DNA of 64,000 bases. Origin: Planctomycetaceae bacterium. GTDB taxonomy: Bacteria > Planctomycetota > Planctomycetia > Pirellulales > Pirellulaceae. The position numbers were made by a program, and so were the translations under genes. The stretch is taken from assembly GCA_027487485.1 (NCBI GenBank), contig JAIYDN010000019.1:62001-126000 (forward strand). The letters are read 5' to 3'. Under the pieces are notes generated by a model, which searched no databases, was not told the origin of the DNA, and saw only the letters and a list, made by a program, of their open reading frames with translations. Positions 1 through 64,000 of the stretch are shown here, piece after piece. The first letter of the stretch is position 1, and each line of letters begins with the position of its first letter.

Positions 1-1
1 T

Positions 2-733
2 GGACTCATTGGGGACCCGATGGAAACCGACCCTCGTTATACGTACGGTCATGGATTTTCCATGCTCTTTCTTTCGCAAGTGCTTGGTGAAGAAGGTCTG
101 CAAGATCGACGCGACGATTTGGTGGACGTTCTCAATCGAGCCATCGCGTTTTGTGGCAAAGCGCAAACGCCTGCCGGCGGTTGGGGGTACGTAAGCGGCA
201 AGGACCAGAACGACTACGATGAAGGCTCCACCACAATCACTCAGGTTCAAGGTCTTCGAGGATGCCGCAATGCGGGACTAGCGGTCCCATCGGAAATCAT
301 CGAGTCCGCGAAGCGATATATTTACAAGTGCCAAAACGATGATGGTGGAATCAGTTACTCCAGCCAGCAAATGGGAACCTCTCGACCAGCGATCACAGCA
401 GCTAGCTTGGCAGCCTTGTACAACGCTGGTGACTACGAAGGAAAGAAAGTCCCAGAGATGTTGGCTTACACTCGGCGAACTCTGTACCCTTTGGTTGGAG
501 GGGACGAGTCCTTCGGGCATTGGCATTACACTTACCTGTATTACAGCCAAGTCGTCTACCGACAAGGGGACGAAGATTGGCTTCCATTTCGCGATCGACT
601 CTACACGCGTATTGCGAATGAGCAAAACCAAGACGGATCTTGGGAGGGTCAAATCAACAATATCTACACGACTGCATGCAATTTGATTATGCTGCAATTG
701 GATCTTGGGTATCTCCCAATTTTCCAGCGATAG
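2..733 (+). CDS. Prenyltransferase/squalene-oxidase repeat protein, C-terminal part (5' end outside window)
   Basis: The frame is open from the first bases, so the ATG at position 20 is probably internal and the N-terminus lies before the window. About 243 residues are visible. They show QDGSW-type repeats (TPAGGWGYV, NDDGGISYS, NQDGSWEGQ) of the alpha/alpha-toroid fold shared by squalene-hopene cyclases and prenyltransferases, and the protein ends in LPIFQR. The cyclase DxDD acid motif is not seen in this part, so a cyclase reaction is not supported. From memory, planctomycete relatives are secreted proteins near MoxR/DUF58/VWA genes, but that context is not visible here. The protein at 24358-25434 shares the fold and the C-terminal LPI-x-x-R ending. 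A fragment of this gene recurs at 2635-2691. Confidence 0.8.
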   Translation, partial: GLIGDPMETDPRYTYGHGFSMLFLSQVLGEEGLQDRRDDLVDVLNRAIAFCGKAQTPAGGWGYVSGKDQNDYDEGSTTITQVQGLRGCRNAGLAVPSEIIESAKRYIYKCQNDDGGISYSSQQMGTSRPAITAASLAALYNAGDYEGKKVPEMLAYTRRTLYPLVGGDESFGHWHYTYLYYSQVVYRQGDEDWLPFRDRLYTRIANEQNQDGSWEGQINNIYTTACNLIMLQLDLGYLPIFQR

Positions 734-752
734 CAACGCGCGTCCGTTGATT

Positions 753-818
753 GGCAATGAGGAACCGATGCCTGCTGGGCATCTAACGAAGGGTCTCAGT
801 AACGCATCTAAGACGCAA
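753..818 (+). repeat. Degenerate long direct repeat, copy 1
   Basis: GAACCGATGCCTGC at 762-775 is followed, 42 bases on, by GCATCTAAGACGC at 804-816. The same two blocks with one mismatch recur at 1455-1468 and 1497-1509 with the same 42-base offset. The inner sequence is diverged. The origin is unknown. Confidence 0.6.
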
Positions 819-1172
819 CGCCACCAGGGGCATCTTCATGTTCATTGCGTTAATGATGCCTAAACGCCTTGATTTACTCAAAAAAAGCGATTCTATTACG
901 AGCACGGGCACCACTTCATTGAGCACGAGCACGACGGAAGTCAAATAGATGCGGGCAATGACAATGTTATCGCCGTTCGAAAATCAGTTTGTTTCACTCG
1001 AAGACTCATACCGATGTGCCTATCATAGGAAACACGCCCTCAACGACAAACGTTAGTCTTTTGTAGGTCTCATGGTTCGCCCTCGGGGCTTAGCAACTCG
1101 GTGCACCCAAGTCGCGGCATTCCGGAGGAATGAAATCGCGTAGCCGAATCCTGGCATTCCGTAGGAATCTAA

Positions 1173-1208
1173 GCCTGTAGCCGGCGGTTGAGCGTCAGCG
1201 ACACCGCC
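1173..1208 (+). repeat. 36-base inverted repeat, left arm
   Basis: This arm starts GCCTGTAGCCGGCGGTTGAG and ends in ACACCGCC. Its reverse complement recurs at 1350-1385 with two mismatches. The pair encloses about 140 bases containing two of the short hairpins. Confidence 0.7.
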
Positions 1209-1349
1209 GGTTACACGTCAGTTCGCTCATCGCACCCCGATGGGGTGCCAGCAGTAAAGCGCTAACCAAGTCGATCTCGATCGGAGCGATATTGCCCGCG
1301 ACGTTGCTTGCATCCTTTCAGGATGCCAATGTGTGGGTTGCACCATTCC

Positions 1350-1385
1350 GGTGGTGTCGCTGACGCTCAACCACCGGCTACAGGC
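1350..1385 (-). repeat. 36-base inverted repeat, right arm
   Basis: Reverse-complement partner of 1173-1208, ending in ACCACCGGCTACAGGC. Two of 36 positions differ. Whether this is a mobile-element end or a large RNA stem cannot be decided from one example. Confidence 0.7.
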
Positions 1386-1445
1386 TTTTATCCTTTCAGG
1401 ATGCTAATTACCCAAGGGATACCACAGTATCTCACTGCGTTGAGT

Positions 1446-1510
1446 GGCGATGGAGAACCAATGCCTGCCTAACATCTACTGACATGGGCCTATCATGCAT
1501 CTAAGACGCC
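1446..1510 (+). repeat. Degenerate long direct repeat, copy 2
   Basis: Second copy of the repeat at 753-818. GAACCAATGCCTGC (1455-1468) and GCATCTAAGACGC (1497-1509) keep the 42-base offset of copy 1. The two copies bracket the hairpin cluster at 1118-1402. Confidence 0.6.
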
Positions 1511-1535
1511 GCGCGTGCACGCCGCCGCGACGGTT

Positions 1536-1568
1536 GGGCTTGTCCCGACACGTCGCAACAGGTTTGGT
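1536..1568 (+). repeat. Three-copy palindromic element, copy A
   Basis: The unit is a small hairpin (GGGCTTGTCCC, 1536-1546), a variable 7-base linker, and the constant block CGCAACAGGTTTGGT (1554-1568). Copies B and C lie downstream in the opposite orientation. The layout resembles REP-like or miniature transposable elements, but no transposase is nearby. Confidence 0.65.
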
Positions 1569-1591
1569 GCGCTAGACATCGCGGATAGCCG

Positions 1592-1625
1592 ACCAAACCT
1601 GTTGCGTTCTTCGGGCACAAGGCCC
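1592..1625 (-). repeat. Three-copy palindromic element, copy B
   Basis: ACCAAACCTGTTGCG (1592-1606) is the exact reverse complement of the constant block of copy A. It is followed by GGGCACAAGGCCC (1613-1625), the equivalent of the hairpin. With copy A it forms a head-to-head inverted pair. Confidence 0.65.
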
Positions 1626-1665
1626 TTGAACGCAGAGGCTTTTTGGGGCTCGGTTGTGGTAGCAC

Positions 1666-1698
1666 ACCAAACCTGTTGCGAAGCTTGGCACGAGACCC
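1666..1698 (-). repeat. Three-copy palindromic element, copy C
   Basis: ACCAAACCTGTTGCG (1666-1680) is an exact constant block. It is followed by a more diverged hairpin-equivalent ending in GGCACGAGACCC. It lies in direct orientation to copy B, 74 bases downstream. Confidence 0.65.
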
Positions 1699-1981
1699 AA
1701 CTTCGCATTGCTCACGCGGGCGCCGCGTGCACTTAAACGCGACAGACAAGGGCAGCTCAACACCACTGCGAACCGAAGCCTGTAATTCGTTTCTTCGCGA
1801 GTTACGTCGACGCTACTACTTGAGCGATTACTTTTGGACTTGTGGCTGGCTGCGATCGCACCTTCAGTTGCCTCGCCCGATTCGCAGCTCCGGCGACCAA
1901 TGAATTGCCTTAAGTTCCCTGATCAACTAAAATCGAAACGACACCAATCTTATTGCAGACCACAACGAAAAGAACTCCCAA

Positions 1982-2167
1982 ATGACAACCAAAGAGAAAG
2001 CGATTTCCTTAATTCAATCACTTGGCGACGATATTTCGCTCGACGATGTGATCGAACGACTTTACTTGCTTCGAAAAATTGAACTTGGAATCGCGCAAGC
2101 TGATGCAGAGGATGTATTGGAGCACGATACGTTCATGCAAGAACTTGAGACGGAAGATGCTCAGTAA
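1982..2167 (+). CDS. Putative antitoxin of a RelE/ParE-type toxin-antitoxin pair
   Basis: A 61-residue protein, MTTKEKAISLIQSLGDDISL onward, with a predicted helical, acidic C-terminal half (EDVLEHDTFMQELETED). The size, acidity and 11-base overlap with the downstream ParE-like toxin gene fit an antitoxin that binds the toxin and represses its own promoter. I recognise it as the kind of small protein often found before RelE/ParE toxins in planctomycetes and cyanobacteria, but cannot assign it to RelB, ParD or Phd. The ATG at 1982 is the only sensible start. Confidence 0.65.
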   Translation: MTTKEKAISLIQSLGDDISLDDVIERLYLLRKIELGIAQADAEDVLEHDTFMQELETEDAQ

Positions 2168-2452
2168 GATCTACTGGACACGACAGGCTCAAGAGGATTT
2201 AAGGGCAATTCGAGCACATATTGCAAGGGACGCCCCCGCGACAGCTTCGGCTTATGTCAGACAACTTCGCGCATCAGTGGAGCGTTTGAGGCAGTTTCCA
2301 TTTTCTGGAGAAGTCGTACCGGAGTTGGAGCGCGAAGATTTGAGAGAAGTACTCCAAGGCAACTATAGGCTATTTACCGAGTTTCGCAAAACCGAGTTGA
2401 CATCCTGGCGATTTATCACGGCTTTCGCATATTGAGCCATCGTGATTTCTGA
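2157..2452 (+). pseudogene. RelE/ParE-family toxin, apparently frameshifted near its 3' end
   Basis: The gene starts at ATG 2157, overlapping the antitoxin by 11 bases. It reads MLSKIYWTRQAQEDLRAIRA, then YVRQLRASVERLRQFP and REVLQGNYRLFTEFRKTE, a typical ParE/RelE start and core. In this frame it ends at 2435 with an atypical tail (LTSWRFITAFAY). A different frame from about 2397 reads VDILAIYHGFRILSHRDF and stops at 2452; ILAIYHGFRIL is the usual C-terminal strand of this family. Loss of one base near 2397-2399 (GAGGTTGAC to GAGTTGAC) would explain this. Either the toxin is inactivated and the antitoxin left without a target, or this is a sequencing error. Confidence 0.65.
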
Positions 2453-2547
2453 GTCGCTTCCCCGGAAACACACACGGGGATTTGGCAACGATCCTTTGTT
2501 GATGGGATGCGAACCGAAATTCACCCAATGTCGTTGCAAGCATCAGG

Positions 2548-2567
2548 AACAGTTGAGGACAACTGTT
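2548..2567. repeat. Perfect 8-base-pair hairpin with AGGA loop
   Basis: AACAGTTG (2548-2555), loop AGGA, CAACTGTT (2560-2567). It lies after the toxin gene, in the short gap before the lactonase stop codon on the other strand. No T-run follows on the plus strand, so a classical terminator is not supported. Confidence 0.5.
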
Positions 2568-2634
2568 CTACATTGCAATTCGAGCATGGGATCACTCGCC
2601 ACTCATGCGAGACGACCCCTATGATTTCCTACCT

Positions 2635-2691
2635 GATGAAGGCTCCACCACAATCACTCATACTCAAAGTCTTCGAGGATGCCGCAACGCG
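2635..2691 (+). pseudogene. Relic fragment of the squalene-cyclase-like repeat gene
   Basis: These bases match 218-274 of the truncated first gene with about five mismatches. The conserved reading is DEGSTTITHTQSLRGCRNA here, against DEGSTTITQVQGLRGCRNA in the intact gene. The orientation is the same and there is no start or surrounding domain, so it is a decayed duplicate. It ends just before the lactonase stop codon and marks the right edge of the repeat-rich island. Confidence 0.75.
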
Positions 2692-2695
2692 GTGG

Positions 2696-3961
2696 CTATC
2701 GCTTTTCCAAATCTAAAAATTCGATCATCGATGGATTTCCGACACCAGCGTAATAGCCTGTGAACTGAAGCGACCCGTGCACTGGATCGACTCGGAAGAC
2801 CGTCACATGGTCCGCGCGTTGATTGCAGCAATATAAAAACTGGCCAGTCGGGTCAAAGTTGAAGCTTCGGGGGTAGTTTCCCCTGGTCCACTCTTCGCCC
2901 AAGTAGGTCAATAGTCCGTCCTGACCGATCGAGAAGATCGCAATGCTGTCATGAAGCCGATTGCCGGCGTAAAGATGCTTCCCGTCTTTTGACACCAAGA
3001 CTTCCGAGCAAAAGTTGCTTCCTTCGAAACCCTGCGGCAAGGTGGAGATCGTTTGCTTTAGGGCTAATGTCCCAAGATCCTTTCCGTATTCGAACACAGC
3101 GATGGTGGAGCCCTCTTCTTGGATGGAGTAAAAGAAGCGACCATCGGGATTGAAATGAAAGTGCCTTGGTCCGTCGCCGGGAGGAGTGGCCACGAAGCTG
3201 GGGTCGTTAGGAGTGAGCTTTCCTGTCTTTGCGTCGAACTTCCAAATGAAGATTTTGTCTAACCCCAAGTCGACGTGCAATACAAAGCGGCCAGCCGGAT
3301 CCGCTTGGATCATATGGGCATGCGTGCGATCATGACCGCTCCATGCAAAGCTGCCTTTGGGGGCATTGACGGCCTTGGTCGGTCCAATCTTCCCGGCATC
3401 CACCTTCACATCCACCGCGCTGCCAAGAGACCCATCTGGAAGAATAGGGAGCACCGCGATGGACCCGCCGAAGTAGTTCGCGACAAACAGAAACTTCTTG
3501 CTTGGATGAATGCTAATGTAAGTCGGTCCGGCACCACCGGAAGGAACCGAATTCAGTAGCGAGAGCGATCCCGTCATGGGATCGATCGAAAACGAGCTCA
3601 CCGTTCCCTGTTTTTCATCGCCCACGCGTTCTGTTTCATTGGCGGAATACAGGTGTGTCCCTGCTTGGTTTACGGCCAAGCAGCTGGGGCTGTTTCCCAT
3701 CTCGTAAACGCCGCTAGCCACCAATGATCCGTTTTCGCGATTGACCTGGAAGAGATGAATACCACGACCGTTTCCGGGAGGCAAATCGACTTGAGTCGGT
3801 AGGGTGTCTTTCAGTGGAGAGCTGAATGTACCCACGTAGGCCATTAGCGGTTTTGCTTGTTGAGCCATCGCAAAACCATGGAAAAGACAAATCCCCATGC
3901 AGCCAAGTTGCAGAAACACGGTTCTTAAATTCAGTCTGGTGAACATTTCTGGTTTCCGCAT
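2696..3961 (-). CDS. Secreted lactonase-family beta-propeller protein (6-phosphogluconolactonase type)
   Basis: A 421-residue protein. A signal peptide (core FLQLGCMGICLFHGFAMAQQ) leads into MAYVGTFSS, the standard first strand of the YbhE-like lactonase propeller. Repeats such as PSCLAVNQAGTHLYSANE, PTYISIHPSKKFLFVANYFG and PRHFHFNPDGRFFYSIQE are the blade signatures. Family members hydrolyse lactones such as 6-phosphogluconolactone in the cytoplasm; a secreted planctomycete member more likely acts on another lactone or sugar derivative, so the substrate is open. The start could also be the ATG five codons in (MFTRLN). It lies 32 bases downstream of the AIM24 gene on the same strand and may share its transcript. 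Confidence 0.85.
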   Translation of the reverse strand: MRKPEMFTRLNLRTVFLQLGCMGICLFHGFAMAQQAKPLMAYVGTFSSPLKDTLPTQVDLPPGNGRGIHLFQVNRENGSLVASGVYEMGNSPSCLAVNQAGTHLYSANETERVGDEKQGTVSSFSIDPMTGSLSLLNSVPSGGAGPTYISIHPSKKFLFVANYFGGSIAVLPILPDGSLGSAVDVKVDAGKIGPTKAVNAPKGSFAWSGHDRTHAHMIQADPAGRFVLHVDLGLDKIFIWKFDAKTGKLTPNDPSFVATPPGDGPRHFHFNPDGRFFYSIQEEGSTIAVFEYGKDLGTLALKQTISTLPQGFEGSNFCSEVLVSKDGKHLYAGNRLHDSIAIFSIGQDGLLTYLGEEWTRGNYPRSFNFDPTGQFLYCCNQRADHVTVFRVDPVHGSLQFTGYYAGVGNPSMIEFLDLEKR

Positions 3962-3993
3962 TGGGAGAGGGTATTGGATTTGTCTGTTGAGGG

Positions 3994-4683
3994 TTACGCG
4001 TGTTGCATGTAAACCTCTTCAAAAGGCTGGATCACAACAAATCCATCCCCTTGAAATAGCATCTGGATGCTTTCACCACTACCGCGTCCAAAAAAGGTCT
4101 TGAGACTGATATCGGTTTTGAATTCAGGCGTTAGATTCCCGCTCCATGCGATGGTCGCATTGGGGTCCGTGATGACCGGTCGATCCGGGGTAACTCGGAT
4201 GGTAAGTGGATCGTAGTGGGACGTAATGGCGATCATGCCTGAACCTTGGAACAAGGCGTTGAACAGACCACCACTCATCATGGCTGCCATTTTGCGAAGC
4301 ATTCGAATGTCGTACTTGAGCGAGGGTTCAAACGCCAAGACGTCATTGGCATTCACGAAGATCGACTCGTTTTCCAAATTCAGAATCGTGATCTTCTTAC
4401 CGGCATCGGCCAGGTACACAACGCCGCGACCAGAGGCTTTAGTCAATTTGGTACCTTCACCGCTAATCGCCTTTTTGAGAAGGTTCCCCATCCCTTGTTG
4501 CAGAATGCCCTCGCGCTCGAACTTGACCGTTCCAAGATAGGCAATCATCGAACCTGTTTTCGTCCAGATCTCCCCTTTTAGGTTGACTTCCAGGATGCGG
4601 TCTCCTTCCAGTTCGAACAAACCTTGTCCTTGGTCTTTTTGAATCGAGGCAGCAAGGAATTCTTTGAGTCCATATCGGGACAT
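3994..4683 (-). CDS. AIM24 family protein
   Basis: A 229-residue protein matching the AIM24/TIGR00266 family in length and layout: an N-terminal ILEVNLKGEIWTKTGSMIAY strand set, a central FEREGILQQGMGNLLKKAISGEG segment, then GRGVVYLADAGKKITILNLE and a C-terminal FFGRGSGESIQMLFQGDGFV block. The fold is a beta-helix-like trimer. The yeast namesake affects mitochondrial inner membrane organisation; the bacterial role is unsettled. No signal peptide is visible. The lactonase gene follows after 32 bases. About 210 bases separate it from gluQ upstream, so a promoter probably lies there. Confidence 0.85.
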   Translation of the reverse strand: MSRYGLKEFLAASIQKDQGQGLFELEGDRILEVNLKGEIWTKTGSMIAYLGTVKFEREGILQQGMGNLLKKAISGEGTKLTKASGRGVVYLADAGKKITILNLENESIFVNANDVLAFEPSLKYDIRMLRKMAAMMSGGLFNALFQGSGMIAITSHYDPLTIRVTPDRPVITDPNATIAWSGNLTPEFKTDISLKTFFGRGSGESIQMLFQGDGFVVIQPFEEVYMQHA

Positions 4684-4893
4684 AGTGCAGACCCTTTCAG
4701 TTGAATCTTAGTGGAATTAGCGATGTCATTCATGAGATACCGTACGAAGCAGCAACTTCGACTTGCTAAGTATACAAATCTATTCGGGAAAATGTATTAC
4801 ATGGACCAATCCTTAACCCGATCGTAACCTTGTTACGATCCATGCATGTGAATCCTGTTCAAGGATAGTATGGGCCAGACATGAAAGCCCGAG

Positions 4894-5901
4894 CTAGGAC
4901 CGAGGAGCTGTTGTTCCAAAGGTTACCGTTTGAAACTGATCTTGAAAAACCAATGGGTAACGGGAAACTCGTTGCACCCAAGAATTATCTCTGCGCGCGA
5001 TCTCCAGTAAATCGCGAATGAGGATTGGTTCAGGGGAGAGAATCAATCCAAGCGAACAGCCCAGGTATCCTAGTATCGATTGCGGATTCACCCCTTGTTT
5101 CCTGTAGCTACTCAGTCGGCTATCGCCGTGCCGTTTCGCCAATCGGCGACCGTCGACTCCGGTTACCAAGGGTATATGCAACCACGCAGGACAGGGCCAT
5201 TGCAAGGTCTGATACAAGGCGATCTGTCGGTAGGTGCTGTAGATTAAATCGTCCCCTCGAACCACGTGGTTGATTCCAAAATCGTGATCATCGATAACGA
5301 CGGCCAGTTGGTAAGCGGTTACACCACTGCTACGCGCGATTACGAAATCGCCAAGCTTGGATTTCGCATCCAGGTGTTGGGAACCATGGAGTTGGTCGTT
5401 AAATTGAAATGTGCCCGTGGGCATACGAAATCGCCATGAAAAGACTTTGCCCTGTCGCGTCATTTCCTCAGCATCCGCAACGACGTTACCGGCGCAGGTC
5501 CCAGGATAGACAGCCCCATCCAGAACGGACTCGTGCGGAGCGCTTGCTTCGCTGGTCGCGCTGGCTCGATCAATATCCGTTCGCGAGCAACTGCATGGGT
5601 AGATCCGCTCGCGCGATTTCAATTGGTCGAGAACTTCTTGATAACGCGATTCTCGTTCCGATTGGGTGACATAGCTGGTGGTGGCATCGACTCTGTCCCA
5701 GTCGATACCAAGCCAGGCAAGATCTTCCAGTGCTTCGGCCATGGCGCCTGGCTTGGTACGTGGCGTGTCGAGATCTTCGACACGCAAAAGAAGCTTGCCA
5801 TCGAATTGTCGGCACAAGAGCCAAGCAACCAGATATGTTCGAGCGTTTCCAACATGTTGAGCTCCGGTCGGGGACGGAGCAAGTCTGCCAATGTAGCTCA
5901 T
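4894..5901 (-). CDS. gluQ: Glutamyl-queuosine tRNA(Asp) synthetase
   Basis: A 335-residue GluRS catalytic-core paralogue lacking the anticodon-binding domain, as expected for GluQRS, which attaches glutamate to queuosine at position 34 of tRNA(Asp). Visible are APSPTGAQHVGNART (HIGH-type HVGN at residues 16-19), LRVEDLDTPR, zinc-ligand candidates in CSCSRTD (Cys103, Cys105) and YPGTC (Tyr132 to Cys136), and the KMSKS equivalent GRRLAKRHGD near 251-260. The start is set at MSYIGR because its ATG overlaps the TGA of the beta-RFAP synthase gene by four bases (5898-5901), and upstream in-frame codons would run deep into that gene. Translation is therefore probably coupled. Confidence 0.88.
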   Translation of the reverse strand: MSYIGRLAPSPTGAQHVGNARTYLVAWLLCRQFDGKLLLRVEDLDTPRTKPGAMAEALEDLAWLGIDWDRVDATTSYVTQSERESRYQEVLDQLKSRERIYPCSCSRTDIDRASATSEASAPHESVLDGAVYPGTCAGNVVADAEEMTRQGKVFSWRFRMPTGTFQFNDQLHGSQHLDAKSKLGDFVIARSSGVTAYQLAVVIDDHDFGINHVVRGDDLIYSTYRQIALYQTLQWPCPAWLHIPLVTGVDGRRLAKRHGDSRLSSYRKQGVNPQSILGYLGCSLGLILSPEPILIRDLLEIARRDNSWVQRVSRYPLVFQDQFQTVTFGTTAPRS

Positions 5902-7073
5902 TTGCAATCGACTTGTGCGGATTGATTGGCTGCGTAAGTGGTGGTTATGGTCGCACTGGGAATCGAATTGCGAAGCTGTGCGACACACCAAGCAGCGTGA
6001 GCAGCATCGCGAGTGACGCAACAGACCGTCGGGCCCCAGCTGCTTTGAACCGCTCCTTGAATCCCAAGCCTTTGGATGGTTGCAACAGCAGACGCGATTT
6101 GAGGCGTTCTGTAGATCCCCCCTTGAACGTTTGCGAAAACACCTCCGGCTAGTTTTCCGTACTGACCGATGGAGCGGTCGAAGGTTTCCCAGTCCTTGCT
6201 CAACACAGCCGGAACGATCTCGTTCGTAACCAAGCTTAGCATGACACCGCGGTTCGCATTCGGAACAGCGGAACAGCGGTCAAACATCTGTAACTCCGCA
6301 TCGCCGCTGTCGCCGGGGGCAGATGCGTGATCGTGCACCAATAAAACAGGCCAATCCGATGGAAAGTGATAGCGGTCAGTTCTTCTCGTTGAAGTTCCCT
6401 TAAGAACATCGGCAGCGACGTTTAACTCGCCCGAATACTCATGACCATGATCGACAATAAACCCTCCTTCCAAAAACCCTTGGAGTCCAATGTTAGATCT
6501 TTTTCCACGATGGCTCAGGACTGAAAGAACATATCGAAGTGAAAGCTTGGGATCGGCCGAAAGCTCGTCTTGGCAAGTATGAAGCACTTCTTCCAGCGAT
6601 ATCTTTTTTGGCCAGGCCCGCAGTTTGTCATCGTCAAGCGTTTTGACCGCTTGCAACAAGACAGCCAGCGTACAGGCCATTTGGGTCCCCGAACCAAGGC
6701 CGCAATGAGGAGAGGGAGTCGAATGAAGTGAAATGGACTCTAGGAATGCGACAGAACGCGAGGGGGCGGTTTTGGTTTGGTGACTTTGCCTCCTAGCAAA
6801 GTCCCAGGCTAGGAAAGATTCGATTCTTGGTTTCCAGTACTCATTCGCATCAACCGCGATTATCTCCGGCGCATTTTCTTGTTCTGATGGATTGAGGATG
6901 GCAAAGTTCGCTTCCACTTCGGCGATGGAATGGTCGATCATCAAACCGATACCCGCGAAACAGTGGGGTTCACTTGGGCAAATTTCAGATAGCCCAAAGT
7001 GCAGCCGACCATGGGAGCGTACCATGATGCTCCGCGATGAACAGGTTGATTTCGTGGGGTTCGATTCCTTCAT
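5898..7073 (-). CDS. Beta-ribofuranosylaminobenzene 5'-phosphate synthase (beta-RFAP synthase)
   Basis: A 391-residue GHMP-fold protein. It reads HGRLHFGLSE, GIGLMIDHS and PSPHCGLGSGTQ (about residues 121-131), the signature of beta-RFAP synthase, which couples 4-hydroxybenzoate or p-aminobenzoate to PRPP as the first committed step of methanopterin synthesis. A further match is the SNIGLQGFLEGGFIVD segment. Planctomycetes are known to carry tetrahydromethanopterin-linked C1 genes, so its presence fits the lineage. The downstream gluQ overlaps it by ATGA. No other C1 gene is in the window. The ATG at 7073 is used; MVRSHGRLHF, 16 codons in, is an alternative. Confidence 0.85.
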   Translation of the reverse strand: MKESNPTKSTCSSRSIMVRSHGRLHFGLSEICPSEPHCFAGIGLMIDHSIAEVEANFAILNPSEQENAPEIIAVDANEYWKPRIESFLAWDFARRQSHQTKTAPSRSVAFLESISLHSTPSPHCGLGSGTQMACTLAVLLQAVKTLDDDKLRAWPKKISLEEVLHTCQDELSADPKLSLRYVLSVLSHRGKRSNIGLQGFLEGGFIVDHGHEYSGELNVAADVLKGTSTRRTDRYHFPSDWPVLLVHDHASAPGDSGDAELQMFDRCSAVPNANRGVMLSLVTNEIVPAVLSKDWETFDRSIGQYGKLAGGVFANVQGGIYRTPQIASAVATIQRLGIQGAVQSSWGPTVCCVTRDAAHAAWCVAQLRNSIPSATITTTYAANQSAQVDCK

Positions 7074-7100
7074 GGCAAGATTGGGTTGGGGATGCTAAGA

Positions 7101-7676
7101 CTATGCCTCGACTTCAGCCGCCGCGATGACCATAGCGTCGTCCGCACTGCCGGCCCATTGAGGAAGATCCAGCTTGGTGGCTTGCCAACCCGGATGGCAT
7201 AACGAGCCCGTTTTTGGTGAGTCTTTTCCGATGACTCGCCAACGGACGGGGGATGCATTTTCGGGTAGTTCGATGGTTTCGCCTTCCGGGGAATCGACCA
7301 AGTGCTTTAAGCCAAACATGCGATCGAGCACTTTTCGGGAGTCGCGAAGAACATCGCGAGCGGCCGCACCGATCTGAGCGTCGCTGTACGAATCGAGCGA
7401 CTCACCCACCAAGTCCAAAAATCGCGACTCACGTTGCAAGGCGCTCAGCAGAGTCAGGGCGCCATTGCGATCACCCGATTTGGACTTTGTCGGAACCGGG
7501 GATTTTTGTTGTGGTGAGCTAGATATGCTAGCGTTTTCTGATGGAGTCGGGGAGCTGGTTGGCTGCTTTGGATCTGGGGTTGGCGACTTGTTTTCCAGGC
7601 AAGCTTGAACCTGATTCGCCATCCGGCTATTGAAAAGGACCGAGAAAAACGCGCGGAAAGCCAAAAGAAGATGCAT
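7101..7676 (-). CDS. DUF2760 domain-containing protein
   Basis: A 191-residue protein. The N-terminal LAFRAFFSVLFNSRMANQVQ helix is followed by a low-complexity Pro/Ser/Thr linker (about residues 33-65). The C-terminal domain reads ALTLLSALQRESRFLDLVGE, AAARDVLRDSRKVLDRMFGL and ends PQWAGSADDAMVIAAAEVEA. This is the pattern I associate with DUF2760, a family of unknown function seen near Hsp70-like genes in other bacteria; no such gene is present here. It is 27 bases upstream of the beta-RFAP synthase gene on the same strand, so the three genes 7676 to 4894 may form one operon. A promoter should lie in the divergent gap 7677-7867. Confidence 0.7.
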   Translation of the reverse strand: MHLLLAFRAFFSVLFNSRMANQVQACLENKSPTPDPKQPTSSPTPSENASISSSPQQKSPVPTKSKSGDRNGALTLLSALQRESRFLDLVGESLDSYSDAQIGAAARDVLRDSRKVLDRMFGLKHLVDSPEGETIELPENASPVRWRVIGKDSPKTGSLCHPGWQATKLDLPQWAGSADDAMVIAAAEVEA

Positions 7677-7867
7677 GGAAGTAAAGCATTACGGAGAATC
7701 GAAGCACAATCAATTACACCTCATCAATATAGTGCCTGAACCGCACTTGTTGCAGGTGCGGCGTTCTCGGTTTCTATGTTATATTACTGGTCGGGAATGG
7801 GCGGAAACGTGGGTTTTCGCAAATATTCGGAGCTTGAAACGACACGGGGTCGAGGGTCGTAGACTCG

Positions 7868-8833
7868 ATGAATAATTCGAAAGGTAGCCAAGGGGAACCG
7901 CGCAAACGCATTTCCGATTTGTCGTCGCCCGTGGCTCGAAATGCCACCCCACCGAAGATCCCGCCGCCTAAGATTGTTCCGGCCAAAAGCGTTCCCGCTC
8001 AAACCAACTTGCGGGCTCCCCTTCTGCGCGTGCCTCCCTCGTCGAGCGCCAGCCGCGTCGAAAACCAGCGCAACCTGAGCGAGCTACTGTATCAATCCCC
8101 TGGAGTCTGGGCGAATCGCCGTTCCATTCAACAGAGCATAGGAAAGCAAATACTCAATGGCTCGAAGTCGATGGAGGCCCGTAATTTTGCAAGGGTCTCC
8201 AAGCAAGACCTTGAAAACATGGCGGAGGCCTACGATGTCCTGTTTTTTAAAGGGCTGTGCTTGCCTTTGGCACGGTCCTATGGATTGACTTTTCGGCTCA
8301 GTTCCAGAATGACCAGAGCGGGCGGAAAAACCACGCGAACCATCTATCGAGGAACTCGGTCGAGGCCCGGCAAAACGCATTACGAGATTGCTCTCTCGAC
8401 ATCACTTCTTTTTCAGTCTTTCCGTAAGCCTGGCGATACCATTCGCGTCTGCGGCGACGATTGCCCCGATCGGTTGACTGCGATGCAAAGGATTGTGGAG
8501 CACGAATTGGTCCATCTCAGCGAGATGTTGGCCTGGATTCACAGCGATTGTTCCGCCAATCGATTCCAATCGATCGCTCGAAATATGTTTGGCCACACCG
8601 AGCATCGTCACGAGCTGATTACACAGCAAGAACGAGCCGCGAAAGAATTTAATATCAAAGCGGGAACGCACGTTGCGTTTCAATACGAAGGAAAACTACT
8701 TCACGGTATTGTGAACCGAATTACACGCCGAGCGACCATCCTGGTCGAAGATCCACGCGGCACACGGTATAGTAACGGTCAAAGATATCTCAAGTATTAT
8801 GTCCCAATTCAACAACTCCGACCCATTAGTTAA
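7868..8833 (+). CDS. SprT-like zinc metalloprotease domain protein
   Basis: A 321-residue protein. About 110 N-terminal residues are Pro/Ser-rich and probably disordered. The domain begins near residue 112 with YDVLFFKGLCLPL, followed by the zinc-protease helix VEHELVHLSEML (HELVH at 212-216) and a later His cluster (FGHTEHRHEL) that can supply the third ligand. This matches the SprT/Spartan fold, whose best-known members cleave DNA-protein crosslinks; the bacterial role is unproven. The C-terminal 65 residues form a small basic beta domain (GTHVAFQYEGKLLHGIVNRI) that could bind nucleic acid. The rhomboid gene follows after 9 bases, suggesting co-transcription. Confidence 0.7.
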   Translation: MNNSKGSQGEPRKRISDLSSPVARNATPPKIPPPKIVPAKSVPAQTNLRAPLLRVPPSSSASRVENQRNLSELLYQSPGVWANRRSIQQSIGKQILNGSKSMEARNFARVSKQDLENMAEAYDVLFFKGLCLPLARSYGLTFRLSSRMTRAGGKTTRTIYRGTRSRPGKTHYEIALSTSLLFQSFRKPGDTIRVCGDDCPDRLTAMQRIVEHELVHLSEMLAWIHSDCSANRFQSIARNMFGHTEHRHELITQQERAAKEFNIKAGTHVAFQYEGKLLHGIVNRITRRATILVEDPRGTRYSNGQRYLKYYVPIQQLRPIS

Positions 8834-8842
8834 GCATCCTCC

Positions 8843-9793
8843 ATGAGACATTTGACGACCGTATCTGGAAAGTCAACCGCTGAGTCCTTTGTGGCCTACC
8901 TACTGACCCAGGGGATTTCAACGCATGTCGAGCCCATCGCGGCAGCTCAAGACCAATGGGACGTCTGGGTCCGAGACGAAGACAAAAGCGCTCAAGCGAA
9001 GACCATCTTCGAGGAGTTTATGTTGTCTCCCAACGCCCCCAAGTATTCGGACGCCATACGCCAAGCGAAGTCCATACTGCAAGAACAGAAGCAGAAGGAA
9101 TTGGAACGAAGAAGGAACATCCAAACACCTTCGATGCCTTCCAACAGAAACCTATTTGGCAGAGGAATGCCACCGCTGACTCTAACGTTAATTGTGTTGT
9201 GCAGTGCCATTGGGATTTTGAGCGGCTTTCAAAATCCGGGACCGGATAACTGGTTCGGCCGAATCGCTTTGAAGCAATTGAAGTTTGTGGATTTGAGTCT
9301 GTATCTGAAGACAGGCGATCCTGCCGCTTCGTTAAAACTGGGCGAACTATGGCGGATTTTTACACCTGCGTTCCTTCATGGTGATGCAATCCACTTGTTG
9401 CTAAACATGCTGTCGCTGGCTTCCTTAGGCAAGCTTGCCGAACGATTGGAGGGGACCGTCCGTTACGCGATGATTGTTGCAATCGTTGCAATGGCGTCGC
9501 ACTTGCTTCAAGGGTTAATGCCATTGGACTTCTTCGGCTCCCCCAACTTCGTGGGTATCTCCGGTGTCGTTTTTGGACTGCTTGGTTACTTGGGAATGAA
9601 GACAACTCTGCGTCCAGACATCGGATTTCGTCTTGCACCGCAAGCCTACGTGATGACAGGCCTGATCCTTGTTCTCGGGTTCGCAGGAAATGCTACCGGC
9701 TTTGCCCTAGCTAATATGGCGCACCTTGGTGGACTGGTTGCAGGCATTGCTCTTGGATATGTGATGAGCAATCCAAGGTTTGACCGCAGGTAA
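8843..9793 (+). CDS. Rhomboid family intramembrane serine protease (GlpG-like)
   Basis: A 316-residue protein. The first 95 residues resemble the cytosolic GlpG N-terminal domain (SFVAYLLTQGI, DQWDVWVRDED). The membrane domain follows from about 110, with FLHGDAIHLLLNML (His184, Asn188), the catalytic serine in NFVGISGVVFG (Ser240) and the catalytic histidine in NMAHLGGLVAG (His294). It should cleave transmembrane segments within the inner membrane. Both catalytic residues are intact, so an active protease is expected. The gene ends 45 bases before the convergent coaE. Confidence 0.9.
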   Translation: MRHLTTVSGKSTAESFVAYLLTQGISTHVEPIAAAQDQWDVWVRDEDKSAQAKTIFEEFMLSPNAPKYSDAIRQAKSILQEQKQKELERRRNIQTPSMPSNRNLFGRGMPPLTLTLIVLCSAIGILSGFQNPGPDNWFGRIALKQLKFVDLSLYLKTGDPAASLKLGELWRIFTPAFLHGDAIHLLLNMLSLASLGKLAERLEGTVRYAMIVAIVAMASHLLQGLMPLDFFGSPNFVGISGVVFGLLGYLGMKTTLRPDIGFRLAPQAYVMTGLILVLGFAGNATGFALANMAHLGGLVAGIALGYVMSNPRFDRR

Positions 9794-9838
9794 CGGCAGC
9801 ACGACTTGCATTTCACAAACGAATGAATATTCCACTCG

Positions 9839-10489
9839 TCAAGATCTGCCAACATCAGTCCAGCGTTGAAGCATCTTGGTGACTTCCAGCTCCAGGGCGG
9901 CCATGTTTCCGAGATTGACAAGAACGTCTGTGGCATGAGATCGCTTCTCCTCTAGGCTTAACTGGGCAGATTCACGCTGCTGCCATTCATTCCGACTCCA
10001 GCCACGGGATGCCGCCCAAGATTCTCGTAGTTCGGCCGAAGTTTCTACAAACACCACTTTGTTGCAATAGGGAAGCCAACCACCCTCGATCAGTAACGGT
10101 GCGTCGAGCACGATGTATTTCAAACCAGGTTCGAGTCGAAGCGATTGAAGCTGGAGCTTTGCGATCTCGCGAATGCGAGGGTGTACAATCGCCTCTAATT
10201 GCTTACGGCGGTTTGTTGGTTCACCAGAGCTTCCAAAAACCAAGGCTGCAAGTTTTTTGCGATCGATCGCAGGCCCATTGGCAGATCCTGCATCCGAAAA
10301 GATCCCATCGCCAAAGAGTTCACGGAGTTGTTGAATGACACCTGGTTCTTTCAATACACCGTGGGCTATCACATCTGCCAGGAGCACTTTGGCACCTCGC
10401 TTTTGCAGCAATTCTGTCAACGTTGACTTGCCACTCGCGACGCCACCGATGATTCCAATCACGATTGGATATTCATTTTGTTGGTTCAT
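9839..10489 (-). CDS. coaE: Dephospho-CoA kinase
   Basis: A 216-residue protein with the P-loop IIGGVASGKST (about residues 13-23), the LADVIAHGVL segment and YIVLDAPLLIEGGW, the expected CoaE landmarks. It phosphorylates dephospho-CoA, the last step of coenzyme A synthesis, in the cytoplasm. Its ATG overlaps the TGA of polA by four bases (10486-10489), so it is translated from the polA message. Confidence 0.93.
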   Translation of the reverse strand: MNQQNEYPIVIGIIGGVASGKSTLTELLQKRGAKVLLADVIAHGVLKEPGVIQQLRELFGDGIFSDAGSANGPAIDRKKLAALVFGSSGEPTNRRKQLEAIVHPRIREIAKLQLQSLRLEPGLKYIVLDAPLLIEGGWLPYCNKVVFVETSAELRESWAASRGWSRNEWQQRESAQLSLEEKRSHATDVLVNLGNMAALELEVTKMLQRWTDVGRS

Positions 10490-13362
10490 AGCAATTCACA
10501 GCTTGCCCAATTCGGACCATTTTTGATGTCTACTTTCAGCGGAACGTCTAAGGGCAAAACCGTGATCATTTTCTCCCGAACGATGTTCGCAAAACGGTCG
10601 ACATAATCTTCTCGTACCTCGAAGACCAGTTCATCATGAATCTGCAGCAGCATTCTCGCAGGCCAATTCAATGATTTCATTTCCGAACTAATCGCAATCA
10701 TGGCCAGCTTAATCATGTCGGCGGCCGAGCCTTGAATGACGGTATTGATTGCCATCCGCTCCGGTTCAAGAAGTTGTTTTTTCTTATTATCGGGCAAGCT
10801 CTCGTAATCGCGAATACCTCGCAAGATTCTTTTTCGACCGGACATTGTCGTTACATAACCCAAGCTACGGCAGCTCATCAAGGTAGAACTGATAAAATCC
10901 CGCACCCCAGGATACTTTGCGAAGTAGGCATCGATAAAATCGCTCGCGTCCGACCTTGGGATACCCAACGCTTTGGCCAACCCAAACGGGCTTTGGCCAT
11001 AGAGAATTCCAAAACTGATCGCCTTAGCACTGCGTCGCATGTCACTCGTGACTTGGTCCTCCGAGATACCATTGACTTGTGCTGCTACACTCGTGTGAAT
11101 ATCCAAATCGTTTTGAAAAGCTCGGTGCAAGGATGCATCACCGCAGTAGTGGGCTAAAACGCGGAGCTCGATTTGCGAGTAATCGGCGGTCATGAGGCTC
11201 CAATCGGGATCCCGGGGCAAGAAGGCCGATCGGATCGAGCGTCCTTCTGCCGTTCGAACTGGGATGTTCTGCAAATTGGGCTCGACACTACTAAGACGCC
11301 CAGTGGCGGCAATGTCCTGCCTGAACGAAGTGTGGATTCGATTGGTGATAGGGCTGATCAAACGGGGTAGCGATTCCACATAGGTATTGATAAGTTTGGT
11401 CAATTGCCGGTATTCCACAATCTTCGCGGGAAGAGGGTGTTCCGCAGCTAGTTCTTCAAGGACTTCCGCATCCGTGCTGGGCCCCGTCTTTGTTTTCTTG
11501 ACCACGCGCAGACCAAGCTTCTCGAACAGGATGTTGGCAAGCTGTTTGGGACTGTCAGGATTGAACTCCTGTCCAGCCAGTTCCATGATGGTTAAACGCA
11601 ATGCGTCGGCCTGCGACTGAAATTCTCCCCGCAGTTCTTCAAGGCGATCGGTATCGATGCGAATTCCTTCGGATTCCATTTCGGACAGGACGCCGATCAA
11701 CGGTATTTCCAAACGATGCATCACCTCCAGCAAACTTTCTTCTTCCAGTCGATCCTTCATGGGCTTTAGCAATCGGAAGGGGACGTCGACATCTTCGCAG
11801 GCATAAGTCGCAACACGATCGATGGGGACTTGATTCATGGTGATTTGGTCCTTGCCGGTACCAATCAAAGATTCAATGGGGATGTTAGTATGACCAAGCC
11901 AGCGTTTCGCGATATCGTCCAGGCCGTGATTTCTACCCCCTGCGTCCAATAGATAATCGGCCACCATGGTATCGAATCCAATGGTTCGAATCGGCATCCC
12001 GTGAGATCGAAGAACGATGGCATCATACTTGATGTTCTGCCCTACGAAGGTCTTGGTGACATCATCTAAAATCGGCGCAAGATGTTCGCGAACGGTCTTT
12101 AGATCCAAGTGGGAATCACCATCTGGACCAAGGACCGGCAGATAGGCAGCCTGCCCTTCCGCCCATGACAAACTGATACCCACTAGGGCAGCATCACGAG
12201 GGCGAGTAGACGTAGTTTCCGTATCAATCGCGATGACCGAAACATTCTGTAACTTGCCCACCAACGCTTCAAGTTGTTCTACCATGCGAATGGTCTGGTA
12301 GCCTTCGAACGACAACCGAAAGGGTGGCGAGTCATCCAAGTCCTTCAACATAGAAACAAAGGAATCAGACAACTTGCGAAACCCAAGTTCGCGAAACATG
12401 TCCAACGCCTGTTGGCGATCAAAAACCCCTGGGCGCATTTGAGACCAGGGAAGTTCGACTGGGCAATCTCGTTTTAAGCGAACGAGATCACGACTCATCA
12501 TCGCCAAGTGCTGATTGTTTCGCAGATTTTCTCTTTTCTTGTCCCCCGGAACTTGATCTAGATTTGCATAGATCTCGTCCAACGATTCAAACTGGTCCAA
12601 CAACTGCTGCGCGGCCTTAGGTCCAATGGACGGAACCCCCGGAACATTGTCCACCGAATCGCCGACCAGAGACTGGAAATCAACCACTTGCTCGGGCCGA
12701 ATTCCCCATACATTTTTGAGTTCTGGTTCCCCAAACAATTCATTTTTTCGAACGTTCAGCATCTGGATTTGAGGTGACAGCAATTGACGGCAATCTTTGT
12801 CGCTGGTTACCAGTAAAACCCGAGCGCCGTGACCTTGAGCTTGGTCTGCCAAAGTCGCCATGAGATCATCGGCCTCGTATTCGGGCATGGAAATCTTAGG
12901 AACGGCGAGAGTCTCAAGACATCGCTGAATCAAAGGAATTTGATCCCGAAGTCCATCCGGCATGGGCGCACGATTCGCCTTGTATTGGTCATAAATTTCA
13001 TTTCGGAATGTCGGGCCAGATTCGTCGAAGGTGCATACTAAAAAATCAGGTTTCCATTGCTCCAATAGATTCGCTATGTCCCGCAGGAAACCATGAGCCG
13101 CTCCGACCTCGATGCCTTGCGGGCTGGTCATGGTGGGCATGGCATGGAAAACTTGATAAATCAATGAATGTGAATCGACCAAGACAACCAGATCACCCTC
13201 TTGCGGAAAAGGATGCTTAGGTGGCGATGGATTCGAATCCTCAGAATTCGACGTTGGGATAGGACCTGCCGGTGGTTCGGTTTCGGAACTGGTTGGCAAT
13301 GGCTCAAACAATTCATCGAAACCAGCAAGCATAGGTTGAGATTTTGTAGATCGCTTTGCCAT
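10486..13362 (-). CDS. polA: DNA polymerase I
   Basis: A 958-residue, full-length three-domain enzyme. The 5'-3' exonuclease domain begins near residue 58 (LVVLVDSHSLIYQVFHAM, EADDLMATLADQ, LVGDSVDNVPGVPSIGPKAA). The 3'-5' exonuclease keeps the DxE motif (VIAIDTETTSTRP), so proofreading is probably active. The polymerase domain shows TADYSQIELRVLAHYCGD (motif A), RRSAKAISFGILYGQSPFG (motif B) and LLQIHDELVFEV (motif C). It repairs DNA and removes Okazaki primers. The N-terminal 55 residues are an extra Pro-rich extension. The start codon at 13362 gives MAKRSTKSQ; coaE overlaps at the 3' end. Confidence 0.96.
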   Translation of the reverse strand: MAKRSTKSQPMLAGFDELFEPLPTSSETEPPAGPIPTSNSEDSNPSPPKHPFPQEGDLVVLVDSHSLIYQVFHAMPTMTSPQGIEVGAAHGFLRDIANLLEQWKPDFLVCTFDESGPTFRNEIYDQYKANRAPMPDGLRDQIPLIQRCLETLAVPKISMPEYEADDLMATLADQAQGHGARVLLVTSDKDCRQLLSPQIQMLNVRKNELFGEPELKNVWGIRPEQVVDFQSLVGDSVDNVPGVPSIGPKAAQQLLDQFESLDEIYANLDQVPGDKKRENLRNNQHLAMMSRDLVRLKRDCPVELPWSQMRPGVFDRQQALDMFRELGFRKLSDSFVSMLKDLDDSPPFRLSFEGYQTIRMVEQLEALVGKLQNVSVIAIDTETTSTRPRDAALVGISLSWAEGQAAYLPVLGPDGDSHLDLKTVREHLAPILDDVTKTFVGQNIKYDAIVLRSHGMPIRTIGFDTMVADYLLDAGGRNHGLDDIAKRWLGHTNIPIESLIGTGKDQITMNQVPIDRVATYACEDVDVPFRLLKPMKDRLEEESLLEVMHRLEIPLIGVLSEMESEGIRIDTDRLEELRGEFQSQADALRLTIMELAGQEFNPDSPKQLANILFEKLGLRVVKKTKTGPSTDAEVLEELAAEHPLPAKIVEYRQLTKLINTYVESLPRLISPITNRIHTSFRQDIAATGRLSSVEPNLQNIPVRTAEGRSIRSAFLPRDPDWSLMTADYSQIELRVLAHYCGDASLHRAFQNDLDIHTSVAAQVNGISEDQVTSDMRRSAKAISFGILYGQSPFGLAKALGIPRSDASDFIDAYFAKYPGVRDFISSTLMSCRSLGYVTTMSGRKRILRGIRDYESLPDNKKKQLLEPERMAINTVIQGSAADMIKLAMIAISSEMKSLNWPARMLLQIHDELVFEVREDYVDRFANIVREKMITVLPLDVPLKVDIKNGPNWASCELL

Positions 13363-13485
13363 TCAAACAACAATTCTTTAGTGCCAAAAGTGCATCGGTA
13401 TTGGTCGAAAGTCAACCGTAGAAAAACTTAGCTTAACGCTGCAAAGCCAATCGCGAAATCCACTCGAGGACTCCATTGCTCTTAC

Positions 13486-14688
13486 TTATTGTCGCGATTT
13501 TACCTTGCGAAGAACCCGAATCTTATGAGACTCGCTGTCGCCCACGTAGACCGCCCCATCAGAATCAACGAAAATGCCATGCGGTCGAGCCAGCTTGCAA
13601 GTTAGTGGATCGCCATCGGGACCATCACCGCTTTCACCCGTTCCCGCCACCAATTCAAGATTGCCTGTTTTGATGTCAACCATTCGGATGCTATGACTTT
13701 CTGTATCGGCGAGCCAAACATTCCCGTCCTTATCAACTGCAATTCCCTTGGGACCATTCAGTTCAGCATCTTTGGCGGGTCCGCCATTCCCTAAAAAACC
13801 TCTCTTTCCCGTACCTGCAACGTGCTGAATCATCCCGGTTTGGAGATTCATTTGAAACACTTGATTACCTTCGCGGGTCGCCAGCCACAAATGGCCCTTC
13901 TGGTCAAAATCAATAGAACGCGGTCCGTTGATCGATACCCCGGCGATCGGTGCGGAGTCAGGAGTCCTGCCTGGAAAACCAGTGCCACAGAATGTCTCGA
14001 TTCGATGCGGAGCAGTGTCGATGCGGCGAATAACATGGTTACCGATATCACACACATATAATTGGCCGTCAGGACCAAACTGAATGCTGTGCGGTTTATT
14101 GAACTGAGCCGCATTCGCGGGGCCTCCATCCCCGGAATACCCCATTCGACCATTGCCCGCAAAAGTTGAGATCTTCCCTGTCGTTGCATCCATTTTTCGA
14201 ACAACATGGTTCATCATGTCCACAACATAAAGATTGCCGGCCTTGTCGAAACGAAGCTCATGCGGAAGGTCAAAACTGGCGTTGGAAGCCGCTCCACCAT
14301 CACCGTCATATCCTTTGGAACCAGTGCCAGCCATCGTTTCAATTCTGCAATCCTGGCGGATGCGACGAATACGTTGTCCGGTGTATTCACAAAACCAAAT
14401 GCAGCCATCAGGCCCCCGAACCACACCAAACGGGTTATCGAGTTGGGCATGGATTGCCGGCCCGCCGTCACCGCTAAAGCCTTGAATCCCTGTTCCTGCA
14501 ATGGTTTCAATAATCCATTGTGCATTCGACGTACTCGGGGCAAAGAACGTAACGACGACCGCAAATATCCATGGATTTGCTATCTTTGAGCGGAAAGACT
14601 TTCGCAGGGGAACGTTCTGTTTCACGGTTCGTGTGCTTTCCAAAGGTGGATTCAGGCTTCCTAAGACATCATGTTCACAATTCAGCAC
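13486..14688 (-). CDS. Secreted NHL-repeat beta-propeller protein
   Basis: A 400-residue protein with six NHL-type blades marked by the recurring AGTG-x-x-G-x-x-GDGG element (AGTGIQGFSGDGGPA, AGTGSKGYDGDGGAA, AGNGRMGYSGDGGPA, AGTGKRGFLGNGGPA). Each is followed by a hydrophobic strand such as IWFCEYTGQRIRRI or LYVVDMMNHVVRKM. A signal peptide lies near residues 35-56 (NPWIFAVVVTFFAPSTSNAQ). A GTG at 14625 (MKQNVPLRKSFRSK) would place that signal normally, so the true protein may be 379 residues. NHL propellers bind proteins, RNA or ligands; no enzymatic residue is evident. polA starts 123 bases past its stop on the same strand and may be transcribed separately. Confidence 0.8.
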   Translation of the reverse strand: MLNCEHDVLGSLNPPLESTRTVKQNVPLRKSFRSKIANPWIFAVVVTFFAPSTSNAQWIIETIAGTGIQGFSGDGGPAIHAQLDNPFGVVRGPDGCIWFCEYTGQRIRRIRQDCRIETMAGTGSKGYDGDGGAASNASFDLPHELRFDKAGNLYVVDMMNHVVRKMDATTGKISTFAGNGRMGYSGDGGPANAAQFNKPHSIQFGPDGQLYVCDIGNHVIRRIDTAPHRIETFCGTGFPGRTPDSAPIAGVSINGPRSIDFDQKGHLWLATREGNQVFQMNLQTGMIQHVAGTGKRGFLGNGGPAKDAELNGPKGIAVDKDGNVWLADTESHSIRMVDIKTGNLELVAGTGESGDGPDGDPLTCKLARPHGIFVDSDGAVYVGDSESHKIRVLRKVKSRQ

Positions 14689-14824
14689 GAACTGCGAGTC
14701 GGACGATTCTCGGTTATGGAGCGGTATTCTGAGTCAAAAAGCCATTCTTGCAAGTTGAACCAGTTGCGCGTTACAATGCGATCGGTAATTTGGTTCTCGA
14801 GTATCATCAATATGGAGTTACATC

Positions 14825-15166
14825 ATGGGAAAGCTGTTAGGTTTTGGATTGCTTATGTTGGCGATGGTCGCTGCAATGGGGCAACAGCAAGTTAGCCAAG
14901 CTAAGGATTGCTGTGTCAAACCCGTCTGCTGCGTTCCACCACCACCGCCACCAGTGGCAGTATCTTGGTGCGTCGAAGATCCTTGCACATGCTGCAAGTA
15001 CACCGTCACCGCTTGCTTGCCCGCATGCTGCGAATGCGAGACACCATGCCTCGTGGGCTGGAAACCAGGCCTATTGGGACGCAAGATTTTGACCTACAAG
15101 TTCGCTTGTGGCGAATGCGTCGATGTTGTCATCACCAAGCACGGCAAGACAATTGTTCGCGACTAG
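14825..15166 (+). CDS. Small cysteine-rich secreted protein of unknown function
   Basis: A 113-residue protein. A signal peptide (MGKLLGFGLLMLAMVAAMG, cleavage likely after SQA) precedes a mature part with about 17 cysteines in pairs and clusters (DCCVKPVCCVPPPPPP, DPCTCCKYTV, LPACCECETPC), then a cysteine-poor end (RKILTYKFACGECVDVVITK). The spacing suggests a disulfide-knotted or metal-binding exported protein. I do not recognise a named family. GGAG lies eight bases before the ATG, and a strong terminator follows at 15196, so it is probably a single-gene transcript. Confidence 0.75.
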   Translation: MGKLLGFGLLMLAMVAAMGQQQVSQAKDCCVKPVCCVPPPPPPVAVSWCVEDPCTCCKYTVTACLPACCECETPCLVGWKPGLLGRKILTYKFACGECVDVVITKHGKTIVRD

Positions 15167-15195
15167 TCTTTGACTCCGTCACAAGGCAAACTAAC

Positions 15196-15226
15196 AAAAC
15201 GTCGCTCTTTTTGAGCGACGTTTTTT
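15196..15226 (+). terminator. Rho-independent terminator after the Cys-rich gene
   Basis: AAAACGTCGCTC (15196-15207), loop TTTTT, GAGCGACGTTTTTT (15213-15226): a perfect stem with a T-run directly after. It lies 30 bases past the stop codon at 15166 and 43 bases before the flavodoxin gene. Confidence 0.9.
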
Positions 15227-15269
15227 ATGGACTTTATTCATTTCCTTTTTCTGTCAAAAGTGCTTTCTT

Positions 15270-15839
15270 ATGCCATCCGTAGCAATCGTTTATTTTTCTG
15301 TCTCAGGCCACACACAACAAGTTGCAGAAGCGGTTGCCGAAGGCGCGAAGTCCGTCCCTGGAACGGAGGTATCACTACTTCGCATCGTGGGCGAGGACAT
15401 TGTCAACGGTCGCTGGAAGAATGACTCCATCACCAACGCTCTGAACGCCGCTGATGCGATTGTGTTTGGTACACCAACCTACATGGGCGGATATGCTGCT
15501 CAATTCAAAACATTCATCGACGCCTGCGGGGGGATCTGGTACCAGCAAGGCTGGAAGGACAAGATAGGTGCGGCCTTCACGCACTCCCAAGGGCTTTCAG
15601 GAGACAAGCTGAACACCTTGGTGGGGCTGATGATCAATGCCATGCAGCATGGAATGGTTTGGGTGGGAACGAGCGTAATGCCCGAAGGATCAACGCCCGA
15701 GAAAACAAATCGTCTGTCAAGCTACACCGGGGCCATGGCCCAGTCCAATATGGACCAACCCAATATCGGTCCTGGGGATCGTCAAACAGCCGTGATCTTG
15801 GGTAAGAGAGTTGCTGAAGCAGCAGCGCGATGGGTGTAG
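15270..15839 (+). CDS. Flavodoxin-fold NAD(P)H:quinone oxidoreductase-like protein (WrbA type)
   Basis: A 189-residue protein. The FMN phosphate loop is YFSVSGHTQQVAEAV (residues 8-22). FGTPTYMGGYAAQFKTFID and FTHSQGLSGDKLNTL are the FMN isoalloxazine-contact loops seen in WrbA and related flavoproteins. The expected role is two-electron reduction of quinones using NAD(P)H in the cytoplasm. It is slightly shorter than canonical WrbA (about 198 residues), so a neighbouring flavodoxin-like family is possible. The preceding terminator isolates it from the Cys-rich gene. Confidence 0.8.
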   Translation: MPSVAIVYFSVSGHTQQVAEAVAEGAKSVPGTEVSLLRIVGEDIVNGRWKNDSITNALNAADAIVFGTPTYMGGYAAQFKTFIDACGGIWYQQGWKDKIGAAFTHSQGLSGDKLNTLVGLMINAMQHGMVWVGTSVMPEGSTPEKTNRLSSYTGAMAQSNMDQPNIGPGDRQTAVILGKRVAEAAARWV

Positions 15840-15908
15840 AACACCTGCAAGATGGAACATCCCCTCAACTAGAACCACGGCACAACCGTGCGTTCGAGAA
15901 CTTCTAGT

Positions 15909-17438
15909 ATGAACCTTAAGATATCAGAGCCGATTTCTTGGATCGTTTCCTTTGGTCGATTGGTTTTGATTCTCTTGCTATGTTCACGGTGGCCAACCTA
16001 CGGCCATGCTGCACCACCCAATGTCGTGTTCATACTTGCTGACGACTTGGGTTACGGTGAACTGGGATGCTATGGTCAAACCAAGATTCGAACACCGCAT
16101 CTTGACCGTCTAGCAAACCAAGGCATGCGATTGGTTCAGCATTACTCGGGCGCACCCGTTTGCGCACCTTCGAGATGCGTTTTGCTGACAGGTCAAAACT
16201 TGACTCATGCAGAGATTCGTGGAAACCGAGACTCAGGCAATGGCCGACCTTTTCCAGGACAATGGCCTTTGACACCCGACGTCGTCACTCTGGCAGAGAT
16301 GTTTCAAAGCCAGGGATACGCAACCGGAGGATTTGGGAAATGGGGCCTAGGACCAACGGACTCCAGCGGATCGCCTATCAGGCAAGGCTTCGACCGTTTC
16401 TTTGGCTATAACTGTCAACGCAATGCCCACAGCTACTACCCGCCGTTCTTAGATAGCGACGAAACCACCGTGGTCATCAATGAGCGTCCTGTGGCTGCAC
16501 AACAACGCAAACTGAAAGGCGATGTGACGGCAGAGACGTATCGATCGGAGAACTATGCACCTGATAGAATTATGGACGAGGCGTTGACGTTCTTGGATCA
16601 AAACGCAAATCGCCCATTCTTTTTGTATTTGCCGATGGTAGAACCCCATGTTGCCATGCAACCCAAGCAGGAGTGGATTGATCAATACCCCTTAGCATGG
16701 GATGAAGAATTTGGGGCATACCGAGGTGAAAATGGATATCTACCACACCCGAGACCACGTGCAGCCTACGCAGCCATGATCTCCGATCTGGACGACCACG
16801 TTGGCAAAGTGATGGCAAAACTGAATAGCCTGGGAATCGCAGAAAATACGCTCATCGTTTTTACCTCGGACAATGGCCCGACCCATCGCGGGCAAGATCA
16901 ACGATGGCATGTGGGTGGAGCAGCATGTGATTTTTTTGATTCGACCGCCGGGCTCAAAGGCTTCAAAGGTAGTTGTGACGAAGGGGGCATCCGAGTCCCT
17001 TGCATTGTCAAATGGCCGGGCAAAATCCAGCCAGGAACAACCTCGCCCGTCCCTTCTTACTTTGCGGATTGGTTCCCAACCCTTTGCTCGATTGTAGGAG
17101 GGCAACTTCCTGATCCCCAAAAGCAACCTATGGATGGAATCGATTTGAAAGCTGCCCTTCTGGGGGAACAAGTCGCAGATCGAAAAGAACCCATGATGTG
17201 GGAATTCCCAGAGTACGGTGGCTATGTTGCAATTCGAGTTGGAAACTGGAAAGCCTTGCGTCGCGGCTTGAAAACTAAGACACCTGGCCGATGGGAATTG
17301 TATGATCTGGAAGCCGATCCTGCCGAAACAAACAACTTAGCGGGAGAATTTCCCGATATCGTACAGCAATTGGATAAAGCCCATCGCCAAACAAGAAAAA
17401 GCCAACCCAACTTCCCCTTCGAATTCTTCGATCGATAA
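15909..17438 (+). CDS. Secreted type I sulfatase (arylsulfatase family)
   Basis: A 509-residue protein. The signal peptide (WIVSFGRLVLILLLCSRWPT) is followed by NVVFILADDLGYGELGCYG, the metal-binding N-terminal strand, and the formylglycine motif CAPSR with LLTG (Cys85 in this numbering). Further metal and sulfate ligands are expected in GKWGLGP and FTSDNGP. It hydrolyses sulfate esters in the periplasm or outside the cell after conversion of Cys85 to formylglycine by a separate enzyme not present here. Planctomycetes typically carry many such genes for sulfated algal polysaccharides. A GTG 21 bases upstream is in frame, but the ATG at 15909 places the signal peptide normally. Confidence 0.92.
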   Translation: MNLKISEPISWIVSFGRLVLILLLCSRWPTYGHAAPPNVVFILADDLGYGELGCYGQTKIRTPHLDRLANQGMRLVQHYSGAPVCAPSRCVLLTGQNLTHAEIRGNRDSGNGRPFPGQWPLTPDVVTLAEMFQSQGYATGGFGKWGLGPTDSSGSPIRQGFDRFFGYNCQRNAHSYYPPFLDSDETTVVINERPVAAQQRKLKGDVTAETYRSENYAPDRIMDEALTFLDQNANRPFFLYLPMVEPHVAMQPKQEWIDQYPLAWDEEFGAYRGENGYLPHPRPRAAYAAMISDLDDHVGKVMAKLNSLGIAENTLIVFTSDNGPTHRGQDQRWHVGGAACDFFDSTAGLKGFKGSCDEGGIRVPCIVKWPGKIQPGTTSPVPSYFADWFPTLCSIVGGQLPDPQKQPMDGIDLKAALLGEQVADRKEPMMWEFPEYGGYVAIRVGNWKALRRGLKTKTPGRWELYDLEADPAETNNLAGEFPDIVQQLDKAHRQTRKSQPNFPFEFFDR

Positions 17439-17470
17439 ACGCTAGCCCGAGTTATTGATTTTGAGCCGCA

Positions 17471-17485
17471 GACGCTAGCCGCGTC
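17471..17485. repeat. Small hairpin between convergent genes
   Basis: GACGC-TAGCC-GCGTC is a perfect 5-base-pair stem in the gap between the convergent sulfatase and ATPase genes. The gap also holds ACGCTAGCC (from 17440) and GGCGTTAGCG (17514 onward), resembling degenerate planctomycete intergenic repeats. There is no T-run, so a terminator role is uncertain. Confidence 0.4.
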
Positions 17486-17517
17486 GCGGATTCACGGCAA
17501 AGGTGCGCGCATCGGCG

Positions 17518-18138
17518 TTAGCGCTTACGGCTGTGCCACCAGTCGTACATGTCGAACAAGGTCTCCCGAATGTTCTCGCCATGCCGAGCTCGTGAATCCG
17601 ACCATTCTTTGGAACTCAATAACAACGGAAGCGTTGCTTCCACATCTTCCTCATTGGACAATTGCAGCATGTGTTTTACGATCCATTCTGCGGATTGCTT
17701 GTCAACGCTGGTTCGCCAAAGCAAATCAAAACTTCGCAATGGTTGATGGGCTGTTACCAACAATCGAATTCGCTTTTGCCAACTTACTCCCTGAATCCAC
17801 CAGCGCGACCAAAGCGAAACCTGTTCATACCCGTCCAAAATCACAATCGAATCCCGAGGCCAAGCCGATGTCGAGACTCGATGGCCACGTACAGAATCCG
17901 GTGTGCGACTAAATCGCTGATGCATGACGGGAATATCTGGAAAGCGAGTCAAAAAATCCTTTTGAAGTGCATCCAGCAAGGTGGATTTGCCTGTTCCATG
18001 CGGCCCAACGATCATGCCCCGTCTCGATCGAAGCGCCAGAAATTGATCCGATAGAGATTGAATACTACCCCTTCCAAAAAACTCATACGCCATCGCACCT
18101 GGCTGGATGAAGCGTGAAGAAAACGGATTGGAACTCAT
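17518..18138 (-). CDS. Small P-loop ATPase of unknown function
   Basis: A 206-residue protein with Walker A GPHGTGKST (residues 45-53), a Walker B-like strand SIVILDGYEQ (about 97-106) and a sensor-like strand RIRLLVTAHQ. The N-terminal AYEFFGRGSIQSLSDQFLAL segment resembles the lead-in of AAA/ORC-type ATPases. No DNA-binding or membrane domain follows, so it is a single ATPase module. The start is placed at the ATG at 18138 (MSSNPFSSRF); a TTG at 18216 would overlap the sdaA stop and seems less likely. It lies 71 bases downstream of sdaA and may be co-transcribed. Its partner is unknown. Confidence 0.7.
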   Translation of the reverse strand: MSSNPFSSRFIQPGAMAYEFFGRGSIQSLSDQFLALRSRRGMIVGPHGTGKSTLLDALQKDFLTRFPDIPVMHQRFSRTPDSVRGHRVSTSAWPRDSIVILDGYEQVSLWSRWWIQGVSWQKRIRLLVTAHQPLRSFDLLWRTSVDKQSAEWIVKHMLQLSNEEDVEATLPLLLSSKEWSDSRARHGENIRETLFDMYDWWHSRKR

Positions 18139-18209
18139 TTTAACTTTCGTAAGATTGGCTCCACTCCGAAGGACCAGAAATGGTTTACTCGCTTTTCTGA
18201 GGCATCCAT

Positions 18210-19727
18210 TTAACAATCGACAACATTCACAGCCAAGCCACCCAGAGACGTTTCTTTATACTTGACTTGCATGTCTACACCGGTTTGTCGCATCGTTTCA
18301 ATGACTCGATCCAAGGAAACAAAGTGCTGTCCATTTCCATAAAGGACGGCCAAACGGGCAGCATTGATCGCTTTCGTAGCACCCATCGTGTTGCGTTCGA
18401 TACAGGGGACTTGAACCAGCCCACCGATCGGATCGCAGGTTAATCCCAGATTGTGCTCCATACCTATTTCTGCGGCATTTTCAATTTGCTCTACCGATCC
18501 CCCCATACAAGCGGCTAACCCAGCTGCCGCCATGCTGCAAGCGACCCCAACCTCACCCTGGCATCCCATTTCTGCAGCCGACAACGAAGCATTTCGTTTG
18601 TACAAAAGCCCGATCGCTCCAGCCGTCTTCAAAAAGCGATGCACCCCCGCACGGTTCGCTTCCGGATAAAAGTAAACATAGTAAGCAAGAACCGCTGGAA
18701 TGATCCCGGCAGCACCATTGGTCGGAGCCGTAACGACTCGCCCTCCCGCTGCGTTTTCTTCGTTGACAGCCAATGCAAACAGACTGACCCAATCCAGCAA
18801 CCGCAACGGATCCGCATTCGCCGCAACCGTCGCCTTGGCCAAAAATCGCTGTGAAGGACGCATGTCCGAGGAACCGTTATGGACTTCATCCAATTCCCCA
18901 GGCTTCGTTCCACTTAGCTTTTGAAAAATCTCCGGTGCCCTTCTCGGAATCCGCAATGAACCAGGCAAAATCCCCTTAGCTTGGCACCCCTTTGCAATAC
19001 AGTCGCTCATCACATTCCAAAGATGATCCAACTGGGCGGCAATTTGGTCCGGCGTTCGCCCAACACACTCATTCCGTTCCACCAGCTCCTCAATCGTTAT
19101 CCCATCCCTAGTACACATCGACAGCAATTCTTTGGCATTGCAAAATGGATAGGGAAACACATTGGTTTCAACCTCAGGAACGTCTGTTTTTGTATTCTCG
19201 TTTTGTTCTGGAACCGTTTCAAAAAGCCTCTGAAACTCCTTCAGCGAATAGACAAAACCACCTCCTGTGGAAAAATACTGGTCGTCCAGCAGAAGACGCC
19301 CATCTGCGGAATACGCAAAAAAGTGGATGGCATTCGGATGCTGCGGCAAAGTCTCTTTCATGAGCCATAGGAGGTCGGTCTTCGGATGAAAATCCATCTC
19401 GAACTGATCAACCAATCGGAGCCGACCCGATTCGCGAATCCCACGCACGGTGGCTTCGATCTTCTCAGGCTCGGTCCGATCCGGCAGGCAACCAGCAAGC
19501 CCGGCCAAAATCGCTCCATCGGTTGCGTGCCCCGCACCTGTCAAGGCAAGTGACCCGTACAACTTCACGACCAACCGAGCCATCGAATCGGCACTACTGT
19601 CCGAACCGATCCGACCTAACGTCGAAACGCATTCGCTAGCAAAACGATAGGCGGCAACCATGGGGCCTACGGTGTGGGAACTGGAAGGCCCCACCCCCAC
19701 CTTAAACAACTCAAAAATACTAATCAT
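18210..19727 (-). CDS. sdaA: L-serine ammonia-lyase, single-chain iron-sulfur type
   Basis: A 505-residue protein starting [19 protein letters not shown], the family hallmark. The alpha domain has [38 protein letters not shown] and [19 protein letters not shown], which supply cysteines for a 4Fe-4S cluster. It deaminates L-serine to pyruvate and ammonia in the cytoplasm. Beta and alpha domains are fused as in E. coli SdaA/SdaB. An in-frame GTG at 19757 exists, but the ATG at 19727 matches family starts. A small P-loop ATPase gene follows. Confidence 0.93.
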
Positions 19728-19902
19728 CCATTGATCCTCGGGCAGAAAGTAGTCCACGGTGCTTTAGATGTTACGATAATTCGATACACTTTGGGCAGCA
19801 ATGAGACATGGAGCGAAGCAGCGAATTGTAAGCCATTTTGTTTCATTGCATGCAAGCTTCCCGAATTCCTGACTCTATTTCCCATCTAACGCGACGACGC
19901 TT

Positions 19903-21267
19903 ATGCCAACCACTGACGAAGTTCTGGCTCAGACCTGGCAGATTCATCAACAAGGGAACGCCGCACATGCCGAGCAAGTGTATCGTTCGGTATTAGAACG
20001 CGAACCCAAGCACGTCAATGCATGGTGTTACTACGGAATTGCGCTTCATGACCTGAAAAAGTACCAACAATCGGTGATCGCCTACGAGCAGGCGATTTCT
20101 CTTCAGCCCAATTTCCCGATCGCGCTCAATAACATGGGTAATTCGCTTCGGTACTTGGGCCGTGTGGAGGAAGCAGACAGTGCGTTCCAAAGGGCGATCG
20201 ACCTTTCGCCCAACTACTTCAATGCTTTTCGAAATCGCGGAACACTGCACGCATGGACCGGCCGCATCGATTTGGCTTTCAAGTACTACCATCAAGCCAT
20301 GTTGCTTAACCCCACCGACGCGGAATTGCATCGAAACTTAGGCGTCATTCATTTGTTGCAAGGCAACTTTGAAGAGGGATGGCGGGAGTATGACTATCGT
20401 TGGCAATGCAATGAAGCCATCCGCCATAACTACTCCAAACCGAAGTGGACCGGTCAAACTTTGGCAGGGAAGAAAGTTCTTCTGTACTGTGAACAAGGGC
20501 TTGGAGACACAATTCACTTCATTCGATTCGCCAAGTCACTTCAAGATCTTGGCGCCACGACCATTGTTCATATCCAACCTGCCCTTCTCGCGTTACTGCA
20601 AGGCTGCAAGGGAATCAATCAGCTTGTACCCAATTCGCTGCCCCTTGATCAAACGTTCGACTACCACTGTTCCCTATTGGACGTCGCAAAAGTTCTGAAG
20701 ATCAACGACACCAATACGCCGAAAGAAGTGCCGTACATCCAAGTCCCGGACCGTCTGATCGATTATTGGGGAAATGTTTTTGCAAAGTCACTGCCACCTT
20801 CGAATCGCAGAATCGGCATCGTCTGGCAAGGAAATCCGGATCATCAAGCGGACATGTTCCGATCCGTCCCACTTTCTGCTCTAGCGCCACTCGCTGACAT
20901 CGAAGGCGTGCAATTGATTTCTCTTCAGCAAGGTCACGGAACAGAGCAACTGAAGACCTGGGCAGGAAGCAAACCAATAGCCTGTCTCCCCAGCGATATC
21001 GACAAGAGTAGCGGAGCGTTCATGGACACCGCAGCCATCATCCATCACTTGGATTACGTGGTGACAAGTGACACGTCGATGGCTCACCTTGCGGGTGCTC
21101 TGGGCATGCCAACATGTGTCATGCTGGGATTCACGCCCGACTGGCGATGGCTACAAGATCGAATCGACAGCCCTTGGTACCCAACGCTAAGCCTGTTCCG
21201 CCAACAGAAAATCGGCGACTGGCTTTCGGTCACCCACGAGATCAAAAAGTACCTTGAACAGGTTTGA
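19903..21267 (+). CDS. TPR-repeat protein with glycosyltransferase-9-like C-terminal domain
   Basis: A 454-residue protein. Four to five tetratricopeptide repeats fill residues 1-165 (HAEQVYRSVLEREPKHVNAW, SVIAYEQAISLQPNFPIAL, ADSAFQRAIDLSPNYFNAF, AFKYYHQAMLLNPTDAEL). The rest (KVLLYCEQGLGDTIHFIRFA, RIGIVWQGNP, DYVVTSDTSMAHLAGALGMP) matches proteins with a heptosyltransferase-like GT-B C-terminal half. Such proteins are often annotated as O-linked GlcNAc or protein glycosyltransferases, without proof. There is no signal peptide, so it is cytoplasmic. A 16-base tandem duplication lies just after its stop. Confidence 0.8.
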   Translation: MPTTDEVLAQTWQIHQQGNAAHAEQVYRSVLEREPKHVNAWCYYGIALHDLKKYQQSVIAYEQAISLQPNFPIALNNMGNSLRYLGRVEEADSAFQRAIDLSPNYFNAFRNRGTLHAWTGRIDLAFKYYHQAMLLNPTDAELHRNLGVIHLLQGNFEEGWREYDYRWQCNEAIRHNYSKPKWTGQTLAGKKVLLYCEQGLGDTIHFIRFAKSLQDLGATTIVHIQPALLALLQGCKGINQLVPNSLPLDQTFDYHCSLLDVAKVLKINDTNTPKEVPYIQVPDRLIDYWGNVFAKSLPPSNRRIGIVWQGNPDHQADMFRSVPLSALAPLADIEGVQLISLQQGHGTEQLKTWAGSKPIACLPSDIDKSSGAFMDTAAIIHHLDYVVTSDTSMAHLAGALGMPTCVMLGFTPDWRWLQDRIDSPWYPTLSLFRQQKIGDWLSVTHEIKKYLEQV

Positions 21268-21277
21268 TCGCATCAGC

Positions 21278-21310
21278 ACTTTACATTGATCAGAACTTTA
21301 CATTGATCAG
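21278..21310. repeat. Tandem 16-base microduplication at the tlpA-like gene stop
   Basis: ACTTTACATTGATCAG occurs at 21278-21293 and 21295-21310, separated by one A. On the minus strand the first-read copy encodes the last codons (LINVKF) of the TlpA-fusion gene and the second copy lies just after its stop. Slippage or template switching is the likely cause. Confidence 0.75.
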
Positions 21311-24300
21311 TGAATCCAACGTCGTACGGATTTGTTTTTCCGCATCTTCGCCCCCGCCGACTACGATCTTCACGATCTTTCCATTCGCATCAATAATGAC
21401 CGTCTGCGGAATCGCTTCGGCAAAGTATGCCCTGGCAACCGCTCCATCGGAATCGAGCGCAACGGTTGGCTTGATTTCCAACTTGCCCAGCATGGACTTA
21501 ATCTCCGACGGCTTCTGCTCAATATTGACTGCAATCAACTGGACGTTAACTCCTCGATACTCTTGAGCAATCTCGTTCAGCTTTGGAAGGGAAGCAATGC
21601 AAGGGGCACACCAAGTTGCCCAGAAGTCAAGCACCACAATCTTCCCTCGCAAGTCTTCCAATCGAATACGATCCCCTTCTAATAGGGGCAATTCAAAGGC
21701 GGGAGCTATCGCACCCACCAAGCTTTCCAACTGCTGACTCATACCGTTGCCGCTCCCCCCCTTGGACTGTGCGTCTGGATCATCCAGATCGTTCACGAAC
21801 TTGGGATCGGGAGCATTCTCTAACTTCCATTTTCCGAATCGGCTCTTGGTCGCTTCGGCTGCGATCGCATCCCCTAAAACAAGTCGGTTTACCGAAGCCA
21901 AGTCAATTTGACATACACCCAACTGTGGATGCATACCCGATAGAATGTTATCGCTAATCGATGATGGAACCATGCTGATACGCGCCCCCGTATCAAATAA
22001 CGCCTGACACTGTAGCTCTGCCAATGACTCATTCGCGTTCGAGATCCCATCTTCTTTCTTCTGGGTTTCGCTCGTTTCTGCTTGACTCGTTTGTGTTTCG
22101 CGATTTTCCGTTTCGCTGGTGGATGCCTCTGGATTTTGACCCGTCAATGGCACCACTTCCGGTGCTTCGATCAGCCAAATGATTTCGGCAATCGTCTTCA
22201 TCATGATCGATCTATCCGAACCTCGCACCTCCAGCACGGCAAAGTCATCGTTGATGCTTTTCAGTCTTCCACGAATGGCGTCCCCCTGACGAGCCACAAT
22301 CAAGTGCGTCGGAGGATTGCTGCGTTGCATTCGCGGCAACGTCAGCAATTTCTTTTGTGCACCACTATCCAGTTGTTCCATTCCAGCATGAGCCAGCACT
22401 CGGATGCCTCGAATGAGCTCGTTGTTGATTTTCGTCCCCTCAAACATGGTCGAATGAAAGACAGTTTGCATTTCGTCTAACGACTTGATGATTGCTGGAA
22501 AACAATCGCCGTTAGTGAGAAACAAGGATGGCTCGTCGGCTCGAAGCGACCGCCCCTCTGCCGGCTCTTTCTGGGTTTTGCTTATCTGGCCATAGGCGGA
22601 CCGAGCAGGCTTAGCAGGGCTGGCATTCGCAGCCACCGGGTCAATGGTTCCAGACAAGCTGCTAGCCAACGCATAAGAACCTTCTGCAAGCAATGGTTTC
22701 CAAAACAGCGATTTTCTTGGTTCGTTCCCTGCGTTGGCCGGCACGACATCGACTTTATCGATTCGACCCAAGCTTGTCCCCCAAGGACTTGAGAGTTTCA
22801 TAGGGGAGGCTTCGACCGGTGTGGAATTCGCAGGTGCAGCGTTTGGTGATGCAGCATTTGCAGTTGCGGCGGTCGCGTCCGGCATGGTGCGACTTCCATT
22901 GATGCCTATCGAAACGATTTCCGAGACCGGAATACTGACTCGAACTTTGGCTTGAGCCAATTCCATCGTGATGTTCCCGTCCGCCATTTGAATCGCCTGA
23001 CCCGAATAACGAGCTCCCGACCGCAGATCCAGCTGGTACAGAAGATCGATCGGCTTATTTTGTGGATCCGGTTCTTGGCGTTCCGGAAATTCAATGCGGG
23101 ATACTTGATCCACGGCAACGCGTCCTAAGTCGATGGATGTTTGCTCGAATCCAAACGTACCGGTGGAACGATCAAATCCCGTCGGAACACCCAAATAGGT
23201 TTCGCCAGTTTGCAAAAGTGTCTCGACCGAACGAACCTGGTTGTCTTCTGGATCTTTATTCTTTGGATCAGGAATCGAAGGAGCTGAAAATATGGACGTA
23301 TAAACCTTCAATTCACGAAGCGAAAGTCGCCCGGAGCCGATGTTGGTGAACGTCAAGCTACGGTTTCCATTGAGTCGCACTGCTTTGGCCATCTTGATTT
23401 GTGCGATCGCGGTCCCACCCTTCAGCAAAACAAATCGTCCGCGATTCGAATCACACAAAATGCGCAGCGAGATACTCGACACGCCTTCGCTAGAAATCAA
23501 GGATGTCGCGATGTCTGCCGAAATCTCGTCATCTACCAACATGGTGATCGAGATCATATTTCGAGTTTCAAGTTTTCGGAAATGCAGTTCTAACCGCCTT
23601 GGTTCGCCCACCGTCAACATCCAGTTTGGAGCCGCCTGTTCCCACGTAACATCAAGATCGATCGCTGCAAGATCGGGCAGGAATACGGGTTGCGATATCG
23701 CGGTTCCAGCCGTCTCAGTTTCCATGGCCCCCGAACGAGAAAACCACTTGCTTCGTCCGTTGGGTTTGATGGCTGGCACCATCTGCTTCCATTTGTCGGG
23801 TTGCAAAATCCCCGTGTCGGAAGCGGACGCCGGAATGGCTCTTAAAATGCTTCGAAGTTCAGAACGAGGCAATTGTTGAACGCCAGCCCACGGGCTCCGC
23901 ACCTCCACGTGATCGGCAGTCCAATCGGCCCATTGCCCTGAAAACGTTTCTCCATTGTGAAGCTCAAAAACGAATTCTTGATTCGCGAGCTCTTTGGCGT
24001 CGGTGTTTGCCAATTGGGTTTCGCCTGACGAAGCAGGCTGCGACACTCGCTCCACCGCTGACCACGGAAAGACCACATCACCCATGAATGCAGGGCATTT
24101 CCAAACCAGCTTGCCGCTAACATCCTTTCCTAACGCTATCTCCCCTCGATAAACATCTCCGTTGGCCAACAACAGCGAACCCAACTTGGTATTGGTCGAA
24201 GAGCCTTCTCCAGCATTTTCCGGATTGTTTTCACGCGCATGTGCGTAGATGCTCATCAGAGCAAGCAAAAGCCAAGCAACACGGCTCGATCGTTTTCTGG

Positions 24301-24358
24301 AGAACGTGCCTAACCGTTTTGTTGGCGACAACGGAAGTAAATCAAACTTGGGGATCAT
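21290..24358 (-). CDS. Exported beta-repeat protein with C-terminal TlpA-like thioredoxin domain
   Basis: A 1022-residue protein. After a signal or anchor (VAWLLLALMSIYAHA), about seven repeats of 40-50 residues share a NG-[DE]-x-x-x-G start and a hydrophobic strand with a terminal I/V pair: LLANGDVYRGEI, ELHNGETFSGQW, LLQTGETYLGVP, DLRSGARYSGQA, FLTNGDCFPAII, VARQGDAIRGRL and ALFDTGARISMV. A jelly-roll-like insert lies between repeats two and three. The last 150 residues are a TlpA/ResA thioredoxin fold (GKIVVLDFWATWCAPCIASL with WCAPC, then EAIPQTVIIDANGK), probably a periplasmic thiol-disulfide oxidoreductase. The ATG shares its A with the TAA of the upstream gene (TAATG at 24360-24356), so translation is coupled. 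It is the last gene of the five-gene operon from 30598. Confidence 0.8.
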   Translation of the reverse strand: MIPKFDLLPLSPTKRLGTFSRKRSSRVAWLLLALMSIYAHARENNPENAGEGSSTNTKLGSLLLANGDVYRGEIALGKDVSGKLVWKCPAFMGDVVFPWSAVERVSQPASSGETQLANTDAKELANQEFVFELHNGETFSGQWADWTADHVEVRSPWAGVQQLPRSELRSILRAIPASASDTGILQPDKWKQMVPAIKPNGRSKWFSRSGAMETETAGTAISQPVFLPDLAAIDLDVTWEQAAPNWMLTVGEPRRLELHFRKLETRNMISITMLVDDEISADIATSLISSEGVSSISLRILCDSNRGRFVLLKGGTAIAQIKMAKAVRLNGNRSLTFTNIGSGRLSLRELKVYTSIFSAPSIPDPKNKDPEDNQVRSVETLLQTGETYLGVPTGFDRSTGTFGFEQTSIDLGRVAVDQVSRIEFPERQEPDPQNKPIDLLYQLDLRSGARYSGQAIQMADGNITMELAQAKVRVSIPVSEIVSIGINGSRTMPDATAATANAASPNAAPANSTPVEASPMKLSSPWGTSLGRIDKVDVVPANAGNEPRKSLFWKPLLAEGSYALASSLSGTIDPVAANASPAKPARSAYGQISKTQKEPAEGRSLRADEPSLFLTNGDCFPAIIKSLDEMQTVFHSTMFEGTKINNELIRGIRVLAHAGMEQLDSGAQKKLLTLPRMQRSNPPTHLIVARQGDAIRGRLKSINDDFAVLEVRGSDRSIMMKTIAEIIWLIEAPEVVPLTGQNPEASTSETENRETQTSQAETSETQKKEDGISNANESLAELQCQALFDTGARISMVPSSISDNILSGMHPQLGVCQIDLASVNRLVLGDAIAAEATKSRFGKWKLENAPDPKFVNDLDDPDAQSKGGSGNGMSQQLESLVGAIAPAFELPLLEGDRIRLEDLRGKIVVLDFWATWCAPCIASLPKLNEIAQEYRGVNVQLIAVNIEQKPSEIKSMLGKLEIKPTVALDSDGAVARAYFAEAIPQTVIIDANGKIVKIVVGGGEDAEKQIRTTLDSLINVKF

Positions 24359-25434
24359 TATCGCTCGTAGATCGGCAGGAATCGAAAATTCAAAGCTAGG
24401 GCCAAAAGGTTCATCGAAGTGGCAACCGCAGGACCGAAATTGCCCTCGAAATGACCATCCGATTTTTGTTTCTTCTTCAAGTCTTGGATCAGGTTTTTGT
24501 TCCATTTTTCCCATGCTCCGATATCCGCTTGGAAAAGAGCCTGGGCTTTGTAATATGCAGTGTACTCACCATAGTGATCGCTGACTTCATTGGAATCTGT
24601 CGACTTTAAGAAATTGGACGTTGCCTTAAATTCCTTGAGATCACGGCGTCCCGAGATCGAATATACAAGCGTGGCGATTGCGACTCGGGCGGGCGAATTG
24701 TCAAAGCCCCCCATCCCACCGGCATAGGCTACCTGACCACTGCTTGAGGTCATGCTGGTAAAGTACTTAATCGCGCGATCGATGTTCTTATCAGGAACCT
24801 CAATTCCAGCGTTCCGGGCAGCCAACAGGGACATCAGTACAGCTCCAGCTACCGACGTATCCGCATCGCTGGCATTGGGCGAGTATCGCCATGCACCAAA
24901 CGTATTTTTATCCTGACTGGTGACTGAAGTTCGCACGGCCAATTCAAGGGCCTGTCCGATCGAACGTTGCCGCTGACTATCACTGGAACCTTGCCACAGA
25001 TTTCGTTCATCCAGTGCACCGTAGGCCTCTGCGAGCGCAAGGGTTGCAAAGCCGTGTTGGTACATGCTGTCTCCCAGGTAACCCGTTGTGGGGCTCTGCT
25101 CCCGAATGATCGACTGCACCGACTTGCGAATCGGTTCGGAGTATTTTCCGTAGTTGGGATCTTCGCCAGAGGCCAGGAACGCCATCAGCGAAAGTCCGGA
25201 GACACCTCCACCGGACATCCCACCCGTTTTCGTCCATCCACCCTTGTCGTCCTGATTGTTCTCCAACCATTGAAGCCCTCGCTCGTAGATCTCGCGAACC
25301 TCGCGAGGTACGTTTTGCCCTTGAACGGCTGACCCATCCAGGCCAACTTGGGCTAATGCCCAGGAGCCGTGCATCCAGATTGCAATCGCAGACATCACGA
25401 CAAGTCGATTCATCCTATTTGACATCAACACCAT
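24358..25434 (-). CDS. Secreted prenyltransferase/squalene-oxidase repeat protein
   Basis: A 358-residue protein with a signal peptide (LVVMSAIAIWMHGSWALAQ) and alpha/alpha-toroid repeats: GLQWLENNQDDKGGWTKTGG, NTFGAWRYSPNASDADTSVAG, NLIQDLKKKQKSDGHFEGNF. It ends LPIYER, like the truncated protein at the window start (LPIFQR). The cyclase DxDD motif is replaced by DADTS, so isoprenoid cyclisation is unlikely; a binding or scaffold role in the periplasm is inferred. It begins four bases after the stop of the upstream gene and shares one base with the TlpA-fusion gene downstream. Confidence 0.82.
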   Translation of the reverse strand: MVLMSNRMNRLVVMSAIAIWMHGSWALAQVGLDGSAVQGQNVPREVREIYERGLQWLENNQDDKGGWTKTGGMSGGGVSGLSLMAFLASGEDPNYGKYSEPIRKSVQSIIREQSPTTGYLGDSMYQHGFATLALAEAYGALDERNLWQGSSDSQRQRSIGQALELAVRTSVTSQDKNTFGAWRYSPNASDADTSVAGAVLMSLLAARNAGIEVPDKNIDRAIKYFTSMTSSSGQVAYAGGMGGFDNSPARVAIATLVYSISGRRDLKEFKATSNFLKSTDSNEVSDHYGEYTAYYKAQALFQADIGAWEKWNKNLIQDLKKKQKSDGHFEGNFGPAVATSMNLLALALNFRFLPIYER

Positions 25435-25438
25435 TTAC

Positions 25439-26377
25439 CTAGCGCCCCAGTCTTTCATCAGGCAAAACCTTCATTTTGATTCGATTCAATCTTTGCATAT
25501 TGCCGAGATCACCGATCTCGTTCTTCGGAACATTACGCAGCACTTCCATCTGCCCCAGATGAAGTCCGCAGACATCTGCTGCACCCAAGAGCCTTTCACA
25601 CCATTTCCAAAATGGATCATCAAGCGATTCTTGAGTATTCAGCCACTGGAGCACGGATGCACGTTGCGTTTCAACAAGTCCCAGCTTCCGTTGAAACTGC
25701 AGCAATATCTGCAATCTTCGAGAGCGATGCCGATTCGCTTCCACCAAAACCTTATCCTGTGCCAGCTTATCCGTTTGTTCCGTCGTCAACATGGACCGTA
25801 GTACTTTGCGCCAAATCTCGTTGGCATCACCTCCTGGTGAATTGATTTGATTTGCATAGCCATACACATTTTGCTGTATTTGCTGAAACTGCTCGATGGT
25901 CATTTTCGAATCGAACTCGCTCAAGAGAGTTTCGATTTTGGCGTGGATCTGTTGTATGTCGATCTCGATCGCGTTTTCGACCTTCAGCTTTTGTTCTTCC
26001 GACAATCCACAAATCTGCTCGATGCGATCTAGCTCACGACGAATACTCTCTCGTTTCATTTTTTGAAAAGCATTTTCGGAACCACCCAATGCACCGAAGA
26101 GTGACTCCCGCAACATCTGCCGGTTCATGCGAGGGAATGCCCCTTGCCCCCACATTTCTTCACCGTCAGTTTCCTCTTCGGCTTCTTCGAACTCAACGAC
26201 ATTGATTTGTTTGGCAGCCCGCTGCGCCAACGCGATGGACGGAACCAGAAAAACGGTGGCAGCCATGACAACCATCAGACAAGGGAACGCCAAGACACTC
26301 GACATCGAGTCCTTGATTTGCACCACCGATTCGCTTGCTTGGCAATCCCCGATTTCGTTCCGATTACTTGGGTACAT
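25439..26377 (-). CDS. Exported helical protein with LTxxQ-like motifs (paralogue 1)
   Basis: A 312-residue protein of no family I can name. A signal peptide core (LAFPCLMVVMAATVFLVPSIALAQ) follows a 24-residue lead; the in-frame ATG at about 26305 (MSSVLAF) may be the real start. After an acidic segment (FEEAEEETDGEE) the protein is long and helical with LTxxQ-like motifs (CGLSEEQKLKVENAIEIDIQ, LTTEQTDKLAQ, LVETQRASVLQ) like those of Spy/CpxP periplasmic proteins. The same pattern appears in the protein at 26364-27317. If the 26377 start is used, it overlaps that gene by 14 bases. Confidence 0.7.
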   Translation of the reverse strand: MYPSNRNEIGDCQASESVVQIKDSMSSVLAFPCLMVVMAATVFLVPSIALAQRAAKQINVVEFEEAEEETDGEEMWGQGAFPRMNRQMLRESLFGALGGSENAFQKMKRESIRRELDRIEQICGLSEEQKLKVENAIEIDIQQIHAKIETLLSEFDSKMTIEQFQQIQQNVYGYANQINSPGGDANEIWRKVLRSMLTTEQTDKLAQDKVLVEANRHRSRRLQILLQFQRKLGLVETQRASVLQWLNTQESLDDPFWKWCERLLGAADVCGLHLGQMEVLRNVPKNEIGDLGNMQRLNRIKMKVLPDERLGR

Positions 26378-27317
26378 TCAAGAAATCCTCCACCGGATCA
26401 GCCGATTGCAGAGCGTCTCGAATTCTTGCTCGACCGTCCTGTTCGCCTTCAACCTTTGCACCGATCGCGATGGACTCCGAGCTCGCTACCGTCCCGATTA
26501 TCAATCGACTGTCCAACGCGACACTGGGTGAATCGGCCGAAACACGGAATGAAGAAAACATGGCTTGGTTCTCTCGCGAGGCTAGTGCTGCTTGCTGAGA
26601 ATCGGTAAGAATCGACTCTATCCATCGAAGTCGTATCTCGGGGTGCAACGCGGTATTCGTAAATGTTGCTTCCATCGACCGGTACCACCGATCTCGCCAT
26701 TCTCGGTTCAAAACCTCTTCAATGCGTTGCATTTGAGAAGAAGTCAGCTGAAGCTTGGGTTCAAGAGCATCCAAGACTCTGCTAACGAGCGCTTGCTTTC
26801 GATATTGCATTCGCGATACGAGCTCTTTCTCATACTCCGCCAGTTGCTCCGGTGGAGCGCTGGATTGAAGCCAGCCTTTCACAAGCCGTTCTGCCAAGGT
26901 ATCGAGATCTACAATTCCAAACATTTGCTGCTGAGTACATTTGGAAATGGATGCACTTGACTTAGCCTGCCAATCCCGTTCGGCGCTATCAACCATCATT
27001 TGCTTTTGCTCAGTCGTTAACTTGCAAACCGCATCGACAACATTCAGTTCGTTTTGAATCAACCCACGCATCAATTGCAATAAGCTAACCTTGAGCTTGT
27101 CCTGGTTTAGCAAATTGGGATCGGCCTGTGCAACATCTTCCAGGACCGTCACATCCCCATCCTGCTCCAACAAAACACGAGGAGCCGGAATGGGTGGAAC
27201 AGCTTCTTCCTTGGGGGGCTGCCCCAATAAGAAATCTTGCCCTGCAAGAAAGAAAAGAGGCATACTCAAAAGCAAGATCCAAAGGCGCCCATGCAACAAG
27301 TCACATGGGACGATCAT
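26364..27317 (-). CDS. Exported helical protein with LTxxQ-like motifs (paralogue 2)
   Basis: A 317-residue protein with a signal peptide (LWILLLSMPLFFLAGQDFLLGQ), then helices with CKLTTEQKQMMVDSAERDWQ, LTSSQMQRIEEVLNREWRDRW and LTDSQQAALASRE. The first of these aligns with CGLSEEQKLKVENAIEIDIQ in the next gene, so the two are probably ancient tandem duplicates. LTxxQ helices are known from Spy/CpxP chaperones and metal sensors; function here is inference. Its ATG overlaps the TGA of the large DUF4175-like gene by four bases (27314-27317). Confidence 0.7.
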   Translation of the reverse strand: MIVPCDLLHGRLWILLLSMPLFFLAGQDFLLGQPPKEEAVPPIPAPRVLLEQDGDVTVLEDVAQADPNLLNQDKLKVSLLQLMRGLIQNELNVVDAVCKLTTEQKQMMVDSAERDWQAKSSASISKCTQQQMFGIVDLDTLAERLVKGWLQSSAPPEQLAEYEKELVSRMQYRKQALVSRVLDALEPKLQLTSSQMQRIEEVLNREWRDRWYRSMEATFTNTALHPEIRLRWIESILTDSQQAALASRENQAMFSSFRVSADSPSVALDSRLIIGTVASSESIAIGAKVEGEQDGRARIRDALQSADPVEDFLNVPK

Positions 27318-30300
27318 GGCAACGCCTTGCGTTCTAGCTTTTCGAAGTATTGATCCAAGCCCTGACGGTACTCTTCCGGAAAACTGGTACCAGATGTTCC
27401 TGTGGATTGCTGAACCCCGTGATCCTCTCGATTTTCTTTTTCATTGATACCTGGCCCCAACAAAGCGATAGCAGCGTCTTGAGTATCTCCGCCGCCAGAA
27501 CCGCCTCCAGGAGAAGCCCCGCCGCCACCGCCACCCTTGGGGTTGATGCGCTTGCTCTTCAGCAGCAGTTCAATCACCTCGGTTTGAGCTGCGATGGCAA
27601 GCTTCCCCGTGTCAGGACGTTTCAGAATTTCAGCAGCGTCCAACATGGCCAGATCCACTTCTTGCATGAGCTCGATCTCTTTGATGAACTCGGCTTGCGC
27701 GTCGGGCAAGGCGATAATCTTTGTTCGAACAATCGCAATGCGTTCCTCCAATACCATCTGCGATTCTGCGAGCTCATTTGCCATCTTCGAGTATTGCTCA
27801 GGTTCCGAGACCGTCTTCGCTTGCTCGGCAACCCGGGTTCGATCTCGCAAGTTCATTTCCGCTTCTAAGATCTGCATCACTTCTAAAATGATCGACGGAG
27901 GAAGGGAGCTCTTATTCTTGCCTCCCTTGCATTCCCCTTTGCAAGCAGGGTCCACCAAGTCTTCTGCCCAGCGGTCCAAAGTATCCGACCAATACTCTGC
28001 CTCGGAGATGGCAATCCCCTGAGCGACTGCGATACGTTCTGAAAGCGTGCGAATGCCTCCCAACACGTCGACGGTTCGCATCTCATCCAACACACTTTGG
28101 AATTTGACCATGGGTCTGCGTTCATGAAACGCTTCGAGATCGTCGAGAATCACACTTACGGTATCGAGCGCTTTTTCCTCGCGCCCCTTTAGCTCAGCGA
28201 TGCGATTTTGTTGCTCGCTTTTTAACCTTAGCAATTTGGAACCAAACGCTTGTTCCACTTCAAGCGAAGTTGCATCGGCGATCTGAATTTGCTCTCGGGA
28301 CGCAGCCTTCAAGCGCTTCACAAGAGTACTACCTTCAAGGTTGGCCATCAGCTTGTTCATTTCCTCTGCGATCTTGTCGAACTCTGCCAGCAGATCTTCT
28401 TGCTTTCGAACGGCCTCTTCCACTTTGTTTTCTTCCGGGGCAGTCGCCTGATCGCTGGGTGATTGCGGTTTGCCCATCACGGTGGTTGATGGCAATCGCA
28501 GGGCAGCAGCGGGGCTTTTGCCTTCTTGCTGGGGCTTTCCGTCGGAAGCAATCGCGGGTTGTTGCGACGACTCTTGATCCGAAATGGTCGGGACGGGCGG
28601 CGTTTCTGGCTTGGGCTCGTTATTGGGTTCGGAGCCAGCGGTCGCTTGCGATTGATCGCGATTCACGCCTGCGGCAGGATTTTGCTGGCCCGGCGAGGCA
28701 GCCGCAGCTTTGACCAACTTTTTCTCATCCTTGGCTTGTTTCAGCAACTCGGCCACGGATGGCATTCGATTCGAGGCGATGTCCTTCAAGACTTGTTGCA
28801 TTTCGGCCCATTTTTCCAAATGCCCTACCCCAATCGCCTGGTTACGAGCTGCTTGCCGAAGAAGGTCCTCCCCCTTGCTGGTCAAGTTGTTCAACCGGCG
28901 TCCGTTGGCTTGTTCCGCAGACGCTTGCTGCTCAATTTTTCGGCGTGTGTCTTCTTGGTTCAACTCCTCTTCGGGCAAGTCACGGATCTTTTTGTTTCCG
29001 GCAAGCAATTGCAATTCACGGTCTCTTACTTCCAGTGCTTCGCGTTGCCATTTATTGATCTGTTCCAAAATCCACGCGGCGTGATCGTCAGGATTCAAGA
29101 CGTACAACAAATGAGGCGACGAATAAACACGTCCTCGATCGGGCAAATAGTCTTCTGCGAACAAGCGAACTTCGATCGGTTGCGACGGTATCTTTAGCGT
29201 GGTCGCTTGGAATGTGGCCAGACCATCCAGCGACTCCGCGTTCGGATTGCCGGCAGCCAACATCATTTCTCCAGAAACAGGGGTCGCCGTCTCGAACCCC
29301 TCGGCCGTCTTCCATTCCATCCCAATGTGTTTCACTCCAAAATCATCGAGCGACCGAACCGTGAAGGGAAGCTGTTCCGAGTCCAAAAGAACTCGAGAAC
29401 GAGGCAAGCCGTCGCAATAAACCGACGGTGGCTCGTCCTCGCGAACGTTAACATTCAAAACAAATGGCACCTTCGCTTGTAGCCCAAAGACATCCGTCCA
29501 TTTCAAATTCAGAGCCGTCGATAAATCGAACGCTCCACATTCCACTTGAAAGGAATCCTTCGAAACCAACGCTTTTGTTTCATTCAGAAAAGCGTCCTCC
29601 AAATTGCTGGATGTATCCCCTTTCAAAACGAGCTTGGATCCTCGCACCATGGTGACACCACCCCCTCGTACGTCTTTTTCCGTGCCTTCACTGCGACCTA
29701 AGTAGGCGGGAAGTAGCACGGTGCCGATCAATGCCTCCAGTTCAGGACGCAACTTGGGTTCAATCACAATACTTGGGGTCGCATCACCTACTTGAAGGTC
29801 TAGCTTCCCCTGGCTGATCTGCGGTGGGATATCGAATGCATAAGCCTGATCGGATAGAGAACTCTCTAGTTTGGTTTGCGTCCCAATCGAAGCAGAAGCC
29901 GTCGATGGGTTCCATTCGGAATTAGGTGCAAGCTTGATTGCGATTGGGAAAGCTTCTCCATGAGGCACAATCACCTTGCTCGGAACATCATCCAGGGCAG
30001 CAAACGTATATCTTTCAATCTGAGATAACGGGGACGAGAAGCGAGCCCACGCATTTTTAGCCGCCGCTGGAAAAATCATGCCGAGCGAAACAGCAATCGC
30101 AACCCCGGTTGCAGCAACCACGGAGAAGCCGCGATGGAAGGACTGAGGTGTCGCAACCAACAAATCCTTTTTGGAAGATTCTGCAGCAACTTGCTCCAGT
30201 GCGGCGCGGCAAAGAGCTGGGGATCGCTTTTGTTCCGAAGTGCTGCTGGACAATTCAATGGCACCCAGCAACGAATCTCCGACTGCGGGCATTTTCTTAC

Positions 30301-30598
30301 CTAAGAGTTTTGCTATCGATTCCGAAGATCGCACACCGAGCACCCAGCGTTGGAACCACAGGGGAATCGTCGCGACCCCCATGGTGGATGCTAGCAAGAC
30401 CGCTGCGCGAACCCAAGCGGGCGAATCGAAGAGACGATCCAACACGAACACAGCAAAGAACCCGAAGAATATTGCAAAGATCGCGATCGCAAACGACTCC
30501 AGCATCTTGATCGACCAGACACGTTTTTGAAACGCCCCAAGTTGACGTTGCAACCCCTCCGGAATCGCAATGCTTTGATTCGATTGTGTTTCACTCAT
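27314..30598 (-). CDS. Large membrane-anchored DUF4175-like protein
   Basis: A 1094-residue protein. Two transmembrane segments lie near residues 33-57 and 63-82 (SFAIAIFAIFFGFFAVFVLD, VRAAVLLASTMGVATIPLWF) and a third near 158-178 (VVAATGVAIAVSLGMIFPAA). A large periplasmic part has Ig-like strands (VPHGEAFPIAIKLAPNSEW, FTVRSLDDFGVKHIGMEWKT), then a long Gln/Glu-rich coiled coil and a Gly-rich tail (GGGGGGASPGGGSGGG). The DUF4175 resemblance is from memory. The start is the ATG at 30598 because AGGAGGGG lies 11 bases upstream; a longer frame to 30892 would cross the divergent promoter region. First gene of the operon running down to 21290. Confidence 0.75.
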   Translation of the reverse strand: MSETQSNQSIAIPEGLQRQLGAFQKRVWSIKMLESFAIAIFAIFFGFFAVFVLDRLFDSPAWVRAAVLLASTMGVATIPLWFQRWVLGVRSSESIAKLLGKKMPAVGDSLLGAIELSSSTSEQKRSPALCRAALEQVAAESSKKDLLVATPQSFHRGFSVVAATGVAIAVSLGMIFPAAAKNAWARFSSPLSQIERYTFAALDDVPSKVIVPHGEAFPIAIKLAPNSEWNPSTASASIGTQTKLESSLSDQAYAFDIPPQISQGKLDLQVGDATPSIVIEPKLRPELEALIGTVLLPAYLGRSEGTEKDVRGGGVTMVRGSKLVLKGDTSSNLEDAFLNETKALVSKDSFQVECGAFDLSTALNLKWTDVFGLQAKVPFVLNVNVREDEPPSVYCDGLPRSRVLLDSEQLPFTVRSLDDFGVKHIGMEWKTAEGFETATPVSGEMMLAAGNPNAESLDGLATFQATTLKIPSQPIEVRLFAEDYLPDRGRVYSSPHLLYVLNPDDHAAWILEQINKWQREALEVRDRELQLLAGNKKIRDLPEEELNQEDTRRKIEQQASAEQANGRRLNNLTSKGEDLLRQAARNQAIGVGHLEKWAEMQQVLKDIASNRMPSVAELLKQAKDEKKLVKAAAASPGQQNPAAGVNRDQSQATAGSEPNNEPKPETPPVPTISDQESSQQPAIASDGKPQQEGKSPAAALRLPSTTVMGKPQSPSDQATAPEENKVEEAVRKQEDLLAEFDKIAEEMNKLMANLEGSTLVKRLKAASREQIQIADATSLEVEQAFGSKLLRLKSEQQNRIAELKGREEKALDTVSVILDDLEAFHERRPMVKFQSVLDEMRTVDVLGGIRTLSERIAVAQGIAISEAEYWSDTLDRWAEDLVDPACKGECKGGKNKSSLPPSIILEVMQILEAEMNLRDRTRVAEQAKTVSEPEQYSKMANELAESQMVLEERIAIVRTKIIALPDAQAEFIKEIELMQEVDLAMLDAAEILKRPDTGKLAIAAQTEVIELLLKSKRINPKGGGGGGASPGGGSGGGDTQDAAIALLGPGINEKENREDHGVQQSTGTSGTSFPEEYRQGLDQYFEKLERKALP

Positions 30599-30885
30599 GG
30601 TATTTCCTAACCCCTCCTGCGATTCCCCAAAAACTGATCCTTCCAGTATACGGCGAGTCAGCATCTGTTCACAATGAAATGACCATTTTCCCAGCTGTCT
30701 AACTGAGGATTTCTTGCAAAATTGTGTTGGAGCGTAGAAAAACGAGGCTGGCATGACCGGTCGTGTCAAGCATGTGTGCGATGAATTGATTAACTCAGCA
30801 ACGACCACTCGCCGACACGATATCAGGCAGACGCAAGTGGTTGGTGCATTTTGATCACCAGCAGGCCCCAAAGGAAAAGCGGTAC
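30599..30885. promoter_or_regulatory. Divergent intergenic region, likely promoter of the five-gene envelope operon
   Basis: This 287-base gap separates the minus-strand DUF4175-like gene (start 30598) from the plus-strand gene at 30886. AGGAGGGG on the minus strand, just upstream of 30598, is a clear ribosome binding site. No perfect -35/-10 pair stands out on either strand. The promoter call is by position only. Confidence 0.4.
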
Positions 30886-31209
30886 ATGGCAAAGTTCTAC
30901 GTTCAAAGTGGTTCGCTTCGTGGCATCGTCGATTGTTTCGACTCCGAATGCGCAGGTGTCTGGGCGGTCAATCGTGTCATGGACCGAATTGCATCGTTGC
31001 CAGCAACCGATGCTCCCATGGACGACGATCAACCATGGGAAGAAGAACACGATATTGGCATGTTTGCTCTCGAGGACTCGATCCGAATCAGTGAGAAGGG
31101 CTTTGATCGAGACGATTGCGAAGTTCTAGACACTCACATGGCTTTTGTTCATTGGCATCAACTGAAAAAAGCGATTGATGCAATGCATCAGCAATGGGAC
31201 GAAATGTAA
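30886..31209 (+). CDS. Conserved-looking hypothetical protein
   Basis: A 107-residue cytoplasmic protein: MAKFYVQSGSLRGIVDCFDS, then VWAVNRVMDRIASLP, an acidic DDDQPWEEEHD stretch, and MFALEDSIRISEKGF. It has no signal peptide or membrane segment and I recognise no named family. The mixed alpha/beta pattern and good codon flow argue for a real gene. AAAGGAAAAG precedes the ATG at 30886; an upstream TTG at 30841 in the same frame is less likely. It is divergent from the envelope operon. Confidence 0.6.
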   Translation: MAKFYVQSGSLRGIVDCFDSECAGVWAVNRVMDRIASLPATDAPMDDDQPWEEEHDIGMFALEDSIRISEKGFDRDDCEVLDTHMAFVHWHQLKKAIDAMHQQWDEM

Positions 31210-31535
31210 TCGATTCAATTCGTTCCTTGGACGAATTTCTACACCCCTGTACCAAAAGGTCTTCGGCGACCAAGTCAGGGGTTCGATCCTGGCAACTTCC
31301 AAGATGCCAACCGCGAAGAGTGCCTTTTGAAGTTGTGCAGCGTCGCTTGCAGTCTTACAGAACGAAATGGTACTCGTATTCGAACCACGTCAAGTTCGAA
31401 CCACATCGTCGAGTACGAGCACGAAAGACTATGTTGCCCACGCGGCTACAAGAGTTGGCATTCCGATTTGCACAACATCCAAACTAGCATCAGACGCTTA
31501 AACGGGATGCCCATGAATCAACGATCTTCGGGGCT
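31210..31535. other. Gene-free stretch with degenerate repeats
   Basis: No gene was recognised. TACTCG (31371-31376) pairs with CGAGTA (31410-31415) around two TTCGAACC-like blocks, and GAGTACGAGCACGA (31411-31424) resembles the GAGCACGAG tract at 921-935. GGGGTTCGATCC near 31278-31289 looks like a tRNA T-loop, but no acceptor stem can be built. The region lies between the convergent genes ending at 31209 and 31536. Confidence 0.5.
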
Positions 31536-32513
31536 CTATTTCCCTTCCATCGCAGGGAACATTTCCCTCGCCATTTGGATGGCTGCTGGGCCTACCAACA
31601 CAACGAAGACCCCAGGAAAGATAAATATAACGAGAGGAAATATCAACTTGACGGCTGTCTTTGCAGCTTTTTCTTCTGCGATTTGTTGTCGCTTGATTCG
31701 CATCGCTTCACTCTGAACGCGAAGTGCCTGGGCCACTCCCGACCCAAACTTATCCGCCTGAATCAAAAGTGAAGCGAGCGTTCTAAGATCCTCAACTCCC
31801 GTTCTGTTTCCAAGCTCTTGGAGCACGGACGCACGGACTCGACCCATTTGCAAATGCAAGGTACTTAACTGGAGCTCATCCGACAGAACGCGATAAGAAT
31901 TTCGCATTTCGTCGGCGACTTTTCTAATACCTTGATCCAGCCCCAAACCGGCCTCAACACTAACCACCAAAAGGTCAAGCGCATCGGGCAAGCCTAGAGT
32001 GATCTGCTTCTTACGATTGGATCGCATCATATCCAAGATGAATTCGGGCAGGAAGAACGCAATACCGGCGCCGAGAACAGAGCGAAGCAGCAGTGCTGGT
32101 GTTAGACCGGTCATTATCAGCGTGACCCCTCCAGCAAGAACCAATCCCGTGACTGCGGCCAAAACCTTGATTGTCAAAAAAATCCCACTAGCGGCTTCGC
32201 TTCGAAAACCTGCTTCAGCCAATCTCATTTTCAGCTTATCACGTTCTTCTTCGGTTTTCGCTTCCATGTGCTTAGAAAGTACCGGAGAAGCCTGCTCTAA
32301 AACCTTCGCGAATTTCTCGACGTTTGACTCCTTAGATTCAGTGCCCTTGCGAAGCGAAACGTTCAGCATTTCTAAACGACTCTCGGCTGCACCTCGACTT
32401 TCACCGCTAAAGTAGTCGACCGCAAACCAAGCAAACGAACCGACCGCAATAAACACGCAAACAATAGCAATCATGGCTAACATGTTGGTATCGAGTGCTG
32501 CGAGAGTCATCAT
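31536..32513 (-). CDS. tadC: Type II secretion system F family protein, TadC-like
   Basis: A 325-residue protein with an N-terminal transmembrane helix (MIAIVCVFIAVGSFAWFAVD), central helices (GIFLTIKVLAAVTGLVLAGG), and the T2SSF domain (LPDALDLLVVSVEAGLGLDQ, SVLQELGNRTGVEDLRTLAS), ending in another membrane segment (LIFPLVIFIFPGVFVVLVGP). It forms the inner-membrane platform of the Tad/Flp pilus with TadB. It follows tadB after 39 bases. Pilin, secretin and TadZ genes are not in the window. Confidence 0.88.
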   Translation of the reverse strand: MMTLAALDTNMLAMIAIVCVFIAVGSFAWFAVDYFSGESRGAAESRLEMLNVSLRKGTESKESNVEKFAKVLEQASPVLSKHMEAKTEEERDKLKMRLAEAGFRSEAASGIFLTIKVLAAVTGLVLAGGVTLIMTGLTPALLLRSVLGAGIAFFLPEFILDMMRSNRKKQITLGLPDALDLLVVSVEAGLGLDQGIRKVADEMRNSYRVLSDELQLSTLHLQMGRVRASVLQELGNRTGVEDLRTLASLLIQADKFGSGVAQALRVQSEAMRIKRQQIAEEKAAKTAVKLIFPLVIFIFPGVFVVLVGPAAIQMAREMFPAMEGK

Positions 32514-32552
32514 AAACGAGATTCCTTGATTATCCGATTCAATACAAACATG

Positions 32553-33518
32553 CTATACTTTGATGTCGATGATCTTTTTGATCACAAACGCGCCGATCAA
32601 CTGCATCACAATCGCACCGCCAAGCATCCATTGCCCCATTGGGTCAGTGAACAATTTCATGATGTAGTCTCTGTTGGTGAAGAGCATCATCGTGAACAAT
32701 CCTGGTGGCAGTGCCAACAATACGATTCCAGACAATCGACCTTCACCTGTCAGGGCCTGAATCTGCCCTGCCAACCGATAACGCGCACGTACCAATTTGC
32801 CGATTTTGTCAAGAATTTCAGCCAAGTCACCGCCCGTTTGACGCTGCAAAATCACAGCGGTAGCAAAAAACCGAAGATCGAGGTTGGGTATACGAACGGT
32901 CATCGCCTCAAGCGACTGTTCTAAAGAAACCCCCAGGTTTTGCTCTTCGAAACATCGACCGAACTCGCGAGCGAGCGGATCTTGCATTTCTTCAGCAATC
33001 AAGCCAAACCCTGCACCTAAAGAGTGCCCAGCACGAAGGGACCGACTTAGCATCTCCAGCGCTTCTGGTAATTGCGCATTGACACGATTGATTCTCCTCT
33101 TTCGCTTCATGCTGACCCACAGGAAAGGCGTGAAGAAAAGTCCCGCCCCCACCAGTGGCGCGATGAAGAATGGAATCGGTAAAAGCAGTAAACCTACCGT
33201 TCCCGCCAAAGCAAGTCCAACACACAATATGGAGAACTTGCTGGGCGGAAGCTTGACATCCGCCTGTTCCAACATCACTTTGATATTGAACTTTCGATCC
33301 ATCCACTCTTCAAGAAAATTGGTGGATGACACGAGGGGATTCCGAAGAGCAGAAAACTCTTCCTCCCCTCTAACGTCTCCCATTCGGCCTTGAGCAGTTA
33401 ACGTGGCTAGACGATCTTCCGCAATGGACGCTTCGTCTCCTCGCATCAATGTTGCAACGAATCCAACAATGGCGGCAACGCATAACCCTACTGACCCGGC
33501 AACAATTAGTACCAGCAT
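32553..33518 (-). CDS. tadB: Type II secretion system F family protein, TadB-like
   Basis: A 321-residue protein with membrane segments at the N-terminus (VLIVAGSVGLCVAAIVGFVA), centre (LCVGLALAGTVGLLLLPIPF) and C-terminus. The T2SSF domain reads LPEALEMLSRSLRAGHSLGAGF, then GVSLEQSLEAMTVRIPN and LQRQTGGDLAEILDKIGK. Partner of TadC in the inner-membrane platform driven by the CpaF ATPase. It starts three bases after the cpaF stop codon. Confidence 0.88.
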   Translation of the reverse strand: MLVLIVAGSVGLCVAAIVGFVATLMRGDEASIAEDRLATLTAQGRMGDVRGEEEFSALRNPLVSSTNFLEEWMDRKFNIKVMLEQADVKLPPSKFSILCVGLALAGTVGLLLLPIPFFIAPLVGAGLFFTPFLWVSMKRKRRINRVNAQLPEALEMLSRSLRAGHSLGAGFGLIAEEMQDPLAREFGRCFEEQNLGVSLEQSLEAMTVRIPNLDLRFFATAVILQRQTGGDLAEILDKIGKLVRARYRLAGQIQALTGEGRLSGIVLLALPPGLFTMMLFTNRDYIMKLFTDPMGQWMLGGAIVMQLIGAFVIKKIIDIKV

Positions 33519-33521
33519 GTT

Positions 33522-34844
33522 CTAAGCTCGCATCATGATCCGTTGACGGAATGCACTTGCTGGCAAACGTATGCCAGCGGACTCTAGGCGGGGCATAAAC
33601 GAAGGTCTCACTCCGGTCGCCTCAAAATACCCATGGGCTTTTCCATCTTCACCGACACCGTCTTGCACAAACCGGTAGATGTCCTGAAGAACGACCGTAT
33701 CCTGCTCCATCCCCTGCACTTCTGTAATGTTCAAGACCCGTCTCGGTCCACCTTGCAGTCGGTTGGCTTGAATGATGAGATCAACCGCACCAGAAATCTG
33801 CTGTCGAATCGCCTTTACGGGCAAATCGTAGCCCGCCATCATCACCAGCGTTTCCAAACGAGCAATTGCGTCTCGCGGTGAATTGGAGTGGACCGTGGTC
33901 ATCGAACCGTCATGCCCGGTGTTCATGGCCTGAAGCATGTCCAAGGTTTCGCCACCTCGACACTCGCCAATGATGATTCGCTCAGGTCGCATTCGAAGCG
34001 CGTTTCGAACCAGATCCGTAGCCGTGATGGCTCCGGTACCCTCAATGTTAGACGGCCTTGTTTCCAGTCGAACTACGTGTTCTTGTTGTAATTGAAGTTC
34101 GGCAGCATCTTCGATCGTAACCACACGTTGGTCATTCTGAATAAAGCTGCTCAATGTGTTTAGCAGAGTCGTCTTCCCAGAACCGGTCCCCCCGCTAATG
34201 ATGATGTTCAACCGGGCTTTGATACAGCCTTCTAGCAACATCACCATTTCAGGTGTGAACGCTTTGTAATTGAGCAGCCCTTCTAACTTCAAAGGGTTGG
34301 AACCGAATCGACGAATCGACACACAGGCCCCGTCCAGCGCCAGAGGTGGAATGATGGCGTTCACACGAGAACCATCTTCCAATCTCGCATCCACCATCGG
34401 ACACGTTTCGTCAACACGCCTTCCAACTTTGGAAACGATTCGGTCAATAATCTGCATCAAGTGACCGTTGTCGCGAAACTCGACCTCCGTCTTTTCCAAC
34501 TGGCCGCGTCTTTCCACAAAGATGTTCTTCGGGCCGTTGATCAAAATATCGCTGATGGAGGGATCTTTCAGCAACAATTCTAATGGCCCAAGGCCTAGCG
34601 TTTCATCGAGAACTTCTTCAACAATCTTGTCGCGCTCCGAGCGATTGAGAAAGGTATTCTCACTATCGCAAAGATGCTCGACCACCATTCGAATTTCGCG
34701 ACGGAACGAATCTCCCTTAAGATCGCCCACGCGCGACAAATCCAGCTTGTCCACCAAACGCTGGTGCATCCGCCGCTTGATTGCCTCAAACTCTTCTTGC
34801 TTCGATTGGTCAGAAGATCTTGGATTGGGATTGGCTGTCTTCAT
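33522..34844 (-). CDS. cpaF: Tad/Flp pilus assembly ATPase (CpaF/TadA family)
   Basis: A 440-residue hexameric secretion ATPase with Walker [14 protein letters not shown], an Asp-box-like [20 protein letters not shown], Walker [21 protein letters not shown] and the His-box [17 protein letters not shown]. The N-terminal half carries the usual [19 protein letters not shown] and [15 protein letters not shown] segments. It powers pilus assembly from the cytoplasm. The gene lies 45 bases after the HAD phosphatase gene on the same strand. Confidence 0.93.
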
Positions 34845-34889
34845 TGCTTCCTATGCCCCGAATTCGTTCCATCAGTAGTGAATCAATCA

Positions 34890-35567
34890 TCACTGGGGAT
34901 TCTCCTTCGAGCCAAGTATGCAATGCTGCAGTTGCAAAACTGTGTTGCATATCGCGTTCGCACCATGAGCGACTAGTTCACTCTCGGGACGAAATCCCCA
35001 TGTGACTCCAATCGCAAAAAGACCTGCTCCAACCGCAGTTTTCATGTCGGTGTTCGTATCACCCACATAAGCGATACGATCGTTCACAACCCCCAAATGA
35101 TCCGCCAGCCATTTCGCGCTGGCGGGATCGGGTTTGCGGGGGAATCGCTCAGAATGCCCCAATACCTGTACAAAATGGGTAGCCGGGAAAAAATGCTCCA
35201 CGCATTGCTTGGTAAACGCTTCCGGTTTATTCGACAAAATCGCTAAAGTCACCTCGTTTTGCACGAGCATTTTCAACATCTCTACGATCCCGTCATACGG
35301 TTTGGATCGATTATTCCATCGCTTTGCATATTCAACGTCGAATCGACGCATGCATTCCTGCCTAAGTTCTAAATCCGTTTGGCAATCTGGGATAGCGCGT
35401 TGAAACAACATCGCGACGCCATCCCCGACAAGAAAACGGTATTCGGAATTAGGAAATGGAGAACGACCAAGGTCGACCAGAACTTCATTCGCCGCGTCTG
35501 CTATATCGTCTAGCGAATCGAGAAGCGTCCCATCCAGATCAAAAATCACTGCCTCGTAAGTCATCAT
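34890..35567 (-). CDS. HAD-superfamily phosphatase (phosphoglycolate phosphatase-like)
   Basis: A 225-residue protein with HAD motif I FDLDGTLLDS, motif II LAILSNKPE, the lysine in RKPDPASAKW (motif III) and motif IV VGDTNTDMKTAVGAG. The cap domain is the small helical type of Gph/PGP enzymes. The likely reaction is hydrolysis of 2-phosphoglycolate or a related small phosphate ester; substrate specificity cannot be read from sequence. The start is ATG at 35567 or at 35564. It lies between the TatD-like gene and cpaF with short gaps. Confidence 0.85.
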   Translation of the reverse strand: MMTYEAVIFDLDGTLLDSLDDIADAANEVLVDLGRSPFPNSEYRFLVGDGVAMLFQRAIPDCQTDLELRQECMRRFDVEYAKRWNNRSKPYDGIVEMLKMLVQNEVTLAILSNKPEAFTKQCVEHFFPATHFVQVLGHSERFPRKPDPASAKWLADHLGVVNDRIAYVGDTNTDMKTAVGAGLFAIGVTWGFRPESELVAHGANAICNTVLQLQHCILGSKENPQ

Positions 35568-35597
35568 GTCCCGATCTTGTCTTGCGCAAGCGTTACT

Positions 35598-36401
35598 CTA
35601 ACCGTGGACAAAAGGCTTGCTCTGCGAGAAAAATGTCTTTGGATTTTCATAAACCACACGGCGTATCAGTTCTTTGGAATGCCCTCGTTTTTTCATTTCC
35701 ATGATCAAGTCAGGAATGGCGGTTGGCTTACTTGGGCCCCAATCACCCGCAGAATTCGCCATGAGCCGTTCGGGGCCGTAACGTTCAATCATGTCGGCCG
35801 CTCTTTGCGGCGTGCACTTGCTTACTGGATACAACGTCATGCCGGCCCAAAATCCATTCTCGAGAACATGCTCGATCGTATGCTCTTCAACGTGATCGAC
35901 CAAAACCCGTGATCGATTGATTCGCGAATCGCCCATCAACATGTCTAAAATCATTCGCGTCCCTTGGTACTTGTCCTCCAAATGCGGCGTATGGATCAAG
36001 ATCTGTTGGTTGTACTTCACCGCCAAATCGAGATGCTCTAAAAAGATGGTCGCTTCATTGCGAGTGTTCTTGTTGAGCCCTATCTCACCGATTCCAAGCA
36101 CGTTCTTGGCATCCAAGAATTCGGGAATCATCGCGATCACTTCGCGAGACAGAGTCACATTCTCCGCCTCCTTGGCATTGATGCATAACCAAGTGTAATG
36201 CGAAATCCCATATTGAGCTGCCCGCTTCGGCTCGAAGTCGGTTAACTGGCGGAAGTAATCGCGAAAGCTGTCCACACTGCCACGATCGAAACCAGCCCAA
36301 AAGGCGGGTTCACTGATCGCGACGCAGCCCATCCGAGCTAACGTCTCGTAGTCGTCGGTCGTCCGAGAAACCATATGCAGATGCGGATCGATATACTCCA
36401 C
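35598..36401 (-). CDS. TatD-family metal-dependent hydrolase
   Basis: About 267 residues. EYIDPHLHMVSRTTDDYETL carries the first metal-binding HxH, GIGEIGLNKNT a carboxylate, LIHTPHLED a His pair, and VDHVEEHT another His: the TIM-barrel metallo-hydrolase set of TatD. TatD homologues act as nucleases or related hydrolases. The family form here, with SEPAFWAGFDRGSVDSF, also resembles the TatD-like EboB member of the Ebo cluster; no other ebo gene is present, so I keep the general name. Start choice: GTG at 36401 has GAGG at a good distance, while TTG at 36407 sits too close to it. Confidence 0.75.
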   Translation of the reverse strand: MEYIDPHLHMVSRTTDDYETLARMGCVAISEPAFWAGFDRGSVDSFRDYFRQLTDFEPKRAAQYGISHYTWLCINAKEAENVTLSREVIAMIPEFLDAKNVLGIGEIGLNKNTRNEATIFLEHLDLAVKYNQQILIHTPHLEDKYQGTRMILDMLMGDSRINRSRVLVDHVEEHTIEHVLENGFWAGMTLYPVSKCTPQRAADMIERYGPERLMANSAGDWGPSKPTAIPDLIMEMKKRGHSKELIRRVVYENPKTFFSQSKPFVHG

Positions 36402-36430
36402 GCTCAACTACCTCTTTTCATGTTCTTGGA

Positions 36431-36724
36431 TCACGAGCCTTCAACATCTCGACGTCGGATCGCCATCTTCTCGATCCATTCCGGTTCGTACTGACGACTC
36501 ATCAGCAACTGCACTCGCTTGGCCTTGTCCGATTCCGAATCGCACAGGATTTGCATCCCTTGCGAAAGCAACACAAGCTGCTTCGAATTCTCGATATCGC
36601 CGTCCGCTCGATCAAGCCGATCGAGCGTGGCTGCGAGTTCGAGAATCTTAGCGCGTGCGATCAAGAATTCATCCGCGATGATTTGGGCTGCAGTGCGCTC
36701 ATGCATAGTTGTGTCGCTTGTCAT
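36431..36724 (-). CDS. Small helical protein of unknown function
   Basis: A 97-residue, fully helical-looking, charged protein: AAQIIADEFLIARAKILELA, TLDRLDRADGD, QLVLLSQGMQILCDSE, EPEWIEKMAIRRRD. It has no signal peptide or recognised domain. It sits 15 bases after thrS and 29 bases before the TatD-like gene, so it is part of that gene series. Function is unknown. Confidence 0.65.
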   Translation of the reverse strand: MTSDTTMHERTAAQIIADEFLIARAKILELAATLDRLDRADGDIENSKQLVLLSQGMQILCDSESDKAKRVQLLMSRQYEPEWIEKMAIRRRDVEGS

Positions 36725-36739
36725 TTGGGAACCATCGGC

Positions 36740-38935
36740 CTAATACTCGTTGTTGGCAGTCTCTTCTACTTTGGGCTGTTCGGTCTCTGCAAGTTTATTG
36801 GCCACCGATTGCCGAATGCGCCGCGTGTTGACCTCTTCGGCCAACTTTGCCATCACTTCCGCGACCGGCATCGTCCCCACTTCGCCTTCGATCCGATCGC
36901 GTAAAGCGATCGATTGAGTTTCCGCCTCACGCGGTCCTACGACTGCCATATAGGGAATCAATTCCACTTGCGCGTCTCGGATCTTCGCCTGAACCTTTGC
37001 CCCACGAGCATCCACGGTAACTCGGAACCCCGCCTCCGTAAACTGTTTCTCCAGCTCAAATGCGTAGTCATTCGATTTTTCGCTCAAAGGACAGATTCGA
37101 ACCTGCTCCGGAGCAAGCCACATTGGGAAAGCCCCAGCGAAATGCTCGGTCAGCATCCCCACGAAGCGTTCCATCGAACCGAATGGCGCTCGGTGAATCA
37201 TGACCGGTCGGTGCGTTTTGTTGTCCGATCCGATGTACTCCAGCTGGAACCGCTCGGGCAAGTTGTAGTCCAACTGGACCGTTCCCAGTTGCCACTGACG
37301 CCCAATGCAGTCACGAACCATGAAGTCGGCTTTCGGTCCGTAAAAAGCCGCTTCGCCTTCGGCTGCCGAAAAATTCAGTCCCGATTCTTCTAGCACGCGG
37401 CGTAAAGCAGCTTCAGCCTTTTGCCAATTCTCTTCGCTTCCAACGTACTTGTCGCTCTTGGGATCACGCAGCGACAATTGAACTCGATAGTCCTTGAGCC
37501 CCACGGATTCGAGAACCATCCGAGTCAGTTCGATCGTATTGCGGAACTCTTGCTCCACCTGATCTTGGCTACAGAAAATATGAGCGTCATCTTGGGTCAA
37601 TCCTCGCACGCGGAGCATCCCGTTCAACTCACCCGTTTGTTCGAACCGGTACACCGTTCCAAACTCGAACAATCGCAATGGTAACTGCTTGTACGAACGT
37701 GGAGCCGCCTTAAAAATCTGAGCATGGTGAGGGCAATTCATCGGCTTCACCAAGTACCGCTCATGAAGCCGCTGCCAGCTATTCAACACCTGGACTCGAT
37801 CCTCCACCGACGCTGCTTGGTCGTAATCCTTGATTTCGCAACCGAGCACTTCCGCCGCTTGCATAAAGGCTTCTTCATGAGCTTTAGGGAGCCCTTCGTC
37901 GGATTGCAATCGTCGAATCCAACCGTCTACCAATGCCCCCCCGTCATTTACAAACAACGGCGGGAACTGGCTATCACGATAATAAGGGAAGTGACCGCTG
38001 GTTTCATACAACTCCACTCGTCCAAGGTGTGGGCTGTACACGGGCTCGTAACCGCGTTTCAGCATTTCCTTTCGCAGGAAATCTTCGAGCAAGCTCCGAA
38101 TGCGTGCCCCCTTAGGAAGCCAAAGACACATCCCAGGCCCTACCTCCGAAGAGATCTGGAACAAACCAAGCCGCTTGCCAATCACACGATGATCCCGTTT
38201 CTTGGCCTCTTCCACTTGCTCCAAGTGAGCTTGCATGTCTTTCGGACTAAACCAAGCCGTTCCGTAAACTCGCTGCAACTGTTTCCCCGAAGCATCGCCC
38301 TTCCAATAAGCACCGGCAACACTCAGTACCTTGAACGCTTTGATCCGGCCTGCGTCAGGAATATGAGGCCCGCGACATAAATCGACGAACTCGCCTTGCC
38401 GATAGAAGCCAAGATTCTCATGGGTCGAAAGACCTGTTTGAATGTGCTCCACCTTCAGCGACTGCTTCATGTCGGTACAAAGCTCGACCGCCTGCGTTCT
38501 GTCTAAAGAAAACTGCTCGAACGGCTCGGCCATCTCGACAAGCTTGGCCATCTCCGCTTCGATCTTGGCGAAATCATCCTCGTTCAGTTTCTGCGGGAGA
38601 TCAAAATCGTAGTAGTAGCCGTTGGTGATCGTAGGACCAAATGCTAGCGAGACATTGGGATACAGCCGCATGATGGCTCGGGCCATGACGTGCGCGCAGG
38701 AGTGTCGCAAAACCTCAAGCGACTCCGGGTCTTTTTCGGTCAACAAACGGACGGGAATCGGACCGCCATTGGCAAATGCTTTCAAAGATCGACCGGCATC
38801 CACGATCGTCTCGCCCACTTTGGCAGCGATGACCGCTTTCGCCAATCGTGAGCCAATTTTTTCCGCAACCGAGAGCGGAGTTGCGTCATCCGGATGGGAA
38901 ACAATAGTCCCGTCGGGCAGTTGAATATCGAGCAT
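36740..38935 (-). CDS. thrS: Threonyl-tRNA synthetase with an extra catalytic-domain insertion
   Basis: A 731-residue protein: TGS domain (1-62), the editing domain with [12 protein letters not shown], the class II catalytic core and the anticodon-binding domain ([15 protein letters not shown] to the end). Family members are near 640 residues. The excess comes mostly from about 70 residues inserted between HFPYYRDSQ and [15 protein letters not shown] ([34 protein letters not shown]). I recall the same insertion in other planctomycetes. The zinc ligand Cys in NCPHH is kept, while the usual NCPGH glycine is His. AGGAAG lies seven bases before the ATG. First gene of a closely spaced series down to tadC. 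Confidence 0.95.
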
Positions 38936-39287
38936 CGAATTGCTTCCTAACCGTCTTTTCTTTCAGAAACCTGCAGAATCGAATCGTTTTCGACCCCAGA
39001 ACTGAAACAAGACAATTTCCCTATAAGTACGGTTCGCCAAGACAAAAGACGAACACCCTACTTGAAATCGTCCCCGTAGTCGCTCCGGTTGGCAATAGGG
39101 GGGACAATCACTGGCCCGGATTATTCATGCTCTCGCTGGATCGCCCGTTTTGATGTCGGTTTTTCGAAATTTGCCTTTCACGCTACACTGTATGCAAATG
39201 TAAAAACAGATTGGACGAAGCATCGACTTCGAGATGCTATTCCCACCTCCCTGCGCCGCAAAACAAACCATTTCCCAACCTATACCT
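38936..39287. other. Divergent intergenic region between thrS and the M28 peptidase gene
   Basis: These 350 bases should hold both promoters. The only structure noted is AGCATC (39219-39224) pairing with GATGCT (39233-39238), an 8-base-loop hairpin 49 bases before the peptidase start. No T-box features or clear promoter pair were seen. Confidence 0.4.
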
Positions 39288-42200
39288 ATGCGACCTGTTC
39301 CGTTCTTCGTCGTTTCGGCTTTCGCTTTTGTCTCAACAGTCGTCCTGCCGACGTTTTCTGATGCCCTTCGAGGACAGGAACCGCTATCCGAATCATCGTT
39401 TCTGTCGAACACTCGCCAATTGACCTTTGATGGTCTACGAGCTGGTGAGGGCTACTTTAGCCAGGACGGAAAATCGATGGTCTTTCAAAGCGAGCGTGCC
39501 AAAGACAACCCCTTTTATCAGATCTACTGGATGGACCGGGAAACAGGCGATGTCGAACGGGTTTCCCCTGGCTTCGGTAAGACAACGTGCGCATGGATCC
39601 ACCCAGCCGGTAATCGAATCCTGTTCGCCTCCACGCAATTTGATCCCGACGCCAAGAAAAAACAACAAGTGGAAATCGACAAACGAGCTAGCGGAAAACA
39701 AGATCGCTATGCATGGGACTACGATGAGCAGTTCGACTTGGTTGAATGGAACAAGGCAACCGGTGAATACAAAAAACTAACCGATGTACGTGGCTACGAT
39801 GCGGAAGCGTCCTATTCGCCCGACGGCAGCTTGATCGCATTCTCTTCGAATCGATTGGCTTATTGGAAACCGTTAAGCGACAGAGAAAAGCTGCTTTTCG
39901 AAAAAGATCCTGCCACCGCTCTAGACCTGTATGTCATGAATAGCGATGGATCGAATGTTCGTCAAATTACAGATGTCTTTGGATACGATGGCGGTCCCTT
40001 CTTTTCTCCCGACGGAAAGAAGATTTGCTGGCGCCGATTCGCAGAGGATGGTGCCACGGCCGAGATTTATTCGGCCAACGTCGATGGCTCCGATCCTAAA
40101 CGACTCACCAACATCGGTGCCATGAGCTGGGCTCCCTACTTTCACCCATCCGGCGACTACCTGATCTTCGGCACCAACATCAATGGCTTCGCGAATTTCG
40201 AACTTTACTTGGTTGACGCCGAAGGCAAACACGAAGCTGTCCGAGTCACAACGACCGATGGCTTCGACAGCCTACCCGTTTTTACCCCCAGCGGAGACGA
40301 ACTGGCTTGGACCTCGACTCGCACGGAGAACAAAAAGTCTCAGATCTTTATGGCTCAGTGGAATGATTCGCAAGCCCGCAAATCCCTTGGCCTCAATGAA
40401 ACCAGCCCTCAAGCCGATGGCCTATCGATTATGCCGCCGTCGAGTTCGCAACTCAGTCTTGCAAAAGAACAAGCCCAGGCAACCTTGCAAGCCAATGATC
40501 CAGATTACCGAGCCTCGGACGTGGGCCGGCATGTCGACTATCTTTGTCGTCCGGAATTAGGTGGTCGATTAACAGGCACCGCAGGCGAAAAACTAGCAAC
40601 CTCCTATGTTGCCAGCTACTTGGCCTCGCTAGGCATCGAACCTGCCGGAACATCCGAAACCTACTTTCATTCATTCCCATACACCGCAGGGGTTGAACTG
40701 AAATCGAGCAACGCCATGACCTCCGGCGACCAATCCTGGAAGCTCAACGAAGATTGGCGACCTATTGTCTTTTCCAAAACCGGCACTGTCGAGCCTACAG
40801 GAGTTGTGTTTGCCGGATACGGGATCGTTGCCCCTGCGGAATCAGGACACGCCGAATACGATTCTTACGTCCATCTTGATGTTGAAAACAAATGGGTGAT
40901 GGTTCTGCGCCAAATGCCTGCCGACATCACGCCCGAGCTGCGTCAACATTGGGCTCGATACAGCTCGCTTCGTTACAAAGCAATGGTCGCTCGCGATCGC
41001 GGCGCGAAAGGGTTGATCGTGGTGAGTGGACCCGCTAGCGAAGCTCGCCAACAACTAGTCCCACTTCAAACCGACGGAGCATTTTCCGGAACCAGCATCG
41101 CTGCCATCAGCGTTTCCGACCGCGTTGCAGAAAAGTGGTTTGAGAGGTCCGAAGACAAACTCCTCGATCTCCAGAAGGAACTCGACAAAGGGGAGATGAT
41201 GATGGGAATTGAACTTCCAGAAGTCGAAGTCGCAGCCACGATTGAAGTCGAACAAGTCAAACGAGAAGGAGTCAACGCGATCGGCATCTTGCGAGCAGGC
41301 GACAAGCCCGCGAAGTCCATGTTGATCATTGGTGCCCACATCGATCACCTTGGAACTGGCGGAAGTGGTTCCAGCTTGGCATTGGAAGACGAGAAGGCTG
41401 GGATGCACCGCGGCGCTGACGATAACGCTTCAGGAGTCGCAGGCATGCTTGAAATCGCACAATCGCTGTCGCAAATGAAACGAGCCGGAAAGCTGGAAAT
41501 GCAACATGACATTTTGTTTGCAGCCTGGTCCGGCGAAGAACTAGGACTATTGGGCTCCGCCTATTTTGCGGACCACTTCTACGATCTATATCCCAACATG
41601 CAGAAACCCGAAGATGGAAACAAACTTTATCCATCCGTCGTCGCTTGCTTGAACTTGGATATGGTTGGACGCCTTCGCGAGAAGCTTGTGCTTCAAGGCA
41701 CAGGTTCCTCCCCGTATTGGAGCCAAGAGATCGAGCGTCGCAACGCCGTGGTTGGATTGCCTTTGACGCTTCAAACCGACAGCTATCTTCCCACCGACGC
41801 CAGCACCTTCTTTCTCAAAGGTGTGCCCATTCTTTCCGCTTTCACTGGCTCGCACTCAGAATACCACACGCCACGCGACACCCCGGAACTACTGAATTAC
41901 GAGGGAGCCGCCAAGATCGCCAAGCTCATGGGCCTGATCGCACGAGCATTGGTAACCTCCCCTGAAATCCCCGAATTCCAAGACCAAAAAGCCCCCGAAG
42001 GGCAAGGCACAAGGGCCATGATGGTTGCTTATCTTGGGACGGTACCAGACTACGCCCAAGGGGACATCCAAGGGGTACTTTTGTCCGGTGTTGCGAAGGA
42101 AGGTCCCGCGATGAAAGCAGGGGTGAAGGCCAAAGACATCATCATCGAATTGGCCGGCAAAAAGGTCGAGAACATCTACGACTACACCTATGCCATCGAA

Positions 42201-42290
42201 GCACTTCGAGTCGGCCAGGAGACCGAGATCGTGGTCAAACGTGGCGAAGAGATCTTGCGATTGAAGGTAACGCCGCTATCGCGCCAGTAG
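39288..42290 (+). CDS. Secreted M28 metallopeptidase with TolB propeller, PA and PDZ domains
   Basis: A 1000-residue protein; ATG 39288 gives a clean signal peptide (MRPVPFFVVSAFAFVSTVVL). Residues about 40-390 form a TolB-type propeller with PD40 repeats (YFSQDGKSMVFQSER, SYSPDGSLIAFSSNR, FFSPDGKKICWRR). A PA-like insert (VFAGYGIVAPAESGH) follows. The M28 peptidase keeps all zinc ligands: IGAHIDHLG (His), RGADDNASGV (Asp), AWSGEELGLLGS (Glu pair), NLDMVGR (Asp) and GSHSEYHTPRDTPE (His). The last 90 residues are a PDZ domain (GVLLSGVAKEGPAMKAGVKA). It probably degrades peptides in the periplasm or outside the cell. An upstream in-frame start at 39234 would spoil the signal peptide. Confidence 0.92.
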   Translation: MRPVPFFVVSAFAFVSTVVLPTFSDALRGQEPLSESSFLSNTRQLTFDGLRAGEGYFSQDGKSMVFQSERAKDNPFYQIYWMDRETGDVERVSPGFGKTTCAWIHPAGNRILFASTQFDPDAKKKQQVEIDKRASGKQDRYAWDYDEQFDLVEWNKATGEYKKLTDVRGYDAEASYSPDGSLIAFSSNRLAYWKPLSDREKLLFEKDPATALDLYVMNSDGSNVRQITDVFGYDGGPFFSPDGKKICWRRFAEDGATAEIYSANVDGSDPKRLTNIGAMSWAPYFHPSGDYLIFGTNINGFANFELYLVDAEGKHEAVRVTTTDGFDSLPVFTPSGDELAWTSTRTENKKSQIFMAQWNDSQARKSLGLNETSPQADGLSIMPPSSSQLSLAKEQAQATLQANDPDYRASDVGRHVDYLCRPELGGRLTGTAGEKLATSYVASYLASLGIEPAGTSETYFHSFPYTAGVELKSSNAMTSGDQSWKLNEDWRPIVFSKTGTVEPTGVVFAGYGIVAPAESGHAEYDSYVHLDVENKWVMVLRQMPADITPELRQHWARYSSLRYKAMVARDRGAKGLIVVSGPASEARQQLVPLQTDGAFSGTSIAAISVSDRVAEKWFERSEDKLLDLQKELDKGEMMMGIELPEVEVAATIEVEQVKREGVNAIGILRAGDKPAKSMLIIGAHIDHLGTGGSGSSLALEDEKAGMHRGADDNASGVAGMLEIAQSLSQMKRAGKLEMQHDILFAAWSGEELGLLGSAYFADHFYDLYPNMQKPEDGNKLYPSVVACLNLDMVGRLREKLVLQGTGSSPYWSQEIERRNAVVGLPLTLQTDSYLPTDASTFFLKGVPILSAFTGSHSEYHTPRDTPELLNYEGAAKIAKLMGLIARALVTSPEIPEFQDQKAPEGQGTRAMMVAYLGTVPDYAQGDIQGVLLSGVAKEGPAMKAGVKAKDIIIELAGKKVENIYDYTYAIEALRVGQETEIVVKRGEEILRLKVTPLSRQ

Positions 42291-42308
42291 AATCACGTTG
42301 TTTGCTAC

Positions 42309-42420
42309 GGCGAGCGGCAGCCGATGTTATCCTAACCCGACGCGTGAGCGAGGGGCAATTCCGCAAGTCCCTCACTCACGTTTCGGGTTAGGATTGGTAG
42401 TTTTTATCCTGCCGCTCGCC
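42309..42420. repeat. Nested cruciform repeat between convergent genes
   Basis: Outer arms GGCGAGCGGCAG (42309-42320) and CTGCCGCTCGCC (42409-42420) are perfect. Inner arms ATCCTAACCCGA (42329-42340) and TCGGGTTAGGAT (42383-42394) are perfect and continue with CGTGAG..GAGGG against CCCTC..CTCACG. The CCTAACCCGACGCGT core resembles a repeat I remember from Pirellulales genomes. It fills the gap between a plus-strand stop (42290) and a minus-strand stop (42427), so it can act as a two-way transcription barrier. Confidence 0.8.
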
Positions 42421-42426
42421 TCTTAG

Positions 42427-43620
42427 CTATTTGCTTGATAGCCTTTTGGGGGCGTTGGGAAAATCGACTTCATGCCTTGCACCATCCAGCTCGCCTCGCA
42501 ACTTGGCGAGCGGATCGTGCTGGTTTCTCGCATACCGAGTCGCTCGAGCAAGCCGTACATTGCATTCCATGTCCAACCAATCACGAGCTGCGTCATGAAT
42601 GGCGACGGTCCGATGGTGGATCAATGAAGAGCCGCCTTGCGATTCCGCAGCGCTACTTGATGCACCAACGGGTGCGGGTGCTTGAGCACGCGGGAGACCG
42701 GCAACATAACCTTCCGCGTACGAAGCACCGCTCCCTCGCGTGAAGCCACCAAACTGGAGTTTCGCTGCGGTTGCGATAGTGATCAACAGCTCTTGAAATA
42801 GCGAGATTGCATTCTCAACATCCGACTTTGGGCCGTAGAAGGTAAACCATGTTCGATTTCCCTTCGAGCTAAAATACCACTGCGTTGTCGTGCAAACTTC
42901 ATCGCTCACGTAGCGAGCCAAGCTTCGCTCCCATTCGCATGCACGGCGCCCACTCACTGGACATGTCATGCGAGCGAACAGAACATTATCGACATTCGCT
43001 TCATCGACGATATCCTCGCGGCTCAAGTTATGACGCAGCAACAAGTCCTGCATCATTCGTAATGCATTATGTTTCTCCCCTTCGGTGCTCGCGTTGTTGT
43101 TGGCAGTTCTGTCCAATGCGCGAAGACGATTCAGGATTTTATCAAAAGCCTCTTGCGTCAAAACTTGTTGCTGCGTTCGAGGCCGTAGTGGGGCGATAGC
43201 AGGCAACTTATTGTCGGGCAATGCAGATTCGCAAACCCAATAAGCGTAAACAAAGTAGTCGTCCTCGCTGGGATTCCAAGTGTCGTGAATGGTGTGCTCA
43301 ATCACGGTGCATAAATGCTGGGATCTTCCCTCCTCCTTGGCCAAATGAACGACCACAACCCCTTTGGGAAGCAAAGTACTGTCGAAGGGTTCATTCCAAC
43401 CTGGGAAGCGTTTCCATCCACGCTCGACCAGATAATCGTTCGCAAATCGAACCTGCATCCCATTCCGAGGCGATTTGGTAGACGCCTCACCGAGCGAGTG
43501 ATAAACCTCTTTGTAAACAGCCCCTGTCGCAATGGAAATGGCTCTGGTTACGCAATCACCTGCAAGGCCAATAAAGCCGCAAGCCGCCCTACCACCATCG
43601 TTCCAAATTTGATTCATCAT
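42427..43620 (-). CDS. Papain-like protease domain fused to a DUF2786-like domain
   Basis: A 397-residue protein. Residues 1-130 look like the papain-like fold seen in some phage and bacterial proteins: GDCVTRAISIATGAVYKEVY (Cys23 as candidate nucleophile), SQHLCTVIEHTIHDTW with candidate His, and YFVYAYWV. Residues about 155-320 match DUF2786/DUF7168-type proteins (FDKILNRLRALDRTAN, EGEKHNALRMMQDLLLRHNL), whose role is unknown. The tail is a helical segment (AARDWLDMECNVRLARATRY). It has no signal peptide. It lies 34 bases downstream of the SNF2 gene, on the same strand. Domain names are from memory. Confidence 0.6.
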   Translation of the reverse strand: MMNQIWNDGGRAACGFIGLAGDCVTRAISIATGAVYKEVYHSLGEASTKSPRNGMQVRFANDYLVERGWKRFPGWNEPFDSTLLPKGVVVVHLAKEEGRSQHLCTVIEHTIHDTWNPSEDDYFVYAYWVCESALPDNKLPAIAPLRPRTQQQVLTQEAFDKILNRLRALDRTANNNASTEGEKHNALRMMQDLLLRHNLSREDIVDEANVDNVLFARMTCPVSGRRACEWERSLARYVSDEVCTTTQWYFSSKGNRTWFTFYGPKSDVENAISLFQELLITIATAAKLQFGGFTRGSGASYAEGYVAGLPRAQAPAPVGASSSAAESQGGSSLIHHRTVAIHDAARDWLDMECNVRLARATRYARNQHDPLAKLRGELDGARHEVDFPNAPKRLSSK

Positions 43621-43654
43621 CTGTTTCAGAGACCTATTTCAGTGCCATACTCAA

Positions 43655-46600
43655 CTAGGTCCGAAGCAACGCGATCAGATCTTCGGTGGACAGCTTCGCA
43701 GCAGAATGGGTACCATCCAAAATGCCGGCGACCAAATCTCGTTTGGTATCGTGCAATCGCAAGATCTCTTCTTCGATCGTATTCTGAGCAACGATGCGAT
43801 AAACCATCACAGGCTTTTCTTGGCCAATACGATGAGCTCGATCGGTTGCCTGATCTTCCACCGCAGGATTCCACCAAGGATCCATGTGAATCACATAATC
43901 GGCTGCGGTCAAGTTAAGCCCCGTACCACCTGCTTTCAGCGAAATCAAAAAGGCAGTCGCATCGCCATTCTGAAAGACATCGACTTGCTTCTGACGCTCT
44001 TCCGGTAGTGTGGAACCATCCAAGTATTGATAGGTTATCTTTTCTTTATCCATCATTTCACGAATCAGCGTCAGGTGCTTCACGAACTGACTGAAAATCA
44101 AAACGCGATGCCCTTCTTCTCGAAGCTGCAATAACGTTTCATGCAACTGAGTTAGTTTGGCAGACCCTTCGGTCCATGTATCGTGCACCATTCTGGGATG
44201 GCATGCAATTTGTCGTAACCGTGTCAACAGAGCCAAGATACGGAATCGCTGATCTTGAACCTCAGGCAACTTTGCAATGGCATCCACTTCTCCGAGAGCG
44301 GAAATCCGAACAGAATCGTAAATGGCTCGTTCTGCGGCAGATAGCTCCACATAGAGATTCATTTCCGTTCGCGGAGGCAAGTCCTTAAGAACCTCCCCTT
44401 TGGTGCGACGCAGAATGAATGGGGTCAGACGATTTCGAAGAGCCGTTCTTCGATCATCATCATTTTCCTTCTCGATCGGGGCGGCGAATCGATTGCGAAA
44501 CTGATCCCAGCCCCCCAAGACTCCTGGCGAAACGACATGAAACAAGCTCCAAAGCTCCCCTAAATGGTTTTCAACCGGTGTGCCTGTTAACGCGACCGTC
44601 CATTTCGAAGGAATGGTCGCGATAGCCATCGAGGTTTTGCTACGGCTGTTCTTGATCGCCTGCGCTTCGTCCAGAACCATGGTGGTCCAATTTACCTTCG
44701 CCAATCGATCGGAATCCCGAAGAGCCAGCCCGTAGCTACAAACGACCACTTGGTAGGGGCCGACCGAATCGAGAAACTCCGCACGATCCGTTTCGCGATA
44801 GAGCGTACCAGTCAGCTCGGGCGCAAACTTCTCTATTTCACGCATCCAATTGAAGCAAACCGAGGTAGGGGCGATCACCAACGTTGGCCCCTCCGATGCT
44901 CGATCTAGCACTGCAGCAAGCGTCTGAACGGTTTTCCCCAGTCCCATATCATCAGCGAGAACTCCACCCACGCCCCACTCGGCTAGCCGCCGCAGCCATT
45001 TAAAACCTTCGATTTGGTAATCTCGCAGCGTCGCCTTCAGGCCCTTAGGCAATGTTGGCTCCAACTTCTCAGCGCGATCCAGCCGCAGCAAACATTCATT
45101 CCATGCTTTGCTTGAATCCACTTGGATATGCTGCTGCAAGTCGCGAAGGGCATGCGCTGACGTACGATCAAATCGCAAAGCGCCTCGTTCTTGATTGATC
45201 GAATCATCGAGCTTTCTGAGACTGCTGCGCAGTTGATCGGATATCTTTGCCCATCCTGAATCGCCGATCCGCACGAACTCGCCACGCACCTCGGAAGCGC
45301 TGGATTCACGTAGTCCTTGAATGAGCGATGCGATATCAATTGTCTGGTCACCCAACTTGCATTCACCTGTCAGACTAAACCAGTCTCTCTTTTGTGCGAT
45401 CCCAACTCGAACATTGCTGGAAGATACGGTCCCAATGAACTTCAATGGCTGTTCTGAAGCCTTGTCCCATGAAACCTCCAAATCGGTGCAACTCGATTGG
45501 AGACGATCAATCAAATTCATCCCACGTTCGAACCCCTGCAAAGTCCCATCCGTGCTACCGAGGTCGAGATCAAGACGCTCTTGAACGTCCCTCAGCAAAC
45601 GATCCTCCGCGACCACATCGCGATGAAATTGCACGTCCTTACCATCTTGCACGCCAACGTGAATCAGGATCCCTTGCCCGGGCTTAAAGAGTTTGCCTCG
45701 TGAATCGCGCACCCGAACACCATAGTCTAAAGCTCCATCCTTTCTTGAACGCAGAATAAGAACAGGGGTTACGGCCTCCGTCACGCAGACGCCCCCCATG
45801 GACTCGGGAAGACGCAGACTCATTGAGCCCTGCATCTTCTTGACTCTCTCTTCCAGTTGCTTTTCGTAAGCGATATCGATAGGGTCCGCATTCATCAATT
45901 GCCGAATCAAGAGACTCTCCGAACGATTGCTCTTCCGCACTCCAACTTGCTTGGTTTCTTCGTTGATTTGGATAACGGCATCTTCTGAAACCAGCAGCTT
46001 AAAACGGGTGCTTTTGGCATCTTGGGCGATAAACTCATAAGCCCCATTGAGAAGCTTCAAGGTAAGAATCGCATCTGCCCGACAAACCGTCGCGGGGACT
46101 CCTTCCAAGTAGACGTTCGGTTCCCCAATAAGCTGTTCTAACGCATCTTCAAGTCGAAGAGTGTACGTCTCTGAATAACGATCTGAATGGATCGATATTT
46201 TTTGTCTTACACGTCGATCAGCATCGGACAGGAGAAGATGTTCTTGAAAGAGACTGGATAACTTTCCTTTTTTCCCTTTTCCAAATCCGCCACGCTTTAG
46301 GGTTGGCTGAACCAGAAGATCAATCCCATAGTCCTGTTGGAAAGTGCGAATGTTCCAGGCAACCCTACAGACCTCGTTTTCAACGACCGGAGCCAATTCC
46401 TCGAAGTTGTCGGATTGATCAGCTTGATTCAAAAGGGAGGAAATCATAGCCAGCGTTTCCTTCGAATTATCGAAACGAAAGATCGACATGTCGGGATTCT
46501 TCGTCGAAAAATCTCCGTCGTTGATGCGTTTCGAGAGGTCGGATTTTGGATCGGAAAGCAATCCGATAATGCCATGGACTAACCGATAACTATGCTCACA

Positions 46601-47023
46601 TTCGTCCTTCCCTTTGGATAAGCGACAACTACAGCCAACCCTCGGTTCTTCATCTGTGATTCGAGCAAAGAGGTGAAGTTCTTCTGATCCCTGCATACGG
46701 CGAGCCGCGATCATCCCTTCGCGCCCTATATAGTTAATCTGGAATTGCTCCCTAGACGCAGGATGGTGACGCTGAACGCGATAGGAAAAGAACTCCTCGA
46801 GTTCTTCAAACAAGCTGAGCCATCTCTTGCTCTCTGCTTTTTTGCTCTTCGGTACTGGCTTATCGCTGGAGTTCTTGGTCGATGCCCCCGCAGGCCGAAA
46901 CGCGTTGAAAGGAAAGGGCAATTTGGAACCGCTTGACTCTTGTTCTACTTCACCTTCCATGATGGACCGAGCGAGTTTCTCTGCAGACATTTGCTTATCG
47001 GCTCGATCTCTCCAAGAGGCCAT
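43655..47023 (-). CDS. SWIM zinc-finger SNF2-family helicase/ATPase
   Basis: A 1122-residue protein. A SWIM-type zinc finger lies near residue 135 (CSCRLSKGKDECEHSY, CxCx(n)CxH). Following regions read MNLIDRLQSSCTDLE and GLKATLRDYQIEGFKWLRRL. The SNF2 motor has LADDMGLGKTVQT (I), TLVIAPTSVCFNW (Ia), LDEAQ (II), ALTGTPVENHLGELWSLF (III), LISLKAGGTGLNLTAADYV (V) and DRAHRIGQEKPVMVYRI (VI). It should remodel protein-DNA complexes using ATP; the target is unknown. The start is set at ATG 47023 (MASWRDRADK), with GAAGGAACG upstream; a longer frame to 47128 has no good support. Confidence 0.9.
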   Translation of the reverse strand: MASWRDRADKQMSAEKLARSIMEGEVEQESSGSKLPFPFNAFRPAGASTKNSSDKPVPKSKKAESKRWLSLFEELEEFFSYRVQRHHPASREQFQINYIGREGMIAARRMQGSEELHLFARITDEEPRVGCSCRLSKGKDECEHSYRLVHGIIGLLSDPKSDLSKRINDGDFSTKNPDMSIFRFDNSKETLAMISSLLNQADQSDNFEELAPVVENEVCRVAWNIRTFQQDYGIDLLVQPTLKRGGFGKGKKGKLSSLFQEHLLLSDADRRVRQKISIHSDRYSETYTLRLEDALEQLIGEPNVYLEGVPATVCRADAILTLKLLNGAYEFIAQDAKSTRFKLLVSEDAVIQINEETKQVGVRKSNRSESLLIRQLMNADPIDIAYEKQLEERVKKMQGSMSLRLPESMGGVCVTEAVTPVLILRSRKDGALDYGVRVRDSRGKLFKPGQGILIHVGVQDGKDVQFHRDVVAEDRLLRDVQERLDLDLGSTDGTLQGFERGMNLIDRLQSSCTDLEVSWDKASEQPLKFIGTVSSSNVRVGIAQKRDWFSLTGECKLGDQTIDIASLIQGLRESSASEVRGEFVRIGDSGWAKISDQLRSSLRKLDDSINQERGALRFDRTSAHALRDLQQHIQVDSSKAWNECLLRLDRAEKLEPTLPKGLKATLRDYQIEGFKWLRRLAEWGVGGVLADDMGLGKTVQTLAAVLDRASEGPTLVIAPTSVCFNWMREIEKFAPELTGTLYRETDRAEFLDSVGPYQVVVCSYGLALRDSDRLAKVNWTTMVLDEAQAIKNSRSKTSMAIATIPSKWTVALTGTPVENHLGELWSLFHVVSPGVLGGWDQFRNRFAAPIEKENDDDRRTALRNRLTPFILRRTKGEVLKDLPPRTEMNLYVELSAAERAIYDSVRISALGEVDAIAKLPEVQDQRFRILALLTRLRQIACHPRMVHDTWTEGSAKLTQLHETLLQLREEGHRVLIFSQFVKHLTLIREMMDKEKITYQYLDGSTLPEERQKQVDVFQNGDATAFLISLKAGGTGLNLTAADYVIHMDPWWNPAVEDQATDRAHRIGQEKPVMVYRIVAQNTIEEEILRLHDTKRDLVAGILDGTHSAAKLSTEDLIALLRT

Positions 47024-47283
47024 ACCATCGTTCCTTCCATGAAAAATTCCAGATTTTGAGTCGCAGCAGAGCGGGGGAGGATAATCCCACCAACAGTCTA
47101 CCCGACAACCCTCTTGCCGGCGAGTCAAGCGAGAACCATGTCCCCCCCCTTTACGTTTGCATGATTATGCAGATGTAGGCTTGAGGAAAACCGAGTGCCT
47201 TGGGCTATGATAGGCGTCTATGGCTTTTCGCATTCTAGGAACCCTATTTTTGTCTCAATACCTTTTGACACGAACTCGCAATC

Positions 47284-48003
47284 ATGTTTTCGACAACGCG
47301 ATGGACAATCATTCATCAAGCCGCGCAGAATGACTCCGGCCCAGGACGAGTCGCGTGGGCCCAACTAGCCGAAAAATACTGGAATCCCCTCTACTTTTTC
47401 GCCAGACAACACGGGCTCGGAGCTCAAGATGCTGAAGATGCAACTCAAGAATTCTTGATGCGACTGATCGAAGGAGAGCTCTTGAGTTCAGCGGATCCAG
47501 CTCTTGGGCGATTTCGCAATTATCTTCTCACCGCGTGGAAGCGATTCCTCATTGACCGGCATCGTTCTGAGAACCGAATCCGCCGTGGAGGCTCGATCCA
47601 ACATTTCGCCATTCATACAGATCGCGGCGAAGAGCGAATGCTCAATGTTGTTTCTAAAAATACAGCCCCCGAAGATGCGTTCGCTCGAGGCTGGGCTTCG
47701 GCAATCATTGATGAGGCCCGAAGCCGCCTTCGTTCTAACTACACTTCGTCGGGGCGATACCCAATATACGATCGATTAATACCATTGCTTACCCAAACGG
47801 TTACATCGCAGCAATACGACCAGATTGCAAGGGAGCTGCAGGTCTCACCGGGCTCTGCCAAGGTTGCCATGCATCGGATTCGGGAGCGTTTTGGTGAAAC
47901 TTTGCGTGAAGTGGTTGCAGAAACCGTCGACGATCCGTCCGACATAGGGTCCGAACTAAATGATCTGCTGACCATTCTAAGCCAGCCGGGGTGCCAGATC
48001 TAA
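47284..48003 (+). CDS. ECF-family RNA polymerase sigma factor (planctomycete kinase-associated type)
   Basis: A 239-residue protein starting MFSTTRWTIIHQAAQ, the N-terminal tag of the planctomycete ECF sigma class that sits beside Ser/Thr kinases. Region 2 shows FFARQHGLGAQDAEDATQEF and YLLTAWKRFLIDRHRSENR. Region 4 is TSQQYDQIARELQVSPGSAKVAMHRIRERFG, a helix-turn-helix that reads the -35 element. No anti-sigma gene is adjacent; the kinase gene follows 96 bases later, so control by phosphorylation is likely but unproven. A start with its own promoter is expected in 47024-47283. Confidence 0.9.
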   Translation: MFSTTRWTIIHQAAQNDSGPGRVAWAQLAEKYWNPLYFFARQHGLGAQDAEDATQEFLMRLIEGELLSSADPALGRFRNYLLTAWKRFLIDRHRSENRIRRGGSIQHFAIHTDRGEERMLNVVSKNTAPEDAFARGWASAIIDEARSRLRSNYTSSGRYPIYDRLIPLLTQTVTSQQYDQIARELQVSPGSAKVAMHRIRERFGETLREVVAETVDDPSDIGSELNDLLTILSQPGCQI

Positions 48004-48099
48004 TTTCCTGGAATTTCACGCAACACCTGTAACCGCTGCTTTTTTTTGTCGAATGTAATGTTGCAACCGAAAGCCCAAGCCTAATCATTCGAGAAAAAC

Positions 48100-50637
48100 A
48101 TGACCAACTGCGACCATTGCCAATCATCGTTGGGTATCGACGGAATCTGCCACCTCTGCGCACTGCGGTTGGCAACTTCCGTCCCCCCAGGCGTTTCGGA
48201 AACTCAATTTGTCGATCAATCGTCCTTTTCGACTCCGATACCCACCCCCGAAGAACTCGCGAGTCAGTTTCCAAACCTAGAAATCAAACGCCTGATTGGG
48301 CATGGTGGAATGGGTGCCATTTTCCAAGCGAGGCAGACATCGCTGGACCGTGACGTGGCAATTAAGATCATCCACCGCGATATTTCGAGCAACCCCGCAT
48401 TTATAGAGCGATTCGAACGAGAGGCTCGAGCCTTAGCGAAACTGTCGCATCCCCACATCGTCACTATTTTTGATTACGGACGAACCACGGATGGGCTCGC
48501 GTTCTTAGTGATGGAATACGTGGAGGGAGCCAATCTGCGACAAGCGATCGATTCTATGCCCATTGAACCGGCCGAAGCGATCGAAACGATCTCCAAGATG
48601 TGTCAAGCATTGCACTATGCACACAGCAAAGGAGTTGTCCATCGCGACATCAAACCCGAAAACATTCTTTTAGGTGAAGATGGTTCCGTGAAAATTGCTG
48701 ACTTTGGAATCGCCAAAATTGCAGACCCCAATGTCAGGTCCCAAATCACCCGTACCAGACAAGTCCTTGGAACTCCTCAATACCTTGCTCCGGAACAAAT
48801 AGAATCCCCGAACGAAGTAGACCATCGGGTCGACATCTTCTCGTTAGGAGTGGTATTCTACGAACTGTTGACACACCAGCTTCCACTCGGACATTTCGAT
48901 CCACCAAGCGTAGTCGATCCTCGAATCGACCCACGGATCGACGCTGTTGTATTGAGAACACTCAGTCGAAAGCCTTCACAGCGGTACCAGGATGCAAATC
49001 AGATTCTAACAGCGCTCCAGCAGTTGCAAGAATTGACGCACCGCCCGTCAATTACAAGTAACTCTCCGACTTTCGGCCCGAGCATGCCAGTTCCAAGGTA
49101 TTCGATTCCATTCGAATGCCAAGCTCTTGGCGGTTTTGGCAAAACGCGAGGCATCGTCCACTTCCACGTCAATGAGTTGCGGATTGAATACCGCACGCTG
49201 CTGCTCGAGCTGATCAAGCTCGACCTGACTGAACTTCGAATTCCCATTCAGCATTTGACGCGTCTTTCGCTTCGGAAGTCGAACTTTAGCAATTTTTTGG
49301 TACTTGCAGTCGATTCGCTCAAGCTGCTTGGCTCCTTCCCGACGTCGGAATCTGGTGTCATCGAGTTGAAGATCAAGTCGCGAGACCGCGAACATACGGA
49401 ACAGATGATTCGTTCCATTGCTGCCTTGGCGCAATCTAGTTCGAAGCCTTTGGTTGCATCCAATTCATTGGGTCGCCCGGTCAACCTCAGCCTAGCCATG
49501 CTTCTGGTGCTACTCGGAATTCTGAATGCGGGTGTACTCGCCATCACGGAAGTGGTTTTAGCTAATGAGACAAGCGGAACATTGCATGTCGCTTTGACTA
49601 TCGCCACCGCAATACTGCTTGGACCGATCGCCCTTTTTCAGATTGTTGGAGGGTTGCTCCACGGATGGCTTGGCGAACGCTCCTTTACGGCTGCTGCTGC
49701 ATCTGCATCTATGATTCCGATCACTCCCGTTTGCCTTCTTGGAATTCCTATCGGAGCTTGGGCATTACGATGGCTAAACGGTGAACCAGTCCCCGCGATA
49801 TTCGGAAAGCCAAGTAACACAACACAACCAGCGTTCGGTTTAGCCACAAGAATTTTCCTTCGCGAAAGTCGCAATGCACGACTGTATTCCATCCTCGAAT
49901 CAATCGGTTGCTCAGCAGCGATTGCTTTCGGTGCGGCATTCTATTTCGGTTGTTATCCATCGACAATGTACTTTCGAATCGTCGACGACCAAGTAGATAC
50001 GCAAGCTATGCGCGAGGCCATCAAAAACCGAATCGGGTTAACTAGCTCCGAAGTCAACGTGACATCCTCGTCAAGACTCACTATTCGCGCTTGGCAATTC
50101 CAAAGAAAATCGATCATCAAACAGCTCGCGATTCAAACCTCTCCAGAAATTGGTACTCTCATGGCGGCAACCAATGAAGCGGACACCAGCGATCAAGTGA
50201 TTGTACCAACCGATCTCGCTGCAGCTCTTGTTCCTACGGCAACAACGGTTTCAGACAACGACGAAGACCATGACAAGCAATCAGACGCTGCCCTACGTTG
50301 GAAAATGGACGGCTTGGCAAGGCTGATGTCATCGCATGCGAGAAAGCTAACTGTCAAATCCAACCAGCGATCGAGCGGACAGAATCAAACCATGATGGAG
50401 ATCGCGTGGAGCGACTCAGGTCGTGACACATTTGCAAAGGCGTCAGGCAGCGATCCCACGCGGAGAGTCGGGCTGAAATTCGGCAGTGTCCTGGAAGGCG
50501 TTGCTATCTCGGAGCTTGACTCCGTGCGTGGAATCGAATTTCAATTGAGTTCGCAATCAAATCTCTCCAACGAATCCATCGCTGCCGCTATTCGCGGCCC
50601 TGATCTTCCGAGCGCTCTGGAGCTGATCGAGCAATAG
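48100..50637 (+). CDS. Membrane serine/threonine protein kinase with N-terminal zinc ribbon
   Basis: An 845-residue protein. CDHC and CHLC (residues 4-7 and 17-20) form a zinc-ribbon-like N-terminus. The Hanks-type kinase domain spans about 60-320: GHGGMG (67-72), Lys89 in VAIKI, HRDIKPEN (181-188), DFG (201-203) and TPQYLAPEQ. The remainder has about four transmembrane segments (LAMLLVLLGILNAGVLAITE, IATAILLGPIALFQIVGGLL, ASMIPITPVCLLGIPIGAWA, CSAAIAFGAAFYFGCY) and a large C-terminal region of no recognised family that may sense signals. With the preceding sigma factor it forms an ECF-kinase pair. Confidence 0.9.
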   Translation: MTNCDHCQSSLGIDGICHLCALRLATSVPPGVSETQFVDQSSFSTPIPTPEELASQFPNLEIKRLIGHGGMGAIFQARQTSLDRDVAIKIIHRDISSNPAFIERFEREARALAKLSHPHIVTIFDYGRTTDGLAFLVMEYVEGANLRQAIDSMPIEPAEAIETISKMCQALHYAHSKGVVHRDIKPENILLGEDGSVKIADFGIAKIADPNVRSQITRTRQVLGTPQYLAPEQIESPNEVDHRVDIFSLGVVFYELLTHQLPLGHFDPPSVVDPRIDPRIDAVVLRTLSRKPSQRYQDANQILTALQQLQELTHRPSITSNSPTFGPSMPVPRYSIPFECQALGGFGKTRGIVHFHVNELRIEYRTLLLELIKLDLTELRIPIQHLTRLSLRKSNFSNFLVLAVDSLKLLGSFPTSESGVIELKIKSRDREHTEQMIRSIAALAQSSSKPLVASNSLGRPVNLSLAMLLVLLGILNAGVLAITEVVLANETSGTLHVALTIATAILLGPIALFQIVGGLLHGWLGERSFTAAAASASMIPITPVCLLGIPIGAWALRWLNGEPVPAIFGKPSNTTQPAFGLATRIFLRESRNARLYSILESIGCSAAIAFGAAFYFGCYPSTMYFRIVDDQVDTQAMREAIKNRIGLTSSEVNVTSSSRLTIRAWQFQRKSIIKQLAIQTSPEIGTLMAATNEADTSDQVIVPTDLAAALVPTATTVSDNDEDHDKQSDAALRWKMDGLARLMSSHARKLTVKSNQRSSGQNQTMMEIAWSDSGRDTFAKASGSDPTRRVGLKFGSVLEGVAISELDSVRGIEFQLSSQSNLSNESIAAAIRGPDLPSALELIEQ

Positions 50638-50683
50638 AACCAAAGTCATCCATAGTTGGATTCAGTCGGTATGCAATCAGCCT

Positions 50684-50932
50684 CTATGACTTCACGACGA
50701 AGCGCTTACCACTAAATTCAACCACATCATTGGGGACAAGCTTACGCCGACGCCGTGTTTCGATTTGACCGTTGACTTTCACCTCGCTACCCTGAATTCC
50801 ATGCTTGGCCTGCCCACCCGTTTCGAACATTCCCATGGTTTGCAAAAAATGGTCCAACCGCAGAGGTTCTGGAGCCAACAATGGCTCCGCGGCCGCTTCG
50901 GCGCTGGACTCTGAAACATCTTCTTGAGACAT
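50684..50932 (-). CDS. S4-domain RNA-binding protein (YbcJ-like)
   Basis: An 82-residue protein. The S4 fold begins LRLDHFLQTMGMFETGGQAKH and continues SEVKVNGQIETRRRRKLVPND to VVEFSGKRFVV, the compact RNA-binding module of YbcJ-like proteins. The N-terminal 24 residues are acidic and Ala-rich. The start is ATG 50932 (MSQEDVSESS); a longer frame up to 50995 adds a segment with no domain. Probably binds structured RNA such as rRNA; the target is unknown. It is convergent with the kinase gene. Confidence 0.8.
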   Translation of the reverse strand: MSQEDVSESSAEAAAEPLLAPEPLRLDHFLQTMGMFETGGQAKHGIQGSEVKVNGQIETRRRRKLVPNDVVEFSGKRFVVKS

Positions 50933-51027
50933 AATCGCGTTTTTGCTTTTCGAAATGTGGATCGCACCTGATGGGGTGCATAACAATGGGATCAACCTAT
51001 CTAAGCTTAATCGGAGCTAGCCAAAAT

Positions 51028-51048
51028 AGGAATTGTGTTATAATTCCT
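51028..51048. promoter_or_regulatory. Inverted repeat covering a TATAAT-like box upstream of the parvulin gene
   Basis: AGGAATT (51028-51034) and AATTCCT (51042-51048) are perfect arms, and TATAAT (51039-51044) lies inside. No good -35 box is at the right distance, so the promoter role is a guess. The site is about 100 bases upstream of the GTG at 51148. Confidence 0.3.
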
Positions 51049-51147
51049 GAACGAATTTCTACAATCCATAAGGAGTGGTCGCCACGCAAGCCCCAAGGGG
51101 CTCATCGCGAACCTTTCCATTGTCACCAACCTACGCAAAGTTAAAAC

Positions 51148-51729
51148 GTGAAAAAGCTCCTACTTGTTTTCTCGCTCCCCTTCGTCGTTTTGGGATTTGC
51201 GGGCTGCGAAGCCACCAACTCCAAACCAACCGCTCCAGCTACTAGCGCACCAAGTTCAACCGAAACAGTGCAGAAGTCGGATGAGTCCTCTGCAACAAAC
51301 ACGGCCCTGCCCGACGCCTCAACAACCGCTGCTGCACCCACAGAAGTAAAGGTCAAACAGCCAGAACCATCGCACATCACAGTGCAACATTGTTTGATCG
51401 GATTCAAAGGCTCCGTACCTGGCAAACCTATCAGCCGAACCAAAGAAGAAGCCAAAGAACTCGCCACGAAACTTCTGGAGGAACTCAAAGCCGGCGCGGA
51501 CTTTGACGATGTCATTCGAAAAAATACGGACGACTCCCCGCCAGGCATTTACAAGATGGCAAACTTTGGCATTTCACCAAACGCGAGCGAACAGGTTTTC
51601 GCTCGCGGTGAAATGGTTCCAGCTTTTGGAAACACAGGATTTCCTCTCCAAGTTGGCGAGTACGGACTTGCCGAATTCGACTCCAAGAAAAGCCCCTACG
51701 GGTGGCATATCGTCAAACGTGTGGAATAG
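51148..51729 (+). CDS. Parvulin-type peptidyl-prolyl isomerase lipoprotein
   Basis: A 193-residue protein starting at GTG 51148. The signal sequence KKLLLVFSLPFVVLGFAGC contains a lipobox (GFAG-C, Cys20), so it is probably a lipoprotein. A Thr/Ser/Pro/Ala-rich linker (residues 24-65) leads to the parvulin domain: ITVQHCLIGFKGS, TKEEAKELATKLLEELKAG, VFARGEMVPAFGNTGFPLQV and SPYGWHIVKRVE, all standard PpiC-family landmarks. It should speed proline isomerisation in exported proteins. There is a long 5' leader from 51000. Its gene is convergent with the exbD pair. Confidence 0.88.
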   Translation: MKKLLLVFSLPFVVLGFAGCEATNSKPTAPATSAPSSTETVQKSDESSATNTALPDASTTAAAPTEVKVKQPEPSHITVQHCLIGFKGSVPGKPISRTKEEAKELATKLLEELKAGADFDDVIRKNTDDSPPGIYKMANFGISPNASEQVFARGEMVPAFGNTGFPLQVGEYGLAEFDSKKSPYGWHIVKRVE

Positions 51730-51755
51730 TTTTCTCCACGCGAAATCGATCCAAG

Positions 51756-52226
51756 CTACCGCGCGACTAGAAAAACAGCGGTAGCGCCATTCAAACGTAC
51801 CATATCGTAAACTCGGATCGCCTCGCCCGACGGGACCCGATCGGCTGGATCAATCACAATCGGTACATCCAATCGGACTTTCAAAATGGCCTTCAGTCTC
51901 GCTTCGAGCGTTTGGTAGCTGTCAACCGGTTCGCTATTCACCACGTAACGAACCGTCTGTGCAGCGGCGTTCCCTGAGGGCAGTTGAATCTCAACTACCA
52001 CATCACTCAGATCCGTTGTTGGCGAATCAAGCTGAGGATTGGAGTCGGTTCCCTTTGATTTTTGATCAGGGGCTGACGCCACTGCGCTCGGAAGCGTTTT
52101 CTCCAACTTCTGAAACGAGGATGCCGTAAGAAAAAAGATCAGCAACAGAAACACAACATCAATCATGGGTGTCATCACACTGTCGACCGAAGTTCGACTG
52201 GACCGATTGGAATAGGTGGATTTCAT
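51756..52226 (-). CDS. ExbD/TolR-family protein, copy 2
   Basis: A 156-residue protein with one N-terminal membrane helix after SVDSVMTPMIDVVFLLLIFFL, where the conserved Asp of the proton path is kept (MIDVVFLL). The C-terminal periplasmic domain follows (RYVVNSEPVDSYQTLEARLK, VPIVIDPADRVPSGEAIRVY). Its ATG overlaps the TGA of the upstream exbD by four bases (52223-52226). ExbD works with an ExbB motor protein, which is absent from this window. Confidence 0.85.
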   Translation of the reverse strand: MKSTYSNRSSRTSVDSVMTPMIDVVFLLLIFFLTASSFQKLEKTLPSAVASAPDQKSKGTDSNPQLDSPTTDLSDVVVEIQLPSGNAAAQTVRYVVNSEPVDSYQTLEARLKAILKVRLDVPIVIDPADRVPSGEAIRVYDMVRLNGATAVFLVAR

Positions 52227-52645
52227 GATGCAGGCTCGTCATACACAGCAAAAACAACATCCGTAATTCCCGCGATGACACAAATCTTCAGTAGCGACGC
52301 GACATGGGAATAATCCGTTCGACGGTCGGTGCGAATCCGAACTCGGATCGCACCCCCTTCCGCATTCATTCTACTCAAAAGCCCGCGCCGCACCTGATCC
52401 AGCGGGATGGTCTGGCCATTCAACTGATATTCTCCCGAAGCTAAGACCTGAACCGTTGCAGTTGCCTTCTCAGAAAAATCGGGGGCTCCCGCAGATGCAA
52501 TCGGCAAATCAAGAGGCACAAATGTTTCTTGTTTCGCTAAGTGACTGCTCACCAGAAAAAAGATGATCAACAAGAAGGTGACGTCGATCATAGGCGTCAT
52601 GTTGATATTGACGCTTTGGGTTCCTCGGTAATTAGGAATTCGCAC
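52223..52645 (-). CDS. ExbD/TolR-family protein, copy 1
   Basis: A 140-residue protein. SVNINMTPMIDVTFLLIIFFLV is the N-terminal membrane helix with the proton-path Asp, and the periplasmic part reads LASGEYQLNGQTIPLDQVRRGL then VRIRTDRRTDYSHVASLLKIC. Both ExbD copies keep TPMIDV, so both are expected to be active. It lies 26 bases after the LptF/G permease gene on the same strand. Confidence 0.86.
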   Translation of the reverse strand: MRIPNYRGTQSVNINMTPMIDVTFLLIIFFLVSSHLAKQETFVPLDLPIASAGAPDFSEKATATVQVLASGEYQLNGQTIPLDQVRRGLLSRMNAEGGAIRVRIRTDRRTDYSHVASLLKICVIAGITDVVFAVYDEPAS

Positions 52646-52671
52646 GACAAATCTCTAGCTGTTCTAAGCCT

Positions 52672-53862
52672 TTAGCTCTTCACTACTTTTCGCATCAACC
52701 AGGTCCCAATCAGAGCAAGCGTAATGTTGCCAAGCCAAAGCCCACTCGCCGGCCATCGCCCATCCTTTGCAAACTCCAACGCAAGACCAAACAATGGATA
52801 GTAGACCAACAGCGTGGGAATAAAGCAAACACCGAACGTCCACCAGTAGTCCGCACTCCGAATCAAAATTGCCATCGGCACACCCATCCAAACAAAAGCG
52901 AGACAACTGAAACCAAGCGCCCAACGTCGAGTCGGCTCAATCTTCAACCTAACAAGCCTCTTTTCATTGAAATCCAATGCGAACTTCTGAGAATGGTTGG
53001 ATCCATCGTAGATTTCAGAATAATGCCCCGAAGCCAAGGCAACCGAAAACTGAGTTGCCAAGCGTTCGCGCCGTCGATCGTTATCTGCTTTTTGCCTTGC
53101 AAGCTCCGCAGGTATTTGCTTGATGGAGTATTCCGACGGACTCGCATTCGAAGCATCCTTCTTCGAAGCAAAGTCTAACGGCAACTCCAAGAGCGTCATT
53201 CCCGGTTCCGTGATCTTTTTGCTGTCGTTAATGTTGATAAACGAATCCTGCAATTCGATCAATAACTTATCGGATCCAGGATCAATTGCGATCCTAGCCC
53301 GCTCGGCCGTGATCGTTCGCCACTGGTCATTGCTATGAATCCAAATATTCGGCTTGATCAACCAACGATCTTCAACTCCAGCTACGTGCACAGTGAGCCC
53401 TTTGCGACTGTCGTAAAATCGCTTTCGACTAAGTCCCGCATAGATCAGCTCGACCGACGATCGCATGATCACCTGCTCGATCTGAGGTCGACACCACGAA
53501 AAGGCTACGTCAACTAACCAAACTGCGGGGATGCTGACAAGAAACCCCAGCACAATCGCAGGTCGAAAAATTCTCATCGGCGAAATCCCCGCCCCCTTGA
53601 GCGCGATGATCTCGTTATCTGCTGAGATCCGACCGTAAACGCAACAGACAGAAAAAAGGAGCGTGGGCGGAACTGAAAACTGCAAAGCGATCACAAAAAT
53701 GTAGGGAATCAACTTTGCAATTTCAAGATACCCAAGACCCTCCGCGACCAAATGCTGCCCGGCTAATGCCAACGAAATCACCGCAGTCATACCGACCAAG
53801 GTAAACACGAACATTTTGATGACATCCCACAGGATGTATCTAGTGAATTTTCCAGGAAACAT
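52672..53862 (-). CDS. LptF/LptG-family permease (YjgP/YjgQ)
   Basis: A 396-residue protein with three N-terminal membrane segments (MFVFTLVGMTAVISLALAGQ, LIPYIFVIALQFSVPPTLLF, IFRPAIVLGFLVSIPAVWLV), a large beta-jellyroll periplasmic part with ITAERARIAIDPGSDKLLIEL, and three C-terminal segments (LGFSCLAFVWMGVPMAILIR). LptF/LptG are the inner-membrane half of the LptB2FG exporter for lipopolysaccharide or lipid A-like molecules. Only one permease is here, with two ExbD genes behind it. Which of LptF or LptG it is cannot be told. Confidence 0.87.
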   Translation of the reverse strand: MFPGKFTRYILWDVIKMFVFTLVGMTAVISLALAGQHLVAEGLGYLEIAKLIPYIFVIALQFSVPPTLLFSVCCVYGRISADNEIIALKGAGISPMRIFRPAIVLGFLVSIPAVWLVDVAFSWCRPQIEQVIMRSSVELIYAGLSRKRFYDSRKGLTVHVAGVEDRWLIKPNIWIHSNDQWRTITAERARIAIDPGSDKLLIELQDSFININDSKKITEPGMTLLELPLDFASKKDASNASPSEYSIKQIPAELARQKADNDRRRERLATQFSVALASGHYSEIYDGSNHSQKFALDFNEKRLVRLKIEPTRRWALGFSCLAFVWMGVPMAILIRSADYWWTFGVCFIPTLLVYYPLFGLALEFAKDGRWPASGLWLGNITLALIGTWLMRKVVKS

Positions 53863-54134
53863 AGCGGACGGAGTCTAGCTAGTTCGTTCAGCGATTACGA
53901 TGGCATTTTATGGCACATTTTCATTGGCATCTGCGGGAAGCGATCAGCCAAACTAGCCTACATCACCACATCATTGACTTTGGCATCATCCATCCTGGCA
54001 GATGCTTGAAAAACGAAATGCATGCAAAATAAGTCGACTAGATATTTCGACTCACTACAAATCGCCCCAAGCTTTTGGCAGACTTCGGCAAGGCTTTGCC
54101 AATAGCAACACCACCCGAAACACACCCTTCCATC

Positions 54135-54548
54135 ATGAAATCATTTCTCAACTTCGCCAAGGTCGTTTGGGCTTTCCCTAACACCTTCATAGGCCTTGTC
54201 ATTGGACTGACGGGGCTTTTGTTTGGTGGGCATGTAAGACGCGTTGGACGAGCCCTTGAATTCTACGAGGGGGGCATCAAGTGGTTCCTCCACCAACTGC
54301 CAAACGGCCACTTTATTTTAGCAATGACCTTAGGTCATGTGGTACTTGGCCAAACTGATGCATCGCTAGAGATTTCTCGCGAGCACGAGGCCGTTCATGT
54401 GGAACAGTATGAGCGCTGGGGACCTTTCATGCTGCCTGCCTACTTTTTGTCTTCCGTTTATGTTTGGCTGAGAGGCGGACGGCTCTACCGCGACAACCCC
54501 TTTGAACGCGAAGCTCGTGCTCGGGATCATCACGGGGAAAGCAACTAG
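54135..54548 (+). CDS. Membrane protein with an HExxH motif, unknown function
   Basis: A 137-residue protein with a membrane segment near residues 10-30 (FPNTFIGLVIGLTGLLFGGH), a central part (EFYEGGIKWFLHQLPNGHFILA), HEAVHVEQYERWGP carrying an HExxH pattern, then another membrane segment (FMLPAYFLSSVYVWLRGG). The motif and its setting between membrane segments suggest a zinc-dependent site, which is inference. No named family is recognised. The start is ATG 54135; an earlier TTG in frame at 54075 is less likely. It overlaps the convergent gene at 54545 by four bases at the 3' end. Confidence 0.65.
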   Translation: MKSFLNFAKVVWAFPNTFIGLVIGLTGLLFGGHVRRVGRALEFYEGGIKWFLHQLPNGHFILAMTLGHVVLGQTDASLEISREHEAVHVEQYERWGPFMLPAYFLSSVYVWLRGGRLYRDNPFEREARARDHHGESN

Positions 54549-55807
54549 GCAATCGATGTGCTGCTTGGCACTATCGTTTTGCATGTCGAAACGGCGGGAA
54601 GTATGCTGCGCAGTCGCAGTTCACAGACAATGCCAATCAACAGAATTGGAACAATGGGTATGTGAAGCAGTTCCTGCACGTCCTCCGCAATAACAACTCC
54701 AACAGCGAGCATCGCGTAGTACGCAAATCCATGACGTGGTGAAGTCGCCGCAAGCCAAAGAATCGGCAGCAGCAAAATACACAAATCGTAATGGTAAGTG
54801 TGCGGACTTACGGCAAGGGTCGTCGCCAATACCATCAACGCCTTTTCTGCCGAAACAATCGGATGCGATTTATCTGACAAAACACAATAGAGAAGATACA
54901 ACGTGAGAGGCACGCACATCGCCCACTTGCACCAAGTCACCCACGGGCCAGGTAAACTATATGCCAAGGTCATCAGATTGCACGACCATTCAATGCGATA
55001 GCCGGCTATCTCAGCATAGCTTCCGGCACTCTTCAAGCCATTCGCAAATGCTACCCAAGATTCCATAGGCACAATACAAAAAGCAGTGCCCCAAAGAACC
55101 AAGACCGAAACAGTCGCCCCGAGAAAAAATTGCCAGCGACGATGACGAAGCATCACTAGCGGCAACAGAAAGAAAAGAGTCGGCTTGATCGAGAGTATTC
55201 CGAATAATAATCCCGCAACAAAGTCTCGCTGCGATTGCAGAAACCTCCAGGTCAAACAAACGATCAGGAGCCAATAAACACTTTTTTGTCCTAACGTAAT
55301 GGAAAAAAGCAGCGACGGAAAAAGAAACAACCCCAACCCAATGTATCTCGATTTCATGTAGCTAGGTAACGAATCCACCAGTCCCTTTCCAGCAGAACAG
55401 GATTCCACGATCGTTGCAATCGTGCGAGCCGAAATCATCGCAGCAGCGACAAGCGATACCAACCAGAGCACAGTCGCCCATCTATACGGCAGAATCGCAA
55501 AGGGACTGAACAACATGTAATGAGGCGGTGGATAGACAGGCGGAAAATAGTTCTCGGAATCCCAACTGAAACCAGTCAATCGGGAATCGTACTGCCATTC
55601 CTTAAACGTCTCTAAATCATAAAGCTTCGACGCATTTCCCGTGACGATGAGCTTGGCTCCCACCCATTCCTGGAGAAAATCGGCGCCGTACGGCGATTTC
55701 CGATCCTCATCACTCCAATCGTAATTGGGCGCGAATAGCAAGTACATTCCGACAATCGCGCCAAGAACAACGGTTTGAAAACCTAGTTTGTTTACCAAGT
55801 GCTTCAT
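54545..55807 (-). CDS. Multi-pass membrane glycosyltransferase, GT87/DUF2029-like
   Basis: A 420-residue protein with about ten membrane segments (VVLGAIVGMYLLFAPNYDWS at the N-terminus, VLWLVSLVAAAMISARTIAT, FLLPLVMLRHRRWQFFLGAT). GADFLQEWVGAKLIVTGNAS is the loop with the DFxxxW-type pattern of GT87 polyprenyl-phosphate-mannose transferases. It would add sugars from a lipid donor on the outer face of the inner membrane. The ATG at 55807 overlaps the TGA of the upstream GGDEF gene by four bases (55804-55807). Confidence 0.75.
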   Translation of the reverse strand: MKHLVNKLGFQTVVLGAIVGMYLLFAPNYDWSDEDRKSPYGADFLQEWVGAKLIVTGNASKLYDLETFKEWQYDSRLTGFSWDSENYFPPVYPPPHYMLFSPFAILPYRWATVLWLVSLVAAAMISARTIATIVESCSAGKGLVDSLPSYMKSRYIGLGLFLFPSLLFSITLGQKSVYWLLIVCLTWRFLQSQRDFVAGLLFGILSIKPTLFFLLPLVMLRHRRWQFFLGATVSVLVLWGTAFCIVPMESWVAFANGLKSAGSYAEIAGYRIEWSCNLMTLAYSLPGPWVTWCKWAMCVPLTLYLLYCVLSDKSHPIVSAEKALMVLATTLAVSPHTYHYDLCILLLPILWLAATSPRHGFAYYAMLAVGVVIAEDVQELLHIPIVPILLIGIVCELRLRSILPAVSTCKTIVPSSTSIA

Positions 55808-58245
55808 GAGTTGGTTGGCACGCCAGATTCGCAGTTCACGGTGCGCAAATACGCACGCTGAATGGTCAAACACAAATCAATCAAATCCTGTAGCATCGGC
55901 AACAAAGATTCCCAGTCAGCAACAGCCTTTCGATCGGCTTCGCTAGCAAGTTCCTGAATCAGGCACGCAATCATTGGCATGTCGATTGCCTTCGCAATTT
56001 CCTGAAGAGTCTGCAAACGATTCTTGAGAACAATTGGGTTTCGTGAATCGAAACTGTGAATGACGCGTTCGAGTTGATATCCAATCATGATCGCTTGCTT
56101 GTCGGTCATGCCAGTGTCTCCCATCATTCCAGCAGGACGCCAGCCTAACGGAGACTCCGCGAATCGTTCAATTAGCTCAGGATCAAAAAGCTTTCCAGCC
56201 TGGTGTCGAAGTCGCTCAAGAGCCTCCTCATGACTGCACGGTTGAACGGCTAGCTCCGATGTCCATTCGTCGTACGCGTTAGCAATCGCGATGATTCGCG
56301 AACCGATAGGGATCGATTCGCCGCTCATGGCATCATTTCCGCTGAAAGGAACGTTCTGAAAACGAACAATGTCGACCAGATCTTGCGAATTAAAAGCCGC
56401 CTTACAAATCTCCAACCCGACTTCAATCCGTAAATCGCACGAACTTCCCCGGTGATTCTCTCGATCGTATTGCACCAAATGGGTATTGGCATCGGGAACG
56501 CCGATGAACCCAATGTCGTGAAGCATGGCTGCAATTTCTAAAGCATATAGTTTCCCAACTGGCATCAAGCCTCGAGCCAATGCAACACTCATTTCCGCGA
56601 CGCGGTGTGAGTGGGAAGCAATTTTCGGTAACCGGTGCGAAAGTGCAGCGTTGAGCGTCACAACGGCGTGATACGAGATGGGATGCTCTTCGATCTCGAT
56701 GGCACTCAGCTTTACCGCCTTCTTTTGTTCTGCATCGATTGCGTCTTGCGCCAGTTGCGGACTCCAGCAACGCACTGCGTTTCTCCCCCCGTGCTTGGCA
56801 GCATAAAGCGCCAAGTCCGCTTGCTCCAATTGAGCAGAAATGTTTGGCGCACCAAACAAACTGCAAGACACCCCAAGACTCGCGGTAACGCGATACGGGT
56901 CTGCCAGATGCTGTTGAATTCCTGCTCGAACAACTTCTGCTAGCGCAACCCCCTCCTCGGGCGTGGCCGAGTCCATGATCACACAGAATTCTTCGCCACC
57001 ATAACGAGCCAAAGTACCCTTGTTTTCAACCAACTTGGATACGGTTTTGACCAACCCTTTCAACACCGAGTCGCCCGCCGCATGCCCATGCTGATCATTC
57101 AGTTTCTTAAAGTGATCGACGTCCATCATGATCGTGATCAACCCACGGTCTTCCTTGTTTCGGTCTGGCCAGATCGCATCGATTCGCTCATAAAGTGCAC
57201 GGCGATTCAATGCACCTGTCAATCCGTCGCGCGACGCTAGCTCATGTAGAACATCGTTCTGACGACGAATCTGCTCCCTCGAGTACTCTAACTCGTGCAT
57301 CGCTTGCATCAGTGTTTTTCGTTGCTCTTCCATGACCGTGATATCTTCAAAACTAATCAAAGCCCCGGTAACTCGCTCCTCGCCATCCAAAACCGGTGTC
57401 GCATTCACAACAAAGCTAAGCTCGTTCCCCCCCTCAACCGACAGGTGGACTTTGACTGCCGTCCTTTGCATGTGCTCTCGAATAGCATATTCCCATGGCC
57501 ACTCTTCTTGGTTTTCCGATCGCCAAGGGAGCTCGCTCAAACTCTGCGCAACAAGGTCTTCCGTCGATCGACTTACGCTTTTCGCGAAGGACTCGTTTAC
57601 CAGCAGGATCTTGCCCCCAGAATCCAAAATCACAACTCCCCCCACAATGGTGTCCAAGGTGTTTCGGACTCGCTTGGGTACAGCACTTTTCGGATCCAAG
57701 ACACTCAATGCACGTGACAGGAAGAATGAAAAACTTCCAAAGTTCAAGCCAAATCCAAGCAGCAGCATCAGCAACCACTTGACCATCGCAGGCGAAAAAG
57801 TCGACGAAACAGGCGCAAATGCGATCTCAATCTCTGCCCAAACCTTTTCACCCCGATTGAGAGGGATTCGCAGTTGGTTGATGTTCGAGGGAGAGTCGAC
57901 AGGCAAATTCCAGTGCCGCGCATGATCGGGGCTGGAATAGATCACAAGACCGTCATACCGAACAATCTGAATGCTCTTCAAATCAGGAGAGTCAATCAGA
58001 GCAGAACGGCAAACCTTCTGTAATCCTGCAGGATCCTTACTTGAAACGTGAACAGAACAACTGGTCGCCAAATGCCTACTGATGTCCTGACGCGCTCTCT
58101 GTACATCCGTGTCCTGGAATGGAATCAAGCCTGTGATACCTCCAGCCAGCATCGGACCGAACGACATTGTCGCTAGGATGATGGCCATTTTGTAGGTAAT
58201 CTTCAGTCGAGGCATTCGAAATTCCGGATTCCACGTTACGGGCAT
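55804..58245 (-). CDS. Membrane diguanylate cyclase with PAS domain and degenerate HD-GYP domain
   Basis: An 813-residue protein with a periplasmic sensor flanked by membrane segments (MAIILATMSFGPMLAGGITG and MVKWLLMLLLGFGLNFGSFS), a PAS-like region (TIVGGVVILDSGGKILLVNE), then a GGDEF domain with the active motif RYGGEEFCVIM. No RxxD inhibitory site is visible just upstream of the motif. A following HD domain keeps HSHRVAEMSVALARG and MLHDIGFIGVP, but where HD-GYP enzymes have HHExWDGxGYP this protein reads VRFQNVPFSGNDAM, so phosphodiesterase activity is doubtful. It probably makes cyclic di-GMP in response to an outside signal. MPRLKITYKM, ten codons in, is an alternative start. Confidence 0.85.
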   Translation of the reverse strand: MPVTWNPEFRMPRLKITYKMAIILATMSFGPMLAGGITGLIPFQDTDVQRARQDISRHLATSCSVHVSSKDPAGLQKVCRSALIDSPDLKSIQIVRYDGLVIYSSPDHARHWNLPVDSPSNINQLRIPLNRGEKVWAEIEIAFAPVSSTFSPAMVKWLLMLLLGFGLNFGSFSFFLSRALSVLDPKSAVPKRVRNTLDTIVGGVVILDSGGKILLVNESFAKSVSRSTEDLVAQSLSELPWRSENQEEWPWEYAIREHMQRTAVKVHLSVEGGNELSFVVNATPVLDGEERVTGALISFEDITVMEEQRKTLMQAMHELEYSREQIRRQNDVLHELASRDGLTGALNRRALYERIDAIWPDRNKEDRGLITIMMDVDHFKKLNDQHGHAAGDSVLKGLVKTVSKLVENKGTLARYGGEEFCVIMDSATPEEGVALAEVVRAGIQQHLADPYRVTASLGVSCSLFGAPNISAQLEQADLALYAAKHGGRNAVRCWSPQLAQDAIDAEQKKAVKLSAIEIEEHPISYHAVVTLNAALSHRLPKIASHSHRVAEMSVALARGLMPVGKLYALEIAAMLHDIGFIGVPDANTHLVQYDRENHRGSSCDLRIEVGLEICKAAFNSQDLVDIVRFQNVPFSGNDAMSGESIPIGSRIIAIANAYDEWTSELAVQPCSHEEALERLRHQAGKLFDPELIERFAESPLGWRPAGMMGDTGMTDKQAIMIGYQLERVIHSFDSRNPIVLKNRLQTLQEIAKAIDMPMIACLIQELASEADRKAVADWESLLPMLQDLIDLCLTIQRAYLRTVNCESGVPTNS

Positions 58246-58699
58246 GCCTTTTTCAGCACGCCCTTTTTGGCTCGATGTGGTGCAACCACAACGAAACGAG
58301 CCAAAATACTGTTGCCTAGAGAATGACGCAGGTGGATTTCCTCAGAAGATTTACCTCGCTGAAGTTCTCCTCTTAGGTAGAACTTGACTCCTGCATCAAA
58401 TTTAACGACTGAATGGCGTGCCCCCCTATTACCCTTCTATTCGCCACAACCACTACAAATTCAATAACTCTGTGCATTTTCCAGTAAGGGTTATACCTAC
58501 AACGATTATTCCGTCTGGCGACATCGTAACATTCATAGCAGTTAGGTATCGGGAATCTTCATCTTCCGTCGACTGCAACCACTTGCGCGTCAATCCAAAC
58601 ACAACCAGCACTCGATACCCTCCGATAGTCGCACGTCCGGAATTGCATATCCATGGATGGATTAGCAATGTGCACGAGTTACATGGAGGTTGGTTGAGC
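58246..58699. other. Divergent intergenic region between GGDEF and TolC-family genes
   Basis: About 450 bases without a recognised gene. It holds the 58264-58306 hairpin near the GGDEF start and the ribosome binding site GGAGG (58685-58689) for the TolC-family gene. An in-frame extension of the TolC frame runs through it to 58418 but has no protein-like features. Confidence 0.5.
58264..58306. promoter_or_regulatory. Two-part hairpin just upstream of the GGDEF gene
   Basis: TTTTTGGCTCG (58264-58274) pairs with CGAGCCAAAA (58297-58306), enclosing a second perfect hairpin TGTGGT-GCA-ACCACA (58276-58290). It lies 18 bases before the start codon on the minus strand. The A-run rather than T-run on the 3' side argues against a terminator; a leader hairpin or protein operator is possible. 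Confidence 0.45.
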
Positions 58700-60583
58700 G
58701 TGAAGTATTCAAGGTGCATAGCAGAAATGCCATTGCAAGCATTAGTCGCAGGACTACTGCTGTGCTACGGTTCTGCGCTTGCACAAGACATCGCGCCCAA
58801 CCAGCCAACAGACCCGCTCATTAAATTGAACGTGGTAGCCGATCATTCCGAACCGGTCTCTAGCGATGACTTTGAACGCTTTTTAGCGTCAACCGCAGCC
58901 CCACAACAGCTTCCGCCCGAATCGGCTGCGCAGCCTCTTCCCGTGCCAGCAGGTAACTTAGGAACAGACCTGCCTGCTTCAGTCATAGAAGCTCGGGACA
59001 CTGTTTGGGCCCCTCTCCCCAATCAAGAACAACTCGCTGAGCAACCACCCCAAGCTGCAATGCCTGTTGCTCCAATCCATAGCGAAGAAATGGTTTTTGT
59101 TCCATGGTGGCAAGACCTTACACTTCAACCCTTATTAACTACGAACAACCAGCTTGCTGGCCAATTTGACTTAGAACAATTGGTTTGGCTTTCCATGCAG
59201 CACTCGCCCCGTGTTCAAAGCATCTTGATTGTTCCAAAGATCCAACGAACCGAATCCGAGGTTGCTGCCGGCGAATTCGACCCTCGTCGATTTGGCCAAT
59301 CGATCTACCACAACACCTCGGATCCTGTCGGAAACACACTGACAACCGGCGGACCGACAAGACTCAATGATGAATTCTGGCAAAACTCGGTTGGAATTCG
59401 AGACCGAAATGTCCTCGGGGGCAAAGCAGAACTCTCGCAAGCTATTGATGCAAGAGACAGCAATTCTCTTTTCTTCAAACCTAACAATCAAGCAGACACC
59501 AAACTCAGCCTCAACTACACACAACCATTAATGCGTGGTGCAGGGCGATTCTACAACACGTCTGCCATTCAATTGGCCGGTATTAAAACCCAAGAAACAA
59601 TAGCTACCGCCAACCGAGAACTACAGTTTCACGCTATGGATGTCATCAGCGCCTATTGGGAATTAACACTGAACCGTTATCTGCTCGCTCAAGCTCGTAT
59701 CAGCCAAGAGAGACTGATTCAAATCAAGCAAAAACTGGAAAACCGAGCAGGTATGGACTTGCTATCCAATTTCGTCTCGCGTGCCAGAGCGGCCATTGCA
59801 AAACAACAACAGCAGATTGAAATTGCAAAAGCAACCATCAAAGCACAGGAAGCGGTCCTACGCCAACTGGTCAACGCTCCTGAATTAGAGAACTCGATCT
59901 GCCAAGAAATCATCCCCCTCACGATTCCTGATATCGCCTTGCCCGGCGAGATTCTGGAAGACGAACTTTGGTCAGCGGTCATGTATCGCGGTGACGTTGT
60001 CGCCATTCAACAGACCATTGAATCCGCAGTCGTGCAAAGAAAGGTAGCGAAGAACGAATTGAAGCCAACGCTCGATTTGATCGCTGATTCCTATGTTCGA
60101 GGCCTGCGCGGCGACAATCAATTCTTAGAATCTTGGACGAACCAATTCGATACCGGTCGCCCTAGCTTCTCGAGCGGACTGAGCTATCAAGCGCCCGTAG
60201 GGAATCGATCCGCAAAAGCCAACCTAAGGGGACGCGAGCTCGAAATTCAAAAACTGATCTACGATTACTCGAATGCACTGAAAACAGCCCGAGCCGAAAT
60301 CGAAAGCGTGTTGGAAGAATCCAAGGGAACCTATGCAGCGGCACAGTCTTCCATCGAACAGATCTTGGCGTCTCAAGAAGAAGTACAATTGCACGAATCA
60401 AAAGTAGATTCGTTCTTTGGCGATAACCCGTCCGTGAGCAATCAACTGAACGATTTGCTCGACGCCATCGGAAGATTAACAGACGCGGAAAACCAAATGG
60501 CCGATCGTCAAATCCGCCACATGCTTGCCCTAGCGAAAATCAAATTTGAGTCCGGCACATTAATGACCATCACAGCGGAATAG
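58700..60583 (+). CDS. TolC-family outer membrane efflux protein
   Basis: A 627-residue protein. From GTG 58700 the signal peptide is MKYSRCIAEMPLQALVAGLL with ALAQ as cleavage site; GGAGG at 58685-58689 supports this start over the ATG at 58727. After a Pro/Ala/Gln-rich stretch, the TolC fold shows LVWLSMQHSPRVQSILIVPK, NYTQPLMRGAGRFYNTSAIQ, FHAMDVISAYWELTLNRYLL and long coiled coils (ARAEIESVLEESKGTYAAAQ). It should form the outer membrane channel of an efflux or secretion pump. Inner-membrane and adaptor partners are not next to it. It is convergent with carB. Confidence 0.87.
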   Translation: MKYSRCIAEMPLQALVAGLLLCYGSALAQDIAPNQPTDPLIKLNVVADHSEPVSSDDFERFLASTAAPQQLPPESAAQPLPVPAGNLGTDLPASVIEARDTVWAPLPNQEQLAEQPPQAAMPVAPIHSEEMVFVPWWQDLTLQPLLTTNNQLAGQFDLEQLVWLSMQHSPRVQSILIVPKIQRTESEVAAGEFDPRRFGQSIYHNTSDPVGNTLTTGGPTRLNDEFWQNSVGIRDRNVLGGKAELSQAIDARDSNSLFFKPNNQADTKLSLNYTQPLMRGAGRFYNTSAIQLAGIKTQETIATANRELQFHAMDVISAYWELTLNRYLLAQARISQERLIQIKQKLENRAGMDLLSNFVSRARAAIAKQQQQIEIAKATIKAQEAVLRQLVNAPELENSICQEIIPLTIPDIALPGEILEDELWSAVMYRGDVVAIQQTIESAVVQRKVAKNELKPTLDLIADSYVRGLRGDNQFLESWTNQFDTGRPSFSSGLSYQAPVGNRSAKANLRGRELEIQKLIYDYSNALKTARAEIESVLEESKGTYAAAQSSIEQILASQEEVQLHESKVDSFFGDNPSVSNQLNDLLDAIGRLTDAENQMADRQIRHMLALAKIKFESGTLMTITAE

Positions 60584-60592
60584 CGCAACCTG

Positions 60593-60615
60593 ATTAGGCA
60601 ACCGTTTAGCCTAAT
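60593..60615. repeat. Hairpin between the convergent TolC-family and carB genes
   Basis: ATTAGGC (60593-60599), 9-base loop, GCCTAAT (60609-60615). It overlaps the carB stop region and may slow transcription from either side. There is no T-run, so terminator strength is doubtful. Confidence 0.4.
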
Positions 60616-63600
60616 TGGCAAACCGTTCCTGCAATGACATCACCGTCATCGATGTTGTACGCATGACAGACATCGCTTCCACGGCCATCTTCGCTGCCGC
60701 TAACGTCGTAATGCACGGAACACCAAACTGAACCGCCGCGGCTCGAATGCGTCCCTCGTCCGTACGCGCTCCCTTGCCATTGGGAGTATTGATAATCAGC
60801 GAGACTTCATCGTTTTTGAGATAGTCGATCAGATTAGGATTCCCCTCCGCCAGTTTCCTTACTCGAGTCACCGGAATGCCGGCTCGCTCTAATTCCATGG
60901 CGGTTCCTGCCGTTGCAAGTAGCTTGTAACCCATATCGTGCAATTGCAAAGCCATAGTTTCGATCCCACTGCGATGACGCGATGCAATGCTCAGGAACAC
61001 GTTCCCTGAACTTGGCAAAACGACCCCAGCTGCAATTTGGCTCTTGTTGAATGCGACCGCAAACTCGTCGCTAACCCCCATCACCTCGCCCGTGCTTCGC
61101 ATCTCCGGTCCCAAGACGATATCGACACCGGCAAACTTCCGAAACGGGAACACCGATTCTTTCACCGACACACTTCGCGGGATCGGTTCGCTGGTGATAC
61201 CAAGCTCTTTTAGTTTCTTACCAACCATGACTTTGGCCGCAATATTCGCAACCGCAGTTCCGGTTGCCTTCGCGACAAACGGAACTGTCCGACTCGCTCG
61301 TGGGTTTACCTCCAACACGTACACAATCGACTTATCACCTTCTTCTTTGATCGCGAACTGAACGTTCATCAAGCCGATCACCTTTAGCCGGCGAGCCATC
61401 GCGACAGTCGCTTGTCGAATCTCCGTCAACACTTCGTCACTTAAAGAGAACGAAGGGATCACACAGGCGGAATCACCAGAGTGCACACCGGCTTCCTCAA
61501 TGTGCTCCATAATGCCCATGATGACCACGTCGTCGCCATCGGACACGGCATCCACATCCACTTCGGTCGCATCTTCAAGAAAACGATCGATCAGAACGGG
61601 TTGCCCCTGCGCGACCACAAATGCCTCTGCAACAAATCGCTCGAACTGAGAATTGTCGTAGCAAATTTCCATAGCTCGGCCCCCAAGCACAAAGCTAGGA
61701 CGCACCAAACAGGGATAACCAATCTTCTGAACTTCCGACCTAGCTTGAGCCAATGTTCTGGCGATCCCATTCGCCGGCTGTTTGATATTTAGCTCATTCA
61801 GTAGCAACTGGAACTTTTCGCGATCTTCTGCGTCCTCAATCGTATCCACGCTGGTACCAATAATGGGAACCCCCTCGTTGGCCAATGCACGCGCTAAATT
61901 CAGCGGTGTCTGCCCACCAAACTGAACGATCACCCCGTCTGGCTGCACAACATCCACGATATTGAGAACATCCTCCGTTGTCAGCGGCTCAAAGAACAGC
62001 ATGTCGCTTGTATCGTAGTCCGTGCTCACGGTTTCAGGATTACTGTTCACCATGATCGATTCGATGCCCAGCTCACGCAAAGCATAGCTGGCGTGACAAC
62101 AGCAATAATCAAACTCAATCCCTTGACCAATACGATTCGGCCCACCACCTAAAATGATGACTCGCTTCTTATCGCCCTTAGGTGGTGTTTCGTTTTCTGT
62201 TTCATAGGTGCTGTAGTAGTAAGGCGTGTACGCTTCGAACTCTGCAGCACACGTATCCACCGATTTGTAGACGGCAACGATCCCTCGCGACTTACGCCAC
62301 TCGCGGACTTCCCCGTCGTCACTGTTGAGCATCACCGACAACTGACGATCCGAAAACCCAAACTGCTTCGCCTGACGCATTGTTGCAACGTCCATGGATG
62401 ACAGCGAACCGATCTGCCGAAGGTGGTTCTCCATTTCGACCAACTCCAAAAGTTGATCTAAAAACCATTCATCGATCCGAGTGATCGTAAAGATTTCGTC
62501 GACCGTCATCCCGCTCAGCATGGCATAGCGGATGTACCAAATCCTCTCGGCATTAGGACGCGATAGCTTGCTTCGAATTTCTTCATCGTCCGGCCGTCGA
62601 TCGGTGTACCAAAGGTCTTTGCTGTCCGACCCGAATCCGAAGGCACCGACTTCCAATCCTCGCAGGGCTTTTTGGAAGGACTCTTTCAGCGTTCGGCCAA
62701 TCGCCATCGTCTCGCCGACACTCTTCATCTGAGTCGTCAAGGTCGAGTCTGCTTCGGGGAACTTCTCAAATGCGAATCGCGGAACCTTGGTCACTACATA
62801 ATCAATGGTTGGTTCAAAACACGCTTGCGTCTTCTGGGTAATGTCGTTTTGCAATTCCCAAAGCCGAAAGCCGACGGCAAGCTTGGCAGCAATCTTCGCA
62901 ATCGGAAAACCCGTCGCTTTACTTGCCAGCGCGCTGGAACGGCTCACTCGCGGATTCATTTCAATCACAATCATGCGGCCCGTATTAGGCTCGATCGCAA
63001 ACTGGATATTGGACCCGCCCGTTTCGACCCCGATTTCTCGAATGATCGCCAAACTGGCGTCCCGCATGCGTTGATACTCTTTGTCGGTCAGCGTCTGAGC
63101 GGGTGCGACCGTGATGGAATCCCCTGTATGCACCCCCATCGGATCAAAGTTTTCGATAGCGCAAATGATCACGACATTGTCGTCAACATCGCGCATGACT
63201 TCCATCTCATACTCTTTCCACCCAATGATCGATTCTTCGATAAGAACCTCTGTGATGGGGGACAGAGTCAAACCATTTTGCACCAAGTCATCAAAATCAT
63301 CGCGGTTGTACGCAATCGCCGAACCGCTTCCGCCCATCGTAAAGCTAGGGCGTACCACGCAAGGCAAACCAACCTGAGCCAAAGTCTTGCGGGCCTCGTC
63401 CAGATTGTGCACCACGGAACCGCGACAGACTTCCATGCCGATCTTTTCCATGGCCAACTTGAACGCATCCCGCGCTTCGGCTTTGTGAATTACTTCGGGA
63501 TTCGCGCCGATCATTTCACAATGGTATTGCTCCAGCACACCATGCTTTGCCAAGTCCATCGCAATATTAAGTGCGGTTTGGCCACCCAGCGTGGGAAGCA

Positions 63601-63856
63601 ACGCGTCTGGACGTTCGCGTTCAATGACCTTAGCAACCATTTCCCACGTCAATGGCTCAATGTAAGTCCGCTCCGCCATGGCGGGATCCGTCATGATGGT
63701 TGCGGGATTGCTGTTCACTAAAACAACTTCGTACCCCTCTTCACGAAGCGCTTTACAGGCTTGCGTTCCCGAATAGTCGAATTCGCAGGCTTGCCCGATC
63801 ACAATGGGACCGGATCCAATCAGCAATATTTTTTTGATGTCGGTGCGTCGAGGCAC
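60611..63856 (-). CDS. carB: Carbamoyl phosphate synthase, large subunit
   Basis: A 1081-residue protein of the usual length, with two ATP-grasp halves. The first begins [22 protein letters not shown], with [15 protein letters not shown]; the second begins [22 protein letters not shown], with [15 protein letters not shown]. The C-terminal MGS-like allosteric domain carries [19 protein letters not shown] and [18 protein letters not shown]. It joins ammonia, bicarbonate and two ATP to make carbamoyl phosphate for arginine and pyrimidines. The start is GTG 63856 (MPRRTDIKK). The small subunit carA is not in the window. Confidence 0.96.
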
Positions 63857-64000
63857 AGCAGAAACCTAGGAGTTGGCGGAGTGAGTCAGTACAGGTCTAG
63901 CCTCTCCAGGTTGCCGAGGATCGCAGACCAAAATCCTCAAGAACTTAGCATGCAACCCTGATCTTTGGTAGCCGTAACTCTATCCGAGCCTTTTCCGCAA
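63857..64000. other. Region upstream of carB
   Basis: These 144 bases should contain the carB promoter on the minus strand. No clear promoter elements, hairpins or gene starts were recognised before the window ends. Confidence 0.3.

Follow-up and report, generated by a model that had tools for sequence, protein, structure and literature searches.

A probable new selenoprotein family in the exported half of a planctomycete MoxR-type operon

Introduction

Operons that combine MoxR ATPases with VWA proteins are widespread, and the targets of many of them are not clear. The Bat proteins found in such operons are still named for 'aerotolerance', although a bat deletion in Leptospira is reported to have had no oxidative phenotype (PMC3557215). 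A 64,000-nucleotide stretch of a Planctomycetaceae contig (hereafter the window) holds five tightly packed genes, A to E, which an earlier note had described as an envelope assembly of its own with a possible redox function. Here we ask whether these genes form a system by themselves, or belong to a larger one, and what chemistry their products might perform.

Results

An open reading frame check of the window placed five overlap-coupled genes on the minus strand between 30598 and 21290 (Table 1). All four junctions described earlier were confirmed on that strand: an ATGA overlap between A and B (27317-27314), a 14-base overlap between B and C (26377-26364), a 4-base gap between C and D (25438-25435) and, between D and E, a TAATG at 24360-24356 with one base common to both genes. 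The most plausible start of A is the ATG at 30598, the reading frame being open as far as a TTG at 30892. A promoter scan returned 3 sites compared with 6.9 in shuffled sequences, that is, below the shuffled level. Export signals and anchors of A–E were assigned from a crude hydropathy value and, for A, also from the predicted structure. Both A and D were present in 67 of the 80 named loci, and the detected genes kept the order A, B, C, D, E in all 67, so that their grouping is not a matter of chance; homologues scattered singly among relatives, the pattern that would have spoken against a unit, were looked for and are not what was seen.

Table 1. Coordinates of the five genes and of the sites discussed in the text (positions in the window)
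Feature	Position	Strand	Description	Basis
Gene A	27314..30598	-	1094 aa; membrane-anchored, Ig-like part and helical C-terminal part bearing the Cys/Sec loop	ORF, orthologues, structure model
CKGEC loop of A, residues 886-890	27929..27943	-	Codon of residue 890 is TGA in 22/80 named relatives	
Gene B	26364..27317	-	Exported LTxxQ-like protein; Cys98 conserved (codon 27024-27026)	
Gene C	25439..26377	-	Exported LTxxQ-like protein, distantly paralogous to B; Cys123 conserved (codon 26009-26011)	
Gene D	24358..25434	-	Exported; resembles an alpha/alpha toroid, with squalene-cyclase-like hits that stay under the cut-off	
Gene E	21290..24358	-	Exported, repeat-containing; fused to TlpA domain	
CAPC active-site motif, TlpA domain of E, residues 917-920	21599..21610	-	CxxC in 53/53 aligned E	
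Weak promoter-like site just upstream of A	30645..30674	-	9/12 matches; scan gave fewer sites than shuffles	

In most relatives the five genes stand at the end of a single block, moxR-duf58-batA-X-A-B-C-D-E, in which MoxR, DUF58 and BatA domains score above the Pfam cut-off in the upstream genes and X is a VWA-like gene. Among the 117 genomes of the order, X was present in all 22 that contain A. In the genome of the window, moxR-duf58-batA and X sit inside two other contigs, and in the window's clade A–E stand apart from moxR–X behind varying upstream neighbours. A contig edge was ruled out as the cause of this break-up, because moxR-duf58-batA, X and A–E are each contig-internal with genes on both sides, and also because X is absent upstream of A in all 14 clade loci that have room there. 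A MoxR-DUF58-BatA-type operon, broken up in the window's lineage, has genes A–E as its 3' half. A five-gene system on its own was ruled out, the other four genes being found elsewhere in the same genome; what stands of the independent assembly proposed in the earlier note is one conserved unit, which is half of a nine-gene MoxR operon and not a separate system. Pfam scans of A, B–E and X gave no Bat-named match other than BatA.

Gene A had no Pfam or NCBIfam match above cut-off, and a family of 20 aligned members compared with profile libraries gave stray weak matches only (best E 0.002). It had previously been described as 'DUF4175-like'; a paralogue that scores for DUF4175, encoded in a different MoxR cluster of this genome, shows remote similarity to residues 66-431 of A (hhalign probability 94%, E 9e-8), and a PF13779 (DUF4175) match of A above the curated cut-off was not obtained. 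A solved-structure sequence search with the A profile returned no match, and a fold search with the A model found common Ig-like folds only, at about residues 198-503, a search in which the helical part with the loop was barely tested.

Protein A carries a conserved CxxxC loop whose second cysteine codon is an in-frame TGA in many relatives. At residue 890 the 80 named loci have TGC (41), TGA (22), TGT (14), AGC (2) and CAA (1), hence cysteine in 55, and none has TAA or TAG; the window's own A is a Cys form. TGA-type genes run through the alignment without any further in-frame stop. Additional TGA copies were found in genome G004 and in G418 and G182, the latter two from another class, and in locus L170 the TGA is offset by a few residues in the alignment. 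On the tree the Sec label changes 11 times, at least 10 of them on well-supported branches. Two loci (L160 and L165) have serine at the site, yet keep TlpA and SelB. Many Cys forms have three cysteines in the loop (CxxxCxxC), while most Sec forms have no other cysteine there, an arrangement to be expected if the selenol is catalytic and an external thiol resets it, and not for a multi-Cys metal site. Genome-wide recoding of TGA was ruled out, as three of the first four TGA genes also terminate in TGA.

The codons just downstream of the TGA are frozen in TGA genes only, around a GU-loop hairpin. The hairpin, GGCA-GTT-TGCC, follows the TGA in all 22 genes with TGA at residue 890, with a pair count of 95.4% and one covarying pair, both sides of which have changed in 2 of 18 sequences. 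The same hairpin was not seen directly 3' of the TGA in L170, and folding of individual 57-base segments 3' of the TGA or Cys codon gave z-scores that did not separate Sec copies as a group. SelB or tRNA-Sec was detected in 21 of 22 Sec-type genomes compared with 8 of 28 others tested, an association that leaves only four independent pairs on the tree, with which the test cannot decide; SelB was present in all four Sec-type genomes of the order set. The exception is L134, in which A has the TGA and neither SelB nor tRNA-Sec was found. For bacterial selenoproteins, PMC1088965 lists an in-frame TGA conserved in at least two sequences, Cys homologues, a SECIS-like hairpin, Sec machinery and selenium in the protein, and describes bacterial SECIS elements as having a small apical loop containing G. 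Judged by that list, A resembles bacterial selenoproteins in its conserved TGA with Cys homologues, in the hairpin right 3' of it with a small G-containing apical loop, and in the Sec machinery of the genomes. From the sequences, the in-frame TGA of A in many relatives is very likely read as selenocysteine, and A very likely represents an undescribed selenoprotein family.

Downstream of A, the products of B and C contain three and two L(T/S/N)xxQ motifs, respectively, and one conserved cysteine each, and neither had a Pfam match above cut-off, including LTXXQ; NCBIfam gave no lead for them either. The predicted structure of C is helical, and a fold search with this model found no solved structure below E 0.001; the suggestion, based on the LTxxQ motifs, that these proteins act in chaperoning or metal sensing is therefore unsupported. 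Both keep their cysteine in three loci (L052, L053 and L055) where the A cysteines and TlpA are both absent, which weakens a strict thiol relay via B and C. For D, squalene-cyclase matches in Pfam and NCBIfam stayed below cut-off and a solved-structure sequence search gave no match. In E the AhpC-TSA/TlpA domain is genuine (Pfam E 7e-25) and its CxxC is present in every aligned member; the redox or thiol handling proposed earlier from this domain is plausible. TlpA was found in 65 of 67 loci with Cys or Sec in A compared with 2 of 9 loci without, although only three independent pairs are left on the tree and the test cannot decide; the two exceptions are L051 (Cys) and L146 (Sec), where no TlpA was found. 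With so few independent pairs, neither the raw Sec-versus-SelB counts nor the raw Cys/Sec-versus-TlpA counts were retained as proof.

Discussion

Among the closest known systems are the Bat (Bacteroides aerotolerance) operons, with which most relatives share a MoxR AAA+ protein, a DUF58 protein and a protein with a BatA N-terminal domain, in the same order, upstream of A. The nine-gene system differs from them in the downstream genes A–E, among whose products are a Cys/Sec protein and a TlpA fusion, and in the lack of any Pfam match of A to BatD or the like; at the window's locus, moreover, moxR, duf58 and batA are not adjacent. NorQ/NorD and other MoxR/VWA pairs likewise join an AAA+ ATPase to a VWA partner, whereas in the nine-gene system there is more than one VWA-type membrane protein, together with a large module that is exported. 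The DUF4175-scoring protein of another MoxR cluster resembles A only remotely, and the alignment does not reach the Cys/Sec region. E shares its domain and CxxC with TlpA/ResA thioredoxins, in E fused behind a long repeat-containing part. A 2026 table of 119 bacterial selenoprotein families (PMC13188914) has no entry that fits A or that is a MoxR-linked membrane protein of its kind. The literature searches likewise gave no title or abstract opening that points to the A family or the nine-gene operon; the supplementary selenoprotein candidates of two planctomycetes (PMC4807772) may hold an earlier, unnamed mention.

We propose, with a probability of roughly 60%, that a MoxR/Bat-type AAA+ machine of planctomycetes has A–E as its thiol/selenol half in the periplasm, where the TlpA domain of E would serve as redox partner. 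By analogy with other MoxR/VWA pairs, for which target remodelling is the working model (PMC13036017), cytosolic MoxR would remodel the membrane VWA proteins BatA and X. A would be anchored next to BatA and X, its flexible Cys/Sec loop performing thiol or selenol chemistry in the periplasm, and the TlpA domain of E would reset the loop; together, the nine-gene machinery may mature or repair an envelope substrate. Slightly better than even, in our judgement, are the chances of the fuller proposal that A founds a new selenoprotein family and provides, in the periplasm, the redox centre for an ATP-driven MoxR/VWA AAA+ machine that maintains the envelope, its active site swapping between Cys and Sec and being recharged by the TlpA of the same operon.

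The same parts could instead deliver metal, the MoxR/VWA machine inserting it into a membrane or periplasmic enzyme as in NorQ/NorD, with the loop of A handing the metal over and TlpA keeping the ligands reduced. MoxR proteins with VWA partners do serve metal insertion (PMC13036017), and the CxxxCxxC of many Cys forms would suit such a role, but the loop of most Sec forms would make a poor metal site and the flanks of some loci inspected showed no conserved downstream metalloenzyme adjoining E; we regard this explanation as unlikely. A structural role, in which A, B and C use their cysteines to make or protect disulphides within an envelope scaffold, TlpA does housekeeping and Sec at the loop adds little, would account for the cysteines of B and C that persist where A and TlpA lack theirs, and for the several lineages that have lost the A cysteines yet retain A and D. 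However, selenocysteine is costly and nearly always catalytic, and the repeated Sec/Cys swap at one residue, together with selection on the RNA element, points to chemistry at that residue, which makes a structural role quite improbable.

Far less credible is a TGA that acts as a programmed stop or readthrough site giving two forms of A, and not as a Sec codon. An 880-residue form is possible in principle from some TGA genes and L134 has no Sec machinery that we could find, but the TGA aligns with the Cys codon of relatives, where no other stop codon occurs, Sec machinery accompanies it in 21 of 22 cases, and the hairpin has the small, G-containing apical loop described for bacterial SECIS elements in PMC1088965. 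An independent five-gene envelope assembly is equally hard to credit: the separation of A–E from moxR–X and the differing upstream neighbours in the window's clade would agree with it, but most relatives have the nine-gene block, and the other four genes are retained elsewhere in the genome.

The proposal would, if correct, add a selenoprotein family whose distribution spans more than one Planctomycetota class. Within a MoxR operon, a Cys/Sec exchange site offers a concrete handle on function: a single residue, a candidate partner domain and an element to measure. A gene caller that does not allow for Sec splits the TGA-type A into two genes at the TGA.

A conserved gene block around the five-gene run

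The earlier note on this stretch described five overlapping or abutting minus-strand genes, here called A to E, and analysis of the open reading frames confirmed this layout. The only part of A–E recognized by Pfam or NCBIfam was the TlpA domain of E, and A–D gave no match above cut-off.

Layout of genes A–E in the window
Gene	Position	Strand	Description
A	30598-27314	minus	ORF; overlaps B
B	27317-26364	minus	ORF; overlaps A and C
C	26377-25439	minus	ORF; overlaps B
D	25434-24358	minus	ORF; abuts C, overlaps E
E	24358-21290	minus	ORF; C-terminal TlpA/ResA-like domain

Among 117 genomes of the order, own included, full-length A was found in 22 (again counting the window's own), the other 21 copies sharing 36–49% identity with the window's A. 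The best match to D lay on A's contig in 21 of these 22, mostly 2–4 kb away; A and D are on separate contigs in G045. We also scanned one genome per species across 84,980 species and fetched the best 80 of 286 relatives, all with planctomycete titles; the closest named relative of A among those fetched was an uncultured Pirellula MAG (97% identity). In relatives the genes surrounding A run moxR, duf58, batA, X, A, B, C, D, E, where X is a VWA-like gene. A and D were both held by 67 of the 80 named loci, and the detected A–E genes kept block order in 67/67, in agreement with the proposal of a conserved unit; similarity searches picked up B at 44 of these 80 loci and C at 27, counts that need not mean absence elsewhere. 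The proposal that the five genes form a free-standing system did not hold, as moxR, duf58, batA and X precede A in most relatives.

In 73 of the 96 loci having room to show it, X was located no more than 1.5 kb upstream of A; six genomes were fetched twice in this count. None of moxR, duf58, batA and X lies within the window. Elsewhere in its own genome (7.49 Mb, window included), moxR-duf58-batA is on contig C109 and X on C108, each flanked on both sides by other genes; Pfam confirmed the AAA_3 (MoxR), DUF58 and BatA domains of these copies, and X gave VWA and GATase1-like matches below cut-off only. The window's clade (19 rows) accounts for 14 of the 23 loci lacking X upstream, and these are all of its loci with room. 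In L173–L175, moxR and duf58 adjoin A on the opposite strand, in two of the three with batA and X as well, and the tree requires five changes between the linked and unlinked states of X with A. X orthologues occurred in 24 of the 117 order genomes, including all 22 bearing A. In G023 (X, no A) the contig ends just after X; in G113 (X, no A) X is followed by unrelated genes, and an LTxxQ-like gene, D and a partial E share a 4-kb contig. Judging from gene content, parts of the nine-gene set stay together within genomes though unlinked in the window's clade.

The MoxR machine is multiplied in the window's genome, which has thirteen MoxR-like genes at 13 places. In at least one further cluster (L059), moxR and duf58 are accompanied by genes for BatA-like, DUF4175-scoring and VWA-like proteins. 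Residues 66–431 of A resemble a protein from another MoxR cluster of this genome, and it is this lookalike that has the DUF4175 match, whereas A itself has no Pfam match above cut-off.

A probable cysteine/selenocysteine exchange site in A

In four order genomes A contained a single in-frame stop, a TGA, aligned with the second Cys of the loop DPAC-x-G-x-C-PG; the window's A is of the Cys type. Across the 80 named loci the codon at residue 890 was TGC in 41, TGA in 22, TGT in 14, AGC in 2 and CAA in 1, with TAA or TAG in none, and the aligned parts of A held no further in-frame stops. Three of the first four TGA-bearing genes have TGA as their terminal codon too, which shows that it still serves as a stop elsewhere. 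The TGA forms, in which this codon very likely encodes selenocysteine (Sec), mostly read GGT-U-PG, the first Cys being lost. A draw of 343 genomes from the phylum yielded A at E 1e-80 in 12, two of which (G418 and G182, both outside the window's class) had one TGA: in G418 it is at the position of residue 890, followed by a hairpin with a GTC loop, and in G182 the alignment puts it a few residues away from this position, the same hairpin not being seen directly 3' of it.

Downstream of the TGA, codons 897–899 were GGC AGT TTG in 22/22 sequences. Of 378 eight-codon windows scored for synonymous conservation in TGA genes, the top six all fell within 889–904 and reached 0.80 compared with a gene background of 0.45; in 55 Cys genes the scorable codons of 892–902 scored 0.24–0.49 against a background of 0.38. 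The predicted hairpin places a GTT loop at nucleotides 26–28, with numbering starting at the T of the TGA. Four of the 22 sequences are identical over these 48 bases to one of the other 18, and in those 18 95.4% of cells pair, a value matched by 3 of 500 shuffles; two sequences show a change in both partners of a pair, and this holds for one pair only. Folding the sequences singly did not distinguish Sec from Cys copies.

SelB scored above its curated threshold in 38/117 order genomes, the window's own not being among the 38; it was present in 4/4 Sec-type genomes and 3/18 others bearing A (p 0.005, relatedness ignored). We then examined 50 of the 80 named loci, comprising all 22 Sec loci and 28 hand-chosen from the 58 others. 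SelB was found in 18/22 and 8/28, respectively (p 2e-4), tRNA-Sec at ≥63 bits likewise in 18/22 and 8/28, and either of them in 21/22 and 8/28 (p 1e-6), both p values ignoring relatedness. The 63-bit line falls in a gap in the scores (63 to 53 bits) and was chosen in place of Rfam's own 47 bits, which weaker matches also pass (30/50 genomes in all). On the tree only four independent pairs remain, too few to decide the association. Within one genus, G115 has Sec and SelB, and G103 has Cys and no SelB. For 106 distinct A proteins (25 of Sec type, 71 of Cys type and 10 of neither), a FastTree phylogeny built with the motif columns masked implied 11 changes of the Sec label, of which at least 10 fall on well-supported branches. 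L125, L126 and L131, titled Candidatus Kuenenia stuttgartiensis, grouped tightly there with Planctomyces-titled records, and the organism names given to these MAGs are questionable.

L160 and L165 have Ser (AGC) at this position in genomes with SelB and tRNA-Sec, possibly a loss of Sec to Ser. Two separate clades (L052–L055 and L176–L178) retain A and D with the loop replaced by Gly-rich or acidic linkers; TlpA was not found nearby.

TlpA, other cysteines and a possible redox role

TlpA was present in 65/67 loci with Cys/Sec in A and 2/9 without, 30 further fetched loci lacking room to tell; this association is only suggestive, since the seven loci without both fall into two clades. Exceptions were L051 (Cys, TlpA absent), L146 (Sec, TlpA not found) and the Ser-bearing L160 and L165, which have TlpA as well as SelB. 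Conserved cysteines were also found in B (Cys98, 41/45), C (Cys123, 28/28) and E (TlpA CxxC, 53/53; Cys816, 46/53), and none in D. B and C share one 37-residue match (E 0.005) and look like distant paralogues. In L052, L053 and L055, which lack both Cys/Sec in A and TlpA, the B/C-like genes retain their Cys, which speaks against a strict relay.

Modelling of A from 43 sequences (mean pLDDT 77, pTM 0.54) predicted N-terminal helices, a beta region (208–501) similar in a fold search to common Ig-like folds, and a helical C-terminal part in which loop 884–894 appears disordered between helices 860–881 and 901–926. C was predicted to be helical, its fold search giving no usable match.

Together, our comparisons show nine genes that occur together in genomes, among them a TlpA gene and one with a Cys/Sec exchange site. 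By analogy with MoxR/VWA pairs such as NorQ/NorD (PMC13036017), MoxR may remodel membrane VWA proteins; A's loop would be a periplasmic redox site, and E would reset it. The sequences favour catalysis over metal binding at this site because it is a single selenol, mostly without a second Cys. The MoxR/Bat frame is established, and to the extent checked the selenium-linked module is new. Pfam and NCBIfam gave only stray weak scores against 20 members of A, none of the 119 families tabulated in PMC13188914 corresponds to A, and the literature searched gave nothing on this family.

Genes flanking the run

The tad genes precede A in the window: cpaF, tadB and tadC (tad pilus) lie upstream of A at 31536–34844, as they do in L088 (5867–9193) and L132 (5786–9113). 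In L045, from another genus of the family, tad genes at 607–3911 adjoin E convergently, a rearrangement around the same neighbours. A small gene divergent from A (30886–31209, plus strand) is retained at the same place in L132 (9350–9733, minus strand), between tadC and A. Further along the window, 39234–42290 (plus strand) encodes a 1018-residue protein which, by eye, starts out beta-propeller-like, continues with a metallopeptidase-like part and finishes in a PDZ-like one.
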